Source: an uncultured Prochlorococcus sp. (GTDB lineage Bacteria; Cyanobacteriota; Cyanobacteriia; PCC-6307; Cyanobiaceae). Taken from it: a stretch of DNA of 64,000 bases. Numbering within the stretch: the stretch's first letter is position 1; the number at the start of each line of letters is the position of its first letter. The DNA is taken from positions 1 through 64,000 of the forward strand of contig NZ_CACMSM010000003.1 of the NCBI RefSeq assembly GCF_902616385.1, given 5' to 3'. A program made the translations under genes and the position numbers. Positions 1-64,000 of the stretch are shown here, piece after piece. The notes under the pieces are model-generated. The model ran no database searches. It was not told the DNA's origin and was given only the letters and a program-made list of their open reading frames with translations.

Positions 1-1278
1 CTAAATAAATTAGATGGAAAAGCTGCCATTATCCCAGGAGCTAATCTCGTAAAGCATCATGCCGATTGTGAATACCCTTTTAGACAAGATAGTAATTTTT
101 GGTACTTAACTGGTTTCGATGAGCCGGATGCAATTGCTCTTTTCTTGTCGCATAAGCCAAAGGGAGAGAGATTTATTATGTTTGTCGCTCCCAAAGATGT
201 TATAAGTGAAGTCTGGCATGGCTTTAGATGGGGCTTGGAAGGCGCAGAAGAAGAGTTTAAGGCTGATAAGGCTCACTCGATATCCGAACTAAGAGATTTA
301 CTTCCAGGTTATATAAATGGTTCCGATGAGCTTGTTTTTTCAATAGGTAAGTATCCATTGATTGAGAAAATAGTTCTCGAGATATTTTCAGAACAACTTG
401 AAAATCGATCAAGATCAGGGATTGGTGCGAATTCCATAAAATCTCCAGAAATTTATTTAAATGAGATGAGATTAATTAAAAGTGATTTTGAAATTAGCAG
501 AATGAGAGAGGCTACACAAATTTCAGCAGAAGCTCATGAACTAGTAAGAGAATCTATCTCTTCAAAGAAAAATGAAAGGCAAATTCAGGGTCTTCTAGAG
601 GGATTCTTTTTGGAAAAAGGGGCCAGAGGACCTGCATATAATTCTATTGTTGCTTCGGGAGATAATGCCTGTATTTTGCATTACACTTCAAATAACTCAC
701 CATTGAAGAAAGAAGATTTATTGTTGGTAGATGCAGGTTGCTCATTGACTGATTACTACAATGGAGACATAACAAGAACCATCCCAATAGGTGGAAAATT
801 TTCTAAAGAGCAAAGAGTTATTTACGAGATTGTATTAAGTGCGCAGAAAAATGCAATTAAAAGTGCTGTAACTGGATCTAATTCTAGTACTGTTCATAAT
901 GTTGCTTTGACAATTCTGATAGAAGGATTGAAGGAAATTGGTTTATTATCGGGCAGCACTGAGGAGATAATAGAGAATCAATCATATAAACATCTATACA
1001 TGCATAGAACTGGACATTGGCTCGGCTTAGATGTTCATGATGTTGGAGCATACAGAATGGGGGACTATGAAGTGCCATTACAGAATGGAATGATTCTTAC
1101 TGTAGAACCTGGGATCTATATAAGTGATAGGATCCCTGTCCCTGAGGGGCAACCTCTTATAGATGAGAAATGGAAAGGCATAGGGATAAGAATTGAAGAT
1201 GATGTTCTGGTCAAAGATGCAAACCCGGAAGTTTTAAGTATTGCTGCACTAAAAGAAATTTCTGATTTAGAATTCTAA
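1..1278 (+). CDS. pepP: Xaa-Pro aminopeptidase (aminopeptidase P), 5' end cut by window
   Basis: M24-family metallopeptidase that removes an N-terminal residue preceding proline, expected in the cytoplasm with two Mn/Zn ions. The frame is open from base 1, so the ORF-track start (TTG at 145) is internal; the upstream codons read FRQDSNFWYLTGF, typical of the PepP N-terminal domain. Metal ligands are visible in order: VDAGCS, NGDITRT, HRTGHWLG, TVEPGIY and the IRIEDD near the C-terminus. Stop TAA at 1276-1278. The start codon lies left of the window. Confidence 0.93.
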   Translation, partial: LNKLDGKAAIIPGANLVKHHADCEYPFRQDSNFWYLTGFDEPDAIALFLSHKPKGERFIMFVAPKDVISEVWHGFRWGLEGAEEEFKADKAHSISELRDLLPGYINGSDELVFSIGKYPLIEKIVLEIFSEQLENRSRSGIGANSIKSPEIYLNEMRLIKSDFEISRMREATQISAEAHELVRESISSKKNERQIQGLLEGFFLEKGARGPAYNSIVASGDNACILHYTSNNSPLKKEDLLLVDAGCSLTDYYNGDITRTIPIGGKFSKEQRVIYEIVLSAQKNAIKSAVTGSNSSTVHNVALTILIEGLKEIGLLSGSTEEIIENQSYKHLYMHRTGHWLGLDVHDVGAYRMGDYEVPLQNGMILTVEPGIYISDRIPVPEGQPLIDEKWKGIGIRIEDDVLVKDANPEVLSIAALKEISDLEF

Positions 1279-1331
1279 AATTTGACTTATCTAATCATTA
1301 GATTTATTTTTATAAAGTTTAAAGTTCAAAA

Positions 1332-1490
1332 ATGAATAAGTCCGATTCATATGATTCGAAACTATCTCAAGCAAGAGGCTTGGCTAGTCAGCTTGGAATG
1401 TTTGCAGAAGAAAACGATATCCCTAAAGATCTTTGGGATTCATTAGAAGCTACAATTTATGATTTTTATCAAGTTCCCCATGATAGATAA
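1332..1490 (+). CDS. Small conserved-type hypothetical protein (52 aa)
   Basis: ATG-started ORF missed by the track, 53 nt after pepP and on the same strand. The product (MNKSDSYDSK..., ending YQVPHDR) is hydrophilic and mostly helical, without cysteines or membrane segments. Codon use matches its neighbours. I do not recognise a family. Same-strand position suggests co-transcription with pepP, but no function can be inferred. Confidence 0.6.
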   Translation: MNKSDSYDSKLSQARGLASQLGMFAEENDIPKDLWDSLEATIYDFYQVPHDR

Positions 1491-1596
1491 AAAATCTGTA
1501 TGGAAGTATCAATAACTAAAATCAAGAAATTTTGAGTAAATCAATCAAAATGTGACCACAAACTGATAAATTATTTATTAAACATAAAGTAAGTGA

Positions 1597-2073
1597 ATGA
1601 CTTCATCTGATAAGTTAAATCAAAATTCAACAGAAAAAAAGGAAAAAGAAAGTGATTCTCCAAAATCTAAAAACTCTTCTCCTAATTCAGGAATGATGGG
1701 TGCTTCAGCTGTATTGGCAGCTGCCACAATTGATGAAGATGGGGTACCTACTGGTTATACCCCTAAACCTGATGAAGGAAGGTTCATCATTAAAGTATTG
1801 TGGTTACCTGATAATGTGGCTTTAGCAGTTGATCAAATAGTAGGTGGAGGCCCAAGTCCTCTTACTGCTTATTATTTTTGGCCAAGAGATGATGCTTGGG
1901 AAAAATTAAAAAGTGAACTTGAGAATAAAGGCTGGATTACAGATAACGAGAGAGTAGAAATATTGAATAAAGCTACTGAAGTGATAAATTATTGGCAAGA
2001 AGAAGGTAAAACAAAAAAATTAGAAGAAGCCAAATTAAAGTTTCCCGAAGTAACTTTTTGTGGAACCGCTTAA
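1597..2073 (+). CDS. Ycf65 / plastid-specific ribosomal protein PSRP-3 homologue
   Basis: 158 aa. The first 45 residues are a low-complexity Ser/Lys/Glu-rich leader. From about residue 60 the protein carries the Ycf65 core: [18 protein letters not shown], then [20 protein letters not shown] and a helical tail with [11 protein letters not shown]. In plastids and cyanobacteria this family binds the 30S subunit. It is monocistronic, convergent with atpC (stop codons 4 nt apart), with no obvious hairpin between them. The family call is secure from the motif; the long leader is only described. Confidence 0.9.
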
Positions 2074-2076
2074 ATA

Positions 2077-2481
2077 TTAGTTCTTTGCAGCTTGAATTCT
2101 AGCCTCAGCCTTTGAAATCTCTTTCAAAGCTTTAATTTTCTCTGGATTTTTTTCATTTTCAGAAAATTTGCTTATTGCTAATTTTGCTTCTTTAAGATCT
2201 TGTTCAGCATTTTGAACATTAATTTCAGAACCAATTTCAGCATTATTTACTAAAACTATAACTTCATCTGATTCAATTTCAGCGAAGCCTCCCATAAGGG
2301 CTATTGATTTCCACTGGGAATTCATTCTTAGCCTTAAAACGCCAATATCTATAGCAGTAACTAAAGAGATGTGTCCTGGTAGTATACCAAGTTGACCAGT
2401 AGTACTTGGAAGGATTACTTCTTCAGCCTCGCCTTGATAAACATTTTTATTAGGAGCTAAAACTTTTAGAGAAATTGCCAT
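2077..2481 (-). CDS. atpC: ATP synthase F1 epsilon subunit
   Basis: 134 aa, the usual length. The N-terminal beta-sandwich is recognisable ([23 protein letters not shown], with [16 protein letters not shown]) and is followed by the two-helix tail. Epsilon links gamma to the c-ring and inhibits ATP hydrolysis. It sits 40 nt downstream of atpB on the same strand, the usual cyanobacterial arrangement in which beta-epsilon is separate from the main atp operon. Confidence 0.97.
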
Positions 2482-2521
2482 TAATTTAAGATTATTGAAG
2501 GTTAAATATATATTTAAATAT

Positions 2522-3985
<1,464 letters not shown>

Positions 3986-4201
3986 TTATTGATTGGTGAT
4001 GAATAGCTGATTTTATACAGCTCATAATCCGAAAATACTACCACCTCATGGGTAGATTCGTTAAATGGGTTCGGCCACCCGCACAGTTTAAGTATGGTTT
4101 AATTGCCTCTTTGCAGATTATGTTGTTGATGATACGGATGGAGAAATTCTCTTTCCATTTTTATGACGCAAAGCGTCTCAATCATGATCCTCCATTAATC
4201 T

Positions 4202-4513
4202 ATGGCAGCTGTTTCACTTACAGTCTCTACAGTAAAACCACTGGGAGATAGAATATTTATTAAAGTTTCCGCATCTGAGGAAAAAACTGCTGGGGGCATT
4301 CTTTTGCCTGATTCAGCTAAAGAAAAACCACAAGTTGGAGAAGTTGCTCAGGTGGGCCCTGGTAAACTCAATGACGATGGTTCTCGTCAAACTCCAGAAG
4401 TGAGTATTGGCGATAAAGTTTTGTACAGCAAATATGCTGGCACAGACATTAAATTGGGAGGAGATGAATATGTCTTGCTCTCAGAAAAAGATATTTTGGC
4501 TGTAGTAAGCTAA
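4202..4513 (+). CDS. groES: Co-chaperonin GroES
   Basis: 103 aa, full length. Typical GroES features: [12 protein letters not shown] at the start, the mobile loop around [16 protein letters not shown], and the [15 protein letters not shown] strand. It forms the heptameric lid on GroEL and lies 51 nt upstream of groEL. I found no CIRCE inverted repeat in the 219-nt divergent spacer to atpB. A small GACGC-AAA-GCGTC hairpin occurs about 30 nt upstream of the start. Confidence 0.98.
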
Positions 4514-4537
4514 AATATTTGTTTCAAAAATTATTAA

Positions 4538-6202
<1,665 letters not shown>

Positions 6203-6231
6203 CTAAACAGTATTTATTTAATTATTTTTTT

Positions 6232-6261
6232 AAGGGATCATTAAAAAGGTCCCTTTTTTTT
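6232..6261 (+). terminator. Intrinsic terminator of groES-groEL
   Basis: Stem AAGGGATC paired with GGTCCCTT (8 bp including one G-U), 8-nt loop, followed by an uninterrupted T-run, about 30 nt after the groEL stop. Confidence 0.88.
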
Positions 6262-6270
6262 ATTCAACTT

Positions 6271-6498
6271 TTATGAAATCCACCCAGCACTGAGGATAAC
6301 CGCGAGAGACAAAAATATCACTAAAAAAGTCCAAGTTATTTTGTTTAGTGAGGCTTCTGCACTACTTGCGCTGTTGAACATAGAACTTCCGCTTGCAGCT
6401 ATTCCTCCCATTCCATCGCCTTTAGGACTATGAAGTAAAACCAAGAGAATGAGAAGAACTCCAGATAATACCCATATCCAACTAATAATCTGAATCAT
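6271..6498 (-). CDS. secG: Preprotein translocase subunit SecG
   Basis: 75 aa with two predicted membrane segments (near residues 3-20 and 53-73). Between them is the conserved cytoplasmic segment LLHSPKGDGMGGIAASGSSMFNS. SecG is the accessory subunit of the SecYEG channel. It lies 23 nt downstream of gpmI on the same strand and is probably co-transcribed with it; its 3' end faces the groEL terminator. Confidence 0.95.
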   Translation of the reverse strand: MIQIISWIWVLSGVLLILLVLLHSPKGDGMGGIAASGSSMFNSASSAEASLNKITWTFLVIFLSLAVILSAGWIS

Positions 6499-6521
6499 TG
6501 CTTAAAAAACTTTTATTAACT

Positions 6522-8144
6522 TTAAACGTGTTGAACAACCTTATTATAACCTTTTAATTCAATTTCTTGAATAAGTGATTTGCCTGTCATTTCTGCTGGT
6601 ATTGGGAGATTTAACAGTTGCAATAAAGTTGGAGCAATATCTGCTAAACCAGCATTATCTCTTAAATTAATTTCATTTCCCATATTTGGGATTTTTCTTT
6701 TTTCACCTTCAATCAAAATTAATGGAACTTTATTTATTGTGTGAGCTGTCCATGGTTCTCCTTCAGGTCCTTTCATAACCTCTGCATTGCCATGATCGGC
6801 TGTAATAAGAATGCTTCCACCCATTTCTCCAGTCGCATTGACTATTTGACCAATACATTTATCTACTTTTTCTATAGCTTTTATTGTTGCATTCATGTTG
6901 CCTGTATGACCAACCATATCAGGATTAGCAAAATTGATTACAACAAAAGAATAATTTCCGCTTTTAATTGCTTTAGAGCAACTAATAGTTAGTTCCTCCG
7001 CAGACATTTCGGGTTCCATATCATAAGTTGCGACTCTTGGAGATGGAATCAAATGTCTCTCTTCTCCAGGTAAAGGAATTTCAACTCCTCCATTGAAAAA
7101 GTATGTTACGTGGGGATATTTTTCTGTTTCCGCGGTTCTATATTGCTTAAGTCCGTTTTCTGAAACTATTTGGCCTATAAAGTTATTGAGCGATTCAGGA
7201 GGAAATGCAACTTTAACAGGAAAGTTCTCATCATATTGAGTAAAAGTGACAAAATCTAGTTTTGGATAATTTTTTCTTTCAAAGTCTGAGAATTCTTGCA
7301 TTGAGAGGGATTTTACTATTTGTCTTGCTCTGTCTGGACGAAAGTTAAAGCAAATCAAACTATCCCCATCTTTAAGATAGTTTTCAGAAATTCGTATGGG
7401 CTCAATAAATTCATCGGTTATGTTTTTGGCATAACTTTTTTCTATATAATCCTGAGGAGAAATATTTGTTATTGGAATATCTGGATCAGTCAAATTAGCA
7501 TATGCTTTTTCTGTTCTATCCCATAAAAGATTTCTATCCATTATCCAGTATCTTCCGCATATGGAAGCTATTTCACCTGTATTAAATTTTTTTATACAAG
7601 ATTCTATTTGATTGAGATATTTAGAGGCACTTTTTGCAGGAGTATCTCTTCCATCGGTAATGATATGGATTGCAACTTTTTTGATTTCATTATCAGATGC
7701 CCATTTTATTAAACCTAATAGATGATCAATATGACTATGTACTCCTCCATCCGAACATAATCCTGTGATATGTAAAGTAGAATTATTTTTCTTTAATGAA
7801 TCAGCCATCTCTTTGAACTCATTAATAAAGCCTAACTGATTATTTTTTACAATATTTGAAATCCTTACAAGTTCTTGTTGTATTATTCTTCCCGAACCAA
7901 TGGTAAGGTGCCCTACCTCTGAATTTCCCATTTGACCATCTGGCAGGCCTACATCGGCTCCACTAGCACTTATTAAGGTGTGGGGATAAGCATGCCACAA
8001 AGAGTCCATGATTGGTGTACTAGCACTCTTTATAGCATTATCTGATTTTTCTTTTCGATATCCCCATCCATCTAATATTGCAAGAACTACAGGGCTCTGA
8101 GGAACACTTAATTTTTTTATATTTTTGCTGCTAATCTTTGACAT
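6522..8144 (-). CDS. gpmI: 2,3-bisphosphoglycerate-independent phosphoglycerate mutase
   Basis: 540 aa Mn-dependent enzyme interconverting 3- and 2-phosphoglycerate in glycolysis and gluconeogenesis. The alkaline-phosphatase-like metal site LAILDGWG, the phosphoserine loop [37 protein letters not shown] and ITADHGNAE are all present in the expected order. Length is normal. It is followed by secG and diverges from pyrR. Confidence 0.97.
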
Positions 8145-8282
8145 ATTTAGATCAAATTCATTTTTACTGATCCAACCTTCAATTTAGCTTCAAACGTTAC
8201 TCTTTAACAATTTATATTTAACATAGTTAGCTTTTGCTAATTTATGGAAATATTATATGACTTTTTTATTTATTGATATCTC

Positions 8283-8843
8283 ATGTCCAAGAAAACAAAA
8301 AAGATCGTAATACTTTCTGAAGTTGAGCTTAGAAAGACCATTTCGCGTCTAACTTCCGAAATTATTGAAAAAGTAAAAAAACTAGATAACCTTCTATTGG
8401 TTGGCATACCGACTAGAGGAGTTGAGCTGGCCGAAGTGCTAGAAAAGGAATTATTCTTTAAGACAGGTTTAAGAGTTAGCAAAGGAACAATTGATCCAAC
8501 TTTTTATAGAGATGACCAAAATAGAGTTGGAACTCGTTTAATAAAAATTACAGATATTCCTACTCCTATTGAGAAAAAAGAAATTCTTTTAATAGATGAT
8601 GTCATTTATACAGGCAGAACAATTAGAGCTGCAATGGATGCTTTATATTCATGGGGCAGACCTCAAAGAGTGATGTTATTAGTAATGGTAGATAGGGGTC
8701 ATAGAGAATTACCTATTCAACCAGATTTTTGTGGTAAAAAAGTTCCTACTAGTAAAATTGAAAGTATTAGTTTACGTTTAAATAATGTTGATAATGAAGA
8801 GGGCGTTTTCTTGAATAGCTTGCTTTCAGAAGATATTTCCTAA
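8283..8843 (+). CDS. pyrR: PyrR-type bifunctional regulator / uracil phosphoribosyltransferase
   Basis: 186 aa type I phosphoribosyltransferase fold. The PRPP-binding signature EILLIDDVIYTGRTIRAA and the GIPTRG segment near residues 40-46 are clear. PyrR homologues have UPRT activity and, in Gram-positives, attenuate pyr mRNA. No pyr attenuator or other pyrimidine gene is next to it here, so the RNA-binding role is only inferred. Its 3' end overlaps the convergent Hsp70-like gene by 18 nt. Confidence 0.92.
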   Translation: MSKKTKKIVILSEVELRKTISRLTSEIIEKVKKLDNLLLVGIPTRGVELAEVLEKELFFKTGLRVSKGTIDPTFYRDDQNRVGTRLIKITDIPTPIEKKEILLIDDVIYTGRTIRAAMDALYSWGRPQRVMLLVMVDRGHRELPIQPDFCGKKVPTSKIESISLRLNNVDNEEGVFLNSLLSEDIS

Positions 8844-10394
8844 ATTATATTCTCCTAAAAATTCATCTTTAATATCAAAACACTTAACTAACAAATCAGC
8901 ACTTTCCGTGATTTTAAAAAAAAGTTTTAAGTTGTCTTGTCCAATATTAGATATATTTTTTAGGACTATTTTGAGTGGCTTTTTGTCCCATTTTATAATT
9001 TCTTCTTCATTTTGAACCTCTGATAACTTTGGTAATCCATTTTCAAAAATAACATCATATGATCTTTCTTTTTTTGTTTCCCCGATTATGATTTCGAATA
9101 TTTTCTGATTATTTTTACTGGCTTGAAGGATTAGTTTAAATGGGTTTTCAGTTGGCCATGTTTGACCTTTGCAAAAAATAGGATGCCAAAAGTGTTTTTG
9201 TTCTCTTTTGTTAAATAATCTTATAGATAATCCTTTGTCTAATATGTCTTTAATTTTTACCCCTGGGGTCATTGCTAAAGCTCCCAAAGCTATTGATTCG
9301 ATAGGAGGTGGAGACTTTATTTGAATTTTTGAAATTTTTTTTGTTACCCATTCTTTAATTAATGGTATTTGAGTTCCTCCACCAACCAAAATAATTGCAT
9401 TTAAATCGTCAACTGTGCAAAATTTTCCTCTTGCTTGATTTAATAAATCTTTGAGCAAAGAGTTAAGGTGATTAAGAAGATTATTTTCAATGAGTATGTT
9501 CTCAAATATTTCTTTACTTAGATAAAATTCTCTTTCTTTAGATTGTTCAGTAAATAATTTTATGGGATATTTATCTTCATATTTGATTGTAGATAAACTG
9601 AGTTTACATTTTATCGCTTCTGCATTAAAAAGATTAGTAGCAAAGTTATTACCTGGAATGAAATAATCAACTATCCATTGATCAATATCTTTCCCACCAA
9701 TTTTTGATCCTGTTTTGCCAATTATTTCAGCACACCTAATTTTTTGTTTTGAAATTGAGCTTACATCATTACCTTTAAATTTTAATAGTTCAGCTATTGG
9801 ACCAGATTTTCCTTCACCTCCCTCTATTTTGACTATATTCATATCGACTGTACTTCCTCCAATATCTAATGTCATAATTTTTGAGCCAAATGGTATATTT
9901 ATTCCTAAACTTGCAGCGGTAGGTTCATCAACTAGGGCTATTTCATCAACTGATATTTCCTTGCAAAGGTTAACTAACCATTCTCTGTAACCCTTATATG
10001 TATCTATTGGGGCAGTTAAAATCAGTCTTTTGATCTCATATTTGTGAGGAATGCTCGCCCATAAAATTTGAAAAAATTTTTCGCCACATTCATTTGGGTT
10101 TAAGATATTTTTTCGGTTAATTGTTTCAATAGAGTTTCCAATTAATCTTTTAAAATTCGAATGAAAAAACAAATCAGATTTTGAGTTGTCCCTCATATTT
10201 AATGCACTAATGCCAATTTTAGGAATCTTTGAAGGTTCCTCAAACCAGACTGCTGTCGGAATAACTCCTGGTGACGATGTTATATTCGGTATTTCAACTA
10301 AAACAGAATTTATATCTTTTTGATCTTGAAAAGCTATTACTGTATTGGTGTTCCCTAAATCAATAGCAAGTGTCCCAGATAAACTTTCTTCCAT
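8826..10394 (-). CDS. Hsp70/DnaK-like protein with shortened C-terminus
   Basis: 522 aa actin-like ATPase of the Hsp70 family. Visible parts: the phosphate-1 loop LAIDLGNTNTVIAFQ, ALVDEPTAASLGI, the phosphate-2 loop MTLDIGGSTVDM and the adenosine motif AIILVGGGTQIPLI. Only about 120 residues follow the ATPase domain, so the lid is missing or reduced compared with DnaK (about 630 aa). It is a divergent paralogue, not the housekeeping DnaK. It diverges from rpoZ. Confidence 0.85.
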   Translation of the reverse strand: MEESLSGTLAIDLGNTNTVIAFQDQKDINSVLVEIPNITSSPGVIPTAVWFEEPSKIPKIGISALNMRDNSKSDLFFHSNFKRLIGNSIETINRKNILNPNECGEKFFQILWASIPHKYEIKRLILTAPIDTYKGYREWLVNLCKEISVDEIALVDEPTAASLGINIPFGSKIMTLDIGGSTVDMNIVKIEGGEGKSGPIAELLKFKGNDVSSISKQKIRCAEIIGKTGSKIGGKDIDQWIVDYFIPGNNFATNLFNAEAIKCKLSLSTIKYEDKYPIKLFTEQSKEREFYLSKEIFENILIENNLLNHLNSLLKDLLNQARGKFCTVDDLNAIILVGGGTQIPLIKEWVTKKISKIQIKSPPPIESIALGALAMTPGVKIKDILDKGLSIRLFNKREQKHFWHPIFCKGQTWPTENPFKLILQASKNNQKIFEIIIGETKKERSYDVIFENGLPKLSEVQNEEEIIKWDKKPLKIVLKNISNIGQDNLKLFFKITESADLLVKCFDIKDEFLGEYNLGNIF

Positions 10395-10491
10395 AAGAAA
10401 TTATTTGAATCAATTAAGTTCTTTTTGTAATTTATGTTTTGAAACGGTCGAATTAATTGTAATATATGGTTTATAGTAAAAAATTTTTTTA

Positions 10492-10728
10492 ATGAACATA
10501 TCAAATAATGCAGGAGTAGATTCTAATGACCTTGCAAAGAGAGGTGAGAGCTTGATAAGAAAATCAACTAATAGATACTTAACCACAGTGAAAATTGCTT
10601 TCAGAGCTAAACAAAGACGTTTTGATGATTTTGATGGTTTATTAGACGAGTCAACTATTAAACCCGTTCAAAGGTCAATTATTGAACTAAGCGATGAACA
10701 AGACCAACCAGATTTACTTCCTGGCTAA
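10492..10728 (+). CDS. rpoZ: RNA polymerase omega subunit
   Basis: 78 aa. Matches cyanobacterial omega: helix around [31 protein letters not shown], then a short acidic tail. Omega assists assembly of the beta' subunit. It diverges from the Hsp70-like gene, and the stop codon is 2 nt before the TTG start of the next gene, so translational coupling is likely. Confidence 0.92.
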
Positions 10729-10730
10729 TT

Positions 10731-11102
10731 TTGGTAAAAAACCAAAAGAGGTGGAGATTACTTAAAGATTTTAAAAAAGGCAAATTTTGCTTTTTGATTG
10801 GTGTGGATAATTGGTCAATCGAGTTACAAAAAAGTGAGTTTCATTCACTTTATTTTTTACTTACAAGAATTAATAAGCAACTATTAGATATCAAGAATGA
10901 ACTAATGGATGAAGAGTCTATTACTTTAGAATTAGAAAAACTACCTTGGTATATCGAGTTAGATGGTAAAAAGAATGAGTGGAGTTTAAGGCTTGTTTTT
11001 GAAAGTCAAGACCAAACAAGATCTTTCGAAATGTATTGGCCGATACCAATCGCACAAAATTTATTTTATGAAATAAAAAACATGTGGGAATCAATGGATT
11101 AA
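10731..11102 (+). CDS. DUF1818-family protein
   Basis: 123 aa, TTG start directly after rpoZ. The pattern (RWRLLKDFKKGKFCFLIGVDNWSIELQ near the start, LPWYIELDGKKNEWSLRLVFE in the middle, FEMYWPIP near the end) is the cyanobacterial DUF1818 family. Function unknown. The conserved position behind rpoZ is a recurrent cyanobacterial arrangement as far as I recall. Confidence 0.8.
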   Translation: MVKNQKRWRLLKDFKKGKFCFLIGVDNWSIELQKSEFHSLYFLLTRINKQLLDIKNELMDEESITLELEKLPWYIELDGKKNEWSLRLVFESQDQTRSFEMYWPIPIAQNLFYEIKNMWESMD

Positions 11103-11414
11103 AAGATAAAAAAAATTGGAAATTTTAGAAAATATTTCCCCTTCAAAAAAAATTTTTTTCACAACTTTTCCACAACAATTTTTTTAAAAATATCTACTGA
11201 TCTAAAGTTTGTGGAAAACTCCTGATTTTATATAAATCTTTATATTTCAGTAAGATTTAATTTTACAAAATTACTTTCCATGACACCCATATATATGACT
11301 GGATTCTCATTATTCTATGACCTGAGACTGTTCATTTATAAATCCTGTTGACGATTTAGTGATTTTGGAGAAAACTACATTTTGTAGATTTAAATTTCAA
11401 CAAGTTTTTTTAAT
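11103..11414. promoter_or_regulatory. Gene-free spacer with two inverted DnaA-box-like 9-mers
   Basis: 312 nt without a coding frame. It contains TTTTCCACA at 11166-11174 and its reverse complement TGTGGAAAA at 11210-11218, identical to the cyanobacterial DnaA-box consensus, in a very AT-rich context. It lies upstream of the DUF2811-type gene. Whether DnaA binds is unknown; dnaA or dnaN is not nearby, so calling this an origin is not justified. Confidence 0.45.
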
Positions 11415-11666
11415 ATGCAAGAGTTCAACTACGAAAAAAATTCAAAAGTTTTAAATGATAAAGATGAAGTAATAAGTTTCAAATGTGAACTTCAAGAAAA
11501 TCTTCAAAAGGCTATGAAAGAATTTGTTGAGGAGCATCCCAATTGGGATCAATATAGGATACTACAAGCTGCTATTGCAGGATTTTTGATGCAAAACGGA
11601 TTTCAAAATAGGGATTTAACGAGACTCTATATTGGCAATATGTTTTCAATGAATTTTAAGGACTAA
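11415..11666 (+). CDS. DUF2811-like small protein
   Basis: 83 aa. The central helix-turn pattern (LQKAMKEFVEEHPNWDQYRILQAAIAGFLMQNG) fits the marine-cyanobacterial DUF2811 family of unknown function, whose layout resembles small DNA-binding or ribbon-helix-helix-like proteins. Convergent with the EVE gene, 7 nt between stops. The upstream 312-nt spacer carries DnaA-box-like sites. Confidence 0.65.
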   Translation: MQEFNYEKNSKVLNDKDEVISFKCELQENLQKAMKEFVEEHPNWDQYRILQAAIAGFLMQNGFQNRDLTRLYIGNMFSMNFKD

Positions 11667-11673
11667 AAATTTT

Positions 11674-12132
11674 TTAAATTTTTTCTATTAGTATTTTTGC
11701 GATATCATTTCTGACAGGTAAAATGGATAATCTATTTCCTTTTTTTACAACTAATAACTCATCCTCATTAAATAAAATCTTTAATTCAGGTAAACTTAAA
11801 ATTTTATCTGACTTTGATTTATATTTTACTTTTACACAATCCCATCTCGGATTATCAGGTTTCGATTTTGGATCAAAATATTTTGAATCTTTATCAAATT
11901 GAGTAGGATCAACAATATTTAGATCTATTACCTCCATAAGCCCAACAATACCTGGGGGTTTACAGTTCGAATGATAGAAAAAGACTTTATCTCCTTTATT
12001 CATTTTTCTCATAAAATTTCGAGCTTGATAATTTCTTATTCCGTCCCATAAAGTTACACCGTCATTTTTTAAAGTATCTATGCTATAAGCATCAGGCTCA
12101 CTTTTCATTAGCCAGTAATTTATTTCATTCAT
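11674..12132 (-). CDS. EVE-domain protein
   Basis: 152 aa. Starts with the diagnostic YWLMKSEPDAYSIDTL and continues through LWDGIRNYQARNFMRKM and FFYHSN. EVE domains belong to the PUA-like superfamily and are thought to read modified nucleotides in RNA or DNA. Single gene, no co-directional partner adjacent. The family is secure; the ligand is unknown. Confidence 0.92.
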   Translation of the reverse strand: MNEINYWLMKSEPDAYSIDTLKNDGVTLWDGIRNYQARNFMRKMNKGDKVFFYHSNCKPPGIVGLMEVIDLNIVDPTQFDKDSKYFDPKSKPDNPRWDCVKVKYKSKSDKILSLPELKILFNEDELLVVKKGNRLSILPVRNDIAKILIEKI

Positions 12133-12296
12133 AACAAGGGATTAGAAGAATATTGCGAAGTGTGTATGGGGTGTGGATGGAATAGCTTCTACACCATTTT
12201 CTTTACTTATTATCCATTAATTTAACTGTTTAGGAAAGTGATAGGTGGTATGGGTACTCATGATTGTGCTAACAAGTTATATTGTCCCAAGAAATT

Positions 12297-12458
12297 TCAG
12301 TTGTAATTCCCCGGAAATAACTTATCAATAGCTTCTTTCTGTTCTTGCTTTTTGATCTCCTCAATATCTAAAACAGGGCAGGTATTTTGATTAAGTGATG
12401 AAAAGAAAGTACTTTTGTTTAATAGTTTGAAAAGTGGTTGGAGTAGTTTGAGTTTCAT
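12297..12458 (-). CDS. Small hypothetical protein (53 aa)
   Basis: ATG-started ORF below the track cutoff. The product begins MKLKLLQPLFKLL, an amphipathic basic N-terminus, and then becomes Glu/Lys-rich (EEIKKQEQKEAIDKLFPG). There is one Cys and no clear membrane segment. It lies 178 nt downstream of the next minus-strand gene. Family not recognised. Confidence 0.5.
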   Translation of the reverse strand: MKLKLLQPLFKLLNKSTFFSSLNQNTCPVLDIEEIKKQEQKEAIDKLFPGNYN

Positions 12459-12635
12459 TTTTACTAAGTATCCGGTATAAAAAAATATTCAATTGGTTTC
12501 AAAGTTAATAACTCCTTCTCTTCCAATAGTGGAATTAGTTAATCTGCTTGTTATTTCAGATCTGGTATATTCATTCCCAATTACATAAATGGGTTGGGAA
12601 TAATTCTTTAGCCATTTACCTCTTTTTTATAGAGC

Positions 12636-12827
12636 CTATTGTTGCTGTTGATCTTGTTGCATTTGTTTTTTCTTCAGTTTCTCATATTCAACGTGCAGAA
12701 CACCTAAACGCCAAGCATCTTTCAATCCTTTTACACCTCCCATTAGGAGTTTTGCATCTGAGGGAGAATGTGACTTCATATTCAAGAAGTCTTTCTGCCA
12801 AGAAGTTTCATCACATTTAGAACTCAT
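12636..12827 (-). CDS. Small hypothetical protein, 63 aa, Gln-rich tail
   Basis: Starts MSSKCDETSWQKDFLN; the middle GGVKGLKDAWRLGVLH reads like a conserved motif and the tail is KKKQMQQDQQQQ. Its ATG overlaps the stop of the upstream 86-aa gene (TAATG), so the two are translationally coupled. The overlapping plus-strand ORF at 12548-12820 is a shadow. Function unknown. Confidence 0.6.
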   Translation of the reverse strand: MSSKCDETSWQKDFLNMKSHSPSDAKLLMGGVKGLKDAWRLGVLHVEYEKLKKKQMQQDQQQQ

Positions 12828-13087
12828 TATTCAACTGGAGTTAGTGAATAGCAAGTATCTTTATAACCATTTTTTTTATCCCAATCTTTCATCTCTGGAG
12901 TACTTGTAGCAGCAGCAAATCCTTCTAAATCTTTGACTTCAAGTATCAAGTGACTTTTATGTTCATTTACCTTGATGAGTTCATATTCTTCAACATATCG
13001 ATGTCCCTCCTTTTCATGGAAATCAGCTACAAATTTATCGAAATCTTCAAAAGAACAATCAAAAGTAGAAACTATTAAGGTATTCAT
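12827..13087 (-). CDS. Small alpha/beta hypothetical protein (86 aa)
   Basis: First gene of a two-gene unit. The pattern (LIVSTFDCSFEDFDKFVADF, HRYVEEYELIKVNEHKSHLILEVKDLEGFAAA) fits a ferredoxin-like or dabb-type small fold, but I cannot name the family with confidence. The start codon directly abuts the T-run of the hairpin element at 13088-13130, leaving no room for a normal Shine-Dalgarno, which suggests leader-dependent control. Confidence 0.65.
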   Translation of the reverse strand: MNTLIVSTFDCSFEDFDKFVADFHEKEGHRYVEEYELIKVNEHKSHLILEVKDLEGFAAATSTPEMKDWDKKNGYKDTCYSLTPVE

Positions 13088-13132
13088 AAAAAAGAGGGTT
13101 TTATCCCTCTATATTAGATCGACTGCCAATCA
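13088..13132 (-). repeat. Dispersed hairpin-leader element, copy A
   Basis: Read on the minus strand: GATTGGCAGTCGATCTAATAT, then the perfect stem AGAGGG/CCCTCT with loop ATAAAA, then six T and the ATG of the 86-aa gene. Shares GATTGrCAGTCGATCTAA with copy B at 20487. It also lies just past the stop of the 40-aa gene at 13134, so it could double as that gene's terminator. Confidence 0.7.
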
Positions 13133-13133
13133 A

Positions 13134-13256
13134 TTAGTAATTAATTAATTTTCTTTTTCCATCTCTAGTTTCTACTTTATTTATTCTTAACCCTATAAAA
13201 GCAGCCCAAATAACTGCAAATAAAATTGGTAAAAAAATGATTGCAAGTTTCATCAT
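13134..13256 (-). CDS. Small single-span membrane protein (40 aa)
   Basis: Two adjacent ATG codons; the product MMKLAIIFLPILFAVIWAAFIGLRI is one transmembrane segment followed by a short basic tail (VETRDGKRKLINY). The hydrophobic pattern is reminiscent of PsbY-type photosystem subunits, but the match is too weak to name. It is directly upstream of copy A of the hairpin element. Confidence 0.55.
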   Translation of the reverse strand: MMKLAIIFLPILFAVIWAAFIGLRINKVETRDGKRKLINY

Positions 13257-13327
13257 TGTTTTAATCCTGTTATTTGCTCAAAAGAATAACCTTTAAATAA
13301 ATAGGAAAAAATAGGTACTTTATCTAA

Positions 13328-13597
13328 TTAAGCAGCATCATATTCTTTATCATCTTCAAGCTCTCTCATAAATCTTTTATCTAATAAGTAATTGTCTATA
13401 AGCTCTGCTGCCATCTGTATCTCAGCAGCAGGTTCTTGTAGATCTTTGTCTAATAAGTAATTGTCAATAAGCTCTAGATTGTTATTTTCATTAATTTGTT
13501 TATCGCTGTTTAATAGTTCTCTTATGTAGTTATATACAAGCTCTTGATCGTATCCACTTTCTCTAATTTCTTTCAACATTTCGTCTGGAATTTCCAT
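13328..13597 (-). CDS. Hypothetical acidic protein with an internal repeat (89 aa)
   Basis: Strongly acidic, helical, no membrane segment. The decapeptide ELIDNYLLDK occurs twice (around residues 42-51 and 65-74), and the DNA of both copies is nearly identical, indicating recent internal duplication. The N-terminus MEIPDEMLKEIRESGYDQ resembles a small helical regulator, but I recognise no family. Confidence 0.6.
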   Translation of the reverse strand: MEIPDEMLKEIRESGYDQELVYNYIRELLNSDKQINENNNLELIDNYLLDKDLQEPAAEIQMAAELIDNYLLDKRFMRELEDDKEYDAA

Positions 13598-13895
13598 AAT
13601 CGTAACCCCACATGTGACATTTTTTTAGAGCAAATTAGAGACTATATACGCATTCTTACGAAAAAATAAGGAAAAAGCAAGAAAATTGGCGAAAAATCGA
13701 GGTGTATAAATCTAGTATTCGCAATCATTTATGGAAAAAGGTTGGAAGAAGACTTCTATATTTAGGAGCTTATTTTAATACTTAATAGCCATCTACCAAT
13801 AAGAAAGAGGTGCAAGTAGTAAGGGTTTCATAAAAAAACAGCTAATGAAAATAGATTTTATTTAGGATATAAAAACAAAATTTAGGGAGGATTAA

Positions 13896-14273
13896 ATGTC
13901 TATCATTACCGACAATACAGTGTTAGTACATATTTACAGCGGTTTAGAATCTAAAAATAAAATAACTTTAGGTTTATTGGTTGCCCTTACTGCAGAAAAA
14001 AACGATCATAAAGTAACACTTTTTCTGGCAGGAGATGGAGTACAAATATTAAATTGCAAAAAAGCTGGTGAAATAGTTGGTCAAGGTACTGGAGATTTAT
14101 ACGAACATCTTCAAAATTTAAAGAATTCAAAAATTACCATATATGTCTCAGGAATGTCTGCTAAATCTAGGGGTTACGATGAGAAGCTTCTAGATGGATA
14201 CACCGCAGAGTTTGTTATGCCAGATGTTCTAGTTGAAGAATCAATTAAAGCGGATAGCGTACTTTGCTATTAA
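13896..14273 (+). CDS. DsrE/DsrF-like family protein
   Basis: 125 aa alpha/beta protein. The TVLVHIYSGLESKNKITLGLLVALTAEKND opening, VTLFLAGDGVQIL, and IYVSGMSAKSRGYDEKLLDGY fit the DsrE/F-like fold (YchN/TusD type). The family includes sulfur-relay proteins; the usual active-site Cys is here replaced by Ser in VSGMS, so sulfur transfer is doubtful. A strong Shine-Dalgarno (AGGGAGG) lies 5-6 nt before the ATG. A terminator-like hairpin follows. Confidence 0.78.
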   Translation: MSIITDNTVLVHIYSGLESKNKITLGLLVALTAEKNDHKVTLFLAGDGVQILNCKKAGEIVGQGTGDLYEHLQNLKNSKITIYVSGMSAKSRGYDEKLLDGYTAEFVMPDVLVEESIKADSVLCY

Positions 14274-14274
14274 A

Positions 14275-14300
14275 AAAGGAGCTTTTTGCTCTTTATTTTG
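14275..14300 (+). terminator. Probable terminator of the DsrE-like gene
   Basis: Stem AAGGAGC / GCTCTTT (one G-U) around a T5 loop, beginning 2 nt after the stop codon, followed by a T-rich but interrupted tail. Confidence 0.5.
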
Positions 14301-14336
14301 ACTAACAATAAAAATAATTGATTCAAGGTAAAAAAT

Positions 14337-14765
14337 TTATCCCTCAGCAGGAATTAAAATTGGAACATCTTTTGCTCCTATTGCTGCAAACCAAACTATT
14401 GCGTTATCAGTTTCTGCATTGCCCATCGTATGTTTTGGTGTCTTTGGACCAACTATAAAAGTATCCCCTGCTGTATAGATAAGATCTTCCAACCCTTGTC
14501 TTTTAACAACTATAGAACCTTGCTCAACATTGCCTAGTAATGGAATTGGATGAGAGTGGAGCGGAACTATCCCTCCTTCAGCTAACTCGACTCTTTGTAA
14601 TCTTATTTCTGCTTTTCCTTTTGGGTATTTAAGAGCATCTCCATCCATAGTCTCAGAACCTACAAAGACTTCTTGTACATCAACTGGAGATTCTGCAGCT
14701 ATAGAAATACTAGGATTGATAAGCATTAATGCAACAACAAATGCTATGAAAATTTTTTTAATCAT
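14337..14765 (-). CDS. Exported cupin-domain protein
   Basis: 142 aa. A Sec signal peptide is evident (KKIFIAFVVALMLINPSISIAAES). The remainder is a single cupin with EGGIVPLHSHPIPLLGNVEQG, which supplies the His-x-His...Glu metal-binding pattern, and GDTFIVGPKTPKHT as the second motif. Expected in the periplasm or thylakoid lumen. Substrate unknown. Monocistronic. Confidence 0.82.
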   Translation of the reverse strand: MIKKIFIAFVVALMLINPSISIAAESPVDVQEVFVGSETMDGDALKYPKGKAEIRLQRVELAEGGIVPLHSHPIPLLGNVEQGSIVVKRQGLEDLIYTAGDTFIVGPKTPKHTMGNAETDNAIVWFAAIGAKDVPILIPAEG

Positions 14766-14946
14766 GAATTTGAATTTCTAGAAAATTATTTAGCCTAATA
14801 TTATTTATTTTTTTCATTTTTGGCAGTACTTAATTTGACTTTTCAAGTTATTTAATCTAAAACCATTTTTTTAAAAGTTTTTTGTAAAGGTATTGAATTT
14901 TTAAAAATTTTTAGTGCAGACACTGATCAAAATTATTCTCATGAAT

Positions 14947-15667
14947 TTAATAATTTAATTCTTTCATCAATAAATTCCAGCCAATTGATGATGCATTCTT
15001 ATGGAAAGATTCTCTTTCCTCGCACATAAAACCATGATCAGCTCCTTTAACTTCGACATAAATAAATCTCTCTTCTAAAGGATCTAGTTTTTTAAATCTT
15101 TTTTTAAAATCTAATCTATCTTGTAAGGGAATTAAATCATCTGAAGAACCGCATATGAAGATTAACTTTCCGGAAACTTTTTCCAGTAAATCTATAGGTA
15201 CAAAATTAGTATCCTTTCTTGGCGCAGTTAACCCTGCCCCATAAAAACAAAATGTACTATCTATTCCTTTTAACGAAGAAGCTATAACTGCTGCATGACC
15301 CCCAAAACAAAATCCAACAATTGAGATTTTCTTTTTTGGATATTTTTCTTTAACCCAATTTAGTGATGCAGAAATATCTTTAATAATATTTTTTGAAGTA
15401 GTTAAATTTTTATGATACCTTCCTAGTTTTAAGTCTTCTTTGCTATATGCTAAATCTAATTTTGGAGCTGTTCTACCGAAAGAGGTAAGGCTAATACGGG
15501 TATATTATGTCTGGCTAATTTTTCAGAAAAACTCCTTATCCAGTGATTTATCCCAAACACCTCTGGTAAAACTATAGATATGTATATTCACACTCACTAT
15601 CTGAATCTACCCACCAAGATCTAAGAGGTAAATCACCACTATAAACGTTTGTCCATTGACCTTTCAT
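14947..15667 (-). pseudogene. Dienelactone hydrolase-family gene broken by two frameshifts
   Basis: The minus strand encodes a full dienelactone hydrolase in three frames. Frame 1 gives MKGQWTNVYSGDLPLRSWW; near 15585 it shifts to the frame of IVLPEVFGINHWIRSF; near 15480 it shifts again to FGRTAPKLDLAY and stays open to the stop at 14947. The catalytic triad is intact: Cys in GFCFGGH, Asp in GSSDDLIP, His in GADHGF. Two lesions in about 110 nt make an inactive gene likely. A hairpin element (copy D) lies just upstream of the start. Confidence 0.82.
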
Positions 15668-15695
15668 TTGTGATTACATAAAAAGTTTTTGCTAG

Positions 15696-15740
15696 AAAAA
15701 AGAGGATTATGTTCCTCTTAGTTTAGATTGTTTTTCAATG
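15696..15740 (-). repeat. Dispersed hairpin-leader element, copy D
   Basis: Minus strand: ATCTAAACT, then AAGAGGA / TCCTCTT stem (7 bp), then six T, about 30 nt before the ATG of the broken hydrolase. The next gene upstream (15980) is on the plus strand, so this copy cannot be the terminator of an upstream minus-strand gene. The remaining spacer 15741-15979 is AT-rich with nothing else visible. Confidence 0.6.
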
Positions 15741-15979
15741 TAAATTTTCCTTATTCAACTTTATAAATTAAATCTTAAATAATGTAGAGAAACTTATACA
15801 GAATTCATTTTTATATAAGTTATATAAATCAAATTAAGTAGTCTTTTTTACCAATTAAATACACCTGTTGCTAAATAAATATATTTGTCCTTGAAAAGCC
15901 CCTAAAAAATACTTTTTCTTGAAATAAAGATTGACAAGACATTCATAAAAAAAACTTTTATAAAACATTAACTTCTTTT

Positions 15980-16294
15980 ATGAATATGTTTTTAACCAAC
16001 AAGACTCGCCTAAAAATTAAAGATATTGTAAAGAGGATTTCACTAGATGAACCTGTCGCGTTGGAAGAAAGAATTTATGTAGAAAAGTTTGCAAAACATA
16101 ATTCAACTATATGGACATGGCTTAAGAAAGCTAATAGCTTGAGGAGATATGGCAAACAAAAATCAGATGGAATAAATGGACTTATCCAGAATCTTGGCCT
16201 TGATGGTTTAGAAACTGAAAATCATTTCGATCCCAAAAATGATGATCTCGCTGATTGGTTTAGTGGATCTCCTGATTGGGTTAGGAGGAGCTAA
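15980..16294 (+). CDS. Hypothetical protein (104 aa)
   Basis: Basic N-terminal half (KTRLKIKDIVKRISLDEPVALEERIYVEKFAKHNSTIWTWLKKANSLRRYG) and acidic C-terminus with FDPKNDDLADWFSGSPDWVRRS. No membrane segment or cysteines. The layout is typical of small conserved picocyanobacterial proteins, but I cannot name a family. Single gene. Confidence 0.7.
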   Translation: MNMFLTNKTRLKIKDIVKRISLDEPVALEERIYVEKFAKHNSTIWTWLKKANSLRRYGKQKSDGINGLIQNLGLDGLETENHFDPKNDDLADWFSGSPDWVRRS

Positions 16295-16321
16295 TTGCCC
16301 TTATTTTAAAATGAATTCAAA

Positions 16322-16495
16322 TTAATAATGAAAAAAGGGAACCTCCTCAACTTGTCTTGGAGCATAATCACAAATTCCGAATTGCATACATTCCATTTGA
16401 GCATCAGTTAGTTTTCTCTCAATTGATAACGTATCAAACAAACCACCAAATGCATGTTGAATTTTATTTTTAATTAGATTTCCGTAAGTAATAAT
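16322..16495 (-). pseudogene. Open frame without a usable start codon
   Basis: A 57-codon protein-like frame (ITYGNLIKNKIQHAFGGL..., ending CDYAPRQVEEVPFFHY) with even composition and Cys-containing segment ECMQFGIC. No ATG, GTG or TTG lies at its head; the frame closes with TAA upstream, and the only internal ATG codons are late. Either an ATT start or a gene that lost its start. Confidence 0.4.
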
Positions 16496-16684
16496 TAACC
16501 CCCTTTTTTAAGAAGTTATTTAGGATTAGTGATATTCAATAATCAAGAGTTTTAATACCTAAAAGTACAAAATATAAATTAATCGTTTTTAAAATATTTC
16601 ACTAAATTCATAATCAGTATTTTTGCTCTAGGAAATTTGAATCATCACCTTTAAATTAGATCCACTGATTGGAGGTTTCACTTC

Positions 16685-16792
16685 ATGAGTACTTACAAAA
16701 CGAAATACTTTAAAAACACAAAAAAGATCAATAACACTCTTTGGTTGGATAAATTAATTAATCAACTTGAAAAAAAATCAAAGGGAGTTTGA
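16685..16792 (+). CDS. Micro-protein, MST...NNTxWLDxLIN family (35 aa)
   Basis: Short basic protein containing NNTLWLDKLINQLEKK. It matches the 38-aa product at 17594 (NNTEWLDELINKIES), which supports both as genuine genes. Its stop is 2 nt upstream of the next ATG, with a GGGAG Shine-Dalgarno inside its 3' end. Confidence 0.6.
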   Translation: MSTYKTKYFKNTKKINNTLWLDKLINQLEKKSKGV

Positions 16793-16794
16793 TC

Positions 16795-16959
16795 ATGAAT
16801 ACATTTAGAAATAAACAATTCAAAAATGAATTAGATCCCAAGTATGCCTTCTATGATTGTCTTCGTAGTTGCGAAATTAAGCGTAGTTCTGAAAAGTCTT
16901 TAGAAGAATGCGTCGAAAATTGTGAACCTAGTCCATTACCAAAGAATCTCGATGGCTAA
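16795..16959 (+). CDS. Small twin-CX3C protein (54 aa)
   Basis: Follows the preceding micro-gene with a 2-nt gap. It contains two CX3C pairs (CLRSC and CVENC, 12 residues apart) in a helical context, the layout of helical-hairpin disulfide or metal-binding proteins. No signal peptide. Another protein with the same layout is at 35627. Function unknown. Confidence 0.65.
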   Translation: MNTFRNKQFKNELDPKYAFYDCLRSCEIKRSSEKSLEECVENCEPSPLPKNLDG

Positions 16960-17036
16960 AAATAGGAATTTAAACTCTATTCAATATCTATTCTGCCTTT
17001 ATAAGGTTTTTATATAAATTTAAGGAGCGTAATCTT

Positions 17037-17195
17037 ATGACTAACCTTGCAATTAAACTACTTCTTCTAATTATAGTTTTAGTTAATTTTGGAACGATCC
17101 TTACCGCTAAAATTTATTCACAATCAGTAAAAGAAATTCAACGTAAGAAATTATTTTGTAGTGAATCTAAAAGTAACCCATATTGTGTTTTTTAA
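17037..17195 (+). CDS. Small membrane protein with C-terminal cysteines (52 aa)
   Basis: N-terminal transmembrane helix (LAIKLLLLIIVLVNFGTILTA), then a basic stretch and FCSESKSNPYC. A Shine-Dalgarno (AAGGAG) stands about 10 nt before the ATG. Same strand as the two preceding micro-genes. Family not recognised. Confidence 0.6.
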   Translation: MTNLAIKLLLLIIVLVNFGTILTAKIYSQSVKEIQRKKLFCSESKSNPYCVF

Positions 17196-17262
17196 TAAAT
17201 TAATTACAAACTAATAACTCTCAAAATAGAGATCTAATATTAAAAATTAAGGTCCACCAAAA

Positions 17263-17370
17263 CTAAAAATAAGGTGTATGTGGTACTTCTGTTTTTAATG
17301 AATCTCCGTAGTAACTTTCAGCTGACTTTAATAGGATCCAATGAATAAAGTTGAGAAAAGATTTTTCCAT
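17263..17370 (-). CDS. Micro-protein of the NFxxWxLLxSAES family (35 aa)
   Basis: Product MEKSFLNFIHWILLKSAESY. It aligns with the 39-aa product at 23463 (MEKALVNFFYWLLIRSAESH) over the first 25 residues, so both are probably real. Amphipathic and possibly membrane-surface bound. Spacer 17371-17593 holds only an out-of-frame ORF that I do not accept. Confidence 0.6.
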   Translation of the reverse strand: MEKSFLNFIHWILLKSAESYYGDSLKTEVPHTPYF

Positions 17371-17593
17371 GGGAACTTCTATACATTTAAATCTTCAAAT
17401 CAGAATTTCAAATAAAAACATCGTAGAAAATACTTAACTGAAGAGATTTAGATTTTCTTAGTTAATTTGTGTTGGTTAGGTTTGTATGAAATGCTACTAA
17501 AGCTTGTCTTATCAATCGATTTGGTAATATTGCTTATTGATTCCTGTAAGTTCAAAAGGTACATTAAATGGACATTCTTAATAAAAGAAATTT

Positions 17594-17710
17594 ATGAGTA
17601 CTCAAAAAAGTCAAAGCCATAAAAGACAAGAGCAAAATAACACAGAATGGTTAGATGAATTAATCAATAAGATTGAAAGCATGAAAAACAAAATATCAAA
17701 TACTTATTAA
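17594..17710 (+). CDS. Micro-protein, MST...NNTxWLDxLIN family (38 aa)
   Basis: Paralogue of the 16685 product: both start MST and share NNTxWLDxLINxxE. Hydrophilic and helical. It is convergent with the LOG-family gene (stops about 40 nt apart). Function unknown. Confidence 0.6.
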   Translation: MSTQKSQSHKRQEQNNTEWLDELINKIESMKNKISNTY

Positions 17711-17750
17711 TCATTCTTCTACATTTGTTATCAAGTCAGCTTGTAGTTTT

Positions 17751-18614
17751 CTAGACTGACTTTCTTGATGATTTGATAATTTTCCATGCTTCTGATGCAG
17801 TGTCTGCATATTGGAAAAGATTTAAATGTTCATCTTCAATTAATCCAAGATCAGCTAAATATTCAAAGTTAATTATCTTATTCCAATACTCTCTACCAAA
17901 AAGTATGATTGGGATTTTAGTTTTCATTCCTGTTTGACAAAGTGTCAATAGTTCAAATAATTCATCTAGTGTTCCAAAACCTCCAGGAAAAAATACGGCG
18001 GCTACTGATCGCATAACAAAATGGATCTTTCTTAATGCAAAATAATTAAATTTAAAGCAAAGACCGGGAGTTATAAAAGCATTTGGGACTTGTTCATTAG
18101 GGAGACTGATATTTAACCCAATAGACTTACAATTTGCTTCAAATGCACCTCTATTAGCAGCTTCCATAATTCCTGGCCCCCCACCTGTAACAATCACATG
18201 AGAATTACAGTTTTTATTTTGATTATTAATTGAAGCAAGTTTAGAAAACTCCCTTGCAGATTGATAGTAACTACTCATTAGAAGCAAATTTTCTAATCTA
18301 TTTAAATTTCGTTTTAGAAGTATCGATTTATGATTTTTTTTAATTAATTCTTTTATATTTTCAATTCTCTTTTTTGTATTTGATTCTTCTGCAATGCTTG
18401 CGCCTCCAAAAATAATTATGGTTGAAAGAATTTTATTTTCTTCAAGGATTAAATCTGGTTTAGTAATTTCAAGAAGCATTCTAACTCCACGCATTTCATT
18501 TCGGCTTAGTAGGCCAATATCTTCGTGAGCCAATTTATAAGTATCAGAATTAATAATTAAATTCAGGTTTTTTAAATTATTACTAGGGGATATATGTTTT
18601 TTCATTTCAAACAA
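17751..18614 (-). CDS. LOG-family (TIGR00730-like) nucleotide phosphoribohydrolase
   Basis: 287 aa Rossmann-fold protein of the LOG/lysine-decarboxylase-like family. The signature loops are present: VTGGGPGIMEAANRGAFEA and FFPGGFGTLDELFELLTL (PGGxGTxxE). Such enzymes release ribose-5-phosphate from nucleoside monophosphates (cytokinin activation in plants). The first 110 residues are extra relative to minimal LOG proteins. It overlaps the upstream cupin gene by 8 nt. Confidence 0.87.
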   Translation of the reverse strand: MFEMKKHISPSNNLKNLNLIINSDTYKLAHEDIGLLSRNEMRGVRMLLEITKPDLILEENKILSTIIIFGGASIAEESNTKKRIENIKELIKKNHKSILLKRNLNRLENLLLMSSYYQSAREFSKLASINNQNKNCNSHVIVTGGGPGIMEAANRGAFEANCKSIGLNISLPNEQVPNAFITPGLCFKFNYFALRKIHFVMRSVAAVFFPGGFGTLDELFELLTLCQTGMKTKIPIILFGREYWNKIINFEYLADLGLIEDEHLNLFQYADTASEAWKIIKSSRKSV

Positions 18615-19125
18615 GAGTTTTTACTTTTCTTTCTATAGGATTAAAATTGACTCTTTTGATTTTGTTATTTTCGTAAATCCAATAAACAGGCGGACTTTTT
18701 CTTGCCTTAATTAAATTAATTTTGTCTAATTTTTGAGGGATAAATTCTTTAGCAGGATCAAAAAATTTATCTCTTTTGGGTTGGTTTAAAACAATACTAC
18801 CTTCTTTCACTGAGATAGATCTGTGATAAGTTCCTATAGGAATTTCTAATGCTCCCATAGATCTATTTAAATAAATCACATGATGAGGTTCATCCCAGGA
18901 AGGATTTATTAAAACAAATTTCCTTTCTCCAGTGATAACTAAATTGTGATCAATTTGATGATTGTGAACGTAATATTGCTCATCTTTTAAATCATCTGGA
19001 GGAGATATAGCTTTTCCAGAATGGATCACAACATCAGAACCATTAGAACTATCTATGCCGGCATCGAAGAATGTGACTTTTGGAGTCTCTCTAAAAATAT
19101 TTATTGGGAAGAATCTTAATTCCAT
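18607..19125 (-). CDS. Cupin-like hypothetical protein
   Basis: 172 aa. The strand-rich middle (NLVITGERKFVLINPSWDEPHHVIYLNRSMGALEIPIGTYHRSI) has the shape of a RmlC-like cupin with DEPHHV and YHR as possible ligand positions. I cannot assign a subfamily. It overlaps the start of the LOG-family gene by 8 nt, so the two are probably made together. Confidence 0.6.
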   Translation of the reverse strand: MELRFFPINIFRETPKVTFFDAGIDSSNGSDVVIHSGKAISPPDDLKDEQYYVHNHQIDHNLVITGERKFVLINPSWDEPHHVIYLNRSMGALEIPIGTYHRSISVKEGSIVLNQPKRDKFFDPAKEFIPQKLDKINLIKARKSPPVYWIYENNKIKRVNFNPIERKVKTLV

Positions 19126-19204
19126 AGTGCTAACTCCCTTTTTGAAAATTTATAAATACTAATAAAAATTTATTTACTTTTAAAAAACAGCTATTTTATT
19201 ATTT

Positions 19205-19351
19205 TTAATTGCAACAAACCAGGCAATCTTCTTGATTTGGATAATCTATACATTCTTTGTTTAAAGTTTCTTCTAAAAAATCTACTTTTTTAACATAATC
19301 AAGATCTTTTAATTTTTTGTTTGGAACCGTGAACTGAGTTTGTAGTTTCAT
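19205..19351 (-). CDS. Small protein with Cys-rich tail (48 aa)
   Basis: Good Shine-Dalgarno (TAGGAGAA) before the ATG. Hydrophilic N-terminal half, then the tail ECIDYPNQEDCLVCCN. The tail pattern EC-x(3)-P-x(4)-C-x(2-3)-C matches the end of the product at 19564, implying a small paralogous family. A metal or redox role is possible but not shown. Confidence 0.6.
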   Translation of the reverse strand: MKLQTQFTVPNKKLKDLDYVKKVDFLEETLNKECIDYPNQEDCLVCCN

Positions 19352-19376
19352 TTTCTATTCTCCTAATTAATACTGT

Positions 19377-19478
19377 TTAATACTGTTTTTTGAATCCATT
19401 CCAAGTTTGAGAAAACCTTAATCCTAAATAAGAAATTAAAATTGTCCAAAATAAAATTTCTATACCTAAATTAGTCAT
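19377..19478 (-). CDS. Single-span membrane micro-protein (33 aa)
   Basis: Very strong Shine-Dalgarno (AAAGGAGG) 9 nt before the ATG. Product MTNLGIEILFWTILISYLGL is one membrane helix, followed by FSQTWNGFKKQY. Its stop is 25 nt upstream of the Cys-tail gene, so they may form a unit. Confidence 0.6.
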   Translation of the reverse strand: MTNLGIEILFWTILISYLGLRFSQTWNGFKKQY

Positions 19479-19563
19479 TTGCTTGGCCTCCTTTCTATCT
19501 GATTATTCTTTAGTACGGGTATTAGGTAAAAATCAAGCGTAAGAATACCTAAAAGTTAAAGTT

Positions 19564-19716
19564 TCAATCACAAAAAATCTTGCAATGGTTGTTACTCGGA
19601 TGTTCTGCACATTCGTTATTCCAATAAGCTTCAAATTCTTTGAGCTCATTATCAAATAAAAGGTTTTTTTTATCCAAATTAATTTCTTTGATAGTAAATG
19701 TGTCATTTAGAGCCAT
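19564..19716 (-). CDS. Small protein with Cys-rich tail (50 aa; ORF track start too long)
   Basis: The track lists an 89-aa ORF to 19833, but the internal ATG at 19716 has an AGAGGTAAG Shine-Dalgarno and starts a compact protein (MALNDTFTIKEINLD). It ends ECAEHPSNNHCKIFCD, like the tail of the 19205 product. The upstream extension looks like untranslated sequence. Confidence 0.55.
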   Translation of the reverse strand: MALNDTFTIKEINLDKKNLLFDNELKEFEAYWNNECAEHPSNNHCKIFCD

Positions 19717-19952
19717 AAGACTTACCTCTTGACTACAACTATGTTCTAATTCATTTGAATAGTAAATTTCAAGTTTTATGTGTGCGGTTAGAGGAACAAA
19801 ATTGTACGGATTAAGGATCAAAAAAAATCTCAAATTATGAATAATTGCAAGGAAAATATCTTCAAAAAATTTATTCCAACTTTAAAAAAAATTGTATAAA
19901 TTTTGTTAGAAATTTTATTCTCTTAATACCTTCTTAGGTCTGCTAGTATCTA

Positions 19953-20082
19953 TTATTCATCTAATCTATCTCCATATTCTCTTAAAATCTCAGCCATCTT
20001 TTGATGTGGAATTTCTTGTCGATATTCTCTACAAAAATTAAAAAATTTATCTAATAAATCTTTATTGGAAAAGATATAAAAA
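19953..20082 (-). pseudogene. Open frame without start codon, 3' of a membrane micro-operon
   Basis: Protein-like minus-strand frame (KDLLDKFFNFCREYRQEIPHQKMAEILREYGDRLDE) that runs straight after the 31-aa gene but has no ATG/GTG/TTG at its head. Only a late internal ATG exists. Probably a decayed gene or fragment. Confidence 0.35.
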
Positions 20083-20178
20083 TTAGCGTCTCATTTTAAA
20101 AGTAAAGTATGCAAATCCACCAAGCAATAAAAGACTCACAACCCCATAAGTTATTGCTATGCCGTACATGTAAGTCAT
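20083..20178 (-). CDS. Membrane micro-protein 3 of a three-gene overlap unit (31 aa)
   Basis: MTYMYGIAITYGVVSLLLLGGFAYFTF is a single membrane helix with a basic end (KMRR). Its ATG overlaps the stop of the 46-aa gene (ATGA). The third member of a tightly coupled set of very small membrane proteins; function unknown. Confidence 0.6.
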   Translation of the reverse strand: MTYMYGIAITYGVVSLLLLGGFAYFTFKMRR

Positions 20179-20315
20179 TTATTTATAAAGACATAAGCAG
20201 AATATAAATAAACTAAGAAAACTCCAATAGCTATGGAACTTCCATAAATAAAAAAGTTCCAAAATCTATATAATTTAGGTTTTTTAAATTCTTTTTCTTC
20301 TTCTTTAGTAATCAT
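20175..20315 (-). CDS. Membrane micro-protein 2 of the overlap unit (46 aa)
   Basis: Charged N-terminus (MITKEEEKEFKKPKLYRFW) then one membrane helix. ATGA overlaps at both ends with the 38-aa and 31-aa genes. It looks like a small photosystem or transport subunit, but no family is recognised. Confidence 0.6.
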   Translation of the reverse strand: MITKEEEKEFKKPKLYRFWNFFIYGSSIAIGVFLVYLYSAYVFINK

Positions 20316-20428
20316 TTATTTTCTTTTTCTTTTCTGGCAGCATTACCTTTTGCTCTTAATACCAAAGTTATCGTAAGAGCAGCGCTTAAAATCACAGCAT
20401 CAATTAATAGGTGCGGGGAAATATTCAT
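20312..20428 (-). CDS. Membrane micro-protein 1 of the overlap unit (38 aa)
   Basis: First of three ATGA-coupled genes. Membrane helix LLIDAVILSAALTITLVL then a basic, Glu/Lys-rich tail. The hairpin-leader element copy B lies about 60 nt upstream. Confidence 0.58.
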   Translation of the reverse strand: MNISPHLLIDAVILSAALTITLVLRAKGNAARKEKENK

Positions 20429-20486
20429 CAGCTGAAAAGAGAAATAAGAAGAGTCAATATTTTTTCAGCAATAAATCTATTAAACA

Positions 20487-20535
20487 TTAAAAAAGAGGGG
20501 TTTATCCCTCTAAGTTTAGATCGACTGTCAATCAC
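20487..20535 (-). repeat. Dispersed hairpin-leader element, copy B
   Basis: Minus strand: GATTGACAGTCGATCTAAACT, then AGAGGG/CCCTCT stem with loop, then T6. Almost identical to copy A in its first 21 nt. It sits upstream of the three-gene membrane unit and about 45 nt past the stop of the 51-aa gene at 20581. Confidence 0.7.
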
Positions 20536-20580
20536 AGTTTATTTTAGCTTTTTATCTTCTCTAAAAAAACAGTATTTTAT

Positions 20581-20736
20581 TTAGCCAGAGCAAGAGAAGG
20601 CACCTGCAAGAATATTTTTAAAAATTGGTGCTTGACCCAAGGCATACAAAAAGAAAGTTGATGATGCGAGAGTAATAGCTATTTTAGAAGCCCTGTTAAC
20701 TTTCAAATTTGAGACTTTTGTAAATGCAGAGTTCAT
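20581..20736 (-). CDS. Small hydrophobic hypothetical protein (51 aa)
   Basis: ATG with AAGGAAC Shine-Dalgarno. Basic N-terminus (KVSNLKVNRASK), a hydrophobic helix (IAITLASSTFFLYALG) and tail AGAFSCSG. One membrane span; family not recognised. The spacer 20737-21021 is AT-rich with no coding frame. Confidence 0.55.
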   Translation of the reverse strand: MNSAFTKVSNLKVNRASKIAITLASSTFFLYALGQAPIFKNILAGAFSCSG

Positions 20737-21021
20737 TTGTTCCTTAATTTATTGACTTTATAATAGCTGCAAAAATTAAATATTCTGCATCAATATTTAC
20801 CAAAGAAGAATTTGAGTGCTCTTTTTCTCAACTTGCATTTTTAATTTTAAAAAATGCTTTTAAGATTAGAGCCAATATTATAGTCTGTATAATTTCTCTT
20901 CAAACATTTTTTAATTTAAATAGATATTTCCTTATAAACTTCAGCAAAGTATTTACCAATTAAATCTTTGGTTGATCTTCTTTATGAAATTTATAACTAA
21001 TTGATGAATTTATATTAATAA

Positions 21022-22620
21022 CTAATTAATCTTTATGAAGTTAATATCTTTAAATTTTCTTAATTTTGTAAATTTAGACCTATTGGACTCATTAAGTTTA
21101 AAAATATCTTTATCACTTATAATTCCATAAATTGTTTTTTTATTGGGTATTTGATTAGTCTCAATTAACTGAGTATTTGCAATATAAAATTTAAATAAAT
21201 ATAATTTTTTATTATCTAAGTTTCCTATAAGAAATATTGGGTTATTATTTATTATTTGTTTAACATCAGATTGATATATAAATTTTTTAATGTCATTGTT
21301 TGGATTTCCTACTATACCAATAGAAAAAAGAAGATTAAGTATTAATATTTCGATAAAAAATATAGATAAGATTTTATTTATATTAAAAGATTGAGTATTG
21401 GTTTTATAAAGTAAATTTGAAGATAAAACTATTGATATTAAAGAAAAAAGAGAAATTACAAATGATTCTATTAAACTAAGTTCACTAAAAATTTTTAAAT
21501 TAAATATTGATCCTAAAAAAATTACTAAAAAGATTATTATCATTAACCCTGCAAATATTCTTAACGTTAATTTAGAGTTATTTGATTTATTTTTAAAAGT
21601 ATCATAAATACCGAAGGAGGCATTTGAAGCAAAAAATGGAATAGTGAATAACATATAGTGCGAATATTTTGAAGCTGTTAACATCAAAATTAAAATATTT
21701 ATTAAAGGAGTAAAAACAAATAATATTTTAATTTCTCTAGATTTATTCTTTAGGATATATCTAGTTCCATTAATAAAAAAAACAAAGAAAGGTGTAGATA
21801 ATAAAAGTAGATTACGTGGATAAAATAAAAATCCTTCAAATATATTATTTTCAGTTAATGTTTTTTGCTCAAATAGCAAATATGGTCTTATTAGAGAATC
21901 AACTCCATATGTTTGATAAGAGATAAAGTAAAAAATTATAATTGGTATTAAACCCACAAAAAATCCAAAAATTAAAAATCTAATATTTTTATAATTTAGA
22001 TTTTTAATTTTCACCAAAAATAGAGGAGATAGACTTATTAGAGGTAGTATTTGTAGATAACTTCTTACAAAAAATGGAAGTGAAAATAATAAACCAATAA
22101 TAAATAAATATCTATTTATAAGATGGCTTTTTAAAAAATTATTTAACTTCAGTAAAAATAAAACACCTAACAAATTTAAAAAAATATAAAGTGTGTCAGG
22201 ACTACAATATTTGTTGTAAGTGAACCAAAGGAATGATGTTGATAAAGTAAAAATAGATATTATTCCTATTTCAAAACTGCTTATTTTTTTTATTATTTTG
22301 AATAATACTACCGAAGAAAGTATTGAAAAAATATAACCTGGTAATCTTGCTGAAAATTCATTTAGTCCAAATATCTTTAAACTCAATGCAATTAACCAAT
22401 AGGAACCAATAGTTTTGTGATGTGCGTTTTCAAAAGGTGTGAACCAATTATTTGTTTCTAATATTAATTTTGCTCTGTTAGCGTAAGCACTTTCATCATG
22501 TGCAATTAAACTATGATTTTCAATAAAAAATAACGAACAAAAAGATATTAAGAGAAGAATAGATATAAGGAGAATTACAAGCTTTTTATTGATTGTTATA
22601 TTATGCTCTATTAAATTCAT
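21022..22620 (-). CDS. Polytopic glycosyltransferase, GT39/GT83 (PMT/ArnT) type
   Basis: 532 aa with roughly 11 membrane segments. The first extracytoplasmic loop begins HDESAYANRAKLI, containing the acidic pair typical of Dol-P/undecaprenyl-P-sugar-dependent GT-C transferases; GSYWLIALSLKIFGLNEFSARLPGYIFS also fits. It would move a sugar from a lipid carrier to an exported acceptor such as lipid or glycan. A lone gene in unusually AT-rich sequence between long spacers, consistent with a transferred island gene. Confidence 0.82.
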   Translation of the reverse strand: MNLIEHNITINKKLVILLISILLLISFCSLFFIENHSLIAHDESAYANRAKLILETNNWFTPFENAHHKTIGSYWLIALSLKIFGLNEFSARLPGYIFSILSSVVLFKIIKKISSFEIGIISIFTLSTSFLWFTYNKYCSPDTLYIFLNLLGVLFLLKLNNFLKSHLINRYLFIIGLLFSLPFFVRSYLQILPLISLSPLFLVKIKNLNYKNIRFLIFGFFVGLIPIIIFYFISYQTYGVDSLIRPYLLFEQKTLTENNIFEGFLFYPRNLLLLSTPFFVFFINGTRYILKNKSREIKILFVFTPLINILILMLTASKYSHYMLFTIPFFASNASFGIYDTFKNKSNNSKLTLRIFAGLMIIIFLVIFLGSIFNLKIFSELSLIESFVISLFSLISIVLSSNLLYKTNTQSFNINKILSIFFIEILILNLLFSIGIVGNPNNDIKKFIYQSDVKQIINNNPIFLIGNLDNKKLYLFKFYIANTQLIETNQIPNKKTIYGIISDKDIFKLNESNRSKFTKLRKFKDINFIKIN

Positions 22621-22864
22621 AATTATTTAAAACAATAGATTCATTATCCATTAATTATTCTATTAAATGAAGGTTGATGTTTATATATTTTTTAAAAATT
22701 AAGAATGGGATTTTTCATGTAATTATTATTAATGATGATTAATTAGAAGGATTGATTATTTAAATAATAAATGTATTAACTATTAATTAGCTTTGAGTAA
22801 GATAAATATAGAGAAATTCCTAATCTTGAAAATTTAGAAAAGTAAAATTTTTAAAAGATAGTTT

Positions 22865-22993
22865 CTGGCAATAAAAGAATACTTTAAAGAAGAAGGGGCT
22901 AAAGATATAGCCCCTCTTGGTGAAACTCTTCCAAAGAAACATCAGATAAATTTTACTTTAAATGATAGTAAGATGGGCAAATTTAACAATTGA
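22865..22993 (+). pseudogene. Startless protein-like frame with internal GC-rich hairpin
   Basis: 42 codons (AIKEYFKEEGAKDIAPLGETLPKKHQ..., ending KMGKFNN) with no ATG/GTG/TTG; only CTG is available at the head. It contains a perfect GGGGCTA/TAGCCCC stem at 22895-22914. The rest of the gene-free stretch 22621-23105 shows nothing I can support. Confidence 0.35.
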
Positions 22994-23105
22994 TAAATTT
23001 AATTTTTTTTAAGCAAGATTTTTTGATACAAATTTATCTAGATCAAAAAATGAGCAGGATTATATTCTCTATACTTAATGAAAATATAAATTTTTATGCA
23101 AAAAT

Positions 23106-23315
23106 TTAAGCTGTCTTTTTAAAAGGGTTCATATTCCTTAAAAAGTTATTACTTTTGCGGGTACTCATTTTTCTATATCTTTGATTTATATCCAGGATAT
23201 ACTTTCTAGCTTTCTTATCACTTTCAATTTTCTTTTTTCGAAGACGTAGAGCCCTTAAATCTTCTATGGACATGAGGCCATCATCTTCATTGAAATTTAA
23301 ATGATCAAATTGCAT
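23106..23315 (-). CDS. Basic hypothetical protein (69 aa)
   Basis: Short acidic start (MQFDHLNFNEDDGLMSIEDLRALRLRKKK as two pieces of charge) and a highly basic remainder ending NMNPFKKTA. It could bind nucleic acid, but no domain is recognised. No membrane segment. Confidence 0.6.
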   Translation of the reverse strand: MQFDHLNFNEDDGLMSIEDLRALRLRKKKIESDKKARKYILDINQRYRKMSTRKSNNFLRNMNPFKKTA

Positions 23316-23462
23316 CAGTTTAAGAAATTAAGTTTCTTCTTTAAGTGCAAGATTAACAACCTTATCTTTATTTGCAATAGAGATAATTAACCAACTTAAT
23401 TTAAATAAGTTATTTAATTTTCAGAAAGCTATGAATTTAAGTATTAAAAACTTTCTAAAAAA

Positions 23463-23582
23463 TCAAGAAAAACTTTTGATTGAATTAGATGGAACTTCTA
23501 CAGATACAAATGATTCTCCATAATGAGATTCGGCTGATCTTATCAGTAACCAATAAAAGAAATTTACTAAAGCTTTCTCCAC
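23463..23582 (-). CDS. Micro-protein of the NFxxWxLLxSAES family (39 aa, GTG start)
   Basis: GTG-started product MEKALVNFFYWLLIRSAES with tail VSVEVPSNSIKSFS. It matches the 35-aa product at 17263. Without the paralogue this ORF would not be convincing. Function unknown. Confidence 0.58.
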   Translation of the reverse strand: MEKALVNFFYWLLIRSAESHYGESFVSVEVPSNSIKSFS

Positions 23583-23726
23583 GAGGATTTAGTAACTAAT
23601 TTAAATAAACTCATCATTTTTGTAATAGCAATATACAAAATAAATTTATTACGCAATCAAGATATTTCCCTCATAAAGCATACTTGCATATAAATTAAGA
23701 AAAATTTGCACTCTCAGGCTTTAGGC

Positions 23727-23775
23727 AGCGGACTAAATCCTTTTGGAGTATTGGACTTTAGTCCGCTCTATTTTT
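23727..23775 (+). ncRNA. Strong stem-loop, possible 3' end of an unannotated small RNA
   Basis: AGCGGACTAAATCC pairs with GGACTTTAGTCCGCT: 14 bp with a single bulged C, 12-nt loop, followed by CTATTTTT. The stretch 23583-23973 (391 nt) has no coding frame and no plus-strand gene upstream, so the hairpin looks like the terminator of a non-coding transcript. Confidence 0.45.
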
Positions 23776-23973
23776 CAGCAAAAGAAAAATAGCACTGCAA
23801 GCTGACTAGATCACTAATTTAATATTTGACTCTGAATAAGCTAATTGAGCAAGAGTATCTGAGCATATTTTGGTGTTATTTATTGTATAAATTTGCTACG
23901 AAACTTTTGTTATATCAATGGCTTCAGTATTTTTGCTCATTGATATATTAATTCTTAAATAATATTATTATTG

Positions 23974-24090
23974 ATGCCTAAAGAGGGTTTAATTTTGAAA
24001 AAAATAATTAAATTTTTTAAACTGATCAAGAGAAGAATCGATATTCTTAATGCAGAGACTGAATTGAAATTTATATTGGAAAATAAATAA
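23974..24090 (+). CDS. Basic micro-protein (38 aa)
   Basis: MPKEGLILKKIIKFFKLIKRRIDILNAETELKF; amphipathic and cationic. Its stop overlaps the ATG of the next gene (TAATG), which argues for real, coupled translation. No family recognised. Confidence 0.5.
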   Translation: MPKEGLILKKIIKFFKLIKRRIDILNAETELKFILENK

Positions 24091-24236
24091 TGGGATTCCC
24101 ACATTGCCCTATTTGTATAGTTCTAGCATTTGTTTCAGTTTTTATGGGAGTTACTCGTAGTTATATGTTTTATATTCTTGTTCGGGAGTTTATGAGAGCC
24201 GAATCTACTTTTAAATTGAAGTTTAGTTCCTGTTAA
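24090..24236 (+). CDS. Membrane micro-protein with CPIC motif (48 aa)
   Basis: Begins MGFPHCPICIVLAFVSVFMG: a Cys-x2-Cys at the start of a single membrane helix, then a basic tail ending FSSC. Coupled to the preceding gene by a 1-nt overlap. Function unknown. Confidence 0.52.
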   Translation: MGFPHCPICIVLAFVSVFMGVTRSYMFYILVREFMRAESTFKLKFSSC

Positions 24237-24272
24237 TTGTTGACATCTAAGTATAAATACTTTATAAATAGA

Positions 24273-24372
24273 TTGTAGTGAAAACTACAAAATCGTCCGA
24301 TCTACCATCTGATAGACCGCAGTACGACTCAAGCCATAGGACGGGGACTTGAGCAAGTTCAGGAGCTGCATC
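24273..24372 (+). promoter_or_regulatory. Structured leader RNA candidate, possibly pseudoknotted
   Basis: Upstream of the 33-aa ORF. A 7-bp hairpin with a GAAA tetraloop (TTGTAGT-GAAA-ACTACAA, 24273-24290); then CGTCC (24294-24298) can pair with GGACG (24339-24343), and CTCAAG (24328-24333) with CTTGAG (24348-24353). The last two helices interleave as in an H-type pseudoknot. A TCTA/TAGA hairpin lies inside. Shine-Dalgarno AGGAG follows at 24361. Local GC is clearly higher than the surroundings. Confidence 0.5.
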
Positions 24373-24474
24373 ATGGTAAACATGTATTTCAATGGAAAGT
24401 CATTCGTATATTGTAGAAAACAAGAAGAAAAGATTATAAAGCTTACTTATAGAGGATCTATTTACTTAAAATAA
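24373..24474 (+). CDS. Micro-protein with DUF4278-like LTYRG motif (33 aa)
   Basis: ATG 7 nt after AGGAG. Product MVNMYFNGKSFVYCRKQEEK followed by IIKLTYRGSIYLK; the LTYRG-x-x-Y motif is the signature of the short cyanobacterial DUF4278 family. The structured region upstream suggests regulated translation. The spacer 24475-24666 shows nothing. Confidence 0.5.
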   Translation: MVNMYFNGKSFVYCRKQEEKIIKLTYRGSIYLK

Positions 24475-24719
24475 GATTTCTAATTTCTTTTTTAAAAAAG
24501 TTTGGACATTTATTGACGTTTTTGGATTAAGTATTTATTAATACTTTATAAGAAGAACTTATAGTGAATATATTTTTTGCCTATTTAAAAATTCATATAT
24601 TCGTATATTTAGTAACGAGAAATTAATTTTAAAATAACTATTTTTTAATTAGATATTTAAACGGTTATGCAACCTATTTCTGAAGAACTTTACAAAAAAA
24701 TAGTTGAGAGTTCTAAAAA

Positions 24720-24794
24720 ATGAGTAAATTACTAATTGCTATATTAGCTTTGGATATAGGCGTTAGTCTTTCTAAAGTTTTTATTTTTACCTGA
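24720..24794 (+). CDS. Possible hydrophobic micro-ORF (24 aa)
   Basis: MSKLLIAILALDIGVSLSKVF; its ATG overlaps the stop of an 18-codon ORF (24667-24723) as ATGA. Supported only by the coupling and the hydrophobic pattern. Could be chance. Confidence 0.22.
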   Translation: MSKLLIAILALDIGVSLSKVFIFT

Positions 24795-24873
24795 AAATCA
24801 AATTGCCTAGTAAAAAAGAAGCAATTGTTTTCTAAAAAAGAAATATTTTCTGGGTATTCATTATTTGATTTAT

Positions 24874-24963
24874 TTATTTTATAAAGTAAATAATTAAACC
24901 AACAAAAGAACTTCCTACAAGTAGTAGCACCATAAAAAGTGCTATTAACTTTGCTAATCCCAT
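24874..24963 (-). CDS. Single-span membrane micro-protein (29 aa)
   Basis: MGLAKLIALFMVLLLVGSSF then a short tail ending YFIK. Its ATG overlaps the 3' end of the 128-aa gene by 10 nt, so expression depends on that gene. The ORF-track entry 24713-25018 is a shadow of this region. Confidence 0.5.
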   Translation of the reverse strand: MGLAKLIALFMVLLLVGSSFVGLIIYFIK

Positions 24964-25340
24964 AAAGATAAATCCGAATTTCCTGTAGATCTTTGCATCC
25001 AGTGAATTTTCCAAACATTATTTACTTTTTTAAAAATTGACGTAACTGTTGGTAAGTCATCATTAGGTGTCCCTTTATAAGAAAATTTTGAACCTAGTGT
25101 AAAAATGCACATTACTATATTTTCGCTTAAAAATTCGAATCGGTGAATTTTAGTTATTTCTGCCTTTTCTTGAACAATTTCATAAGTAATCATTTGTTCG
25201 AACCCTTTTGCATCTATAGGATTACCACTCGGTCTTATGAATAGAAAATCTGGAGTTGCATTGTCGACAAAGAATGAGGCCATTGTTTTTGGATTAGCAA
25301 ACTCATTTAGTAATGAAATTATTGTTTCTTTATTATTCAT
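24954..25340 (-). CDS. NTF2-like (SnoaL/DUF3804-type) protein
   Basis: 128 aa. The N-terminal helix plus FANPKTMASFFVDNATPDFLFIRPSGNP and the strand-rich C-terminus ending VWKIHWMQRSTG match cyanobacterial NTF2-like proteins (DUF3804, as far as I can judge). These are cone-shaped small-ligand or catalytic domains. The ATG directly abuts the T-run of hairpin element copy C. Confidence 0.7.
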   Translation of the reverse strand: MNNKETIISLLNEFANPKTMASFFVDNATPDFLFIRPSGNPIDAKGFEQMITYEIVQEKAEITKIHRFEFLSENIVMCIFTLGSKFSYKGTPNDDLPTVTSIFKKVNNVWKIHWMQRSTGNSDLSLWD

Positions 25341-25378
25341 AAAAAAAAAGGATGTAACCCTTCTAGTTTAGATCTACG
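25341..25378 (-). repeat. Dispersed hairpin-leader element, copy C (degenerate stem)
   Basis: Minus strand: GTAGATCTAAACTAGAAGGG, short AAGG/CCTT stem, long T-run, then the ATG of the 128-aa gene with no gap. The next gene (25463) is divergent, so this copy cannot terminate an upstream minus-strand gene. Confidence 0.55.
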
Positions 25379-25462
25379 GTTTAAAATGTACAAATCAATA
25401 TGGGATGATTCTAAAAAAAATTCGTTAGGATGTTTGAAATAATTAGATTTTTAATGTAAATC

Positions 25463-25585
25463 ATGATCAATTCATTAAACAAATTATTGCCAGTTGGCAA
25501 AAAAGTAAAAAAATATTTACCTTTTTTTATTGGATTTAAATTACTCACATTTACTGGCTTTCTTACTTATTTAATGAATCGCTAA
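25463..25585 (+). CDS. Small membrane protein (40 aa)
   Basis: Basic N-terminus (MINSLNKLLPVGKKVKKYLP) and one hydrophobic helix. Divergent from the NTF2-like gene. No family recognised. Confidence 0.45.
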   Translation: MINSLNKLLPVGKKVKKYLPFFIGFKLLTFTGFLTYLMNR

Positions 25586-25628
25586 TTGATATAACATTAA
25601 CAATAAATTTTAACTAAATTAAAATCTA

Positions 25629-25832
25629 GTGAATAAAGAAGAACGAACTTTAAAATTTAAGTCTATGTCAAGTATCCAAAGAAAAGAATTGATATTAAAG
25701 AAAATGAAAGAGAGGGGTATTGAGGTGGGAAGTGGAATTCCTAATAAAAAATACGATAGCAAAGAGGTTTATGAATTAATTCATATTGCGAATTGCTTTC
25801 CAGAATTAAGAGAGGGAAAAAAAAATATTTAG
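25629..25832 (+). CDS. Hypothetical basic protein (67 aa)
   Basis: GTG start. Two helical charged segments around SSIQRKELILKKMKERGIEVGSGIPNKKYDSKEVYELIHIANCFPELREG. The small helix-turn arrangement could bind nucleic acid, but no family is recognised. Possibly in one transcript with the 40-aa membrane gene 43 nt upstream. Confidence 0.58.
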   Translation: MNKEERTLKFKSMSSIQRKELILKKMKERGIEVGSGIPNKKYDSKEVYELIHIANCFPELREGKKNI

Positions 25833-25851
25833 GATTCTTTAATTAAGTTTT

Positions 25852-26232
25852 TTATTTTGGTTCCCTTATCGCAGAAATAATTAATCCACCTATCAATCCG
25901 AGATTAATAAATACTGCTTTTTGATGGATAGGAAATACATGAAAAATTATTGTTGTTGGAATAAGAAATAGTAATAAAAAGACTGAACCGATTTTTTGTT
26001 TTTCACCAAATATAAAAAATCCAGAACCCAAGATCAGACATACAATGGCTCCCACTAGAAGAATAGATGAAATTGGTTCAGGAATGCCTTTTGAAGAAAT
26101 ATATTCAACTGTTCTTTCAAAATCATTTATTTTGCCAGGTATGGCTGAGATAAATATTGCTGAAATTGATACTCTTGAAAAAAAATCTAAAAAAGATTTG
26201 ATTCTTTTATTTTTCAAAAAAAAATTTTTCAT
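25852..26232 (-). CDS. DoxX-like membrane protein
   Basis: 126 aa, four membrane segments. RVSISAIFISAIPGKINDFERTVEYISSKGIP fits the DoxX/DoxD family start and GSGFFIFGEKQKIGSVFLLLFLIPTT its middle. DoxX proteins are membrane components linked with quinone or thiol redox chemistry in some bacteria. A second DoxX-type gene is at 52509. Confidence 0.75.
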   Translation of the reverse strand: MKNFFLKNKRIKSFLDFFSRVSISAIFISAIPGKINDFERTVEYISSKGIPEPISSILLVGAIVCLILGSGFFIFGEKQKIGSVFLLLFLIPTTIIFHVFPIHQKAVFINLGLIGGLIISAIREPK

Positions 26233-26428
26233 AATCTTATTATAAGAAAAAAATTTTATGCGTTTATTAAATACTTAATTTGTCTGAAATAATTTTAAAT
26301 TTTTCTCAAAGAGGTTTAACTAAATTAATAGAAATCTTTTTAATTAATGTGAATCTTATTAAGCTAATTAATAGTAATTTATGAATTGTCTTTTTATATT
26401 TATGAAATAATAAATCTAATTAAAATAA

Positions 26429-26905
26429 ATGTTTAAAAAATTTCTTTTCACTTCTTTTTTAATTTTAAGTTCCTTCATAACTATATATCCTTCAAAAAAA
26501 GAAAATACTAATTTTTTGGATTATTGCTATTCTTTAGAAAAAATAATTTCTAGAAATACAGTAGAAAAAAATAATAATCTATCTACGAATTTTAGACCTT
26601 TAGCAAAAAAAATTGCTATATTTGGGACTAAAAAAACTAAAGGCACTTTAGCTAATAAGATAATTGATGAATATAAAAAATCCAAAAAATTACTAATTAT
26701 TAATTTTGTTCCAAACAAAATTTATTGTTTAGCAGGATATTGGATAGAGGAGGTAAGTCCAGGGAAATTCGAATCAATTTTCTTTGAGAAAACCAAACAA
26801 AAAATAAATGAATATAAGAATACAAAAAAAGAAGTAGATAAATTTATAGAAGGAATTAATTTAGAATATAAATCTATAAAAAAAGAAATAAATGATTTTT
26901 TTTAG
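26429..26905 (+). CDS. Exported or membrane-anchored hypothetical protein (158 aa)
   Basis: N-terminal hydrophobic signal (MFKKFLFTSFLILSSFITIYP) followed by a very Lys/Asn/Glu-rich polar domain with two Cys (DYCYSLEK, KIYCLAGYW). The middle GTKKTKGTLANKIIDEYKKSKKLLIINFVPNK reads as coding and not as noise. No family recognised. The spacer upstream (26233-26428) is empty. Confidence 0.55.
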   Translation: MFKKFLFTSFLILSSFITIYPSKKENTNFLDYCYSLEKIISRNTVEKNNNLSTNFRPLAKKIAIFGTKKTKGTLANKIIDEYKKSKKLLIINFVPNKIYCLAGYWIEEVSPGKFESIFFEKTKQKINEYKNTKKEVDKFIEGINLEYKSIKKEINDFF

Positions 26906-26971
26906 AAAATCAAAATCTTTTTTCTTACAATATAAATTTATTTGTTACGTTTAATTCATTTTTTTAGATTG

Positions 26972-27244
26972 CTAAATAAAAAATATTAGAAATCCCAAAA
27001 TAATTACAAGTCCAAAAATTGATAATGAATAAATTATTTTCTTTTTGATAGAAAATGTAAATTTATTTTTGGTAATTTTTGCAAAGAAGAGAAATTTTTT
27101 ATTTGATTTTGAATCATATTTTTCAGAATTGTTTTCAGCATAATAATTATTGAATAGTTCTTCCCTATTTTCATCACTGTCTATTTGTTAAGTGATTTTA
27201 GAGGTCCAAACTTTTGTAATTTGATTTCTCAAAAAAGGATTCAT
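26972..27244 (-). pseudogene. Tail-anchored membrane protein gene interrupted by a TAA codon
   Basis: Ninety-codon frame starting MNPFLRNQITKVWTSKIT; codon 19 is TAA (27188-27190), then the frame continues QIDSDENREELFNNYYAENN and ends in a C-terminal membrane helix (IIYSLSIFGLVIILGFLIFFI). Composition is continuous across the stop, so a single nonsense change is the simplest reading. It is coupled (ATGA) to another damaged frame upstream. Confidence 0.55.
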
Positions 27245-27369
27245 GCATATTTGAAATAGTTTTTATTTTTAAAATAAAAATTAGTTTTTTCTAAATTATC
27301 ATCAAACCATTCATAATAAATAATGAAGTTCGGCTTTGCAAAATAAGAAATTCTATTATAGAAATTATT
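27241..27369 (-). pseudogene. Startless frame coupled to the interrupted gene
   Basis: 42 protein-like codons (NNFYNRISYFAKPNFIIYYE, then WFDDNLEKTNFYFKN) bounded by TAA with no ATG/GTG/TTG. The stop TGA overlaps the ATG of the next frame (ATGA), as in live coupled gene pairs, suggesting both members of a former unit decayed. Confidence 0.4.
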
Positions 27370-27537
27370 TTAAAACATAAGATAAATAAAAAAAGAAAGA
27401 CATTTTTGTTGACAAATTCCATTATTTATTTTTTAAATCATCATTAATTGTTAATTTTTTATTTAAAATATTTTAATAAATCTCTAATATGCAAATTATT
27501 TGATTTTCTTTTTTGATTAAGTTTGCTGGAAAATTAA

Positions 27538-27693
27538 TTATTTTGACTTTCTAGTTCCACCATAGGAATAATTTTTATGTTTAGAAATTAGATTCCAACA
27601 TTCTTTACAACAAAATATCCAGTTCGTATGAATTATTGATTTAACTCTGTAATGAGTTTTATCTGGCTTATGACATAAATCACATTTTTTCAT
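27538..27693 (-). CDS. Small zinc-ribbon-like protein (51 aa)
   Basis: Starts MKKCDLCHKPDKTHYRVKS and has FCCKECW further on: two Cys-x2-Cys-type knuckles about 27 residues apart, the spacing of a small zinc ribbon. Basic tail GGTRKSK. Likely nucleic-acid or protein binding; family not identified. Confidence 0.65.
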   Translation of the reverse strand: MKKCDLCHKPDKTHYRVKSIIHTNWIFCCKECWNLISKHKNYSYGGTRKSK

Positions 27694-27782
27694 TTATCTA
27701 TTAATTTTTAAATTTATTTTAGATATGTAAATATATGATTTAAAAAGATTCACGAAAAAATTTTTATCGTGTCATTATAAAT

Positions 27783-27930
27783 ATGCACTCCATACATCCT
27801 GAAGCAAAGCAGTGGTTTTGTTGAGTGCGATTATTCTAATTGCCCGATAAAATTTCTAACTTCTACTTTAAAAAATTTTTTGTCAACACCTTATTTTTTT
27901 TATATGCAATTTATCAGAAATTTTATTTAG
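27783..27930 (+). pseudogene. Possible frameshifted relic (HPEAKQWF...ECDYSNCP)
   Basis: ATG CAC... encodes MHSIHPEAKQWFC then TGA; in the adjacent frame it continues VECDYSNCPIKFL. The join reads like one small Cys-containing protein with a single-base shift near 27820. The later part of the frame is low complexity. The gene-free stretch 27694-28034 otherwise holds a CACGA/TCGTG hairpin near 27752-27773. Confidence 0.3.
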
Positions 27931-28034
27931 CTTTCTTTAAAAAAATTTTATTATACATCTAAATAATAACTTTAAAAAGAAACTCACGAATCATATTTAA
28001 TTAATTTTATTATGAATTAATTGATTTTAATAGT

Positions 28035-28178
28035 ATGAACATTTACCTCTTCTGGATATTATTTTTAGCTCTATGGGCAATAGTTCCCTTAATGATTATT
28101 AAAGGGAGAGTAGACGAAGCTCCAAAGATTCAGACTTCACCAAAAGTTAAAGCAAAGAAAAAAGGTTGGTTCAATTAA
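28035..28178 (+). CDS. Small membrane protein (47 aa)
   Basis: One membrane helix (IYLFWILFLALWAIVPLMII) then a basic tail (KVKAKKKGWFN). Typical size and layout of picocyanobacterial micro-membrane proteins; no family recognised. Confidence 0.55.
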   Translation: MNIYLFWILFLALWAIVPLMIIKGRVDEAPKIQTSPKVKAKKKGWFN

Positions 28179-28281
28179 AGTAATCACGAACCTAGTAAAA
28201 ATAATCTTCAAGAAAATTCTTGATACTTTACATTAAAGTCTTATTTAACTTTATTTATTAAAAGTGCAAAAATCACATTAA

Positions 28282-28850
28282 AAATTTCTTTATTTGGTTG
28301 TTCTTGGTGGCAGAGCAGATAAGGCTAATATCGAATTACATGATGTAAGGTGGGCTGTTGGATCTAGAATTGAAGATACTTATGATGTTTTAAAAAGGGG
28401 TTGGTTTGGATTGCAAAAAGGATTGCATATTGATAGCTATAAAAAAATAAAATATATAGATGGTTATAAAATAAATCTTCGAAATGTTGAAAGTTTAAAA
28501 ATCAAAAACAACAAATTTTCTGATAAAAGTTATACCAAAAATAATTTATGGTTCATTAATATTGGAGGTTATGATCCAATTTCTATGCAGGAAAAACATG
28601 AGTTTGGATTAGTCATAGCACCAAGTAAAATAGAAGCAAAAAATATAGCTAAATCTAAATGGCTTATCGGGTGCAAAAAAAAAAGCATAAAGATGATCTT
28701 ACCTCTTTAGAAAAGTTAATTAGTTGCGATGACTGTCAACTAATAAAAAAGATAGGTAATTGGGAAATAGAATTAACTCAAGATAATAAATTTATTGAAG
28801 AAAACAATTATCCTGATTGGTATGGTTATAAAAAAATAGACAGTAAATAA
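28282..28850 (+). pseudogene. DUF1543 gene split by a frameshift at an A10 run
   Basis: The ORFs at 28294-28710 and 28659-28850 are two frames of one DUF1543 protein. The first part has VVLGGRADKANIELHDVRW and GLHIDSYKKI; the second supplies the end SLEKLISCDDCQLIKKIG...DWYGYKKID. They join at ten A residues (28675-28684). The 5' end has no ATG: the frame is open from AAA (28282) and only TTG at 28294 can start it. Gene decay, an assembly error or slippage are all possible. Confidence 0.72.
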
Positions 28851-28919
28851 AGATCTAAAAATATTTTCTTAATAAAGAATTATGTTAAATAATTATATTT
28901 TTTTCATAGTTTAAAAATA

Positions 28920-30125
28920 TTAAAAAGAACTTGATTTCCTTAAGAAATAAATTCCACCTCCCAGAGAAATTAAGACAGGTAACCATGCAGCAAAAATTGG
29001 AGGTAAAATACCTTTTACTCCTAATGAACTAAATATAAATGACATTACATAATAAATTAATATAAGAATTACGCTCAATCCAAATCCCTGACTTTTTGAA
29101 GATCTTAAATTAGATTTAGATCCCAGACTACTTCCTATTAAACCAAATACCAAGCATGCAAAAGGCAGCGTGAATTTTTCTTGAATGCGGACTTTAATTC
29201 TTCTAACCTCTTTCAAGTTTCCAGTTTTTTTATAAATCTTTTCTGCTTGTAAAGCCTGTTTTAAAGTCATTTCAGTCGCATCCTTAGGAACCTTTGCTAG
29301 CTCCATAGGCCCTTCCACAAATGGATATGTATATTCTTTAAATTGAATATTTGTAGTTTGTCCGCTTGGATCAATTGATACAATACTCCCATCAGAAAAT
29401 ATCCAGGAAGAACTTTTTTTGTTAAATCTCCCAGTCTTTGCCTTTAAGATTTGTTGGATATCATTTCTAGAAAAATCTAATATTGTTACTTTTTTCATAA
29501 TGTTATTTTCATACCATTGAGCATAAAAAATATGAGTAAGTTTAGAGTTGTTTTTTGTTGGTTTTTTGGTTACTGAATCTATCCTAGAACCATATCTTGA
29601 AAACATAATATTTTCTTTCCCTTTTTCTTCGCTAAAAGAACTTCCTATGCCTGCTCTTAATGTTGTTTCAGCCAACTTATTACTTGCAGGAACTAAATTA
29701 TCATTAAAGTAAAAAGTTAACCCTGTCATAAAAATTGAAAGAGCAATAGCTGGAGAAATGATTCGTGAAGTTTTTATACCCAAAGATTTCAGCGCCAACA
29801 ATTCAGAATTACTTGATAATTTCCCATAGGCTAATAATGTGGAAAGTAAAACTGCCATCGGAAACGATAAAACTAAAAAGCTTGGCAAACTAAAAAAAAG
29901 AACTTTTAATGCTAAAAATAGAGGTAAACCATATTCAACTATTTTTCTTATAAGATCAAACATTACCCCAACAGATAATGAAATTACAGTAAAAGCAGAA
30001 ATTGCAAATATCATTGGAGGTATTATTTGCCCTAATAACCATCTATCTATTAAAGGTAGTAAATACCAAGGAGAAATAATTTTGTTAATAGTTTTTTTAA
30101 TAAGTGATTGATTTAAAATTTTCAA
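28920..30125 (-). CDS. LptF/LptG (YjgP/YjgQ) family permease
   Basis: 401 aa. Three N-terminal membrane segments, a periplasmic beta-rich domain (residues about 150-290, e.g. NIMFSRYGSRIDS) and three C-terminal membrane segments starting FACLVFGLIGSSLGS. The opening DRWLLGQIIPPMIFAISAFTVISLSVGVMFDLIRKI is typical. It forms the inner-membrane channel that, with LptB, extracts lipopolysaccharide. Cyanobacteria commonly have a single copy. Monocistronic here. Confidence 0.9.
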   Translation of the reverse strand: MKILNQSLIKKTINKIISPWYLLPLIDRWLLGQIIPPMIFAISAFTVISLSVGVMFDLIRKIVEYGLPLFLALKVLFFSLPSFLVLSFPMAVLLSTLLAYGKLSSNSELLALKSLGIKTSRIISPAIALSIFMTGLTFYFNDNLVPASNKLAETTLRAGIGSSFSEEKGKENIMFSRYGSRIDSVTKKPTKNNSKLTHIFYAQWYENNIMKKVTILDFSRNDIQQILKAKTGRFNKKSSSWIFSDGSIVSIDPSGQTTNIQFKEYTYPFVEGPMELAKVPKDATEMTLKQALQAEKIYKKTGNLKEVRRIKVRIQEKFTLPFACLVFGLIGSSLGSKSNLRSSKSQGFGLSVILILIYYVMSFIFSSLGVKGILPPIFAAWLPVLISLGGGIYFLRKSSSF

Positions 30126-30302
30126 AGAAATTTATTTGATTTTTACTGTCTTTTTTAACATTATAAAATATGAATGTTTTATAAACCAATAAAAATTTTG
30201 TAAAAAATTAAATTTCAATTTACCAATTTTCAAAAAAAATAGTTTGCTAATACTTGCAGTAAAACAAAAGATTTGGTTTCTTTAAGAAGAAAGGGGGTAC
30301 TA

Positions 30303-30422
30303 ATGAAAAATAAAACTTTGATAAACCAATGTAAGTGTGAACACTGCCAACAAAGAATAGATCAAATTAATAATTCAATTTTATATTGGGAAAAATTAAT
30401 CTTAAGAAAGAAGTTTTCCTAG
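30303..30422 (+). CDS. Micro-protein with CxCxxC motif (39 aa)
   Basis: AAGGGGG Shine-Dalgarno before the ATG. Contains QCKCEHCQQRIDQIN, a Cys-x-Cys-x2-Cys cluster, and a helical tail. Divergent from the LptF/G gene. Possible metal site; no family recognised. Confidence 0.5.
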   Translation: MKNKTLINQCKCEHCQQRIDQINNSILYWEKLILRKKFS

Positions 30423-30564
30423 CTATTTTAAAAATCTTTTATTTTAAAAAATAAAGTTTTTTTTCCTTATTGTTATCTCTTATTTAAACAAATGCATTTA
30501 CTTCGCCTTTTGATTTTTCTTGTAGATAATATTTTCTCTATTTAAAAGAAAAAGAATAATAACA

Positions 30565-30678
30565 ATGCAAGAAGGGATGAGAATGAAATCTAAAGACATA
30601 CATTTTGTTTCGTCTATTTTCTATTTAGCAAATAAACAAATTTTTGACATAAATTTTTATGATTTTATTACTGGTTAA
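30565..30678 (+). CDS. Uncertain small ORF (37 aa)
   Basis: MQEGMRMKSKDIHFVSSIFY with several in-frame ATG codons; GAAGGG could serve the third ATG as Shine-Dalgarno. No homologue recognised; coding status doubtful. Confidence 0.25.
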   Translation: MQEGMRMKSKDIHFVSSIFYLANKQIFDINFYDFITG

Positions 30679-30729
30679 AAGAGCATTTAATTACTAATTT
30701 TAATTATGTTTTAGTTTTGAAAATAGAAA

Positions 30730-30758
30730 GAGCTTGCAAGTATCCCACAGGCAAGCTC
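30730..30758. other. Perfect 8-bp stem-loop in a gene-free stretch
   Basis: GAGCTTGC/GCAAGCTC with a 13-nt loop containing TATCCCACAG. It lies in the 376-nt region 30679-31054 without coding frames, upstream of an hli gene by about 300 nt. No T-run on the plus strand. Possible small RNA or processing site. Confidence 0.35.
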
Positions 30759-31054
30759 ATGACGAACTAGTTAAATTCAGGTTTTGTAACTTAACCAGCT
30801 AAGCACTTCCTAAATGCTAAATATATTTTAATAAGTAAAATTACTCACTGTGAGTATAAATGCTTATTTTTAAGGATTTATCTTTTAACTTGAAAGTTAT
30901 AAGGTGATCTTATTAAAAAATGCGACCTGATAATTATTTTTTGAATAGAAATGCCAAATATTGATTAATAGATGGTCAGAGATAAATCATTGGCAGCTTT
31001 TGATTTACATAAGTTAATATTTGTGTTACATTAATTAACAATCACAATTTTTTA

Positions 31055-31261
31055 ATGACAAAGTCTGGAGTTACTACAGAATCTGGTGGAAGACAAAATA
31101 TGTTTCCATCAGAAACTAGACCATATATTGATGAAACAGTATCTTACGATGGGTATCCTCAAAATGCAGAAAAAGTAAATGGTAGATGGGCAATGATAGG
31201 TTTTGTTGCACTATTAGGTGCCTACATAACAACAGGACAAATCATTCCTGGAATTTTTTAG
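31055..31261 (+). CDS. hli: High-light-inducible protein (HLIP), long form
   Basis: 68 aa: a 35-residue polar N-terminus, then the one-helix chlorophyll-binding domain AEKVNGRWAMIGFVALLGAY and the end TTGQIIPGIF. HLIPs sit in the thylakoid membrane and bind chlorophyll and carotenoid for photoprotection. The TGQIIPG ending is characteristic of the multi-copy group shared with cyanophages. Confidence 0.93.
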   Translation: MTKSGVTTESGGRQNMFPSETRPYIDETVSYDGYPQNAEKVNGRWAMIGFVALLGAYITTGQIIPGIF

Positions 31262-31334
31262 TACCCAAATAACCGTTTTTATAAACTCTTTATTAATCTA
31301 AATTTATTTTTGCTTTTTAGAAAAATTTAGATTT

Positions 31335-31463
31335 TTATTTTAAATTTGAAAATAAGAAAAACCAAATAAAAGTTAGAGCATTTAAGCTAAATATTATTCC
31401 TAGAAATATAAAAGCGAACTTCTTGCCAATGAATGCTGTCTCCGGTTCAAGCTTTACTCTCAT
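31335..31463 (-). CDS. Small membrane protein (42 aa)
   Basis: MRVKLEPETAFIGKKFAFIF followed by a hydrophobic helix; the ATG is preceded by AAT-rich sequence without a clear Shine-Dalgarno. Convergent with hli at 31055. No family recognised. Confidence 0.45.
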   Translation of the reverse strand: MRVKLEPETAFIGKKFAFIFLGIIFSLNALTFIWFFLFSNLK

Positions 31464-31641
31464 CAAATTCTTGTATTATTTCGATAAAGATAGCATTATT
31501 TACAAGTAAATTTAATTTTTAAATAAGAGGAATTATTAAATTAATATTTTATTGTAAAAAGTTAGTAAATATTACAATTTTACTCTTTAAGATTAAATCG
31601 TTTTTCGCCAATATAGATTATTAAATTAGAAAAAATCCATT

Positions 31642-31677
31642 AAAAAAAGCCTAATTTAATTTTAAATTAGGCTTTTT
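31642..31677. terminator. Bidirectional intrinsic terminator after the hli pair
   Basis: AAAAAGCCTAATTTAA pairs with TTAAATTAGGCTTTTT, giving A/T tails on both sides. It lies about 20 nt past the stop of the minus-strand hli pair. Confidence 0.85.
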
Positions 31678-31695
31678 GGAAAATAAAAAATTTAT

Positions 31696-31836
31696 TTAGA
31701 TAAAACCGGGAATGATTTGACCCGTAGTTAAATATGCTCCTACTAGAGCAACAAAACCTAACATTGCGAATCTGCCATTAAGCTTTTCAGCAAAAATTTT
31801 TTCTTTTTCAACTATTTTTGGTTCGTTATTTTTCAT
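31696..31836 (-). CDS. hli: High-light-inducible protein (46 aa), second of an overlapping pair
   Basis: The 72-aa track ORF is too long: the real start is the ATG at 31836 (MKNNEPKIVEKEKIFAEKLN), which overlaps the stop of the upstream hli as TAATG. Core LNGRFAMLGFVALVGAY then TTGQIIPGFI. One thylakoid membrane helix binding chlorophyll. Confidence 0.9.
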   Translation of the reverse strand: MKNNEPKIVEKEKIFAEKLNGRFAMLGFVALVGAYLTTGQIIPGFI

Positions 31837-31943
31837 TAGAACCAGCCTGGAATAATCTGTCCTGTTGTTACGTAGGCACCAACTGCTGCAACGAAACCTA
31901 ACATTGCTGCCCAACCATTAAAACGTTCTGCTTCTGGGGTCAT
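31836..31943 (-). CDS. hli: High-light-inducible protein (35 aa), first of an overlapping pair
   Basis: Minimal HLIP missed by the track: MTPEAERFNGWAAMLGFVAA then VGAYVTTGQIIPGWF. Note FNGWAAM where the common motif has NGRxAM, so the usual Arg is replaced by Trp. Coupled to the next hli by a 1-nt overlap. Confidence 0.88.
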   Translation of the reverse strand: MTPEAERFNGWAAMLGFVAAVGAYVTTGQIIPGWF

Positions 31944-32187
31944 TTTTTTTTGTTTAAATTTGTAAACAAATATAACATATTTATTTAGCAATGTAAAGAA
32001 ACTCAGGGATTATTCTTTTTTTTGTCGTGAAAAGTAAAAAACTGCTACATATATGTGTCGAAATATACCCTTTCGTTGTTTTTATTTTTGTTCTGATTTT
32101 TTAAATTTGAAAAAAAATATAAGCTTTTCACCTTGTTTTTTTAGAGGTATGTCCTCATTTAGAGGTAATTTAAATTAATATTATATG

Positions 32188-32224
32188 AGAGTCAGCTAGT
32201 AGGGATACAGGCTGACTCTTTTTT
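32188..32224 (+). terminator. Intrinsic terminator without an upstream plus-strand gene
   Basis: AGAGTCAGC / GCTGACTCT (9 bp), 14-nt loop, then T6. The 364-nt stretch 31944-32307 has no plus-strand gene before it, so it may end a small RNA starting near the hli promoter region; otherwise nothing is seen in the stretch. Confidence 0.7.
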
Positions 32225-32307
32225 ATTAAGAAATTTTGGTTTTTGACTAAAAGTAATTTTTGAATTTAAATAATTGCTATTAATAAATTAGATACATATA
32301 TGAATTC

Positions 32308-32472
32308 ATGTCATTCGCGACCTACTACATGCTTTTAATTTTTGGAAGAATTCCTTCTTTAATGAGTTCTGATTTAATACTTTATGTCTTGCCTGCTCTT
32401 ACAATTTCAATATTATTCTTTAGCCTTAAAATAATGTTTTTCAAGGCTCCTAAATTGAGAAAGGTTAAATAA
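32308..32472 (+). CDS. Small membrane protein (54 aa)
   Basis: MSFATYYMLLIFGRIPSLMS, then a second hydrophobic helix (LILYVLPALTISILFFSLKI) and a basic tail. No family recognised; 42 nt before the DUF938 gene on the same strand, so possibly one transcript. Confidence 0.5.
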   Translation: MSFATYYMLLIFGRIPSLMSSDLILYVLPALTISILFFSLKIMFFKAPKLRKVK

Positions 32473-32514
32473 TCAAGGATTTGAGATTTATTTTTTTACT
32501 GAAGCGCTTAGTTT

Positions 32515-33141
32515 TTGATAATTTTGGATAATAGACTTTTTTTTTCAGCAACTCAGAGAAATAGAGACTGTATTGGTGATGTACTATCCAAAATTATAAA
32601 AAAAGGTTCAGTATTGGAAATCGGAAGTGGCAGTGGTGAACATGGAGTGTTTTTTCAAAAACGATTTCCTGGAATAATTTGGCAAACAAGTGACCCAGAG
32701 TTAGTGCATAGAAAAAGTATAAGTTCTTGGATTGAGTATGAAGACCTATCTAAGAAAATGCCCCAGCCTCTTGAGATTGATGTAGAAAAAATTCCTTGGA
32801 AAATTCCATTGACATTAGCTAATTCTTTGCAAGGAATAGTCTCTATAAATATGATTCATGTAGCAGAGTGGTCTTGTACTGTAGCACTCTTTAGAGAATC
32901 AGGAAAATTACTGAATAAGGGACAATTTTTGATTTTGTATGGGCCATTTAAAATTTGTAATAAGCATACAAGTGAAAGTAATTATTTTTTCGATAATTCA
33001 TTAAAAATGCAAAATGATCTTTGGGGTATTAAAAATCTTGAGGAAGTTTGTTATGAGAGTAAGAAAAATGGTTTTTCTCAAGAGGATATTATTAGTATGC
33101 CTGCAAATAATTTTTCAATAATTTACAGAAAAGTTTATTGA
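32515..33141 (+). CDS. DUF938-family SAM-dependent methyltransferase
   Basis: 208 aa, TTG start. Opening FFSATQRNRDCIGDVL and the SAM loop VLEIGSGSGEHGVFFQKRFP are diagnostic of DUF938. The conserved INMIHVAEWSCTVALFR and LILYGPFKICNKHTSESNYFFD follow. Substrate not established for the family. Confidence 0.9.
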   Translation: MIILDNRLFFSATQRNRDCIGDVLSKIIKKGSVLEIGSGSGEHGVFFQKRFPGIIWQTSDPELVHRKSISSWIEYEDLSKKMPQPLEIDVEKIPWKIPLTLANSLQGIVSINMIHVAEWSCTVALFRESGKLLNKGQFLILYGPFKICNKHTSESNYFFDNSLKMQNDLWGIKNLEEVCYESKKNGFSQEDIISMPANNFSIIYRKVY

Positions 33142-33192
33142 CATGGCAAATACTAATATCAATAAGTTTTTAAAATTCATCTTATTAGATGA

Positions 33193-33354
33193 TCAACCTG
33201 ATAGTTTTTTACTCCATTCTTTATGCTTTTGATCTAAATCTGAAATTTTTTCGCCTAAACTCAACTGTCTTTCCAGTAATTCAACTTTTGTAAGTGTTAT
33301 TTTTTCCGAATAAAATTTAATAGGCTGTTTACCATGTAGATTGTCGCCACTCAT
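33193..33354 (-). CDS. Small coiled hypothetical protein (53 aa)
   Basis: MSGDNLHGKQPIKFYSEKIT then a charged helix (LLERQLSLGEKISDLDQKHKEWSKKLSG). Soluble, probably coiled-coil. No family recognised. Confidence 0.5.
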   Translation of the reverse strand: MSGDNLHGKQPIKFYSEKITLTKVELLERQLSLGEKISDLDQKHKEWSKKLSG

Positions 33355-33461
33355 AGAATTACTAAGCTTGTGAGTATTTTCTAAGATGAAAAATTTGTTA
33401 TTGCTGATTCTTTTATATTTTTTTCAGATTTGCGTAAATTAAAGTGATAAAGAATTGATGC

Positions 33462-34640
33462 TTACTGTGTTTTTAATCCATCATTTTTGTATGAAGATTG
33501 CCATATATATCTTCTTCTCTTGACGTCTGACTTAACAGCAACGCAATTGCAAGCAATATTCCATAAAGCTTTGTGTATTGGATCAGGATTAAATAGATAT
33601 GCTTTTTTAAAGGCTTTTTTAATTAAGACAGTTGCCTTTTTTGCATGATAATGGGGGATCGTTGGACATACATGATGAACGACATGGCTAGAGCCTATAT
33701 TATGGTGAAGAAAATTAAGAACTCTACCGTAAGGCCTATCAATAGATAGAAATGCCCCTCTCATAAAGGAAAATTCCTTATTTGAAAGATGAGGTACATC
33801 TGAATCTGTATGATGAAGCCATGTATAAACTACCAGCCAACAATTAACCACTAATAAAGGGCCAAAATACAGAGAAATTACTGGAAATAATCCATAGTTG
33901 AAGACTAAATAAACAATGCTCAATAATGTCAAACCTACACCAATATCTGATATCCAAACTTTCTTTGCCCATATTGATGGCCATAATGCTTTAGAAAATG
34001 GTTGAATGGGCCAAAAATGATTTGAAGTACCATATTTTACACCTCCTGTACTTCCCGTCAGTAAATAAGCAGGCCAGCCAAATAGAAGATGCAAAACAAG
34101 TTGAAGAATTCCATAATTTTTCTTACCTAAGGAATTTGAAAAATGTAATTCTTTTTCTCCGCCAACTTTTTCTGTAACTCCATTACCTTTAATGACTAAA
34201 GGGACATGAGTTTCTCCATTGGTTATGTTATTTGTGAATCGATGATGAACTGCATGAGAACGCTGCCAAGAAAAATAAGGCACTAGAAGTAATGAATGTA
34301 GTAAATAACCAGTTATAGATTCCAATGTCTTGTTTTTAGAGAACGCTCCATGCCCACATTCATGGGCAATTACCCAGAATCCCATTGCAGTGGTACCTGA
34401 TAGTAATGCGTAAATAATCCAAATTGGGATCATTTTTGGGGTTAATGGAATAGATAAACCTATCGCAACTACTAATGATTGAACTAAAACTGATTGTAAA
34501 AGATACCTCAAAGAAGTTTTGGTATTGCACTTATAATAGTGATCTGGGATGACATCCTGAAATTCTTTTATGCTTGGAATATCTTTATCCTCTATTACAA
34601 GCGCTTGGCCTTTAAGACCTGAAAAATTTATACTACTCAA
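33462..34640 (-). CDS. desA: Acyl-lipid delta-12-type desaturase
   Basis: 392 aa integral-membrane di-iron desaturase. The three histidine boxes are intact: HECGH, HAVHH and HVVHH, with the C-terminal CPTIPHYHA. Four membrane segments flank them. It inserts double bonds into membrane-lipid acyl chains using ferredoxin (a petF gene is at 58758). Closest in pattern to cyanobacterial DesA; regiospecificity is inferred. Confidence 0.88.
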   Translation of the reverse strand: MSSINFSGLKGQALVIEDKDIPSIKEFQDVIPDHYYKCNTKTSLRYLLQSVLVQSLVVAIGLSIPLTPKMIPIWIIYALLSGTTAMGFWVIAHECGHGAFSKNKTLESITGYLLHSLLLVPYFSWQRSHAVHHRFTNNITNGETHVPLVIKGNGVTEKVGGEKELHFSNSLGKKNYGILQLVLHLLFGWPAYLLTGSTGGVKYGTSNHFWPIQPFSKALWPSIWAKKVWISDIGVGLTLLSIVYLVFNYGLFPVISLYFGPLLVVNCWLVVYTWLHHTDSDVPHLSNKEFSFMRGAFLSIDRPYGRVLNFLHHNIGSSHVVHHVCPTIPHYHAKKATVLIKKAFKKAYLFNPDPIHKALWNIACNCVAVKSDVKRRRYIWQSSYKNDGLKTQ

Positions 34641-34889
34641 ATTTTTTTGGTTAAGAATTTTGTTAAATAAACATGAATTTATATGTTCTATTATCTATCA
34701 CAGGATCTCATAATGAAAAGAATTCATAATATTTTTTATTCAGTAAAGTTTCTATGATTTTAATTTCATCTTTAAATAAAACTATTTTACCAAACATTTT
34801 TTATTTCTTTCTTTTATCGCAATCTTATTAATTTTTTTTCTTTCTTTTTTATTCTGATTGTCTTTGCTCTTTTTTAAAGCTTAATTAAT

Positions 34890-35021
34890 TTAAAGACCGC
34901 GTATATACCTCTTAGGTAAACCAGATTGTTTACGAGGCTTTACTAGGATAGGTAAAACAGTAACTCCTACTGTAAAAAGACAGATTGGAGCAACTACCAT
35001 CAATATAGATTCTAGGGACAT
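34890..35021 (-). CDS. Small membrane protein (43 aa)
   Basis: One membrane helix (LESILMVVAPICLFTVGVTV) followed by a basic, Pro-containing tail ending YIRGL. Resembles small photosystem-type subunits in shape only. The spacer 34641-34889 upstream of desA holds nothing clear. Confidence 0.55.
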   Translation of the reverse strand: MSLESILMVVAPICLFTVGVTVLPILVKPRKQSGLPKRYIRGL

Positions 35022-35210
35022 GAATAATTTTGAATTTATTAATAAATAGCAGGATTTTTTTTTAAAGTCATGCGTATTTATATCTATTTTGTGAGAATAG
35101 ATTCAAAATTTTTATAAATTATTAAGTAAAAAAGAAAAAAAGCTTAAAAAAAAGCAATTTTTTCAAAATTCATCCTATTTAATTAAAAATTATTTAAATA
35201 TTGATTAGTT

Positions 35211-35351
35211 ATGGATCAAGAAAAAAATTGGATGCTTATGACTTATTATTGTCCAACTCATGGTGATTCAGGATTAGTAAAACCGATTCAACTAACAAAA
35301 AGAGAAATTAGTAAAACATTCTTAAAAAAAGGTAGGGGTTCTAAAAATTAA
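35211..35351 (+). CDS. Small hypothetical protein (46 aa)
   Basis: MDQEKNWMLMTYYCPTHGDS then a basic tail (LTKREISKTFLKKGRG). One Cys-His pair (CPTH). No family recognised; even composition supports coding. Confidence 0.5.
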   Translation: MDQEKNWMLMTYYCPTHGDSGLVKPIQLTKREISKTFLKKGRGSKN

Positions 35352-35481
35352 TTTTTAGAATAAAAATATAGTTTTATGAAAATGTTCTAAATATTGATTG
35401 AAATCTGATTAATTAGAATCCTACAAAAATCCAATAAGTTGCTTTTTTATCAGCAGTATTAAAAATATTGAGAAATATATC

Positions 35482-35634
35482 TTAATTTGTATCAAAATCG
35501 CATGTTAATTCACATTGATTAAGATCATGTGATGATATCTTATCTAAAATTCTTAACATATCAATTTCGGAAAGCTCTCCATTCGAGTTCCATTTTAAAG
35601 TTGTTTTCCTTTGAGGTGAATTTTTTTTATTCAT
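35482..35634 (-). CDS. Small hypothetical protein (50 aa)
   Basis: MNKKNSPQRKTTLKWNSNGE, then SEIDMLRILDKISSHDLNQCELTCDFDTN. Contains one CX3C pair. Its start overlaps the end of the twin-CX3C gene by 8 nt, so the two are coupled. Confidence 0.55.
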   Translation of the reverse strand: MNKKNSPQRKTTLKWNSNGELSEIDMLRILDKISSHDLNQCELTCDFDTN

Positions 35635-35836
35635 TTTGATCACCTCCCTTTAAATGAACTTCTAAACAACGAGTAATACATTCTTGATGACCATCTACAA
35701 TACTGCATTCAGTAATACACTCGAAATATGAATTAATAGAATCTATTTCTGTATTCTGGTTGGTAGAAACAAATGAATCATTCATAATATTCTTGGATTT
35801 ATTTGGAATAGAGATATAGCACGAATTTATGTTCAA
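35627..35836 (-). CDS. Twin-CX3C small protein (52 or 69 aa)
   Basis: Contains FECITECSIVDGHQECITRC: two CX3C pairs 8 residues apart, as in helical-hairpin disulfide or metal proteins. An internal ATG at 35785 (MNDSFVSTNQ) may be the real start, giving 52 aa. A GGGAGG sequence near its 3' end serves the next gene. No signal peptide. Confidence 0.6.
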   Translation of the reverse strand: MNINSCYISIPNKSKNIMNDSFVSTNQNTEIDSINSYFECITECSIVDGHQECITRCLEVHLKGGDQNE

Positions 35837-36073
35837 TAATTTAATTTATTAAGTGAATCAGAAAAAATAAGTATTATTTACTAAATTATTTTTGCAACAG
35901 GTTTACCTTGAAAAAGATAGTAATATCCTTCTTTTAAAACATAAAAGTAAAAAATAATTTTGATTATTTAATAATAATTTATAAGGTAATATTCTTAAAA
36001 AATCAGCATAAAGACTGATTTACTTTTCAGTAATTTAGTTAGATGATTAAAAAGTACACTTTTAGATTTTCAA

Positions 36074-36226
36074 ATGAAATCATTAATTACTTGGCTTTCG
36101 AAAATGTTAGAGAGTATGGCAAATGCTTTTATGCATCCTTTAAAGAATGATATGCCTCCATCTATTGGTACTCATGCATATAGCAGTGTTCCTTTAAAAA
36201 GAAAATTTAGAAGAAGGTTGAATTAG
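36074..36226 (+). CDS. Small basic hypothetical protein (50 aa)
   Basis: MKSLITWLSKMLESMANAFM then MPPSIGTHAYSSVPLKRKFRRRLN. The conserved-looking GTHAYSSVPLKRKF and the strongly basic end argue for a real gene. Convergent with the second desaturase, stops 3 nt apart. Confidence 0.55.
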   Translation: MKSLITWLSKMLESMANAFMHPLKNDMPPSIGTHAYSSVPLKRKFRRRLN

Positions 36227-36229
36227 GTA

Positions 36230-37336
36230 TTAATTTATTGGAATTAATTTTTCATTTTTATTATCCCAAATAATATATTTGAAGCAGTTTGAAAAATCGC
36301 TCAATTTTAAGAATTTTGATTGTTGGAGTAAATGAATGTTTGCTTTATGACAAGCTCTTAAGTTGTAATTTGGTATTCTCTCAGAGAGATGGTGAATGCT
36401 GTGGAAGGATATATCTGCTAAAAACCAATTGAGCCAATCAGGGATATCTAAATTGCTACTACCTAATATAGCTCCATCGATGAGATCCCAATTTTTTGTA
36501 TTTTTTGCATATGCATTTTCGTAGTTATGTTGTACAAAAAAAACACATATTAAAATTGCTGCTGATAAGGTTAATATAATGGAATAAAACGATAAGAAAA
36601 AAACTAACCCCAACCATTTACACATAAAAATCCACCCCATTATTACTACTAGGTTATTGATTATTAATTCACATAGTTCACTAAAATTATCTCCATAATC
36701 AGAAAAAGGTGGTTTTACTCTTGAATTAATAACTAATAGTTGAGAAATATCTCTTTTGTTTATTTTGATAAAAGTCTCTTCCAATATATCTTTAATGAAA
36801 TTAAAAATAATAATAAATAGTCCTAATCTAGGTTTTAAAACTAAGTAAAAAAAACCGCCAGGGAAAAGCATCATCCAGTTTCGACTTACTTTATAAAATA
36901 TTTGCTCTCTTTTTGTAAGAGATTCATAGTCTTCAAGACTTAAGACATCTATCGGCCCTTTGTAAATTTCCCAGTTTCCATTATTTCTATGATGAAATGC
37001 ATGATCAATTGACCATGACTTCTGGGGAATACCATTAACCAAGCCAAGTAAAAATCCAAAAAAGCGGTTTAATTTCCGTTTTGTAAAAAGAGAATTATGA
37101 CCGCAATCATGCATTAATGAGAATGTTCGAGAAGAGAACAGAGTTAGAAGAACTATAAAAGGCACCAATAGGAATCCTTTAATCAATAATGGAAAAGGTT
37201 GAATTATTATTTGGTGGACAATTAACCAAATAGAAATCATTGGGAAGATGGTAGAAATAATTTGATAACAAGCTCTAAAATTATTTCTTTTTAAAAATGG
37301 CCTTATTAAAAAATCTCTTCTATTTACTTTAAGCAT
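36230..37336 (-). CDS. Fatty-acid desaturase-family membrane di-iron protein
   Basis: 368 aa, about four membrane helices. Histidine boxes HDCGHNSLF, HAFHHRNNG and HSIHHLSERIPNY are complete. It differs from the DesA-like protein at 33462 (long central insert around residues 125-210, SIHH box). Could act on acyl chains or carotenoids; specificity not decidable here. Confidence 0.82.
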   Translation of the reverse strand: MLKVNRRDFLIRPFLKRNNFRACYQIISTIFPMISIWLIVHQIIIQPFPLLIKGFLLVPFIVLLTLFSSRTFSLMHDCGHNSLFTKRKLNRFFGFLLGLVNGIPQKSWSIDHAFHHRNNGNWEIYKGPIDVLSLEDYESLTKREQIFYKVSRNWMMLFPGGFFYLVLKPRLGLFIIIFNFIKDILEETFIKINKRDISQLLVINSRVKPPFSDYGDNFSELCELIINNLVVIMGWIFMCKWLGLVFFLSFYSIILTLSAAILICVFFVQHNYENAYAKNTKNWDLIDGAILGSSNLDIPDWLNWFLADISFHSIHHLSERIPNYNLRACHKANIHLLQQSKFLKLSDFSNCFKYIIWDNKNEKLIPIN

Positions 37337-37369
37337 ATTCCACTTTTTATTTTTTTTGATACTAACAAT

Positions 37370-37452
37370 TTTTAAAAAGTATTGATTATTTAATAAACAA
37401 TAAAACTTTTAAAAAGTATTGATTATTTAATAAACAATAAAACTTTTAAAAA
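37370..37452. repeat. 37-bp perfect tandem duplication
   Basis: Unit TTTTAAAAAGTATTGATTAT... (37 bp) repeated exactly at 37370-37406 and 37407-37443, with the first 9 bases of a third copy at 37444. It lies just downstream of the small gene at 37458 and upstream of the desaturase start, possibly altering spacing of the desaturase promoter. Confidence 0.9.
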
Positions 37453-37457
37453 TCATA

Positions 37458-37613
37458 CTAGAGAATAAATTCTTTAGACATAGTTCTCAATTGATCTAGA
37501 TTTAATCTTTCTAAGTAATTTTTAAAATCACTAAGATTCTTAGTAGAGTCAGAATTTTTGCTCTCGTAAAGAAGACTATTAGAAATTAACTCAATAAGAT
37601 GATCTTTATCCAT
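37458..37613 (-). CDS. Small hypothetical protein (51 aa)
   Basis: AAGGAGT Shine-Dalgarno. MDKDHLIELISNSLLYESKN then a helical segment (FKNYLERLNLDQLRTMSKEF). Soluble. No family recognised. Confidence 0.55.
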   Translation of the reverse strand: MDKDHLIELISNSLLYESKNSDSTKNLSDFKNYLERLNLDQLRTMSKEFIL

Positions 37614-37698
37614 AACTCCTTATAGACCAAAATTCCTGTTTAAAAAATTAAGGTCTTGAATTCGAGATCATATACTCATCTCTATTTAAGAGTTATTT

Positions 37699-37917
37699 TT
37701 ATAAATTTTTTAATTCTTGTTCTATTTTTTCTAATCTTTCATTTAATTCTTTTTGTTCTTCAATTAAGGATTTTTTCTTTTCTGCACGCTCTTTGTTTAA
37801 AGGAGAATTGAAATATTTTTGGTAAGAGACAAAAAAAACTGCTATCGCTACTGCAATGCCAAGAGAACCAATTATTAAAATTGGAGATGAAGGAAAGTCG
37901 TAAAATGGAATTGACAA
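37699..37917 (-). CDS. Membrane-anchored coiled-coil protein (72 aa)
   Basis: One N-terminal membrane helix (SSPILIIGSLGIAVAIAVFFVS) and a charged coiled-coil (KERAEKKKSLIEEQKELNER...). Layout like that of the 42281 product. Likely thylakoid or plasma membrane; function unknown. Confidence 0.65.
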   Translation of the reverse strand: MSIPFYDFPSSPILIIGSLGIAVAIAVFFVSYQKYFNSPLNKERAEKKKSLIEEQKELNERLEKIEQELKNL

Positions 37918-38126
37918 TGTACTTTACTAAAAATAAATTCTAGCTATCTCATAAACAAAAAAATGAGTAATAAATACTTATTCTTTAAAAAGCTTTATGG
38001 TAATTATGCTAGTTATTTTGTAAAAAATAAATAAGGTTAATCTTTAATTGTTTTTTTAAAATAAGTATTTGTACAGCTGTCAAAGAATGAATAACTAATA
38101 ATGATTAAACTAGTAAAAATTTTTTC

Positions 38127-38444
38127 ATGAAGAAAATCATAAATAAAAAACGTAATAAAAATGAACCATGGTTTAAATGGTTAACAAGAGAACTTAATTC
38201 TTATGAAGCTTTTCAGTATTTCGAATCAGGCAAGAATCCACAAGATGTAGCAGAGGATTTTATTTCTAGAAATAGTACTGCTATTTCAGAAGTTTTCGAG
38301 AATTTTGATGAAGAAGATAAAGATACACTCGATCAGTTTCTTAAATTAACCGAATGCGAGATGCATGTGTTTAGAATTCTTGAAAAACAAATAGAGTTAA
38401 GAAACAAGGTAAGATTTGTAGATTTTAAAAAAAGAAAAAAATGA
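38127..38444 (+). CDS. Hypothetical protein, paralogue of the 48893 product
   Basis: 105 aa. The core NPQDVAEDFISRNSTAISEV, then EEDKDTLDQFLKLTECEMHV, aligns along its length with the product at 48893. N-terminal extension is basic (KKIINKKRNKNEPWFKWL). Soluble helical protein; function unknown. Confidence 0.68.
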   Translation: MKKIINKKRNKNEPWFKWLTRELNSYEAFQYFESGKNPQDVAEDFISRNSTAISEVFENFDEEDKDTLDQFLKLTECEMHVFRILEKQIELRNKVRFVDFKKRKK

Positions 38445-38455
38445 GGAGTTAATTT

Positions 38456-38791
38456 TTATATAAGTTTATTTTTCCCATTACCAGTCTTACCAAACCCTAG
38501 CCAGATGAACCACAAGATCCATCCGAAGATAGGTATTAAATTAATAAAGATCCATTTCCAATCTTTACCAAAGTCTCTGATTCTTCTTATATCAATAGCT
38601 ATTTGAGGAATGACACAAACTAATCCATAAGCATTGAATCCAAACGTTTTTAAAAATATTGGGATAGTTAGTAAAGAAATTATAAGATTCGCTAATTGAA
38701 CTAACCACCAGTCTGATCGAGATGTGAATCCTTTGAATTCTGTAGCTTTAATCCAAAACTCTTTATATGCATTAAAAAAGTTATTAAGCAT
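38456..38791 (-). CDS. DUF805-family membrane protein
   Basis: 111 aa, three to four membrane segments. The DUF805 pattern is clear: FTSRSDWWLVQLANLII near the start, VIPQIAIDIRRIRDFGKDWKW in the middle and FGWILWFIWLGFGKTGNG at the end. Function unknown. Confidence 0.82.
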   Translation of the reverse strand: MLNNFFNAYKEFWIKATEFKGFTSRSDWWLVQLANLIISLLTIPIFLKTFGFNAYGLVCVIPQIAIDIRRIRDFGKDWKWIFINLIPIFGWILWFIWLGFGKTGNGKNKLI

Positions 38792-38859
38792 TTATTAAAA
38801 AATCAAAGAATTTAATACTATCAATTTAATCTTAAATTTCTCAAAATGTTTTTTATTTA

Positions 38860-39024
38860 CTAAATAGGATCAAATAAATTCATATCATTTGAATCTTGTT
38901 TTGGGAGCTCATCTCGATTTGGTAATGAACAGAATCCGTCTTTGCAAATCATTTTTTCTTTTTCAATACTTGCAGTTTCTGAGAATATATTTTTGTTATT
39001 GTTATTTGAAGATTCTTTCAGCAT
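38860..39024 (-). CDS. Small hypothetical protein with CKDGFC motif (54 aa)
   Basis: Polar Asn-rich start (MLKESSNNNNKNIFSETASI), central MICKDGFCSLPNRDELP (CX4C) and acidic tail. No membrane segment. The even composition and ATG start make it plausible. Confidence 0.5.
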   Translation of the reverse strand: MLKESSNNNNKNIFSETASIEKEKMICKDGFCSLPNRDELPKQDSNDMNLFDPI

Positions 39025-39106
39025 TTATATAAAAAAATTAAATCCAATATTAAATTAATAACTCAATTAATTTTGATAAGCAATAAATTTAATATAAATT
39101 ATTTAT

Positions 39107-39202
39107 TTACTTTTTTTGATTTGGTAAGTCTCTCCAAAACAGCGCCATTATATAAATGAATAAAGATATAGAACAAATATAAAGTAAAGAATTTAGATGC
39201 AT
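39107..39202 (-). CDS. Possible membrane micro-protein (31 aa)
   Basis: MHLNSLLYICSISLFIYIMA then FWRDLPNQKK: one hydrophobic helix and a basic end. No Shine-Dalgarno seen. The spacer 39203-39449 shows nothing. Confidence 0.35.
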   Translation of the reverse strand: MHLNSLLYICSISLFIYIMALFWRDLPNQKK

Positions 39203-39449
39203 TTTTATTTATTAATTTAATAACAAAGAGGGCCTTTCATAAAAATAGGATTTCAACAGATTGGTAATTTTTTGACTTAGCATTCAAACAAATTCTAGTA
39301 TTTATTTAAGTTTTTTATGCTTTATCCCAAACTTTGAGAAGGAAAAGTTTTTTCAATTCTTGGAATATATCTATTTAGTTAGTAAAACTTATAAATCTAA
39401 GAGTTTTATAAATATAATCAAATTCTACACTTTTAAATGTTTTTGTATT

Positions 39450-39590
39450 TCACGATCTATCCTTATTTATTTCTGTTAAAGCTTTTCTACCCTCCTTCAG
39501 GGTTCTTAAGACAAGCCAAGTAAGAGACGAAATAATAATAATTGTAAGGGTTATTAGGGAAATGTGGGTTGTATCAATATTGTTAATCAA
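39450..39590 (-). CDS. Possible small membrane protein, TTG start (46 aa)
   Basis: Open frame with no ATG; TTG at 39590 gives MINNIDTTHISLITLTIIII, a membrane helix, then RTLKEGRKALTEINKDRS. Reads as protein, but the start is uncertain. Confidence 0.4.
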   Translation of the reverse strand: MINNIDTTHISLITLTIIIISSLTWLVLRTLKEGRKALTEINKDRS

Positions 39591-39635
39591 TTTACTGAAA
39601 TTTTTCAGAAGTTTTAATTTAAATCCATAAAAACT

Positions 39636-39815
39636 TCAAACGTCAGATCTAGAGTAAGCAGGTATTAGCATTCCGCCGTCTTGATCATCGTTATCATCAT
39701 CAAAGCCTCCCCCGAGAAGTAACTCAATGATTACAAGTACAGCTATTGGATAAAGACACCATAATATTGCTGTAAAAGGACTTACTACGGAAGAGGATGA
39801 GAAGAATTCTGTCAT
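39636..39815 (-). CDS. Small membrane protein with acidic DDDxDDQDGG tail (59 aa)
   Basis: Membrane helix (TAILWCLYPIAVLVIIELLL) then GGGFDDDNDDQDGGMLIPAYSRSDV. The acidic cluster with DDQDGG followed by LI recurs in the product at 40941. Could bind a divalent cation. The spacer 39816-40088 is empty. Confidence 0.6.
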   Translation of the reverse strand: MTEFFSSSSVVSPFTAILWCLYPIAVLVIIELLLGGGFDDDNDDQDGGMLIPAYSRSDV

Positions 39816-40088
39816 GGGTAAATATTAATCTAAAGAAACAACAATTGTGGATCCTAAGTTATTTCTATATTTCTCCAAATATTTTTTAAACTTTATCTGT
39901 CGCACGATAAATCTTTGGCATTTATTGATGTTTTTATTCTTCTATATGAATTTGAATAATAATTTTGTTGAACCTACTTAGAAACTAATAATGACATAAT
40001 GAATCGCGTAATTGTTATTTTTTATACTTAACAAAAATTATACAATTTTGATTCAAAAACTATTATTTATCTTAATTTTATAAATTCT

Positions 40089-40220
40089 ATGTTTTCTTTC
40101 ACTTTTGATCCTTTGGCTGCGATATTTGGTATATCAGGAATTGTAGGCTTCTTTTTCTTCGTTTCTGCTGCTAAGGGAACTTCCAGTATCAATACAAAAC
40201 CAAAAAAGGAATTAGATTAG
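40089..40220 (+). CDS. Small membrane protein (43 aa)
   Basis: MFSFTFDPLAAIFGISGIVG then FFFFVSAAKGTSSINTKPKKELD: one membrane helix, polar C-terminus. No family recognised. Confidence 0.52.
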   Translation: MFSFTFDPLAAIFGISGIVGFFFFVSAAKGTSSINTKPKKELD

Positions 40221-40284
40221 AACTTATTCTGTCAGAAAACTAAATTGAAATTTTAAATTTAGTTTTTAAAAAGCTTGTTAATTA

Positions 40285-40455
40285 CTACTTATTCCATTGT
40301 TTAGAAATAAATTCAAGAAAATCTTTTAGATCCTCTTCAGGACAATTTGTTTGTTTTTGTAAATCAAAGCAAATTTGCTTAATATTTTCGAAGGCCTTTT
40401 TTACTAGTTCGTTTTTTTCAATAACTTCAAAATATTCTTGATCAGTAAAAGGCAT
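40285..40455 (-). CDS. Small acidic helical protein (56 aa)
   Basis: MPFTDQEYFEVIEKNELVKK, ICFDLQKQTNCPEEDLKDFL. Two Cys, soluble. No family recognised, but composition and ATG support coding. Confidence 0.52.
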   Translation of the reverse strand: MPFTDQEYFEVIEKNELVKKAFENIKQICFDLQKQTNCPEEDLKDFLEFISKQWNK

Positions 40456-40546
40456 AATATTAGTTTCCTTCTTAAAAATTATTTATTAACTATATTTTAT
40501 CTACATTGACTTAACAGTAAAGAAGAAAAAATCTTTTTTCTTAGAT

Positions 40547-40822
40547 TTAGCTACCCAATCGATAATGTTTTTTAATACTTTTGGTTACTTCCCATTCGCA
40601 GTTAAGTCCAGCAGGAAACTCAACTAGATCTCCAGCTTTAATCTCGTAAATGTCACCGTTTTGGGTACTTATTTTCGCTTGACCTTCAATAATTAAGCAA
40701 ATTTCCTTATCATCGTAATTCCATTGAAATTTGCTTGGCTCACATTCCCAAATAGGCCAACTTTTTATTCCATACTGAATTATTACGCTTGCACTACAGG
40801 GGGAAGATATTAGAACTTTCAC
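40547..40822 (-). CDS. Cupin protein of the DUF861 (Cupin_3/EutQ-like) type
   Basis: 91 aa single cupin. FQWNYDDKEICLIIEGQAKI, GDIYEIKAGDLVEFPAG and CEWEVTKSIKKHYR match the short stand-alone Cupin_3 family. Substrate unknown. The track ORF at 40789-40980 is a shadow. Confidence 0.82.
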   Translation of the reverse strand: MKVLISSPCSASVIIQYGIKSWPIWECEPSKFQWNYDDKEICLIIEGQAKISTQNGDIYEIKAGDLVEFPAGLNCEWEVTKSIKKHYRLGS

Positions 40823-40940
40823 GAAATAGTTCGGGTGGTTTTTTCATTTTACAAATAAAAGAAATATTTATTTTAGAGAATGTGTATTTCTTTACTGTCT
40901 TTTATTTTTTTTCGTTTATCATAAAAAAAATTTCTAATTT

Positions 40941-41075
40941 ATGGATGAGCTTTCTGTATTGTCAATTTCGTTATCTATAGCTTCTCTAGGAATATTTTTT
41001 TTATTTTTCGCTTCAAATGATGATGATGACCAAGATGGAGGTAAGTTGATTAAATCATTAGAAAGAATTAATTAA
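40941..41075 (+). CDS. Small membrane protein with acidic DDDDQDGG motif (44 aa)
   Basis: MDELSVLSISLSIASLGIFF helix, then FFASNDDDDQDGGKLIKSLERIN. Shares DDxDDQDGGxLI with the 39636 product. Its stop overlaps the 3' end of the convergent gene at 41072 by 4 nt. Confidence 0.55.
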   Translation: MDELSVLSISLSIASLGIFFLFFASNDDDDQDGGKLIKSLERIN

Positions 41076-41194
41076 TTCCAAGTAAATAAAACATTTAATA
41101 GAGATTTATAACCTATAAAGCCTGCATAAATGCAGCTTAAAAAAATAAAATAAACTTGTAATGTGCCAAGTCTTTTTTTCTTTAATGTTTTCAT
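41072..41194 (-). CDS. Small membrane protein (40 aa)
   Basis: Basic N-terminus (MKTLKKKRLGTLQVYFIFL) and one membrane helix (FLSCIYAGFIGYKS). No family recognised. Confidence 0.5.
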   Translation of the reverse strand: MKTLKKKRLGTLQVYFIFLSCIYAGFIGYKSLLNVLFTWN

Positions 41195-41271
41195 TGCTTT
41201 GATTGTTTATAGGGTAATTTTATTTAATTTGATTTTTATTAACATGAGTATTTTTTACATTAACTCAGACA

Positions 41272-42144
41272 TTAAAGAATTATTAATGTCAAGCCAAAAA
41301 ATAAAAAACAAGTAAAAAATATTATTTTTTTGGTAATTTCTCTTTCCTCATTGTTAGCAAAAAATAAGGAAATTACTGGAGATGTGCTTAATAAAGCCCA
41401 TCCTACTCCTATGGGAAGGGTTTTAAACACAACTTGTTGTAGAAATATTCCTATATTTGTTCCAAGAAGTATTGAAATAAAAAATCTTTTTTGTTGTTTT
41501 TTGTCTATGTTTTTTAAGAAAAAATTAATCTTAAATCCTTTTAGACTAATCAAAAAAATTATTGCACCTAATAATCTTATTTCAGTTGTAAGGAAAGGAG
41601 ATAAATTGCTTTGAAGAAAAACCATCCTTGATAAAAGGCCTCCAAAAACAGCACATAAAACTGATAGAAAAGGAAAAGCAAAAATCTTAAAGTTATTTTT
41701 TTCTGAGAAAGAGGAGTTTCCCTCTTTAAAATCGTTACCTTTTCTGAGAATTATGAATAGCGAAATCGTTACTATAGTTATTCCAACCCATGATTTAGTT
41801 GTTAAATTTTCATTAATAAAAAATTCCCCCGACAAAGCTGCCATTAACGGAGAAAGAGTTTCTATAGATAAAGTTTTTCTTGTGCCAATTGTTTGTAATG
41901 ACTTTAAATAGAAAGTATCACCTAAACCAATACCTATTATTCCACTAATTAATAATATAAATATATTTTTTATTGCAGTTGTAGAACTTAGATTAAAAAA
42001 AGCAGGTATAAAAATTAAAAAAGCTATTATATTTTTTATCAAATTAATATCTATTGATTTATGTTTTTGAGTTTGCGCGCGCCAAATAAAGCAAGCATAA
42101 GTCCAAGATGTCGCAGCTCCAAAAGCAGAAAGGATTCCAATCAA
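41272..42144 (-). CDS. EamA/DMT-superfamily transporter
   Basis: 290 aa, ten membrane segments in two EamA repeats (GIGLGDTFYLKSLQTIGTRKTLSIETLSPLMAALSGEFF in the first, GIFLQQVVFKTLPIGVGWALLSTSPVISLFF in the second). TTG start. A plasma-membrane metabolite exporter of unknown substrate. Confidence 0.88.
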   Translation of the reverse strand: MIGILSAFGAATSWTYACFIWRAQTQKHKSIDINLIKNIIAFLIFIPAFFNLSSTTAIKNIFILLISGIIGIGLGDTFYLKSLQTIGTRKTLSIETLSPLMAALSGEFFINENLTTKSWVGITIVTISLFIILRKGNDFKEGNSSFSEKNNFKIFAFPFLSVLCAVFGGLLSRMVFLQSNLSPFLTTEIRLLGAIIFLISLKGFKINFFLKNIDKKQQKRFFISILLGTNIGIFLQQVVFKTLPIGVGWALLSTSPVISLFFANNEEREITKKIIFFTCFLFFGLTLIIL

Positions 42145-42165
42145 AATGAATAATTTTTAAAAATT

Positions 42166-42264
42166 TTATTTTATAAATTGAGTAAATGCTAAAAAGAATA
42201 CATAAATAAGAATTAAAATCCCTGGTAAATACTGAATTAGTGATTTGAAATTATTTTTTTTCAT
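42166..42264 (-). CDS. Membrane micro-protein (32 aa)
   Basis: MKKNNFKSLIQYLPGILILI then YVFFLAFTQFIK: basic head, one helix. It lies between the DMT transporter and the 78-aa gene on the same strand, so it may be part of that transcript. Confidence 0.48.
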   Translation of the reverse strand: MKKNNFKSLIQYLPGILILIYVFFLAFTQFIK

Positions 42265-42280
42265 ATTTTCTAAAATTTTT

Positions 42281-42517
42281 TTAAACTGTTTTTTTATTAG
42301 TAGGGTACAAACTCTCTAACTTCTTTCTTCTTTTAACTTTCTCATTAATTCTTTCTTCTTTTTCTTTTTTCTTGATCTCATCATTTATCTTATTTTGTCT
42401 ATATCCAAACCAAAGTAGAACCCAAATAAAAGAAGTTATTAAAAGAAGAGCAGTATATTGACCAGTCATAGGAAAACTGGCCTCAGAATATTTAACGTAA
42501 GAAAATATTAGACTCAT
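42281..42517 (-). CDS. Membrane-anchored coiled-coil protein (78 aa)
   Basis: One membrane helix (GQYTALLLITSFIWVLLWFGY) then a highly charged coiled coil (KKKEKEERINEKVKRRKK). Architecture like the 37699 product. Function unknown. Confidence 0.6.
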   Translation of the reverse strand: MSLIFSYVKYSEASFPMTGQYTALLLITSFIWVLLWFGYRQNKINDEIKKKEKEERINEKVKRRKKLESLYPTNKKTV

Positions 42518-42703
42518 TTAATTAAGTTAAAGCATAAAAATAACGACTGCGTTTATTTTTTTAAAAATTTAAAAATTAGTAAATTGCAACTATTTATTAT
42601 TTAGTTTTAAAGTTTTTTATTAATTTTTTTTATGGTTTTTGGAGTAATTTTTCTTATTTACTCCTTGCTATTATCAGATTGAAGCATATTAATTAATAAG
42701 TTT

Positions 42704-43936
42704 TTGGAACCATTTGAATTAGCAGTTGTAGGAGGCGGTGCAGCCGGTTTCATGACAGCAATAACTGCTGCTGAAAATGGAGTAAAAAGAATAGTAATTC
42801 TTGAAGGTACTTCAAAACTTATGGAGAAAGTCAGGATTAGTGGAGGGGGAAGATGTAACGTCACTAATGCGACATGGATACCTAATGAACTAGTTGAGAA
42901 TTACCCCAGAGGTGGAATTCAGCTCTTGGAATCATTTAATCGTTTTGCTGCTGGAGATGTATATGATTGGTTTGAGAAAAAAGGGTTAAAATTAAAAATT
43001 GAGGAAGATCTAAGAGTTTTCCCAGTATCAAATTCTTCTTCAGATGTTATTGATTGTTTAAGAAAAAGTGCTTTATCAAAAGACGTAGAGATATTAACAA
43101 AATTTTTTGTAAAAGAAATTTCAAAAACTCCAGATAATATATTCAATATTTTTAGTCTTAAAAAAGCAAATGTAACTGCAAAAAATATTATTCTTTCAAC
43201 TGGAGGTAATCCAAGCGGATATAAATTAGCTCAAAATCTTGGACACACCATTGTAAAACCCGTACCATCGCTTTTTACTTTTTCTACAAAAGAACCAAAT
43301 TTGGAAGAATGTAGTGGGGTATCGATAAAGGGTATAGATATAGAAATTAAATTAAATAATAAGAATTTTCAAAATAGAGGCGATTTACTAATAACGCATT
43401 GGGGGTTTAGTGGGCCAGCAATATTAAAACTTTCGTCAATTGCAGCAAGGGAACTTTATAGCCAAAAATATAAATTTAATCTAATCATTAAATGGTCTTC
43501 TTTAAGTTATAAGGACTTAAAAGAAAAAGTTAATTATTTAAGATTAAATAAAGGCAAGGTAAATCTAATTAACAGTAGACCTATTCCACTATTAACAAAA
43601 AGGTTATGGATTTTTTTATTAAAGAAAATAGGCATTGATAAAGAGAAAAAGTGGGCTGATTTACTGGCGGATGAAAGGGAGAAAATGATAAATATTCTAA
43701 TGAGGGATAAATATATAATTTCGGGCAAAGGTCCATTTGGAGAGGAATTTGTTACTTCCGGAGGCGTAAAAATTAATGAGGTTAATTTTAAAAGTATGGA
43801 GAGCTTAATTTGTCCAGGGTTATTTTTTTCTGGAGAAGTTTTGGATGTTGATGGGATCACAGGTGGATTTAATTTTCAACATTGTTGGACAAGTGGATGG
43901 ATCGCTGGGATGGCAGTCTCAAAGTTAAATCATTAA
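42704..43936 (+). CDS. HI0933/YhiN-type NAD(P)/FAD flavoprotein
   Basis: 410 aa, TTG start. Rossmann FAD site LAVVGGGAAGFMTAITAAE, followed by EKVRISGGGRCNVTNA and the C-terminal GGFNFQHCWTSGWIAG, all typical of the HI0933 family of flavoproteins with unknown substrate. Full length. Divergent from the 78-aa gene. Confidence 0.92.
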   Translation: MEPFELAVVGGGAAGFMTAITAAENGVKRIVILEGTSKLMEKVRISGGGRCNVTNATWIPNELVENYPRGGIQLLESFNRFAAGDVYDWFEKKGLKLKIEEDLRVFPVSNSSSDVIDCLRKSALSKDVEILTKFFVKEISKTPDNIFNIFSLKKANVTAKNIILSTGGNPSGYKLAQNLGHTIVKPVPSLFTFSTKEPNLEECSGVSIKGIDIEIKLNNKNFQNRGDLLITHWGFSGPAILKLSSIAARELYSQKYKFNLIIKWSSLSYKDLKEKVNYLRLNKGKVNLINSRPIPLLTKRLWIFLLKKIGIDKEKKWADLLADEREKMINILMRDKYIISGKGPFGEEFVTSGGVKINEVNFKSMESLICPGLFFSGEVLDVDGITGGFNFQHCWTSGWIAGMAVSKLNH

Positions 43937-44067
43937 ATAGTAAATTAATTAAGTAATAAATCAGTAAGTAACAAATCAATAAGTTTATCTTTTTTTTATT
44001 AAGTATTAGACGGAAAAAGTTTTTTGAAGAAACTTTAATTTAAAGTTTTAATTATTGGTGAAGATTA

Positions 44068-44814
44068 ATGCAGAATCTTGTATCAAAAAAAGAAGAGGAA
44101 AGAAGATTAAAAGCTTTAGCAGAATATAGGATTTTGGGAACCAAGCCAGAATCATGTTATGACGATATTACAAAAATTGCTGCTACAACCTGTAATGTGC
44201 CTATTTCTTTAATGACTTTGGTAGATAAAGATAAACAATGGTTTAAATCCAAAATAGGACTTCAAATATCAGAAACTAGAAGAGATTGGTCTTTTTGTAC
44301 CCATGCAATAAAAGAAAATAGTCCATTAATCATTCATGATGCTTTCCAAGATGAAAGATTTATAAATAATCCATTGGTAATAGGAGACCCCAAGATTCGT
44401 TTTTATGCAGGTTTTCCCCTTAGAAATAGTGATGGTAATAAACTTGGAACTCTTTGTGTAATAGATAGAAAGCCAGGAAATCTAACTACACAACAATTCA
44501 ATATTATGGAATTATTATCCAAGCAAATAGTTTCATTTTTAGAGCTTAGAAAAAAGTCATTGAACTTGCTAGATGCATTGTCTAACTTGCACAAACAGGA
44601 AGGTATTTTATCTGTCTGTTCATATTGCAGAGAAGTGAAAAATAAGGAGGGCGATTGGATGCATTTAGAAAAATATCTTTCGAAAATTAGTGATATTAGA
44701 TTCAGTCATGGGGTTTGTGATAATTGTATGGAAAAACATTTCCCAGATGTAATCGAAGTATGGAATAAAAAGGATTTTTTTGAAGATGGCCAGAAAAGGT
44801 ATTTAGAGTCTTAG
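44068..44814 (+). CDS. GAF-domain sensor with C-terminal zinc-knuckle-like module
   Basis: 248 aa. Residues about 20-165 form a GAF domain (DDITKIAATTCNVPISLMTLVDKDKQWFKSKIGL, GTLCVIDRKP). The C-terminus has CSYCREVKNKEGDWMHLEKYL and CDNCMEKHFP, a CxxC-x(~45)-CxxC module seen at the end of some bacterial sensors. No kinase or cyclase output domain. Ligand unknown. Confidence 0.85.
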   Translation: MQNLVSKKEEERRLKALAEYRILGTKPESCYDDITKIAATTCNVPISLMTLVDKDKQWFKSKIGLQISETRRDWSFCTHAIKENSPLIIHDAFQDERFINNPLVIGDPKIRFYAGFPLRNSDGNKLGTLCVIDRKPGNLTTQQFNIMELLSKQIVSFLELRKKSLNLLDALSNLHKQEGILSVCSYCREVKNKEGDWMHLEKYLSKISDIRFSHGVCDNCMEKHFPDVIEVWNKKDFFEDGQKRYLES

Positions 44815-44901
44815 ATTTAATACCTTGCTTTTAAGTTTTTAATTTATTTCTAAACAAATTCTTCATTTGGTGGTTAGGATTGTAAAAATTTTGACTTAAA
44901 C

Positions 44902-45387
44902 ATGTTACTAGGAACTTTATTAACAGGTGAAATTGCTAAAAGTGCATTAGTAGCATATGTTCATTACTTAGGAATTATTTTGTGTTTCGGTTCTCTTTTG
45001 TTTGAAAGATTGACTCTCAAAGTAGGTCTTAATAGAAATGAGACGATCTCAATGATAATTGCAGATGTGGTTTATGGTTTGGCAGGAGTTGCAATATTAG
45101 TTACTGGGATTTTGCGTGTTAAGTATTTTGGTCAAGGAGGTGATTTCTATACAGGTAACCCTGTGTTTTGGATAAAAGTTTCTCTTTACATTCTGGTGGG
45201 ATTACTTTCTTTATACCCAACAACAACATATATCTTATGGGCTATTCCATTAAGTAAAAATAAATTACCTGAAATATCTGAGAATCTAGTTAAGAGGTTC
45301 AGACTCATCATTACTACTGAATTAGTAGGCTTTGCAACAATACCGTTGTTTGCCACTCTTATGGCTAGAGGTGTAGGTTTAGGTTGA
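44902..45387 (+). CDS. DUF2214-family membrane protein
   Basis: 161 aa, four membrane helices. VAYVHYLGIILCFGSLLFERLTLK, VYGLAGVAILVTGILRVKYFGQGG and PVFWIKVSLYILVGLLSLYPT are typical of DUF2214 (related to heme-handling membrane proteins). Its stop overlaps the TTG start of the next gene (TTGA). Confidence 0.87.
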   Translation: MLLGTLLTGEIAKSALVAYVHYLGIILCFGSLLFERLTLKVGLNRNETISMIIADVVYGLAGVAILVTGILRVKYFGQGGDFYTGNPVFWIKVSLYILVGLLSLYPTTTYILWAIPLSKNKLPEISENLVKRFRLIITTELVGFATIPLFATLMARGVGLG

Positions 45388-45920
45388 AAAATTTATTTCT
45401 AGAAAGAAATTGTTTAATAAGTACTAACAAACTATATAGATGGAGTTTAAGTTATAAGATTTCTAAATCTACAAAGGAAATTATTTTTATTGGTTTAAAT
45501 CCCTCATTATCGGATGAAGTTTTCTTAGATAATACAACAAAAAAGATAATCAAAATTTCGAAAAACAATAATTATGGCAAAGTAAAATTAATAAATCTAT
45601 TTGCTCTTATTTCAAGCAAACCAGAAAAACTTTTTAATCACAAAAATCCTGTGGGTAATCTAAACAATAATCATATTAATAAAAACTTAAAACACTGGTC
45701 TGAAAATAAAAATTGTGATTTATGGTTAGGTTGGGGTAACAAAGGGAAATTTCTGAATAGAAATAAAAAAATATCAAAAAAAATAATGCAATATAACTTA
45801 ATTAGGAAAAATAATTTTGATAATTCTCTGGGACCGCTTTTAATTAAGAAAACAATCAAAGATAATCCAATACATCCTCTATACTGTTCTGATAATTCCA
45901 TCCTCCAATCTTATTTTTAG
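45384..45920 (+). CDS. DUF1643-family protein
   Basis: 178 aa, TTG start overlapping the DUF2214 stop. IIFIGLNPSLSDEVFLDNTT and VKLINLFALISSKPEKL, with LWLGWGNKG, define DUF1643. Function unknown. The end reads IHPLYCSDNS as in the family's NPKHPLY motif. Confidence 0.87.
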   Translation: MKNLFLERNCLISTNKLYRWSLSYKISKSTKEIIFIGLNPSLSDEVFLDNTTKKIIKISKNNNYGKVKLINLFALISSKPEKLFNHKNPVGNLNNNHINKNLKHWSENKNCDLWLGWGNKGKFLNRNKKISKKIMQYNLIRKNNFDNSLGPLLIKKTIKDNPIHPLYCSDNSILQSYF

Positions 45921-46002
45921 GTAGTAAGGCTCAAATGCAAACCAGCATTTTTAGCTATTCCATTAAATATGTGTTAACTTCTATTTGTTAAGTTAACCTT
46001 AT

Positions 46003-46131
46003 ATGAAAATTTCAAAGCAACTAAATAAACTAAAAAACTTGAATGTTGAGGCAGAAAAATGTTCTACGAGAGAAGAAGCAAAAAAAATAATTAATAAAGC
46101 AAATAAAGCACAAAGTAAAATTAACAAATAA
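46003..46131 (+). CDS. Lysine-rich micro-protein (42 aa)
   Basis: MKISKQLNKLKNLNVEAEKC then REEAKKIINKANKAQSKINK: highly charged, probably helical or coiled. No family recognised. Confidence 0.5.
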   Translation: MKISKQLNKLKNLNVEAEKCSTREEAKKIINKANKAQSKINK

Positions 46132-46216
46132 ATAAAAAGTAATTTCACTTATTTATAATTTATAATATTCAAATATTTAATTTAAACAAATACACCATAT
46201 TTATTTACTAGTAATA

Positions 46217-46948
46217 ATGTCTTTTAAAATAATTAAAATAAGGAAATCTCACGAAAGATTTAAATCGACTAGAGAATGGCTAAATTCGATGCATTCATTT
46301 TCTTTCGCAGAGCATAGAGATCCAAAATGGGATAATTTTGGGAAAATTAGAGTTATAAACGAAGATATTATTTCTCCTAATGCAGGATTTAATACACATT
46401 CTCATGCAAATATGGAAATAATTACTGTTGTAACAAAAGGAGCAATAACTCATAGAGACTCGTTAAATAATCTTGGAAAAATTCACAAAGATGAAGTACA
46501 AGTTATGTCTGCAGGTACAGGAATCTCTCATAGCGAGAAGAATGAAGAAAATGAGACATGTAAATTGTTCCAGATTTGGATATATCCTCAAAAAGAAAAT
46601 ATCAAACCCCGGTATGATCAAATTTCATTAAATGAAAAGTTGTGGGATAATCTTATTTTTAATTACAAAGACGTAAAAAATAATAACCTTTTTCTAAATC
46701 AAAGTATCTCTTTATGGCGTTGTAAATATAAGCCAATTAAAGAAAAAAAATTGCCATTAAAAATCGATAAATATAATTGGATACAAATAATAGAAGGTAA
46801 TCTTTTATTAAAAAGTAAAGACTCTAATTCAAATATATGTCTTGAATCTGGAGATGGCTTGGGTTTTGAAGTTAATTATTATGATGATGTCTCTATAGAT
46901 ACTGAAAAAGAACTAGATTTTCTCTTATTTTCGATGCCTTCTTTGTAA
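46217..46948 (+). CDS. Pirin-family bicupin protein
   Basis: 243 aa. The N-terminal cupin is clear: SFSFAEHRDPKWDNFGKIRVINEDIISPNAGFNTHSHANMEIITVV with the metal-binding His-x-His...His set, then VMSAGTGISHSE. YhhW-like pirins can oxidise quercetin; cyanobacterial substrates are not known. C-terminal cupin is less conserved. Confidence 0.9.
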   Translation: MSFKIIKIRKSHERFKSTREWLNSMHSFSFAEHRDPKWDNFGKIRVINEDIISPNAGFNTHSHANMEIITVVTKGAITHRDSLNNLGKIHKDEVQVMSAGTGISHSEKNEENETCKLFQIWIYPQKENIKPRYDQISLNEKLWDNLIFNYKDVKNNNLFLNQSISLWRCKYKPIKEKKLPLKIDKYNWIQIIEGNLLLKSKDSNSNICLESGDGLGFEVNYYDDVSIDTEKELDFLLFSMPSL

Positions 46949-46961
46949 TTTATACGTAACT

Positions 46962-47276
46962 TTACCCATCAAAACCTTTATTAAATGCATTTAAAGCTTG
47001 CAAAGCCATATTAAGGTGAACTTCCATAGCACCAAGAGCAATTAAAGAATTCGGTGATTTATCTTTTAGTAAATTCTCTTTTCTTTTTGATAACTCATTA
47101 ACTACTTTCTTAGTTGAAGCTTCCCAAGTGTTTATCAACTCTTCAAATTCTCTTTTTTCGGGACTTTCTATTTCTGCTAATTCATCAGAAAAATGAGAAT
47201 CTTTTTGTGCCTTAAGCATCAAGAAACTTAATTTTTTATGACTTATTGCTTGAGGTAAATTGTTAGATTCACTCAT
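46962..47276 (-). CDS. Hypothetical helical protein (104 aa)
   Basis: All-helical, charged; ends ALGAMEVHLNMALQALNAFNKGFDG. No membrane segment or cysteines. Convergent with pirin (stops 13 nt apart) and codirectional with murD upstream on the same strand order reversed. Family not recognised. Confidence 0.62.
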   Translation of the reverse strand: MSESNNLPQAISHKKLSFLMLKAQKDSHFSDELAEIESPEKREFEELINTWEASTKKVVNELSKRKENLLKDKSPNSLIALGAMEVHLNMALQALNAFNKGFDG

Positions 47277-47376
47277 TACTAGTAGTTAATTTATAATCAA
47301 AATCTAACTAATTAAGTGAATATTAGCTAGGGGGGAACGGTTGTGATGACCGACCTGAAAATTACGAAATGATACT

Positions 47377-48792
47377 TTAACAAAAAATGGATTTATTAAC
47401 CTTTAATTTTTCACTTATTAGTTTCTTGAAATAATCTCCACGCTCTTCATAATTTTTAAATTGATCAAAACTAGAGCATGAAGGTGAGAATAATAATGTT
47501 CCAACCCTATTATTGCGTAAATAATTAAAAACAAAATTTAAAAGCTCTTTTAGTTCTGAAAATTCAAAAATATTTTTTTTAAATCCTTCATTAATAAGCG
47601 CCATTTTTAGGACTTTTGAGCTTTCTCCAAAAAGGAAAACACATTTAACTTTTTTCTCTAAAACTTTTATCCACTCACTATATTCATTCCCTTTTAATCT
47701 ACCCCCAGCAATGATTATTATTTGACCTTCAATTGAATTTATTCCTGCAATAGATGAGTCAAAATTTGTAGCTTTACTATCATTAATTATTTCCAGATCA
47801 TTATTTTTATAAATTGTTTCCATCCTATGGGGTAATTGTTTGTAATTAGATAAAGAATCTTTAATCTTCCTCCCAGATAATCCAACTTTTCTAGCTGCTG
47901 CAATTACCAATAAAAGATTTTGAAGATTATGCATTCCTTTTAAAGAAAAATGTTCAAGTTTGAATAATTTCTTTCCTCTCTCAACAATGTATGCTTTATC
48001 ATCTATCCAATAATCGCATTGAATAAAATTTGATTTATCGAAACTAGTTGTTATCCAAACCCCACTTGATAGCGAACTGTAATGATTTCTAAGATTTTTA
48101 TCGTCATAATTATAAATTCTAAAATCAGATTTTTCTAGCAAGCTTTTTTTTATATTGAAATAGTTTTCAAGTGTTTTATGTCTTTCAAGATGATCTTCTG
48201 TGAAGGTTGTCCATATTCCAATATTAGGTGTTACTTCTGGGGATATTTCTATTTGATAACTGCTTAATTCAGCTACAACCCAATCAATTTTTTCATGTTT
48301 TTTGGAGTGAGCATATTTACATAAAGGTGTACCAATATTGCCAGCAAAAGGAGCATTTAATCCAGTATCACAGAGTATATGGCTTAGTAGATGAGTAACA
48401 GTAGTCTTGCCATTAGTGCCAGTAATACCTATCCAATTTGTGTCTTTTAAAATTTCCCATGCAACATTAATTTCTCCAATTACTTTAATTCCCTTTTTTT
48501 TTAATTTAATAATCGTTTTATGGTCATAAGGTATTGATGGACTTACAACAACAGATTCGATCTCTTTCACAAAAGGTTGAATTTTTTCAAATACAAACTC
48601 TTTATTCAAAGAAACTTGTATATTAAGCTCTTCTAATACTGTTTTTCTTTCTGAGAATTCTATCCCATCTTTATTTTCCCAAACAATTACTCTCTTATTG
48701 ATGCTTCTCAAATACTTGGCAGCCCAAAATCCCGATTTACCTAATCCAATTACAAGATTAATGTTTCCTTTATTAAGATGATTATCTATCAT
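47377..48792 (-). CDS. murD: UDP-N-acetylmuramoyl-L-alanine--D-glutamate ligase
   Basis: Adds D-Glu to UDP-MurNAc-L-Ala in peptidoglycan synthesis. ATP loop [30 protein letters not shown] and [24 protein letters not shown] are present. The track start at 48840 is probably 16 codons too early: the ATG at 48792 gives [21 protein letters not shown], with normal length of about 471 aa. Confidence 0.93.
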
Positions 48793-48892
48793 TAAATTTA
48801 TAATTGAATTTATATTAATTGTGTTTAAGGGGTAATTCAATCATGAGATCTTTCTTCAGTATTTGTAGTATTCGCCAAAGAAAAATTAATTA

Positions 48893-49159
48893 ATGGAAGA
48901 AAATACTGCAAAATATTGGTTCTCTTGGTTTTATGAAAAGTGGGAGGAAAATGCTCCAGGTGAATTAATTGAAAAGGGTTTAACTCCGTCTCAGATTGCT
49001 GAGCGCTTTGTTAATGAAAACCATGATAGTTTTATTGAATTGTCAAAAAAAATTGATGAAAAAAATTATGATGCCTTAACAGAATTTATGAAGCTCTCAG
49101 AGAGTGAATTACATATCTTGAAGTATTTTCTAAAGTTAGTAAAAATGAAAAATTTATAA
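48893..49159 (+). CDS. Hypothetical protein, paralogue of the 38127 product
   Basis: 88 aa: WFSWFYEKWEENAPGELIEK, TPSQIAERFVNENHDSFIEL and DALTEFMKLSESELHILKYF align with the 38127 product. Overlaps the convergent SDR gene by 6 nt. Function unknown. Confidence 0.68.
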   Translation: MEENTAKYWFSWFYEKWEENAPGELIEKGLTPSQIAERFVNENHDSFIELSKKIDEKNYDALTEFMKLSESELHILKYFLKLVKMKNL

Positions 49160-50083
49160 GAAGTTACTAAGTATTTCAAGGCTTTTTACCCATAAATTTT
49201 TTCTTTCTTTTTTACTCATAGCGAAAGGAGAAGTAGGGGATAGTTTTGGATGTCCTCTGAAATTAAATCTAGGACCATAATGGTCGCCGCCTCTTGCATC
49301 TGGAGAAGTAGCTGCAAAAAGTTGAGGTAAAGCACCCATCTCAGCAGTTTGAAAAATAGGGCTAAATAATTCCAAGGAGAAAATTTCTAATGGACTAGGG
49401 TTAGGTTTTTGAGCAGTAAAGAGATTTGTTTTTGCAATTCCTGGGTGAGCAGCTAAAGAAAGTATATTTTTGTGCTTTAAGTTTTCATTTAGTTCCAAAG
49501 CAAACATTACATTTGCCAATTTGCTATTGGAGTAAGATTCCCATTTGTTGTAATAGTTCTCAGCTTTAAGATCTTTCCAACCAACTTTGCCAAAAAATTG
49601 TGCTCCAGAAGTAACCGTCACTATTCTAGAGTCTTCTTTTTTTTCAATAATTGGAAGTAGCTTTAGGGTCAAAAGCATGTGAGCTAGATGATTAACTGCA
49701 AATTGTATTTCATATCCCTGGGCACTAAGAGTTTTAGGCGGATGCATAATGCCTGCATTATTAATTAGTAAATCTAAATTTTCAAAATTATCAGAAATTT
49801 TCGACTGAACTTCAACAATATTTTTTAAATCTGATAAATCTAATTCTAAAGGTGTAAATAATCCTTCAGGATTAAGACCTTTAAGTTTTTTGATAGTTTG
49901 ATTAGCTTTTTCAAGCGATCTACAAGCTATTACAACATGAGCATTTTTTTCTGCTAAGGCCTTTGCAGTGTAGTATCCAAGGCCGCTATTCGCACCAGTG
50001 ATTAGCGCTGTTTTACCTGTAAGGTTTGGAATATTAGATGTTCCCCAGTTAGAGATTTTAGGTCTTGAAATAGTGGCAGTCAT
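49154..50083 (-). CDS. Short-chain dehydrogenase/reductase (retinol-dehydrogenase-like)
   Basis: 309 aa SDR with NADP loop GKTALITGANSGLGYYTAKALAEK, LLINNAGIMHPPK, Ser in TVTSGAQ and the catalytic YSNSKLANVMFAL (YxxxK). The C-terminal GGDHYGPRFNFRGHP is typical of light-dependent protochlorophyllide-reductase-like or oxidoreductase SDRs of the same branch. Substrate unknown. Confidence 0.9.
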   Translation of the reverse strand: MTATISRPKISNWGTSNIPNLTGKTALITGANSGLGYYTAKALAEKNAHVVIACRSLEKANQTIKKLKGLNPEGLFTPLELDLSDLKNIVEVQSKISDNFENLDLLINNAGIMHPPKTLSAQGYEIQFAVNHLAHMLLTLKLLPIIEKKEDSRIVTVTSGAQFFGKVGWKDLKAENYYNKWESYSNSKLANVMFALELNENLKHKNILSLAAHPGIAKTNLFTAQKPNPSPLEIFSLELFSPIFQTAEMGALPQLFAATSPDARGGDHYGPRFNFRGHPKLSPTSPFAMSKKERKNLWVKSLEILSNFL

Positions 50084-50191
50084 TTAGTAATCCTGCAAAT
50101 TGATTTGGAATTTAACCAAAATTTAGTTACTTTTCCACTGTAAATACTGGAAGTCAGTATCGTGAGCTCTTATTGAAGGTACTATTGAATG

Positions 50192-50941
50192 TTATTTTTC
50201 AATTGCATATTGCCATTCGTTATTTTGAGATAAACTTTTCTCTCTAAGTAACTGTAATTTCCTACTATTTATTTTTATAACTATCCCATTAGTTGGGTAT
50301 TTCGCAAATATTTTTTTCTCTAACCAATGTTTTTTATATATTTGGATTTCGCTTGTATGATTTGTGAAGTAACTGTCAGGGGTGCTAAAGCCACATTTTT
50401 TAAGATAGTTAAGGGTTTCGTATTGATTAAGTCTTCCATTAAGTATTTGGAAACAGCAAAGGCGGAGACTTTCTCCAATCCCTTTCTTATCATTGAGGTA
50501 TTTTCTTGTAATTCTTTGGGAAATGCCGGCAACTTGGTTTGTAGCGTATAGTTCACCTCTAATTTGAAAATCTCGTTTGATAGGAATACAATCGGGGACA
50601 TTTTTAATTTGTTTAATTTTGCTTGAGACATCAAATCCTTTTTTTGTAATAGCTTTATTAAACTTGCCATCTATATATCTAATTGCAATAGCACAGCCAT
50701 CAATTTTTGGTTGAATGCTTAATCTTGTTTTTGATAATAAACTTTCACAAAATTCTTTATAGTTTTCTTTAGCTAATTTTGGCAAAAGTTTATTATTTTT
50801 TTGATTAAAGTAGTCAGGCTTTGGATCAACAGGAATAAAGAGTTTTTCAAGTTGCTTAAATGCATTATCCGAAATTATACCTTTACCTATTCTGTATTGT
50901 TCATCCAGATACTTAACATCTCTCACTAATAAATTATTCAT
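50192..50941 (-). CDS. Stand-alone NAD-dependent DNA ligase-like adenylation domain
   Basis: 249 aa. A LigA-like nucleotidyltransferase core: RLSIQPKIDGCAIAIRY has the KxDG active-site lysine (K79), DFQIRGELYA the RGEL motif and NGIVIKINSRKLQ the motif-V region. A short N-terminal part (KGIISDNAFKQLEKL) resembles the NMN-binding domain Ia, degenerate. OB-fold, zinc finger, HhH and BRCT domains are absent, whereas LigA is about 670 aa. It may be a mini-ligase, an accessory adenylyltransferase or a relic. Confidence 0.85.
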   Translation of the reverse strand: MNNLLVRDVKYLDEQYRIGKGIISDNAFKQLEKLFIPVDPKPDYFNQKNNKLLPKLAKENYKEFCESLLSKTRLSIQPKIDGCAIAIRYIDGKFNKAITKKGFDVSSKIKQIKNVPDCIPIKRDFQIRGELYATNQVAGISQRITRKYLNDKKGIGESLRLCCFQILNGRLNQYETLNYLKKCGFSTPDSYFTNHTSEIQIYKKHWLEKKIFAKYPTNGIVIKINSRKLQLLREKSLSQNNEWQYAIEK

Positions 50942-51217
50942 AATAATTTTGATAAATATTTAAAAATCTTTTAGAAAAAATCAATAAATAAAGATTTGAA
51001 AATTAAAATTAGATCTAAAAAGTAATTGACAACTAAATATCCTCCTACGGAGAGAGCGATTTAAGAGTATAAAATGTACAGATCAAACGCTTAAATTAAA
51101 TACTTCAATCAAACATATTTACTTAAAAGTGAAATAGAAAATTTTAAGGATTAATTTGCAGGCAAATTTTTGAAATTTCTATCAATACAAAAAAAAATTT
51201 TTTAAAGTATTGAGAAA

Positions 51218-52378
51218 ATGTCATTTTTATTAAAAGCTCAAAATACCTGGGAAAATTTTGCGAAATACAAAATTAATGATTATGCAAAATTAAGAAATTT
51301 TGATTTTGGGCCAAATAATGAAAGTTCAGTTTCAAAATTATCGCCTTTCATTACTCATAGAATATTATCGGAATATGATCTAATTCATGATGTTAAAAGT
51401 AAGTACAAAATCAAAAATTCAACTAAATTTGTTGAAGAAATATTTTGGAGAGTTTACTGGAAAGGGTGGATGGAAAATAGACCTAAAGTTTGGAGAAATT
51501 TTATTTCAGAAAACAATTTCGATTTTGATTATGAGCTATATGAAAGTGCAATTAATGGCAATACAAAATTAGATTTTTTTAATTCTTGGGTCCATGAATT
51601 AAAGCAGTACAACTATTTGCATAACCATACAAGAATGTGGTTTGCGAGTACTTGGATATTTAATTTAGGCCTCCCATGGCAATTGGGAGCAAAGTTTTTC
51701 TTTAAATATCTTTTTGATGGAGATGCTTCATCTAATCTCCTTAGCTGGAGATGGGTCGGAGGATTGCAAACGAAGGGAAAACAATATCTTTTTTCATCAT
51801 CAAACCTTAAAAAGTTTTCAAATAATAGATTTAATGTAGAAAAAATAAGTAATCAACAAATTTTTCTTGAAGAATCTAATCAAATACCATTTGAAGATGA
51901 GATTTATAAAAATGATATGGATCCTAAATCAGATAATCTTATTATGTTTGAAAATGATCTGCACCTTGCAACCCTTAAAAATTTACTTCCAAGCTATAAA
52001 AAAGTATTTATTATCCTTTTAAAAAATGAACAAAGACAAATTAAATTGTCTGAATCTGTTTTGAAATTTAAACAAGATTTGGTCTCTGAATTTGTAGAGC
52101 AATTTGATAATGTTGTACAGATTGATCCTAATTCACTGGAAAATACTTTTAAAAATACCAACGAAATAGACATTATTTATCCTGGAGTGGGAGAAAATTA
52201 TGATTTCATAACTGAGTTTAAAAATTTACACCATAAAAAAATTTTTAATCTTGTGAGGGATGAAGATTTATTTGCTTGGAAATTTGCTAAAAGAGGGTTT
52301 TTTAAATTTAAAGAAAATATTCCAAAAATAAATCAGAGAATATTAGAAAATTTTTCAAAAAATAAATTTTTAACTTAG
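51218..52378 (+). CDS. Photolyase/cryptochrome FAD-domain protein with C-terminal alpha/beta region
   Basis: 386 aa. Residues about 1-215 match the FAD-binding C-terminal domain of photolyases (NYLHNHTRMWFASTWIFNL, LFDGDASSNLLSWRWVGG). The N-terminal antenna domain is missing. Residues about 235-386 form an alpha/beta region opening NLIMFENDLHLATLKNLLPS, like the antenna-domain start (VWFRxDLRLxDN). This suggests a domain order opposite to ordinary photolyases. Substrate and light function unknown. Confidence 0.8.
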   Translation: MSFLLKAQNTWENFAKYKINDYAKLRNFDFGPNNESSVSKLSPFITHRILSEYDLIHDVKSKYKIKNSTKFVEEIFWRVYWKGWMENRPKVWRNFISENNFDFDYELYESAINGNTKLDFFNSWVHELKQYNYLHNHTRMWFASTWIFNLGLPWQLGAKFFFKYLFDGDASSNLLSWRWVGGLQTKGKQYLFSSSNLKKFSNNRFNVEKISNQQIFLEESNQIPFEDEIYKNDMDPKSDNLIMFENDLHLATLKNLLPSYKKVFIILLKNEQRQIKLSESVLKFKQDLVSEFVEQFDNVVQIDPNSLENTFKNTNEIDIIYPGVGENYDFITEFKNLHHKKIFNLVRDEDLFAWKFAKRGFFKFKENIPKINQRILENFSKNKFLT

Positions 52379-52508
52379 TTGAATTCCAAATCAGAAAATA
52401 ACCCTTTTAGTAAGTGAGTATAAATACTTATTTAGGTGCGACTTTTGCTCTTTAATCCACGATGGATAATGTGACTAGTTATTTTTACTTAAGGTTAAAC
52501 TTTTAATA

Positions 52509-53060
52509 GTGCTTTCAACAATTCTTACAAAGTCGTTTAGCAAAGATACTGCTTTATTAATTCTTAGAGTCATAACAGGAACTGTTCTTATTCATCACGG
52601 TTATGAGAAACTAGCAAATATAGAAAATTTCGCTGATGCTTTTGTAAGACCATTACATCTTCCATTCCCAATATTTTTATCGTACATAGCGGCATTTTCA
52701 GAAATAGGTGGTAGTTGGTTACTAATCATTGGCTTAGCCACAAGATTCGGAGCTTTGGCAATTGTTGGAACAATTTCTGTCGCCATATACCATGCACTAG
52801 TTACTTCAGGTTTTAATATTTTCTTACTAGAACTTTTGCTTTTGTATTTCGCTTCAGCAACTTCAATTGCATTGACAGGTCCTGGTAATTTCTCCTTAGA
52901 TGAAGTCATTATCAGAATTTTGAAATCAGAAGATGAGGAGGATATTATACTTTCAACAAAATCAAAACCTTCCAAGCAAATTGAAGTTAAAGAAGAGATA
53001 AGTAAAGGTGGCTTATTTCAATTTTTGCAAGCTAACATACTCTCAGATACTTCAAGCTAG
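52509..53060 (+). CDS. DoxX-family membrane protein
   Basis: 183 aa with four membrane segments: LLILRVITGTVLIHHGYEKL, then ISYIAAFSEIGGSWLLIIGLATRF-type segment and VGTISVAIYHALVTSG. The C-terminal 50 residues are a charged tail, probably soluble. GTG start. Related to the 25852 product in fold only. Confidence 0.85.
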   Translation: MLSTILTKSFSKDTALLILRVITGTVLIHHGYEKLANIENFADAFVRPLHLPFPIFLSYIAAFSEIGGSWLLIIGLATRFGALAIVGTISVAIYHALVTSGFNIFLLELLLLYFASATSIALTGPGNFSLDEVIIRILKSEDEEDIILSTKSKPSKQIEVKEEISKGGLFQFLQANILSDTSS

Positions 53061-53224
53061 CTTTTTAGGATAAAGGTTATTGATTAGCTCTAACCTTTTT
53101 CGATAACTGTTCCTCTTCTCAAGTTTTATCTTAATAGTTGCTTCAGAAAGACTTATAAATAGGCCTATAGCTGTCACCCAAGATAAAAATATAACAGGGT
53201 TTTCTGGAATTTCTGAGAAATTCA
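53051..53224 (-). CDS. Small membrane protein (57 aa)
   Basis: MNFSEIPENPVIFLSWVTAI then GLFISLSEATIKIKLEKRNS: one membrane helix, basic tail. Overlaps the 3' end of the DoxX gene by 10 nt, convergent. No family recognised. Confidence 0.58.
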
Positions 53225-53299
53225 TTTGAATAATACTTCTTTTTTAAAACTGACTGATCACTATATGTTTTTCAACCTAAATATACAATTTAGAAATAT

Positions 53300-53851
53300 T
53301 TAAGGATTAATTTCAACCTTTTTCCATTTATTAATCTTTTCCCAAAGATATCGTTTATGAACAGGCTGTTCTAATTTAAGAAGATCTACTGAATCGATTT
53401 CAAAATTTAGGACTACAAAATTTTCTGACTTGGGTAGATTGGATAATATTTTATAATTAGATTGGACTTTTAGGTTTATTTTGTCTCCAGGAGATCCCCA
53501 AAACCAAGAAGATTTTGATTTTTCTGATAATAAATCCCAATAATTTTTGTTATCACTTAATTCATGTATTTTTCCTTTGAATCTATATTGTGATTTGGTT
53601 TTCAAAAAGAACCATAATATTTCTGCATTAGGGTTAGATTTTAAATGCCCAATTTTTTTACTTCTTCTATCAGTAAAAATAATCATTGAACTATCTTTAT
53701 GCCATCCTCTGAAAACAACTGTTCTTAATCTTGGCTCATTATCTTCGCTGACTGTTGCAAGCTGTATCCATTTATTAGAGGGTGATTTGCCCTCTTTTTT
53801 TCTAGAAGATTTTAAATCTTGCCTCCAACTGGGTAAGTTGTTATCAGGCAT
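53300..53851 (-). CDS. Pyridoxamine-phosphate-oxidase-like FMN protein
   Basis: 183 aa split-barrel flavoprotein (Npun_F5749/Alr4036 branch). WIQLATVSEDNEPRLRTVVFRGW and TDRRSKKIGHLKSNPNAEILWFF match the FMN-binding region; C-terminal end HKRYLWEK. It resembles PdxH but lacks the PdxH substrate motif, so the reaction is unclear. It overlaps the upstream gene by 8 nt. Confidence 0.86.
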   Translation of the reverse strand: MPDNNLPSWRQDLKSSRKKEGKSPSNKWIQLATVSEDNEPRLRTVVFRGWHKDSSMIIFTDRRSKKIGHLKSNPNAEILWFFLKTKSQYRFKGKIHELSDNKNYWDLLSEKSKSSWFWGSPGDKINLKVQSNYKILSNLPKSENFVVLNFEIDSVDLLKLEQPVHKRYLWEKINKWKKVEINP

Positions 53852-54461
53852 TTAATTTAGGTAATATAAGACCACTTTTCTTTTTGTATTCTTCGAATGA
53901 ATCATATTTTGAGAGCGATTTATCTTTTTTTATCATTCTTGGTAGAAAAACTATAGAGAAAAATATTGCAAGAATTACCAATGGTATTAAACTCATTGAA
54001 AGTATGGCGAATGAAAGATAAATTAGTATTTCTCCTAGATAATTTGTATTCCTTACATTTTTGAAAAATCCTTCTTTAATTAGATCTTTTTTTAATTTAA
54101 GAGAAAAATATTTTTGGGCATCACTAGCAAAGTGAAGAAACACACCAATTATATTTATAGATACAGATGCAGCTATTACGATATTTGGAACAGATTTCTG
54201 AGATGAGATAAGAATGTAGGGAGCTACCCAGTAACTTCCAAGGAAAATAAAACCAGAAACTGAAGTTAAAAAATTGATTTTTTCTTTAAAATAAGGATCT
54301 GGGAATATCTTTTCTTTTAGAAGCCAAAGTAATCCATAAGTACCATGCAGAGCTAAATAAACGTAGGGAGCGATCGTAAAATTATCAAAAAAAATCATAA
54401 GACCAACTACTACAAATGCAGTGAGCCCCTTATGTAGATTAATTATCTGATTAAGTTTCAT
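53844..54461 (-). CDS. DUF1295/ICMT-like membrane protein
   Basis: 205 aa, five to six membrane segments. FASDAQKYFSLKLKKDLIKEGFFKNVRNTNYLGEIL is the conserved C-terminal core of DUF1295 (steroid-reductase/isoprenylcysteine-methyltransferase superfamily). Coupled by an 8-nt overlap to the FMN-protein gene downstream. Confidence 0.85.
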   Translation of the reverse strand: MKLNQIINLHKGLTAFVVVGLMIFFDNFTIAPYVYLALHGTYGLLWLLKEKIFPDPYFKEKINFLTSVSGFIFLGSYWVAPYILISSQKSVPNIVIAASVSINIIGVFLHFASDAQKYFSLKLKKDLIKEGFFKNVRNTNYLGEILIYLSFAILSMSLIPLVILAIFFSIVFLPRMIKKDKSLSKYDSFEEYKKKSGLILPKLNA

Positions 54462-54528
54462 CTTTTTTAATAATCTAAAAAATGAAATTATTTTTTGTGG
54501 ATATAACCTAGGTCGTCAAAAGTTTTAA

Positions 54529-54600
54529 TGGGCGATACTGGATTCGAACCAGTGGCCACTACCGTGTCGAGGTAGTGCTCTACCACTGAGCTAATCGCCC
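54529..54600 (-). tRNA. trnV: tRNA-Val (GAC), with a C at position 33
   Basis: Read on the minus strand: acceptor GGGCGAT/ATCGCCC, D-arm GCTC/GAGC, anticodon stem CTACC/GGTAG with loop TCGACAC, T-arm ACTGG-TTCGAAT-CCAGT, and discriminator A; 72 nt without CCA. The seven-base loop sets GAC at 34-36. Position 33 is C, where U is nearly universal. Confidence 0.93.
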
Positions 54601-54649
54601 CAATTGAGGAATTTTTAATCCCCCTTATAAGAAAATAGCAGGTTGCGTT

Positions 54650-55441
54650 TCATTTTCTAAGTAATTTAACTTTCCATCGTTCTCTTTTGGTTATTTCTAA
54701 ATTTAGAATTTCGATAAATCCTTTATTCTCAAGTTCTAGTTTGTCGCCAATTTTTAGATTAATTGTTGGCTTATTAACTTTGCTTCCATTTAATCTGAGC
54801 ATTCCATTTTCTATCCTTTCAATGATTTTGGTTCGTGATACCCTAAAGCCAGCTGATGCTATAGCATCTAATCTTGTTGAAGCTTCTACTGTATTGACAA
54901 GTTTTTTTGATCTTCCAGAAGGTATTTGTAATTCATCTATACCTACTACATTAACTTTTACTTTTACGTCTCTTAAATAAAAAATCTTTTCATCTAGGTG
55001 CTTAATGTCTGAATTATCAATTATCCCTTGTGCTCCCCTATCGCCAATAGTCCATATATCTCCAACTTTTATTTGATTAACCCCATTTTCAATTAAGAGG
55101 GATCTAAAGTCGTCTTGTGTAGCATTATCAAATAAAAAATTTCCAATAATTTTTATTCCTTGAGCTGGAAAATTACTTTTTAGCGCATCCTCCTCAGGAA
55201 TGTTATCTCCTCTAAAGCAAGCTATCCTAGATCTTTGAGAAGAGGAGAATCCTCCATAAATAAAAAATTTGAAATCATTTAAATTTTCAAAATCTTTTAA
55301 AATCTCTTCGCAAACATAAGTTGAATTAAACCCAGTCCAATAAGTTTCCCAGTGCTTGTAAGCTAAGTTAGCAATATTTATTAATTCCTCAGTTTCTTTT
55401 TTGTAGTTTGAATTTAATAAGATCTCTTTTAGGTCAATCAT
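54650..55441 (-). CDS. PSII S4-domain protein (YlmH family)
   Basis: 263 aa. The N-terminal two thirds match YlmH (FNSTYVCEEIL, FIYGGFSSSQRSRIACF); the S4 RNA-binding domain is at the end (STRLDAIASAGFRVSRTKIIERIENGMLRLNG). The cyanobacterial branch has been called photosystem II S4-domain protein. Directly downstream of the 188-aa gene, coordinates abutting. Confidence 0.92.
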   Translation of the reverse strand: MIDLKEILLNSNYKKETEELINIANLAYKHWETYWTGFNSTYVCEEILKDFENLNDFKFFIYGGFSSSQRSRIACFRGDNIPEEDALKSNFPAQGIKIIGNFLFDNATQDDFRSLLIENGVNQIKVGDIWTIGDRGAQGIIDNSDIKHLDEKIFYLRDVKVKVNVVGIDELQIPSGRSKKLVNTVEASTRLDAIASAGFRVSRTKIIERIENGMLRLNGSKVNKPTINLKIGDKLELENKGFIEILNLEITKRERWKVKLLRK

Positions 55442-56008
55442 TTAGCCTTCTAAAAAAATTATATCTTTTGCTTCTGATTGTTTTATCAAAGCCCATGGTA
55501 ATTCAGCTCCAATTTGATTTTCAAGTAGAACAAGCCATTTACCCTCTTTATTAAAATTAATGATCGATCTTAACTCTTTATTTCTATTAATGTTGATACT
55601 TGCAGAAGAAACAATGCTTCCTAAATATCCTGAACCCATTCCCAAAAGACCTCCAATTAATGATTCCCCGATGTTATTTAAACCAAGAAAACTGAAGGTA
55701 GATAAATTAGTCATATTAGAAAAAGCTATTCCAGCTATAAACCCAAATGGCATTAGCCATCTACTCATATCTTGTTGTCTGATCTTTCTATCAAGTTTAG
55801 GATTTAAGATTCTTATATCTTCAAAATTTTGAGATTTGAATAAGATATTTGCTTTCGCATTTAGTAATTCTGTTTCGTCTGATGATATTTTCTCACTTAT
55901 TGGTGGGATCAAAATAGCTTCAGAGAGCATTACTGATTTTTCTTTGAACACTTCAAATAGTTGGATACATTTATCAATGTCTTCAAATATCACGATACTT
56001 TTAGTCAA
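55442..56008 (-). CDS. Conserved cyanobacterial-type membrane protein (188 aa)
   Basis: TTG start. Soluble N-terminal half (VIFEDIDKCIQLFEVF) and two hydrophobic segments with LMPFGFIAGIAFSNMTNLST and IGGLLGMGSGYLGSIV. It ends immediately before the S4 gene's ATG, so they form a unit. No family name known to me. Confidence 0.7.
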   Translation of the reverse strand: MTKSIVIFEDIDKCIQLFEVFKEKSVMLSEAILIPPISEKISSDETELLNAKANILFKSQNFEDIRILNPKLDRKIRQQDMSRWLMPFGFIAGIAFSNMTNLSTFSFLGLNNIGESLIGGLLGMGSGYLGSIVSSASININRNKELRSIINFNKEGKWLVLLENQIGAELPWALIKQSEAKDIIFLEG

Positions 56009-56107
56009 ATTTCAATCCTCAAATGTTTGTGTGTTATTCAAATTAATAAAATAAGATACATACACTATAGATTAAGTTAAAGTAAAAGATTAAAGAACCA
56101 ATCTTAA

Positions 56108-57694
56108 ATGACAAAAGTTCTCATTACAGATCCAATTGATCAAACAGGAATCGATATTCTTTCACAAGTTGCTCAGGTTGATCAGAAGATAGGAATCTCA
56201 GACTCTGAGCTAGCTTCCATTATTAAAGATTATGATGCTTTAATGATTCGCTCTGGTACTAAAGTGACCGAAGAAATTATTAACTCTTCAAGTAAACTGA
56301 GAATTATTGGAAGAGCAGGAGTTGGAGTTGATAATGTAGATGTTAAGGCTGCTACGCAAAAAGGAGTTCTTGTTGTTAACTCTCCAGGAGGCAACACAAT
56401 AGCCGCTGCTGAACATACGATAGCTATGATGTTGGCTTTATCTAGACATATTCCAATTGCTAATAGTAGTACTTTGTCAGGTAAATGGGAAAGAAAGAAA
56501 TTTGTTGGTAATGAGCTTTATAAGAAAAAATTAGGCGTAGTAGGTTTAGGGAAAATTGGTGCTCATGTAGCAAAAGTTGCTAATGCATTAGGAATGGAAG
56601 TTTACGGATATGATCCCTTTGTATCAACTGAAAGGGCTCAACAAATAAAAGTTAAATTGTCTGAACTAGAGGATTTATTCAAACAATCTGATTATGTAAC
56701 TTTGCATTTGCCTCGCACACCAGAGACAGAGAATTTAGTAAATATAGACGTACTTAAAAGCATGAAAAGTAGCGCAAAATTGATTAATTGTGCTCGAGGA
56801 GGCTTAATTGATGAAGAGGCATTAGCACAAGCTTTAAATCAATCATTGATTGCGGGTGCTGCAATAGATGTCTTTTCTAAAGAACCTTTGGAATCTAATT
56901 CACCACTTTTGAAGGTTGAAAAGAATCTTATACTTACCCCTCATTTAGGAGCATCTACACGGGAAGCACAAGAAAATGTAGCTGTTGATGTTGCAGAACA
57001 AATAAGGGATGTCTTGCTTGGTTTATCTGCTAGAACTGCAGTAAATATTCCAGGGTTGAGCCCTGATATTATGGATAGTCTAAAACCTCATTTGCAGTTG
57101 GCTGAAACAATGGGTCTGCTTATAAGCCAGCTTTCAGGTGGGCAGATTCAAAAACTAGAAGTAAAGCTTCAAGGTGAATTTGTTCAACATCCTTCTCAGC
57201 CATTAATAATAGCTAGTCTAAAAGGTCTTTTAAGTAAAGCTTTGGGAGATAGGATTAATTATGTGAATGCTTCTCTAGAAGCAGATTCAAGAGGTATTTC
57301 GGTAGTCGAGAATAAAGATGAGGCGCGACCTGAATTTGCTAGTGGGTCGCTTCAGTTGACCACTTATGGAGATAATGGAGATCATAGCGTTGCAGGCAGC
57401 ATTTTTGCTGATGGGGAATTAAGAATTATTAGTATTGATCAATATCCTGTTAATGTATCGCCAAGTAGATACATGCTAGTTACTAGGCACAGGGATATGC
57501 CTGGTATTATTGGCAAGCTTGGTTCTTTATTAGGTAGCAACAATGTAAATATTGCCTCGATGCAAGTTGGGCGCAAAATTGTTAGAGGGGAAGCTGTTAT
57601 GGTTCTAAGTATTGATGATCCAATTCCTAATAAGTTGCTTGACACCATTATTGAAGTAGAGGGAATTACCAGCGCTAATCCAGTTACTCTATAA
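56108..57694 (+). CDS. serA: D-3-phosphoglycerate dehydrogenase
   Basis: 528 aa. NAD-binding [16 protein letters not shown], catalytic [11 protein letters not shown] and [14 protein letters not shown], then an intervening domain and the C-terminal ACT domain ([21 protein letters not shown]). Catalyses the first step of serine synthesis from 3-phosphoglycerate. Long type with serine-responsive ACT. Followed 17 nt later by prmA. Confidence 0.97.
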
Positions 57695-57711
57695 ATAGGC
57701 CAGCTCTATTA

Positions 57712-58623
57712 ATGGCAATTAAAGATTGGTATAAACTAACTTTTCTGATAGAAAGTGATTCAGAAGAAATGCTTATTTGGAAATTAAATGAGCTGGGAAT
57801 ATTTAGTTTTTCATTTGAATGTTTAATTAAAAATGAAAATAAAAAAGAGGTGAATATATGGCTTCCAGTCGATGATTGGGGGGGGAATTCTAGGTGTGAT
57901 TTTGAAAAAATAATTAGCAAACTTCTAAATATTAATGCCCCTAAGAATCAATTTTTTGATTGGAGCATTATTAAAGAGGAGGATTGGTTGACAAGCTGGA
58001 AGAAATATTGGGCACCTGAATTAGTAGGAAATCATCTTTTAATATTGCCTTGTTGGATGAATCTAAATGAAAAATTTAAAGATAAAAAAATCATAAAAAT
58101 TGATCCTGGAGCAGCCTTTGGTACAGGAAGTCACCCTTCGACTTATCTTTGCTTGGAAAAAATGGAGAATATTCTCTTTTCTGATAAAAAGATATTAGAT
58201 ATTGGGAGTGGTAGTGGGATTTTGAGTGTCGCTGCAAGATTGCTTGGCGCTAAGGAGGTTTATGCAGTGGATAATGATTATTTAGCTATAAATTCAACAA
58301 AATCTAATTTCCAACTAAATTTCGGTAACTTAAACAATTTAAATACATATTTGGGATCCTTTAATGAGGTAATTTTAAAAAATCAACTCACACAATTTGA
58401 TTTTGTTTTATGCAATATTCTTGCCGAGGTAATAAAAGGAATAATTCCAAATATTTATAAGTGCTTGCGAAACAATGGGGAAGTCATTTTCAGTGGAATT
58501 CTGAATTCACAAAAGGATGAAATTATAAAAATATTAATTCAGAATGACTTGAAATTATTGGATGTATCAACTAGAAAAGATTGGGCATGCATTTCTGCGC
58601 AAAAAGCCAGCAACCCAACCTAA
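57712..58623 (+). CDS. prmA: Ribosomal protein L11 methyltransferase
   Basis: 303 aa. The SAM region [22 protein letters not shown] and [30 protein letters not shown] is diagnostic of PrmA, as is [16 protein letters not shown]. It trimethylates L11. Cotranscription with serA is likely (17-nt gap). Confidence 0.96.
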
Positions 58624-58757
58624 GTATAAGTTTTTCTTATAGATACTCTTTCATACATTTTATTGTGTCATTTTTTACTTCAAAATCTCACATATCGACC
58701 TAATCGATGTTAAAAATGTATTTGATAGGTATTAATTACCAACAATTTTTTATTTAA

Positions 58758-59057
58758 ATGGCTTCTTACAAAGTTACTCTCATCAACGAAGGTGAAGGTC
58801 TCAATTCAACTATTGAAGTACCTGATGACCAATACATCCTAGATGCGGCTGAAGAACAAGGTATCGACCTTCCTTATTCCTGCAGAGCTGGTGCATGTTC
58901 AACATGTGCTGGAAAAGTTACTTCAGGTAGTGTTGATCAATCAGATCAAAGTTTCTTGGATGATGACCAACTAGAAGCTGGTTTCGTTCTTACATGTGTT
59001 GCTTATCCAACATCTGATGTAACAATTACAACTCATGCTGAGGAAGAATTGTATTAA
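58758..59057 (+). CDS. petF: Plant-type [2Fe-2S] ferredoxin
   Basis: 99 aa. Cluster cysteines in [14 protein letters not shown] (C-x4-C-x2-C) and the fourth in LTCVAYP. It accepts electrons from photosystem I for FNR, desaturases and nitrogen/sulfur reductases. A terminator follows. Its own promoter is expected in the 134-nt spacer after prmA. Confidence 0.97.
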
Positions 59058-59102
59058 TTATAAAAAATTAACTACCCTAAGTTGATTATTAATTATTTCT
59101 CT

Positions 59103-59130
59103 GCCACCCTCTAGTAAGGTGGCTTTTTTT
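59103..59130 (+). terminator. Terminator of petF
   Basis: GCCACC/GGTGGC stem, 9-nt loop and a seven-T run, 45 nt after the petF stop. Confidence 0.88.
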
Positions 59131-59134
59131 GTAA

Positions 59135-59503
59135 ATGAATAAATTTGAATTTTTCAAGACTGGCAGTGTTCAATCAAGTTATGGAGGTCAATACAGTTAT
59201 AAGGTAATTGGCCCATGTTGCAGACTTTATGATAGGGAAGAGTTACCTTGGCCCTGCTCAAGGCTTGCTTGGAGAAGTAAGGAGCCTAGTTGGAGAAGAA
59301 TAGGTTCTAGGTTCGTTGCTGATATGGCTTCAAGAAAATGCCCATCTTACTCAGTTCAAATTTTGGAGCCTGGATCAAAACCTGTTGAAACAGTTATAAC
59401 TCTTTTTTCAAAGAAATTTTCTTCTGATATACAAGAATGGTGGTATAGCAAAAAACCAGGCTCAAAAGAGCCTGGTAATATCTTCCCTTCTGAAATTGGT
59501 TAG
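59135..59503 (+). CDS. Conserved hypothetical protein (122 aa)
   Basis: KVIGPCCRLYDREELPWPCSRLAWRSKEPSWRRIGSRFVADMA contains a Cys/Trp/Arg-rich core suggestive of a conserved cyanobacterial protein. No membrane segment. The 3' end contains a perfect hairpin (59450-59475) that works as terminator on the other strand. Function unknown. Confidence 0.7.
   Translation: MNKFEFFKTGSVQSSYGGQYSYKVIGPCCRLYDREELPWPCSRLAWRSKEPSWRRIGSRFVADMASRKCPSYSVQILEPGSKPVETVITLFSKKFSSDIQEWWYSKKPGSKEPGNIFPSEIG
59450..59475 (-). terminator. Terminator of the pentapeptide-repeat gene, inside the convergent CDS
   Basis: CCAGGCTC-AAAA-GAGCCTGG; on the minus strand the stem is followed by six T. It lies about 38 nt past the stop of the minus-strand gene at 59513 but within codons of the plus-strand gene. 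Confidence 0.82.
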
Positions 59504-59512
59504 CTTTAAATA

Positions 59513-60076
59513 TTATGCTTTTGGCTTTGGAGGCATGTAACCTTTTAAGCCGGTGCATTCAAGACTATCAATTGTATTAACTCCAGTTTGTGAGTTAGTT
59601 CCACTAGCTCTTTCACATAATGATTTTCTCTGAGAAAGATCAAGATTTGCATCAGTAAAGTCTGCACCATCAATAATTGCTCCATCAAAAACACTTTTCA
59701 TTAGCTCACCATTGGTAAGATTTGCATCTGTAAAATCGGCATTATCAAAGCGTGTTGCATATGCAATGAGGTCCGTCATATTGGCTCCTTTAAAACTAGA
59801 GTTTTTTGCAGTAGTCACGCTCATATATGCACCTTGAAGATTAGCTTCACCTAAATCTTGATTAGATAAATCATATTTAACATATTCAGTATTATGAAGG
59901 TCAGCACCGTGAAGATCATCTTTTAGAACGTCAACTGATGAAGGATCACTAGGATAGAGTGCATTTGCAGATATTGGATTAATAAGTAACCCAATAATTA
60001 ATGGAAGAAAAATAAATAGTCTTTTACAAGACTTATGTAGTGATGAAAAAATAGAGACCATTTCGATCGACATCAA
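59513..60076 (-). CDS. Exported pentapeptide-repeat protein
   Basis: 187 aa. N-terminal hydrophobic export signal (LFIFLPLIIGLLINPISANA, cleavage after ANA likely), then pentapeptide repeats (LGEANLQGAYM, ANMTDLIAYATRFDNADFTDANLTNGE) forming a right-handed beta helix. Two late Cys (SLCERASG, LECTGLKG). Similar to thylakoid-lumen pentapeptide proteins. Confidence 0.88.
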   Translation of the reverse strand: MMSIEMVSIFSSLHKSCKRLFIFLPLIIGLLINPISANALYPSDPSSVDVLKDDLHGADLHNTEYVKYDLSNQDLGEANLQGAYMSVTTAKNSSFKGANMTDLIAYATRFDNADFTDANLTNGELMKSVFDGAIIDGADFTDANLDLSQRKSLCERASGTNSQTGVNTIDSLECTGLKGYMPPKPKA

Positions 60077-60147
60077 ATAGAAAAACCTAAGACTATTATT
60101 TCACGGGTTGGTCATTTACAACGCTCCTGCTAACGAACTGTTGCAGT

Positions 60148-61086
60148 TTATTTTATTTCTGCCGTTAGAAAATCTTTTGCAAGCTGAGTATTTGGAAAAA
60201 CTTTTTGAGCCTCTTTAAGTAAATCGCTTGGAGTAATTGCGTTTTTATTGGTATATCTTGGACTTAAATGAGTAATAATTAATTTTTTTGCGTTCGATAA
60301 TAATGCTGTTTTAGCAGCCATAATTGTTGTGGAATGTAATTTTTCGTATGCCATGCTTTCATCCTCCTCTGAAAAAGTCGATTCATGCACGAGTAAATCG
60401 GCATTTTTTGATAGTGAAACAGCTGATTCGCTAAAAATTGTATCTGTGCAATAAACAAAACTTTCACCCTCTCTAGGGGGCCCGCAGAATTCTTTCCCAT
60501 CAAATGTCCTACCGTCTGCTAATACGACTTTTTTGCCTTTTTGCAGTTCTGAATAAATTGGTCCAGGTGCTATTTTTAGAGACTCTGCTTTTTTGATATC
60601 AAATATACCAGGTTTATCTTTTTCACTAACTCGATAACCATAAGCAGGTATTTTATGTTTAAGACAGGCGCAGTTTACTTTTATTTTATTGTTTTCAAAT
60701 AGGATTTTATTTTCTGATGCAAAATTTTCAACTTCCACAAAATGCAATGGAAACGATAATTTGCAAAAACTACTTTTAAGTGCAGAATTTATAAAACTTC
60801 TCAACTCTGAAGGACCGTAAATTTCAATACCCTTACTATTTCCTGATAAACCTAAGGTAGCCAAAAGTCCAGGTAAACCATAAATATGATCGCCATGCAT
60901 ATGTGTAATAAATATTTTCTTGATTTGTGAAGATTTGATATTACTTTTCATTATTTGATGTTGCGTTCCCTCTCCACAATCAAAAAGCCAAACTTCTGAT
61001 GACTGTGATAATTTAAGTGCTAAGGAAGAAACATTCCTCGTTAAGGATGGTACTCCTGAGCTTGTTCCTAAGAAGGTGATATTCAC
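60148..61086 (-). CDS. rnz: Ribonuclease Z
   Basis: 312 aa metallo-beta-lactamase fold. Zinc site ITHMHGDHIYGLPGLLATLGLSG, DTIFSE and HESTFSEED; C-terminal ITHLSPRY. Removes the 3' trailer of tRNA precursors lacking encoded CCA, which suits the tRNA-Val here. Divergent from the SpoIID gene. Confidence 0.95.
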   Translation of the reverse strand: MNITFLGTSSGVPSLTRNVSSLALKLSQSSEVWLFDCGEGTQHQIMKSNIKSSQIKKIFITHMHGDHIYGLPGLLATLGLSGNSKGIEIYGPSELRSFINSALKSSFCKLSFPLHFVEVENFASENKILFENNKIKVNCACLKHKIPAYGYRVSEKDKPGIFDIKKAESLKIAPGPIYSELQKGKKVVLADGRTFDGKEFCGPPREGESFVYCTDTIFSESAVSLSKNADLLVHESTFSEEDESMAYEKLHSTTIMAAKTALLSNAKKLIITHLSPRYTNKNAITPSDLLKEAQKVFPNTQLAKDFLTAEIK

Positions 61087-61151
61087 TTATTTATGATATT
61101 TTTATTTTTATATCTGGATTAAATCTAGACTTTTAGTCAAACTTAGGCAAA

Positions 61152-62351
61152 TTGAGCATTTGTTTTTTAAACAAAGTGATACTTAAATTTAAAAATTACT
61201 ATAGTAAATGTTGCCTGATTAGTATTTTTTTTATTTGTGTTTTTCAGAGTGAAAGTGTTTTTGCATCTCGAGAGCCAATAATAAGGGTTTTAATATCAAA
61301 AAATGATTATTTAAGGATCAGATCAGATAGATCAATTCCTTTAATCATAGAGGGGCAACTTTTTTCAAGTCAAAAAATAAAAGGTTTAACTTTGAAAAAT
61401 GATAAAAATAGAAAAATTTTATATTTTGATAAAAATAAACAAAAAAAATATGATTTAAAAAGTAATCAACAATTGCAAGTTAGATCTTCTGATGGAAGAG
61501 GTATATGGGTTGGTCAGAAGAGGTTTCCTGGTAAGCTTAATCTCTTTGTACTTGATTCTGAAGTATTGGTAGTGAATGTTTTAGGAATAGAAAAATATCT
61601 AAGTAGTGTAGTTGGTTCCGAGATGCCAACAAAATGGCCTATTGAAGCATTAAAAGCACAAGCAATTGCCGCAAGAACTTATGCTTTAAAGCAAAAGGGA
61701 AATAATTTATTTGATATAGATTCAACCCAGAAAAATCAAGTTTATAATGGCTTGGAATCAAGAACTTTTAAAACTATCAGAGCCGTTAAAAGTACAAGAT
61801 CTTTGGTTTTGACGTATAAAAATAAATTAATTAATGCTTTGTTCCATAGTAGCTCAGGTGGAATGACAGAAAACAGTCAAGATGTATGGAAGAATAAATA
61901 TCCATATTTATCAAGCGTGAAAGATTTTGATAAAAATAATCCAAAATTTAGATGGCAAAAAAAATTTTCGAGTAATGAATTAACAAATTTATTTCCCAAG
62001 ATTGGCGGTTTAAGAGATTTAGAGATTCTAGATATTACAAGCACTGGAAGGGTAAAAAATGTAAAACTTATTGGGGCTAATGGCTCTGATCAAATGTCTG
62101 GGGTACTTTTAAGAAAAAGATTAGGCCTCAATAGTAATTTTGTGAGATTTAAATTTTTTGAGGAAGAATTGAATAATAAATTTCCTATAAAAAAGGGTTT
62201 GATAGCTTTTGGACAGGGATCGGGACATGGAGTAGGAATGAGTCAATGGGGTGCTAAATATATGGCGTCTAGAGGCCAAAAAGCTGAAAGAATATTAAAG
62301 TATTTTTATAGGGGCGTGCAGATTAAACCTTTTAGAAAAGATTACCTCTAG
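61152..62351 (+). CDS. SpoIID/LytB-domain protein (amidase enhancer-like)
   Basis: 399 aa, TTG start. N-terminal signal anchor (LISIFFICVFQSESVFA). The SpoIID core has VVGSEMPTKWPIEALKAQAIAARTYAL and ends GQGSGHGVGMSQWGAKYMA. In Bacillus these act on peptidoglycan; here an exported cell-wall role is inferred. Confidence 0.92.
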   Translation: MSICFLNKVILKFKNYYSKCCLISIFFICVFQSESVFASREPIIRVLISKNDYLRIRSDRSIPLIIEGQLFSSQKIKGLTLKNDKNRKILYFDKNKQKKYDLKSNQQLQVRSSDGRGIWVGQKRFPGKLNLFVLDSEVLVVNVLGIEKYLSSVVGSEMPTKWPIEALKAQAIAARTYALKQKGNNLFDIDSTQKNQVYNGLESRTFKTIRAVKSTRSLVLTYKNKLINALFHSSSGGMTENSQDVWKNKYPYLSSVKDFDKNNPKFRWQKKFSSNELTNLFPKIGGLRDLEILDITSTGRVKNVKLIGANGSDQMSGVLLRKRLGLNSNFVRFKFFEEELNNKFPIKKGLIAFGQGSGHGVGMSQWGAKYMASRGQKAERILKYFYRGVQIKPFRKDYL

Positions 62352-62354
62352 AAG

Positions 62355-63278
62355 TTATTTAGCATTAAGTACTAATTTTGGATTTATATTAGATTGATCT
62401 AAATTAAAGAATCCAATCCCAAGTAGTGTTTGTTTTTTATTTATTACTTTTATTGGTTTTTTATAATCAAAAGACTTGCTTTCCTTGAAGTAATTAATAT
62501 CCACTTTAATTGCTCTTCCTGTTTGCCAAAAATTGATTTGCTCTTCGTTACTTAAGACAAATGATGAAATGTGATTCAGAGCAGAAATTGTTGGAATAAT
62601 GAAATTTTTCGAGTTTTTTTTTCCTTTTTCTTTTTCTATATCAGATATTTTTATTGAGTGTTGTTCATCAAAGCCACAAGCTGAAATTCTTTTTAGTTCT
62701 AGAAGGCAACCTTCGGAATTTAGAATTTCTCCTAAATCTCTTGCAATTGCTCTTATGTATGTGCCAGCTGAACATTTGATTTTTATTTCTATGATTCCGT
62801 TTATTTGGTCCCATTTCATTAAAGTAAGTTCGTCTATTTTTACTTCTCTTGGTGCTAATTCAAAAACTTCATTCCTGAAAGATTTCTTATAAGCTCTCTC
62901 ACCATTAACATGCACACTAGATACTTTTGGCGGAATTTGTTTAATAATTCCTCTAAATCTATTTAAGTATTGATCTAATTTTTCATCACTGATTTTAGGC
63001 CAACTTTTTTGATTAATTATTTCTCCGTGAATATCATCAGTGTTAGTTCTTATTCCTAATTTAATTTGTCCTATGTAAGTTTTACCCTGAGGGAGATATT
63101 GAATAAATCTTGTTGCACTGCCTATCGCGATTGGTAATATTCCTATAACTTCTGGGTCAAGAGTTCCTGTGTGACCGACCTTTTTCGCATTGAGTAACTT
63201 CCTTATTTGTTTAACACAATCATGTGAAGTACATCCTTTATCTTTATTGATTACTAAGAATCCATCTTTAGTTTCCAT
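62355..63278 (-). CDS. truB: tRNA pseudouridine-55 synthase
   Basis: 307 aa. [49 protein letters not shown] (catalytic Asp in GTLDP) and [16 protein letters not shown] are diagnostic. Forms Psi55 in the tRNA T-loop. Convergent with the SpoIID gene, stops 3 nt apart. Confidence 0.96.
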
Positions 63279-63354
63279 TTTTAATATTAAGAATACTTTG
63301 AGAAAGATTTATAACCATCCTATGATTTTGATATTGGAAATTTAGAGAAAGAAA

Positions 63355-64000
63355 TTGAAAAACAATAATTTTATTTTAAAAGAGTTTTTAGACAATGCTT
63401 TTAATTTGAAATCACATTTAATGGAATACTTATCTATTAGAGAATGCGATTTAGATGGATTCCTTGCAAATGCAAAGATGAATTTGGCAAATTCACATCC
63501 TGGCGATGCTTTGAATGATGTTTCGGATTTTTATACTGAAATAGTTGGAGATCGGCATGTAGCTGATTTAGCTGCTTGGCATATCACAAGCAAGGACTAC
63601 ATCGCTGATACTTTAAAACTTCAGCAGAGATTTTCTAGAGATTTGGTTTTAGATTTTGGAGGAGGAATTGGAACGCATGCCTTAGCTAACGCCATGTCTT
63701 CAAAAGTTGAGCATGTTTTTTTTGTAGATATTAATGAGACAAATAGAAACTTTGTTGAATACAGGGCAAAGAAATTAGGAGTCGAAAAAAAACTTACTTT
63801 TTGCAAGACAATTCAAGATACACAAATATCTAAATTTGATACGATAGTATGCCTTGATGTTTTGGAACATCTTGCTGATCCAGCTTCACAAATTGAGATT
63901 TTCAATGAGTTTATGGATCCTAATTCTATTGCTTTATTTAATTGGTATTTTTTCAAAGGAGAAAAAAATGAATATCCGTTTCATATCGACGAAATTCAAA
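63355..64000 (+). CDS. SAM-dependent methyltransferase, 3' end cut by window
   Basis: TTG at 63355 (or the in-frame ATG at 63421) opens a frame to the window end. A class-I SAM site is visible in LVLDFGGGIGTHALANAM and FDTIVCLDVLEHLADP. A helical N-terminal domain of about 75 residues precedes it. The small-ORF entry at 63621 is a shadow. Substrate unknown. Confidence 0.82.
   Translation, partial: MKNNNFILKEFLDNAFNLKSHLMEYLSIRECDLDGFLANAKMNLANSHPGDALNDVSDFYTEIVGDRHVADLAAWHITSKDYIADTLKLQQRFSRDLVLDFGGGIGTHALANAMSSKVEHVFFVDINETNRNFVEYRAKKLGVEKKLTFCKTIQDTQISKFDTIVCLDVLEHLADPASQIEIFNEFMDPNSIALFNWYFFKGEKNEYPFHIDEIQ

Follow-up and report, generated by a model that had tools for sequence, protein, structure and literature searches.

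A putative promoter-terminator recombination joint linking small gene cassettes within high-light Prochlorococcus genomic islands

Results

Four copies of a hairpin element

The window, that is, the whole stretch of 64,000 nucleotides analysed from an uncultured Prochlorococcus sp., contains four copies of a hairpin element, all on the minus strand (13132-13088, 15741-15696, 20534-20489 and 25386-25341), with the consensus TGATTGACAGTCGATCTAAACTAAGAGGGATAAAACCCTCTTTTTT. The GC hairpin with its T-run was scored terminator-like. The earlier note had described a dispersed family at gene starts, and all four of its copies were confirmed as members of a family that exceeds chance: a 16-bp core, ATTGACAGTCGATCTA, gave 13 matches with up to two mismatches in the 1.5-Mb genome, versus 0 when its letters were reversed. 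The short block GATCTAAACT alone was not significant, with 9 matches in the window (one mismatch allowed) against 8.5 expected.

In the copy at 13088, a putative recombination core (13115-13130; ATTGGCAGTCGATCTA, one mismatch) is followed by a -10-like TAATAT (13111-13116), a likely promoter element, and by the hairpin AGAGGG/CCCTCT (13093-13110; z -2.2, scored terminator-like) with a T-run reaching 13088. The T-run abuts the ATG of an 86-aa gene (12827-13087, minus strand) with no Pfam match. Upstream, a 40-aa ORF on the same strand (13134-13256) has its stop 3 nt before the core, and ORFs like it were found as cassettes in L036, L112 and L119. The left flank of this copy occurs with six right partners and its right flank with six left partners. 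The copy at 20487 has an exact core (20517-20532), also a putative recombination core, a -10-like TAAACT that may be a promoter element (20513-20518), the hairpin AGAGGG/CCCTCT (20494-20511) and a T-run to 20489. It has the strongest fold of the four (-13.2 kcal/mol for 50 nt, z -3.2), and 11 left partners were found for its right flank, which occurs in 38 copies.

The core's left half is eroded in the other two copies, neither of which shows any sign of current shuffling. The copy at 15696-15741 keeps TAAACT, a hairpin (15719-15700) and a T-run behind a core with four mismatches, and only one left partner was found for its right flank. In the copy at 25341-25386 the left half of the core is replaced, GATCTAAACT lies at 25374-25365, and a weak hairpin is followed by a T-run that abuts the ATG of a DUF3804 gene (PF12707; 24954-25340, minus strand). 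At least six other loci have similar left and right flanks, and this copy is apparently stuck at one locus.

Some positional claims of the earlier note were adjusted. Its T-run touching the ATG in two copies holds by coordinate at 13088 and 25341, if its copy C is the one at 25341, its letters A-D seeming not to follow coordinate order. The weakest fold of the four is at 25341 (z -0.6). At 20487, the ATG of a short ORF (20487-20485) comes one base after the T-run, and 38 junctions, between them with 11 different left flanks, share this start. The argument that copies between divergent genes cannot be terminators is unsafe, since the copy at 13088 directly follows the 40-aa ORF and the copy at 20487 lies about 48 nt after the stop (20583-20581) of a small same-strand ORF.

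The family, its core and its start region

The conserved part of the family runs from the core ATTGACAGTCGATCTA, an imperfect dyad (ATTGA-CAG-TCGAT), through TAnnnT, usually a covarying hairpin, and a T-run to an ATG. With a model derived from these four sequences, every one of the 24 other sampled genomes of the genus gave between 1 and 13 copies, and 15 genomes from other cyanobacterial families gave none. The family extends throughout one Prochlorococcus genus and into two T4-like cyanophage contigs. About 7 to 18 places were counted per complete high-light Prochlorococcus genome checked; the copies are dispersed and clustered in islands. The core clusters of MED4 lie at 348-360 and 1347-1365 kb. 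The open-access literature searched yielded no description of the element. The 16-bp core, the gene shuffling, the hairpin-less copies and the phage copies were absent from the earlier note.

The full joint of core and hairpin is not universal in the family: of the 372 copies, about 110 belong to right clusters that lack a clear hairpin, in some cases by a strict criterion only. The proposal that TAAACT/TAATAT could be a -10 box gained support, as the TA and the final T are conserved in both classes (final T in 99% of hairpin-class copies versus 87% in hairpin-less right clusters), with the middle three bases variable. No -35 box was found in the sequence common to the copies, and the TTGACA inside the core was ruled out as one, lying just 7 nt from TAnnnT. 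Covariation in the hairpin was clear (109 double-change cells versus 35 shuffled and 4-28 slid), and two different hairpin sequences occur, serving alike. The core also folds as an RNA hairpin, but no covariation was seen in its dyad arms, and the core is therefore taken to be recognised as a DNA site and the hairpin by its fold.

The ATG lies 40-48 nt after the start of the core in 267 copies. The 12 nt before it are at least 80% pyrimidine in 84% of these, compared with 0 of 23 other ORFs of the window, and an SD-like 4-mer was found in 0 of the 267, which upholds the absence of a Shine-Dalgarno sequence noted before. Translation in MED4 is thought to be SD-independent, and S1 has been proposed (PMC5607370). 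Transcription beginning about 7 nt past TAnnnT would start within the 5' arm of the hairpin, so that the gene's own transcript would lack the full hairpin; the mean folding energy was -6.9 for read-through RNA, and RNA that starts at position 26 gave about 0. The earlier note's model, in which the mRNA opens with the hairpin, is not supported and probably needs changing. None of the published MED4 ncRNA starts (PMC2518516) coincides with any core.

Flank swapping and cassettes

Partners are exchanged at the core. In the set of 372 distinct copies, at least two downstream flanks were seen with 46 of the 56 upstream flanks that recur, and at least two upstream flanks with 38 of the 46 recurrent downstream flanks, the 175 flank clusters (single linkage at 72% identity) forming one connected component; the counts include copies from related single cells, which are non-independent. 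In an enlarged set, flanks with at least two partners numbered 48/60 and 42/51 at the core, and far fewer with anchors 150 nt off (8/50, 13/56 and 11/51, 1/50). Linkage to the left flank (z about 13-14, with one position at 6) persists to position -1 and then falls below 3, and linkage to the right flank reaches z 8-10 at the hairpin's 5' arm. Linkage thus changes sides inside the 16-bp core, which indicates that the hairpin travels with the downstream gene; the hairpin sequence shows linkage with the downstream flank and none with the upstream one, bearing out the hairpin-gene link proposed earlier. Selection keeping hairpin and gene together could sharpen this boundary. Twenty-seven left flanks were joined to both hairpin and hairpin-less modules.

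Neighbouring cores less than 1.5 kb apart share one orientation in 120 cases versus 8 in opposite orientation. The stretches between them are mostly single-gene cassettes, mostly of 0.2-1.5 kb and without a tyrosine recombinase, and the swapped cargo consists of small stress-type genes. The earlier note had held that copies occurring mainly after stop codons would mark a mere repeated terminator; this was half borne out, many copies coming directly after a stop codon, but as the element sits at the joint of two genes they precede an ATG as well. Exact gain or loss of a cassette was observed in three filled/empty locus pairs: a 1273-bp cassette with a PDZ protein in the window's own genome (L005) against L032, 349 bp in L040 against L177, and 475 bp in L189 against L158. 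Over the first 100 nt the flanks of these pairs have an identity of 0.96-1.00, and out to 400 nt it stays at 0.955 or above; the identical run common to both cassette ends measured 24, 17 and 32 nt, respectively. The pairs may record loss rather than gain.

Phage copies and the search for a recombinase

In one cyanophage copy (L104) P-SSM2-like DNA begins at the ATG of uvsX, and the other (L105) adjoins phoH. No convincing match to the element was found in 50,697 phage records, nor to two cassette-borne proteins in sequenced phage records, and scans of viral contigs with longer hairpin patterns gave no match; the copies are mostly in host DNA. None of 41 genomes of the genus carried the integron integrase IntI (TIGR02249) above cut-off, and the Y1 transposase (PF01797) was found in 0 of 7 genomes. 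MED4 carries one gene each of the tyrosine- and serine-recombinase families, far from the arrays (the single PF00589 match is at 495 kb), and genes of the resolvase type are present in core-less relatives too. The search yielded no good candidate recombinase, only a near-universal tyrosine recombinase-type gene, at 495095 in MED4, and a resolvase-type gene, at 1457116 in MED4, both of widespread types. No RYYYAAC/GTTRRRY pair as in attC was seen by inspection, the conserved core spanning 16-20 bp.

Discussion

The element is probably a composite promoter-terminator recombination joint that connects small cassettes within high-light Prochlorococcus genomic islands. Sequence comparison shows the family, the flank swapping, the switch point inside the core and the co-inheritance of hairpin and downstream gene, as well as the uniform orientation, the filled and empty sites, the presence in two cyanophage contigs and the hairpin covariation; promoter, terminator and recombinase activities are inferred. 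Modules would be exchanged at the core ATTGACAGTCGATCTA, by homologous recombination or by a dedicated recombinase, and a cassette would reach from just behind one core to the next, with TAnnnT, usually a hairpin, a T-run, an ATG, one gene and a stop. With TAnnnT as the -10 box and transcription beginning about 7 nt downstream, inside the 5' arm, the RNA of the previous gene would form the whole hairpin with its U-run and stop there; the gene's own RNA, lacking that arm, would not be stopped. In this RNA the tract CCCTCTTTTTT or GCTCCTTTTTT before the ATG would act as a ribosome site of the SD-less, S1 type. Every cassette would thereby supply its own promoter, insulator and ribosome entry.

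A sharper form of this explanation specifies the enzyme: in a dedicated site-specific system, integron-like in effect, a putative recombinase would bind the dyad core and move single-gene cassettes. This is possible but doubtful. The linkage switch within 16 bp, the L040/L177 cassette ends with only 17 identical bp (short for RecA), the left flanks joined to both classes of module, the dyad kept as DNA without covariation and the head-to-tail arrays argue for it; the absence of IntI and Y1 in the genomes searched, the single, distant MED4 recombinase genes and the resolvase-type genes of core-less relatives argue against it, and short-homology recombination over many generations could look alike. 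It may be speculated further that high-light Prochlorococcus and T4-like phages share such a dedicated system, with a putative recombinase cutting the dyad core and, in every cassette, a promoter that begins within that cassette's own terminator, so that genes would be insulated and expressed anywhere.

An ordinary intrinsic terminator of upstream genes, duplicated around islands, would agree with the terminator-like GC hairpin and T-run, the frequent position after a stop codon and the strong covariation; it is nevertheless unlikely, as hairpin and downstream gene are inherited together, the most conserved part lies upstream of the hairpin, many copies have no clear hairpin, and a terminator does not require an ATG at constant spacing. 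The fixed distance to the ATG and the link to the downstream gene favour the earlier note's idea of a regulated hairpin at the mRNA 5' end, a cis-acting leader. However, two different hairpins play the same part, the 5' arm is lost with a start after TAnnnT, the covariation is only what a terminator needs, and no Rfam family matches the coordinates of the four copies at the gathering cut-off, leaving this idea similarly improbable. Least probable is a non-autonomous REP- or MITE-like repeat inserted between genes: dispersal, copy number, hairpin and clustering in islands would suit it, but no Y1/RAYT transposase was found in seven genomes, no element-only insertion into an otherwise identical site came up, and one-way orientation with gene cargo fits cassettes better.

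The composite joint bears on a long-standing question, the gene-by-gene assembly of islands without obvious mobile elements in one of the most abundant phototrophs. It offers a specific, countable site that marks cassette boundaries, lets single-cell genomes yield a cassette catalogue and connects host islands to cyanophages. Should the overlap of promoter and terminator be confirmed, the joint would be a compact design for portable, insulated genes.

Coleman reportedly noted a short repeated element in Prochlorococcus islands in 2006, which may be the same sequence as the joint; the earlier note also mentions reports of such repeats. To our knowledge, partner swapping has not been reported for it. 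The REP/RAYT and IS200/605 systems rely on the Y1 transposase missing from the seven genomes. Tycheposons, described as 4-200 kb, tRNA-bordered and equipped with a tyrosine recombinase (PMC10872708), also move genes in Prochlorococcus islands. By contrast, the units here are mostly small, single-gene and without such a recombinase next to a tRNA, the MED4 cores lying away from its PF00589 gene. Integrons are similar in arraying small genes, mostly singly and facing the same way, with exact gain and loss of head-to-tail cassettes and one short site per gene near the stop codon. They differ in their integrase, not found here, in their long attC sites with paired-box folding as against a 16-bp core, and in that the present cassettes apparently bring their own promoter.

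A promoter-early stem-loop (PeSL) of T4-type phages is a small promoter and stem-loop motif between genes of hypervariable regions, the sole homology between unrelated modules, whose shuffling it mediates; recombination between neighbouring PeSLs is reported to give mini-circles. PeSLs were reportedly described by Arbiol in 2010 and Comeau in 2014, both cited in PMC4503421. Both PeSLs and the joint, the latter with a putative promoter, combine such a motif with modular shuffling and involve T4-like phages: unrelated modules are swapped here, and the hairpin class has a covarying hairpin with a T-run, for which termination is predicted. The copies here, however, reside in host chromosomes, with only two T4-like phage contigs; against the sigma-70-like early promoter of PeSLs, TAnnnT is conserved with no -35 box in common; some modules have no hairpin; and exchange is confined to the 16-bp core upstream of it. 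Likened by description, PeSLs of T4 phages are proposed as the closest known system, the joint also being somewhat like integron cassettes.

Four Copies in the Window

The four copies of the hairpin element reported in the earlier note were recovered on the minus strand at 13132-13088, 15741-15696, 20534-20489 and 25386-25341. They have in common GATCTAAACT or a variant of it, a short G+C hairpin and a T-run, and in three of the four an ATG follows within one base (ATG at 13087, 20487 and 25340). At copy 13088, the stop codon of a small same-strand ORF lies 3 nt upstream of the core. Short ORFs adjoining the elements (window 20485-20487 and 13134-13256, minus strand) are easily missed, being below the 60-aa limit for ORF listing. 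Chance was excluded not by the four copies themselves but by a wider search, in which the 16-bp block at up to two mismatches occurred 13 times in the source genome and not once with its letters reversed.

Distribution Among Genomes and Islands

The covariance model of the four copies, a search proposed in the same note, detected 1–13 copies in each of 24 other sampled genomes of the genus, whereas 15 genomes from other cyanobacterial families gave no hit. Among sampled members of the family, all 6/6 genomes of this genus had the block at up to one mismatch, and the other genera gave a single 1-mismatch match, in one genome only. When 85,462 species were scanned for an exact pattern, at least 119 stretches matched, the listed titles being those of Prochlorococcus or uncultured Synechococcaceae single cells.

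Genome G015, which we take to be MED4, carries 16 copies; two clusters, together making up 1.8% of the genome, hold 13 of these. On the ncRNA coordinates and island labels published for MED4 (PMC2518516), both clusters fall within or next to islands 1 and 5. The small RNA Yfr20, a marker of island 5, was found above the Rfam gathering score at window 30731-30819 (minus strand), which suggests that this part of the genome corresponds to MED4 island 5. A Glutamine-II riboswitch aptamer was also detected above the gathering score, at 24291-24353 (plus strand).

Anatomy of the Joint

In 372 distinct copies with up to two mismatches, the order was stop codon of gene 1, core ATTGACAGTCGATCTA, TAnnnT, hairpin, T-run and ATG of gene 2, with stop codons concentrated between -14 and +5 relative to the core and ATGs between positions 41 and 47. 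The hairpin occurs in two principal versions (AGAGGG..CCCTCT and AAGGGGC..GCTCCTT), and its paired bases show covariation across the family. As an imperfect dyad that shows no covariation, the core is read as a DNA site. By a strict criterion, no clear hairpin was found in 46 of 117 right-flank clusters; the core is still kept in these, and the final T of TAnnnT is retained in 87%. Several hairpin-less right modules (L036:1123, L112:3295, L208 and others) have a second motif in common, CTCGACCCTAC..TAGATAAAGTACC, which precedes small ORFs.

Shuffling of Flanks and Cargo

Separate clustering of the left and the right flanks gave two or more partners for 46/56 recurrent left flanks and 38/46 recurrent right flanks, counts to be read with caution since the clusters are single-linkage and the single-cell genomes related. 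Anchors placed 150 nt off and treated in the same way gave 8/50 and 13/56, and 11/51 and 1/50, against 48/60 and 42/51 for the core in an enlarged set. Identity linked to the left flank persists to position -1 and is lost by the hairpin, and that linked to the right flank starts after the core. This places the exchange of modules inside the core and assigns the hairpin to the downstream gene. In the window, flank partners mark copies 13088 and 20487 as shuffling junctions, and copies 15696 and 25341 look fixed in place.

Neighboring cores less than 1.5 kb apart were in the same orientation in 120 cases and opposite in 8. Filled and empty versions of individual loci were found, one of the filled ones lying in the source genome (contig C20; L005 versus L032). 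Between stretches L040 and L177, the difference is a 349-bp cassette whose ends share only 17 identical bases.

The cassette genes are small and include DUF3303, DUF3764, DUF3804, ABM, DsrE, plastocyanin-like, PDZ and cupin families. The published MED4 ncRNA Yfr11 (PMC2518516) ends 15 nt before a core (L057:13391, minus strand; MED4 about 358590), which raises the possibility that cassettes carry small RNA genes as well. Different cassette proteins of L005, L075, L129, L158 and L170 begin with almost the same N-terminal signal-like stretch (MKRLLLPLLAALALP...), as though leader peptides, too, were exchanged.

The element is also present on two viral contigs. L104, from a T4-like cyanophage, carries three cores (1-1100, plus strand) flanking DUF3764 and cupin genes, the final core lying immediately before uvsX; similarity to P-SSM2 begins at the uvsX ATG, which in P-SSM2 is preceded by gp43 and two further genes. 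In L105, a single core separates phoH from a 41-aa ORF, the start of which resembles that of a gene at a joint in a MED4 island-1 array. Either contig may be a chimeric assembly, but finding two independent cases lowers that likelihood.

Among candidate recombinases, no integron integrase was found in 41 genomes of the genus, nor a Y1 transposase in 7. One resolvase-type gene was present in each of 7 genus genomes checked (in MED4 at 1457116-1457526, plus strand), and such genes occur also in relatives lacking the core. Most genomes checked have one tyrosine recombinase-type gene apiece, of about 390 aa.

Proposed Expression and Comparison With Known Systems

If TAnnnT acts as a -10 box, RNA would start near position 26, where the 5' arm of the hairpin ends; RNA from the previous gene would carry the whole hairpin, and RNA from the cassette's own start would not. 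The computed mean folding energy is -6.9 kcal/mol for the read-through RNA and about 0 for the latter. A pyrimidine-rich 12-mer precedes the ATG in 84% of 267 copies, and an SD-like 4-mer was found in none of them (0/267), consistent with the view that MED4 initiates translation independently of Shine-Dalgarno sequences, perhaps via S1 (PMC5607370).

The joint has only part of the membership features of PeSLs, and likewise of integrons. Coleman reportedly described, in 2006, a short repeat in Prochlorococcus islands, which may be the same sequence as the element. In the form of its arrays the joint is similar to integron cassettes, and its mode of working comes closest to that of PeSLs in T4-type phages.

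Follow-up and report, generated by a model that had tools for sequence, protein, structure and literature searches.

The locus considered here lies in a 64,000-nucleotide stretch of DNA (the window) from a high-light Prochlorococcus, and it raises the question of whether a photolyase can carry its two domains in reversed order and, if so, what the second of them is. The open reading frame, which begins with a conserved ATG start codon, encodes a protein of 386 amino acids that is very probably Phr7, the representative in Prochlorococcus of the NewPHL (short photolyase-like) group and an inverted-order CPD photolyase. Its membership in this family is given by both sequence and tree; homologs within Prochlorococcus share 71 to 97% identity with it, and Prochlorococcus genomes supply the closest named matches (97%). 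The features to which the text refers are the following.

51218 to 52378, forward strand: phr7 (NewPHL) gene, a probable inverted-order photolyase of 386 amino acids (open reading frame, full-length homologs, AlphaFold2 model)
51236 to 51817, forward strand: N-terminal FAD-binding catalytic domain, residues ~7 to 200 (FAD_binding_7 match, alignments with photolyases of the PDB)
51437 to 51448, forward strand: E74 and W77, counterparts of the class I CPD-binding Glu and Trp (family alignment; invariant in 39 NewPHL rows)
51620 to 51637, forward strand: H135-N136-H137-T138-R139-M140, with the FAD/CPD-contacting Asn and the CPD-type Met (aligned with class I MHNRCRM)
51716 to 51754, forward strand: DGDASSNLLSWRW, residues 167 to 179, with FAD-binding D167, D169 and N173, the proximal electron-transfer Trp W177, and W179 (aligned with class I DGDLAANNGGWQW; invariant columns)
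51818 to 51922, forward strand: linker, residues 201 to 235, at the position where a standard FAD domain has its C-terminal third and Phr4/Phr6 have their Fe-S cysteine region
51923 to 52375, forward strand: C-terminal Z-domain, residues 236 to 386 (folded part ~236 to 383), a predicted five-strand alpha/beta domain, HUP/Rossmann-like (AlphaFold2, Foldseek)
51944 to 51967, forward strand: MFENDLHL, residues 243 to 250, at the end of strand 1 and in the loop after it (four of the seven fixed letters of WFRxDLRL)

The inverted layout is ordinary for this lineage and already known. The Phr7 proteins of high-light (HL) and LLI Prochlorococcus have been described as an N-terminal FAD domain followed by a C-terminal Z-domain, without Fe-S cysteines (mBio 2022, PMC9426592), and the protein of the window agrees with them in genus, in the FAD-then-Z layout, in the absence of Fe-S cysteines and in the accompanying gene complement of Phr1 to Phr3, with no difference found between the two. 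In particular, the host genome holds three other members of the photolyase family, namely a class I enzyme (L001), L002 and a PhrB-like protein (L004), which we take to be Phr3, Phr1 and Phr2 of that study, respectively. The NewPHL group itself was described in 2020 (Emmerich 2020, NAR gkaa1147, as cited in PMC9426592 and PMC13274461), and an inverted domain topology is reported for NewPHLs/SPLs (PMC13274461).

The domain order was confirmed. A Pfam scan of the whole protein placed FAD_binding_7 on residues 71 to 191 with 51.9 bits (cut-off, 27 bits) and returned no other family above its cut-off; in the same scan, the antenna domain PF00875 had no match anywhere, N terminus included. Furthermore, sequence searches of the PDB aligned residues ~7 to 200 with residues ~210 to 415, that is, the FAD domain, of class I and class III photolyases, from which it follows that the FAD domain of Phr7 is truly N-terminal. 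Thus, the original prediction stands in its description of an N-terminal FAD-binding domain, of an alpha/beta region after it and of an order opposite to that of normal photolyases. The FAD_binding_7 match covers only positions 1 to 127 of the 203 of the model, the last third being absent, so that Phr7 does not correspond to a whole normal photolyase with its domains exchanged.

In the family alignment, E74, W77, N136, M140, W154, D167, D169, N173, W177 and W179 coincide with the residues responsible in class I for FAD binding, CPD binding and electron transfer, and all 10, N136 and M140 included, are invariant in 39 relatives. We take E74 and W77 to be the equivalents of E283 and W286 of the A. 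nidulans photolyase. M140 is the residue of CPD type, and the CPD-type catalytic set is intact. The same alignment showed no obvious counterpart in Phr7 of the outer electron-transfer Trp of class I (W306 in E. coli) and none of the four 4Fe-4S cysteines, which are present in Phr4/Phr6 of Synechococcus; one Fe-S cysteine is retained by many relatives from proteobacteria and from LLI strains, and where many of the proteobacterial members keep a single Cys (ECF/DCF), Phr7 has lost it and presents F120-F121. The class I CPD photolyase of the host (L001) shares the FAD-domain catalytic residues of Phr7, but it has the antenna first and a complete FAD domain.

The region downstream of the linker, in which hardly any helix or strand is called in the AlphaFold2 model, is predicted with confidence as a separate fold. 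The whole protein was modeled with a pLDDT of 90.5 and a pTM of 0.90, and residues 232 to 386 alone with a pLDDT of 89.2, as five strands alternating with helices; in these models, the Z-domain is a separate alpha/beta domain of the Rossmann/HUP-like fold class. The structure of Phr7 is a prediction, since the PDB searches gave no match by sequence to a solved structure with the inverted architecture; no viral structures with this architecture were found either. No Pfam model covering the Z-domain was found, and residues K285, P322, G325, N327, D350, G360 and F364 of this domain are invariant in the relatives. The Foldseek search of the Z-domain against the PDB returned nothing below an E value of 0.001, and its two scores point in different directions: the best E values (2e-3; TMq, ~0.43) are those of CoaD/PPAT, for which Phr7 also has a weak NCBIfam match, whereas the top TM scores are those of the antenna domain of PhrB photolyase (0.52 for 5kcm and 0.54 for 6dd6). 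Mouse CRY1 is also among the matches. The HUP superfamily includes CoaD as well as the photolyase antenna. The FeS-BCP/PhrB (6-4) photolyases, represented in the host by the PhrB-like protein L004, differ from Phr7 in having the antenna first, an HHIERLM active site and a different lesion.

Full-length relatives with the same order occur in Prochlorococcus (HL and LLI), SAR11, SAR86, OM182, Pseudohongiella, Puniceispirillum, Rhodobacteraceae and many other alphaproteobacteria, the nearest proteobacterial ones sharing ~40 to 49% identity with Phr7. Both domains are common to Phr7 and the alphaproteobacterial members of the class; indeed, hhalign found the Z-domain of the marine group to be homologous to the C-terminal domain of the other alphaproteobacterial relatives (97.7%; E, 2.3e-12). 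Marine genomes of the Synechococcus family instead encode Phr4 and, after it in a frame of its own, Phr5 or, in one genome, a single Phr6-like frame of 463 amino acids; reversed Phr4/Phr5 and Phr6 are described in PMC9426592. These proteins of Synechococcus/Cyanobium share with Phr7 the FAD domain in first and the alpha/beta domain in second position, but they are encoded by one or two genes, have the four Fe-S cysteines and, in Phr5, retain a recognizable antenna (96% in profile comparison with the class I antenna). Single frames of the Phr6 type, with an FAD domain and then a recognizable antenna domain, were seen in two Synechococcus-family genomes (L027 of G105 and G054:C1:1787380-1788420). 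Short relatives that consist of the FAD domain only also exist (L167 to L174); L167 and L169 to L173 are photolyase-like proteins of 246 to 309 amino acids from alphaproteobacteria, and the Fe-S cysteines are present in some of these and absent from others. In the FAD-domain tree, from which the reference NewPHLs A8LJA9 and M7YZC8 were left out and whose bootstrap was not fully settled, all Z-domain proteins fall on one branch (100/100), the FAD domains of the Phr6/Phr5 type join those of Phr7/NewPHL and are separated from class I (100/97), and the marine clade that contains Prochlorococcus is otherwise proteobacterial (99/94).

Four readings of the protein deserve to be weighed, two of which concern its nature and two the origin of its Z-domain. 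A FAD_binding_7 match that stops after 127 of the 203 model positions could suggest a decayed photolyase fragment or a frameshifted pseudogene, but the same truncation occurs in all relatives; the conserved length and a dN/dS of 0.09 to 0.30 in the N- and C-terminal halves, both of which are under purifying selection, rule this reading out, and we assign it virtually no weight. The superfamily of photolyases and cryptochromes has repeatedly seen its members switch function, and Phr7 could for this reason be a blue-light receptor of the cryptochrome kind rather than a repair enzyme. We consider this improbable, since the CPD-contacting residues are all intact and the characterized members of the group, as far as they are described in the sources cited here, repair CPDs.

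The two readings of the Z-domain are both compatible with the identification of the protein as Phr7, and a diverged antenna and an independently recruited HUP module appear about equally likely as its origin. If the layout is a true circular permutation, the Z-domain would be a diverged antenna, perhaps still able to bind a pigment, relocated by one reversal shared with Phr5/Phr6 of Synechococcus, a reading that we regard as plausible, if a little short of an even chance. The HUP-like fold with its top TM scores to the PhrB antenna, the recognizable antenna that Phr6/Phr5 have in the same C-terminal position and the common grouping of the FAD domains speak for it. The opening MFENDLHL, to which the original prediction had drawn attention as antenna-like, is indeed present, but its likeness to WFRxDLRL is weak: the charged letters are changed, and when the domain was shuffled, 4.6% of the shuffles reached a score of 4 out of 7 (p, ~0.05). 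Nor did profile comparison link the Z-domain to an antenna, with probabilities of 0.1 to 0.9% for class I, 0.1 to 9.5% for Phr5, at most 18.6% for class I and Phr5 pooled and 0.1 to 2.7% for PhrB; this test is insensitive, as the class I and PhrB antennas used as a control reached only 2.4% with each other, and since it misses that pair, its negative outcome cannot exclude homology of the Z-domain with the antenna. The best E values, moreover, lead to CoaD, another family of the HUP superfamily. These values and the NCBIfam match would instead favor an unrelated HUP/Rossmann module, similar to nucleotidyltransferases, recruited onto a short FAD-only photolyase, and short FAD-only relatives do exist; against such a recruitment, the TM scores to PPAT stay below those to PhrB, and the comparison with the CTP_transf_like profile was negative (1.4%). 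The recruitment, too, seems to us a serious candidate at somewhat less than even chances. Of the permutation or domain swap originally proposed, the fold and its similarity to the PhrB antenna are therefore borne out, whereas the incomplete FAD domain, the missing profile link and a motif close to chance are not in its favor. Since fold, shared position and FAD-domain grouping agree with a single reversal, it is allowable to hypothesize, tentatively, that NewPHL/Phr7 and Phr4-Phr5/Phr6 derive from one ancient event in which the moved antenna domain came to fill the role of the C-terminal helices that had been lost.

As Prochlorococcus nests in a marine clade that is otherwise proteobacterial, a transfer from proteobacteria is indicated; phr7 probably reached Prochlorococcus from marine proteobacteria, the direction of the transfer being deduced from the sequence tree. 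In the full-length tree, HL and LLI Prochlorococcus come together, although not strongly (87/85), and a related SDR gene adjoins phr7 in both. Independent acquisition of the gene by HL and by LLI, at which the FAD-only tree hinted, was discarded, being supported neither by the full-length tree nor by the neighboring genes. A viral origin was likewise set aside: the profile scan of viral contigs gave no relative, and the single-protein scan gave one contig with a 42-residue gene end (L035). The first 1208 bases of this IMG/VR contig (L035, 1 to 5126) match positions 52244 to 53451 of the window at 91% (the end of phr7 and a DoxX gene), and the remainder looks cyanophage-like, with a MoxR-like ATPase and a VWA-like protein of 734 amino acids; it is either a chimeric assembly or a phage with host DNA.

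With regard to the neighborhood, a gene divergent from phr7 (50192 to 50941, reverse strand) encodes a stand-alone adenylation domain of an NAD-dependent DNA ligase, of 249 amino acids (PF01653; E, 4.5e-18; KIDG motif), which lies next to phr7 in only two of the seven other HL loci checked (L068 and L071). In the LLI loci L015, L018 and L021 (1 to 4100), phr7 comes after genes for a PhrB-like photolyase and a peroxiredoxin and is in turn followed by the SDR gene, and three SAR11 loci (L085, L087 and L098) have a PhrB-like gene at most 3 kb from their phr7 relative. The PhrB-like gene near phr7 in LLI and SAR11 possibly reflects a photorepair gene cluster that Prochlorococcus has in common with the likely donors.

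As for function, PMC9426592, citing Emmerich 2020, places Phr7 in the class whose members in Dinoroseobacter and Methylobacterium, according to that citation, repair CPDs of single-stranded DNA. By analogy with the characterized NewPHLs, Phr7 would be a light-dependent CPD repair enzyme acting mainly on, and with a preference for, single-stranded DNA. Both FAD and the DNA lesion would be bound by the N-terminal half; the Z-domain may stand in for the last third that the FAD domain lacks and close the FAD pocket. The Emmerich abstract reportedly describes the C-terminal domain as sealing the FAD site. Under blue or UV-A light, reduced FAD would donate an electron to the cyclobutane pyrimidine dimer, which would split and return the electron, while photoreduction of FAD would proceed via W177 and probably also W154.

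The analysis of this locus confirms an inverted-order photolyase in one of the commonest marine phototrophs, and the family survey shows that the inverted layout is widespread in bacteria of the sunlit ocean, among them SAR11 and SAR86. If the Z-domain is a relocated antenna, the domain order of a photolyase would have been reversed with the active site intact, which would bear on the ancestral form of these enzymes.
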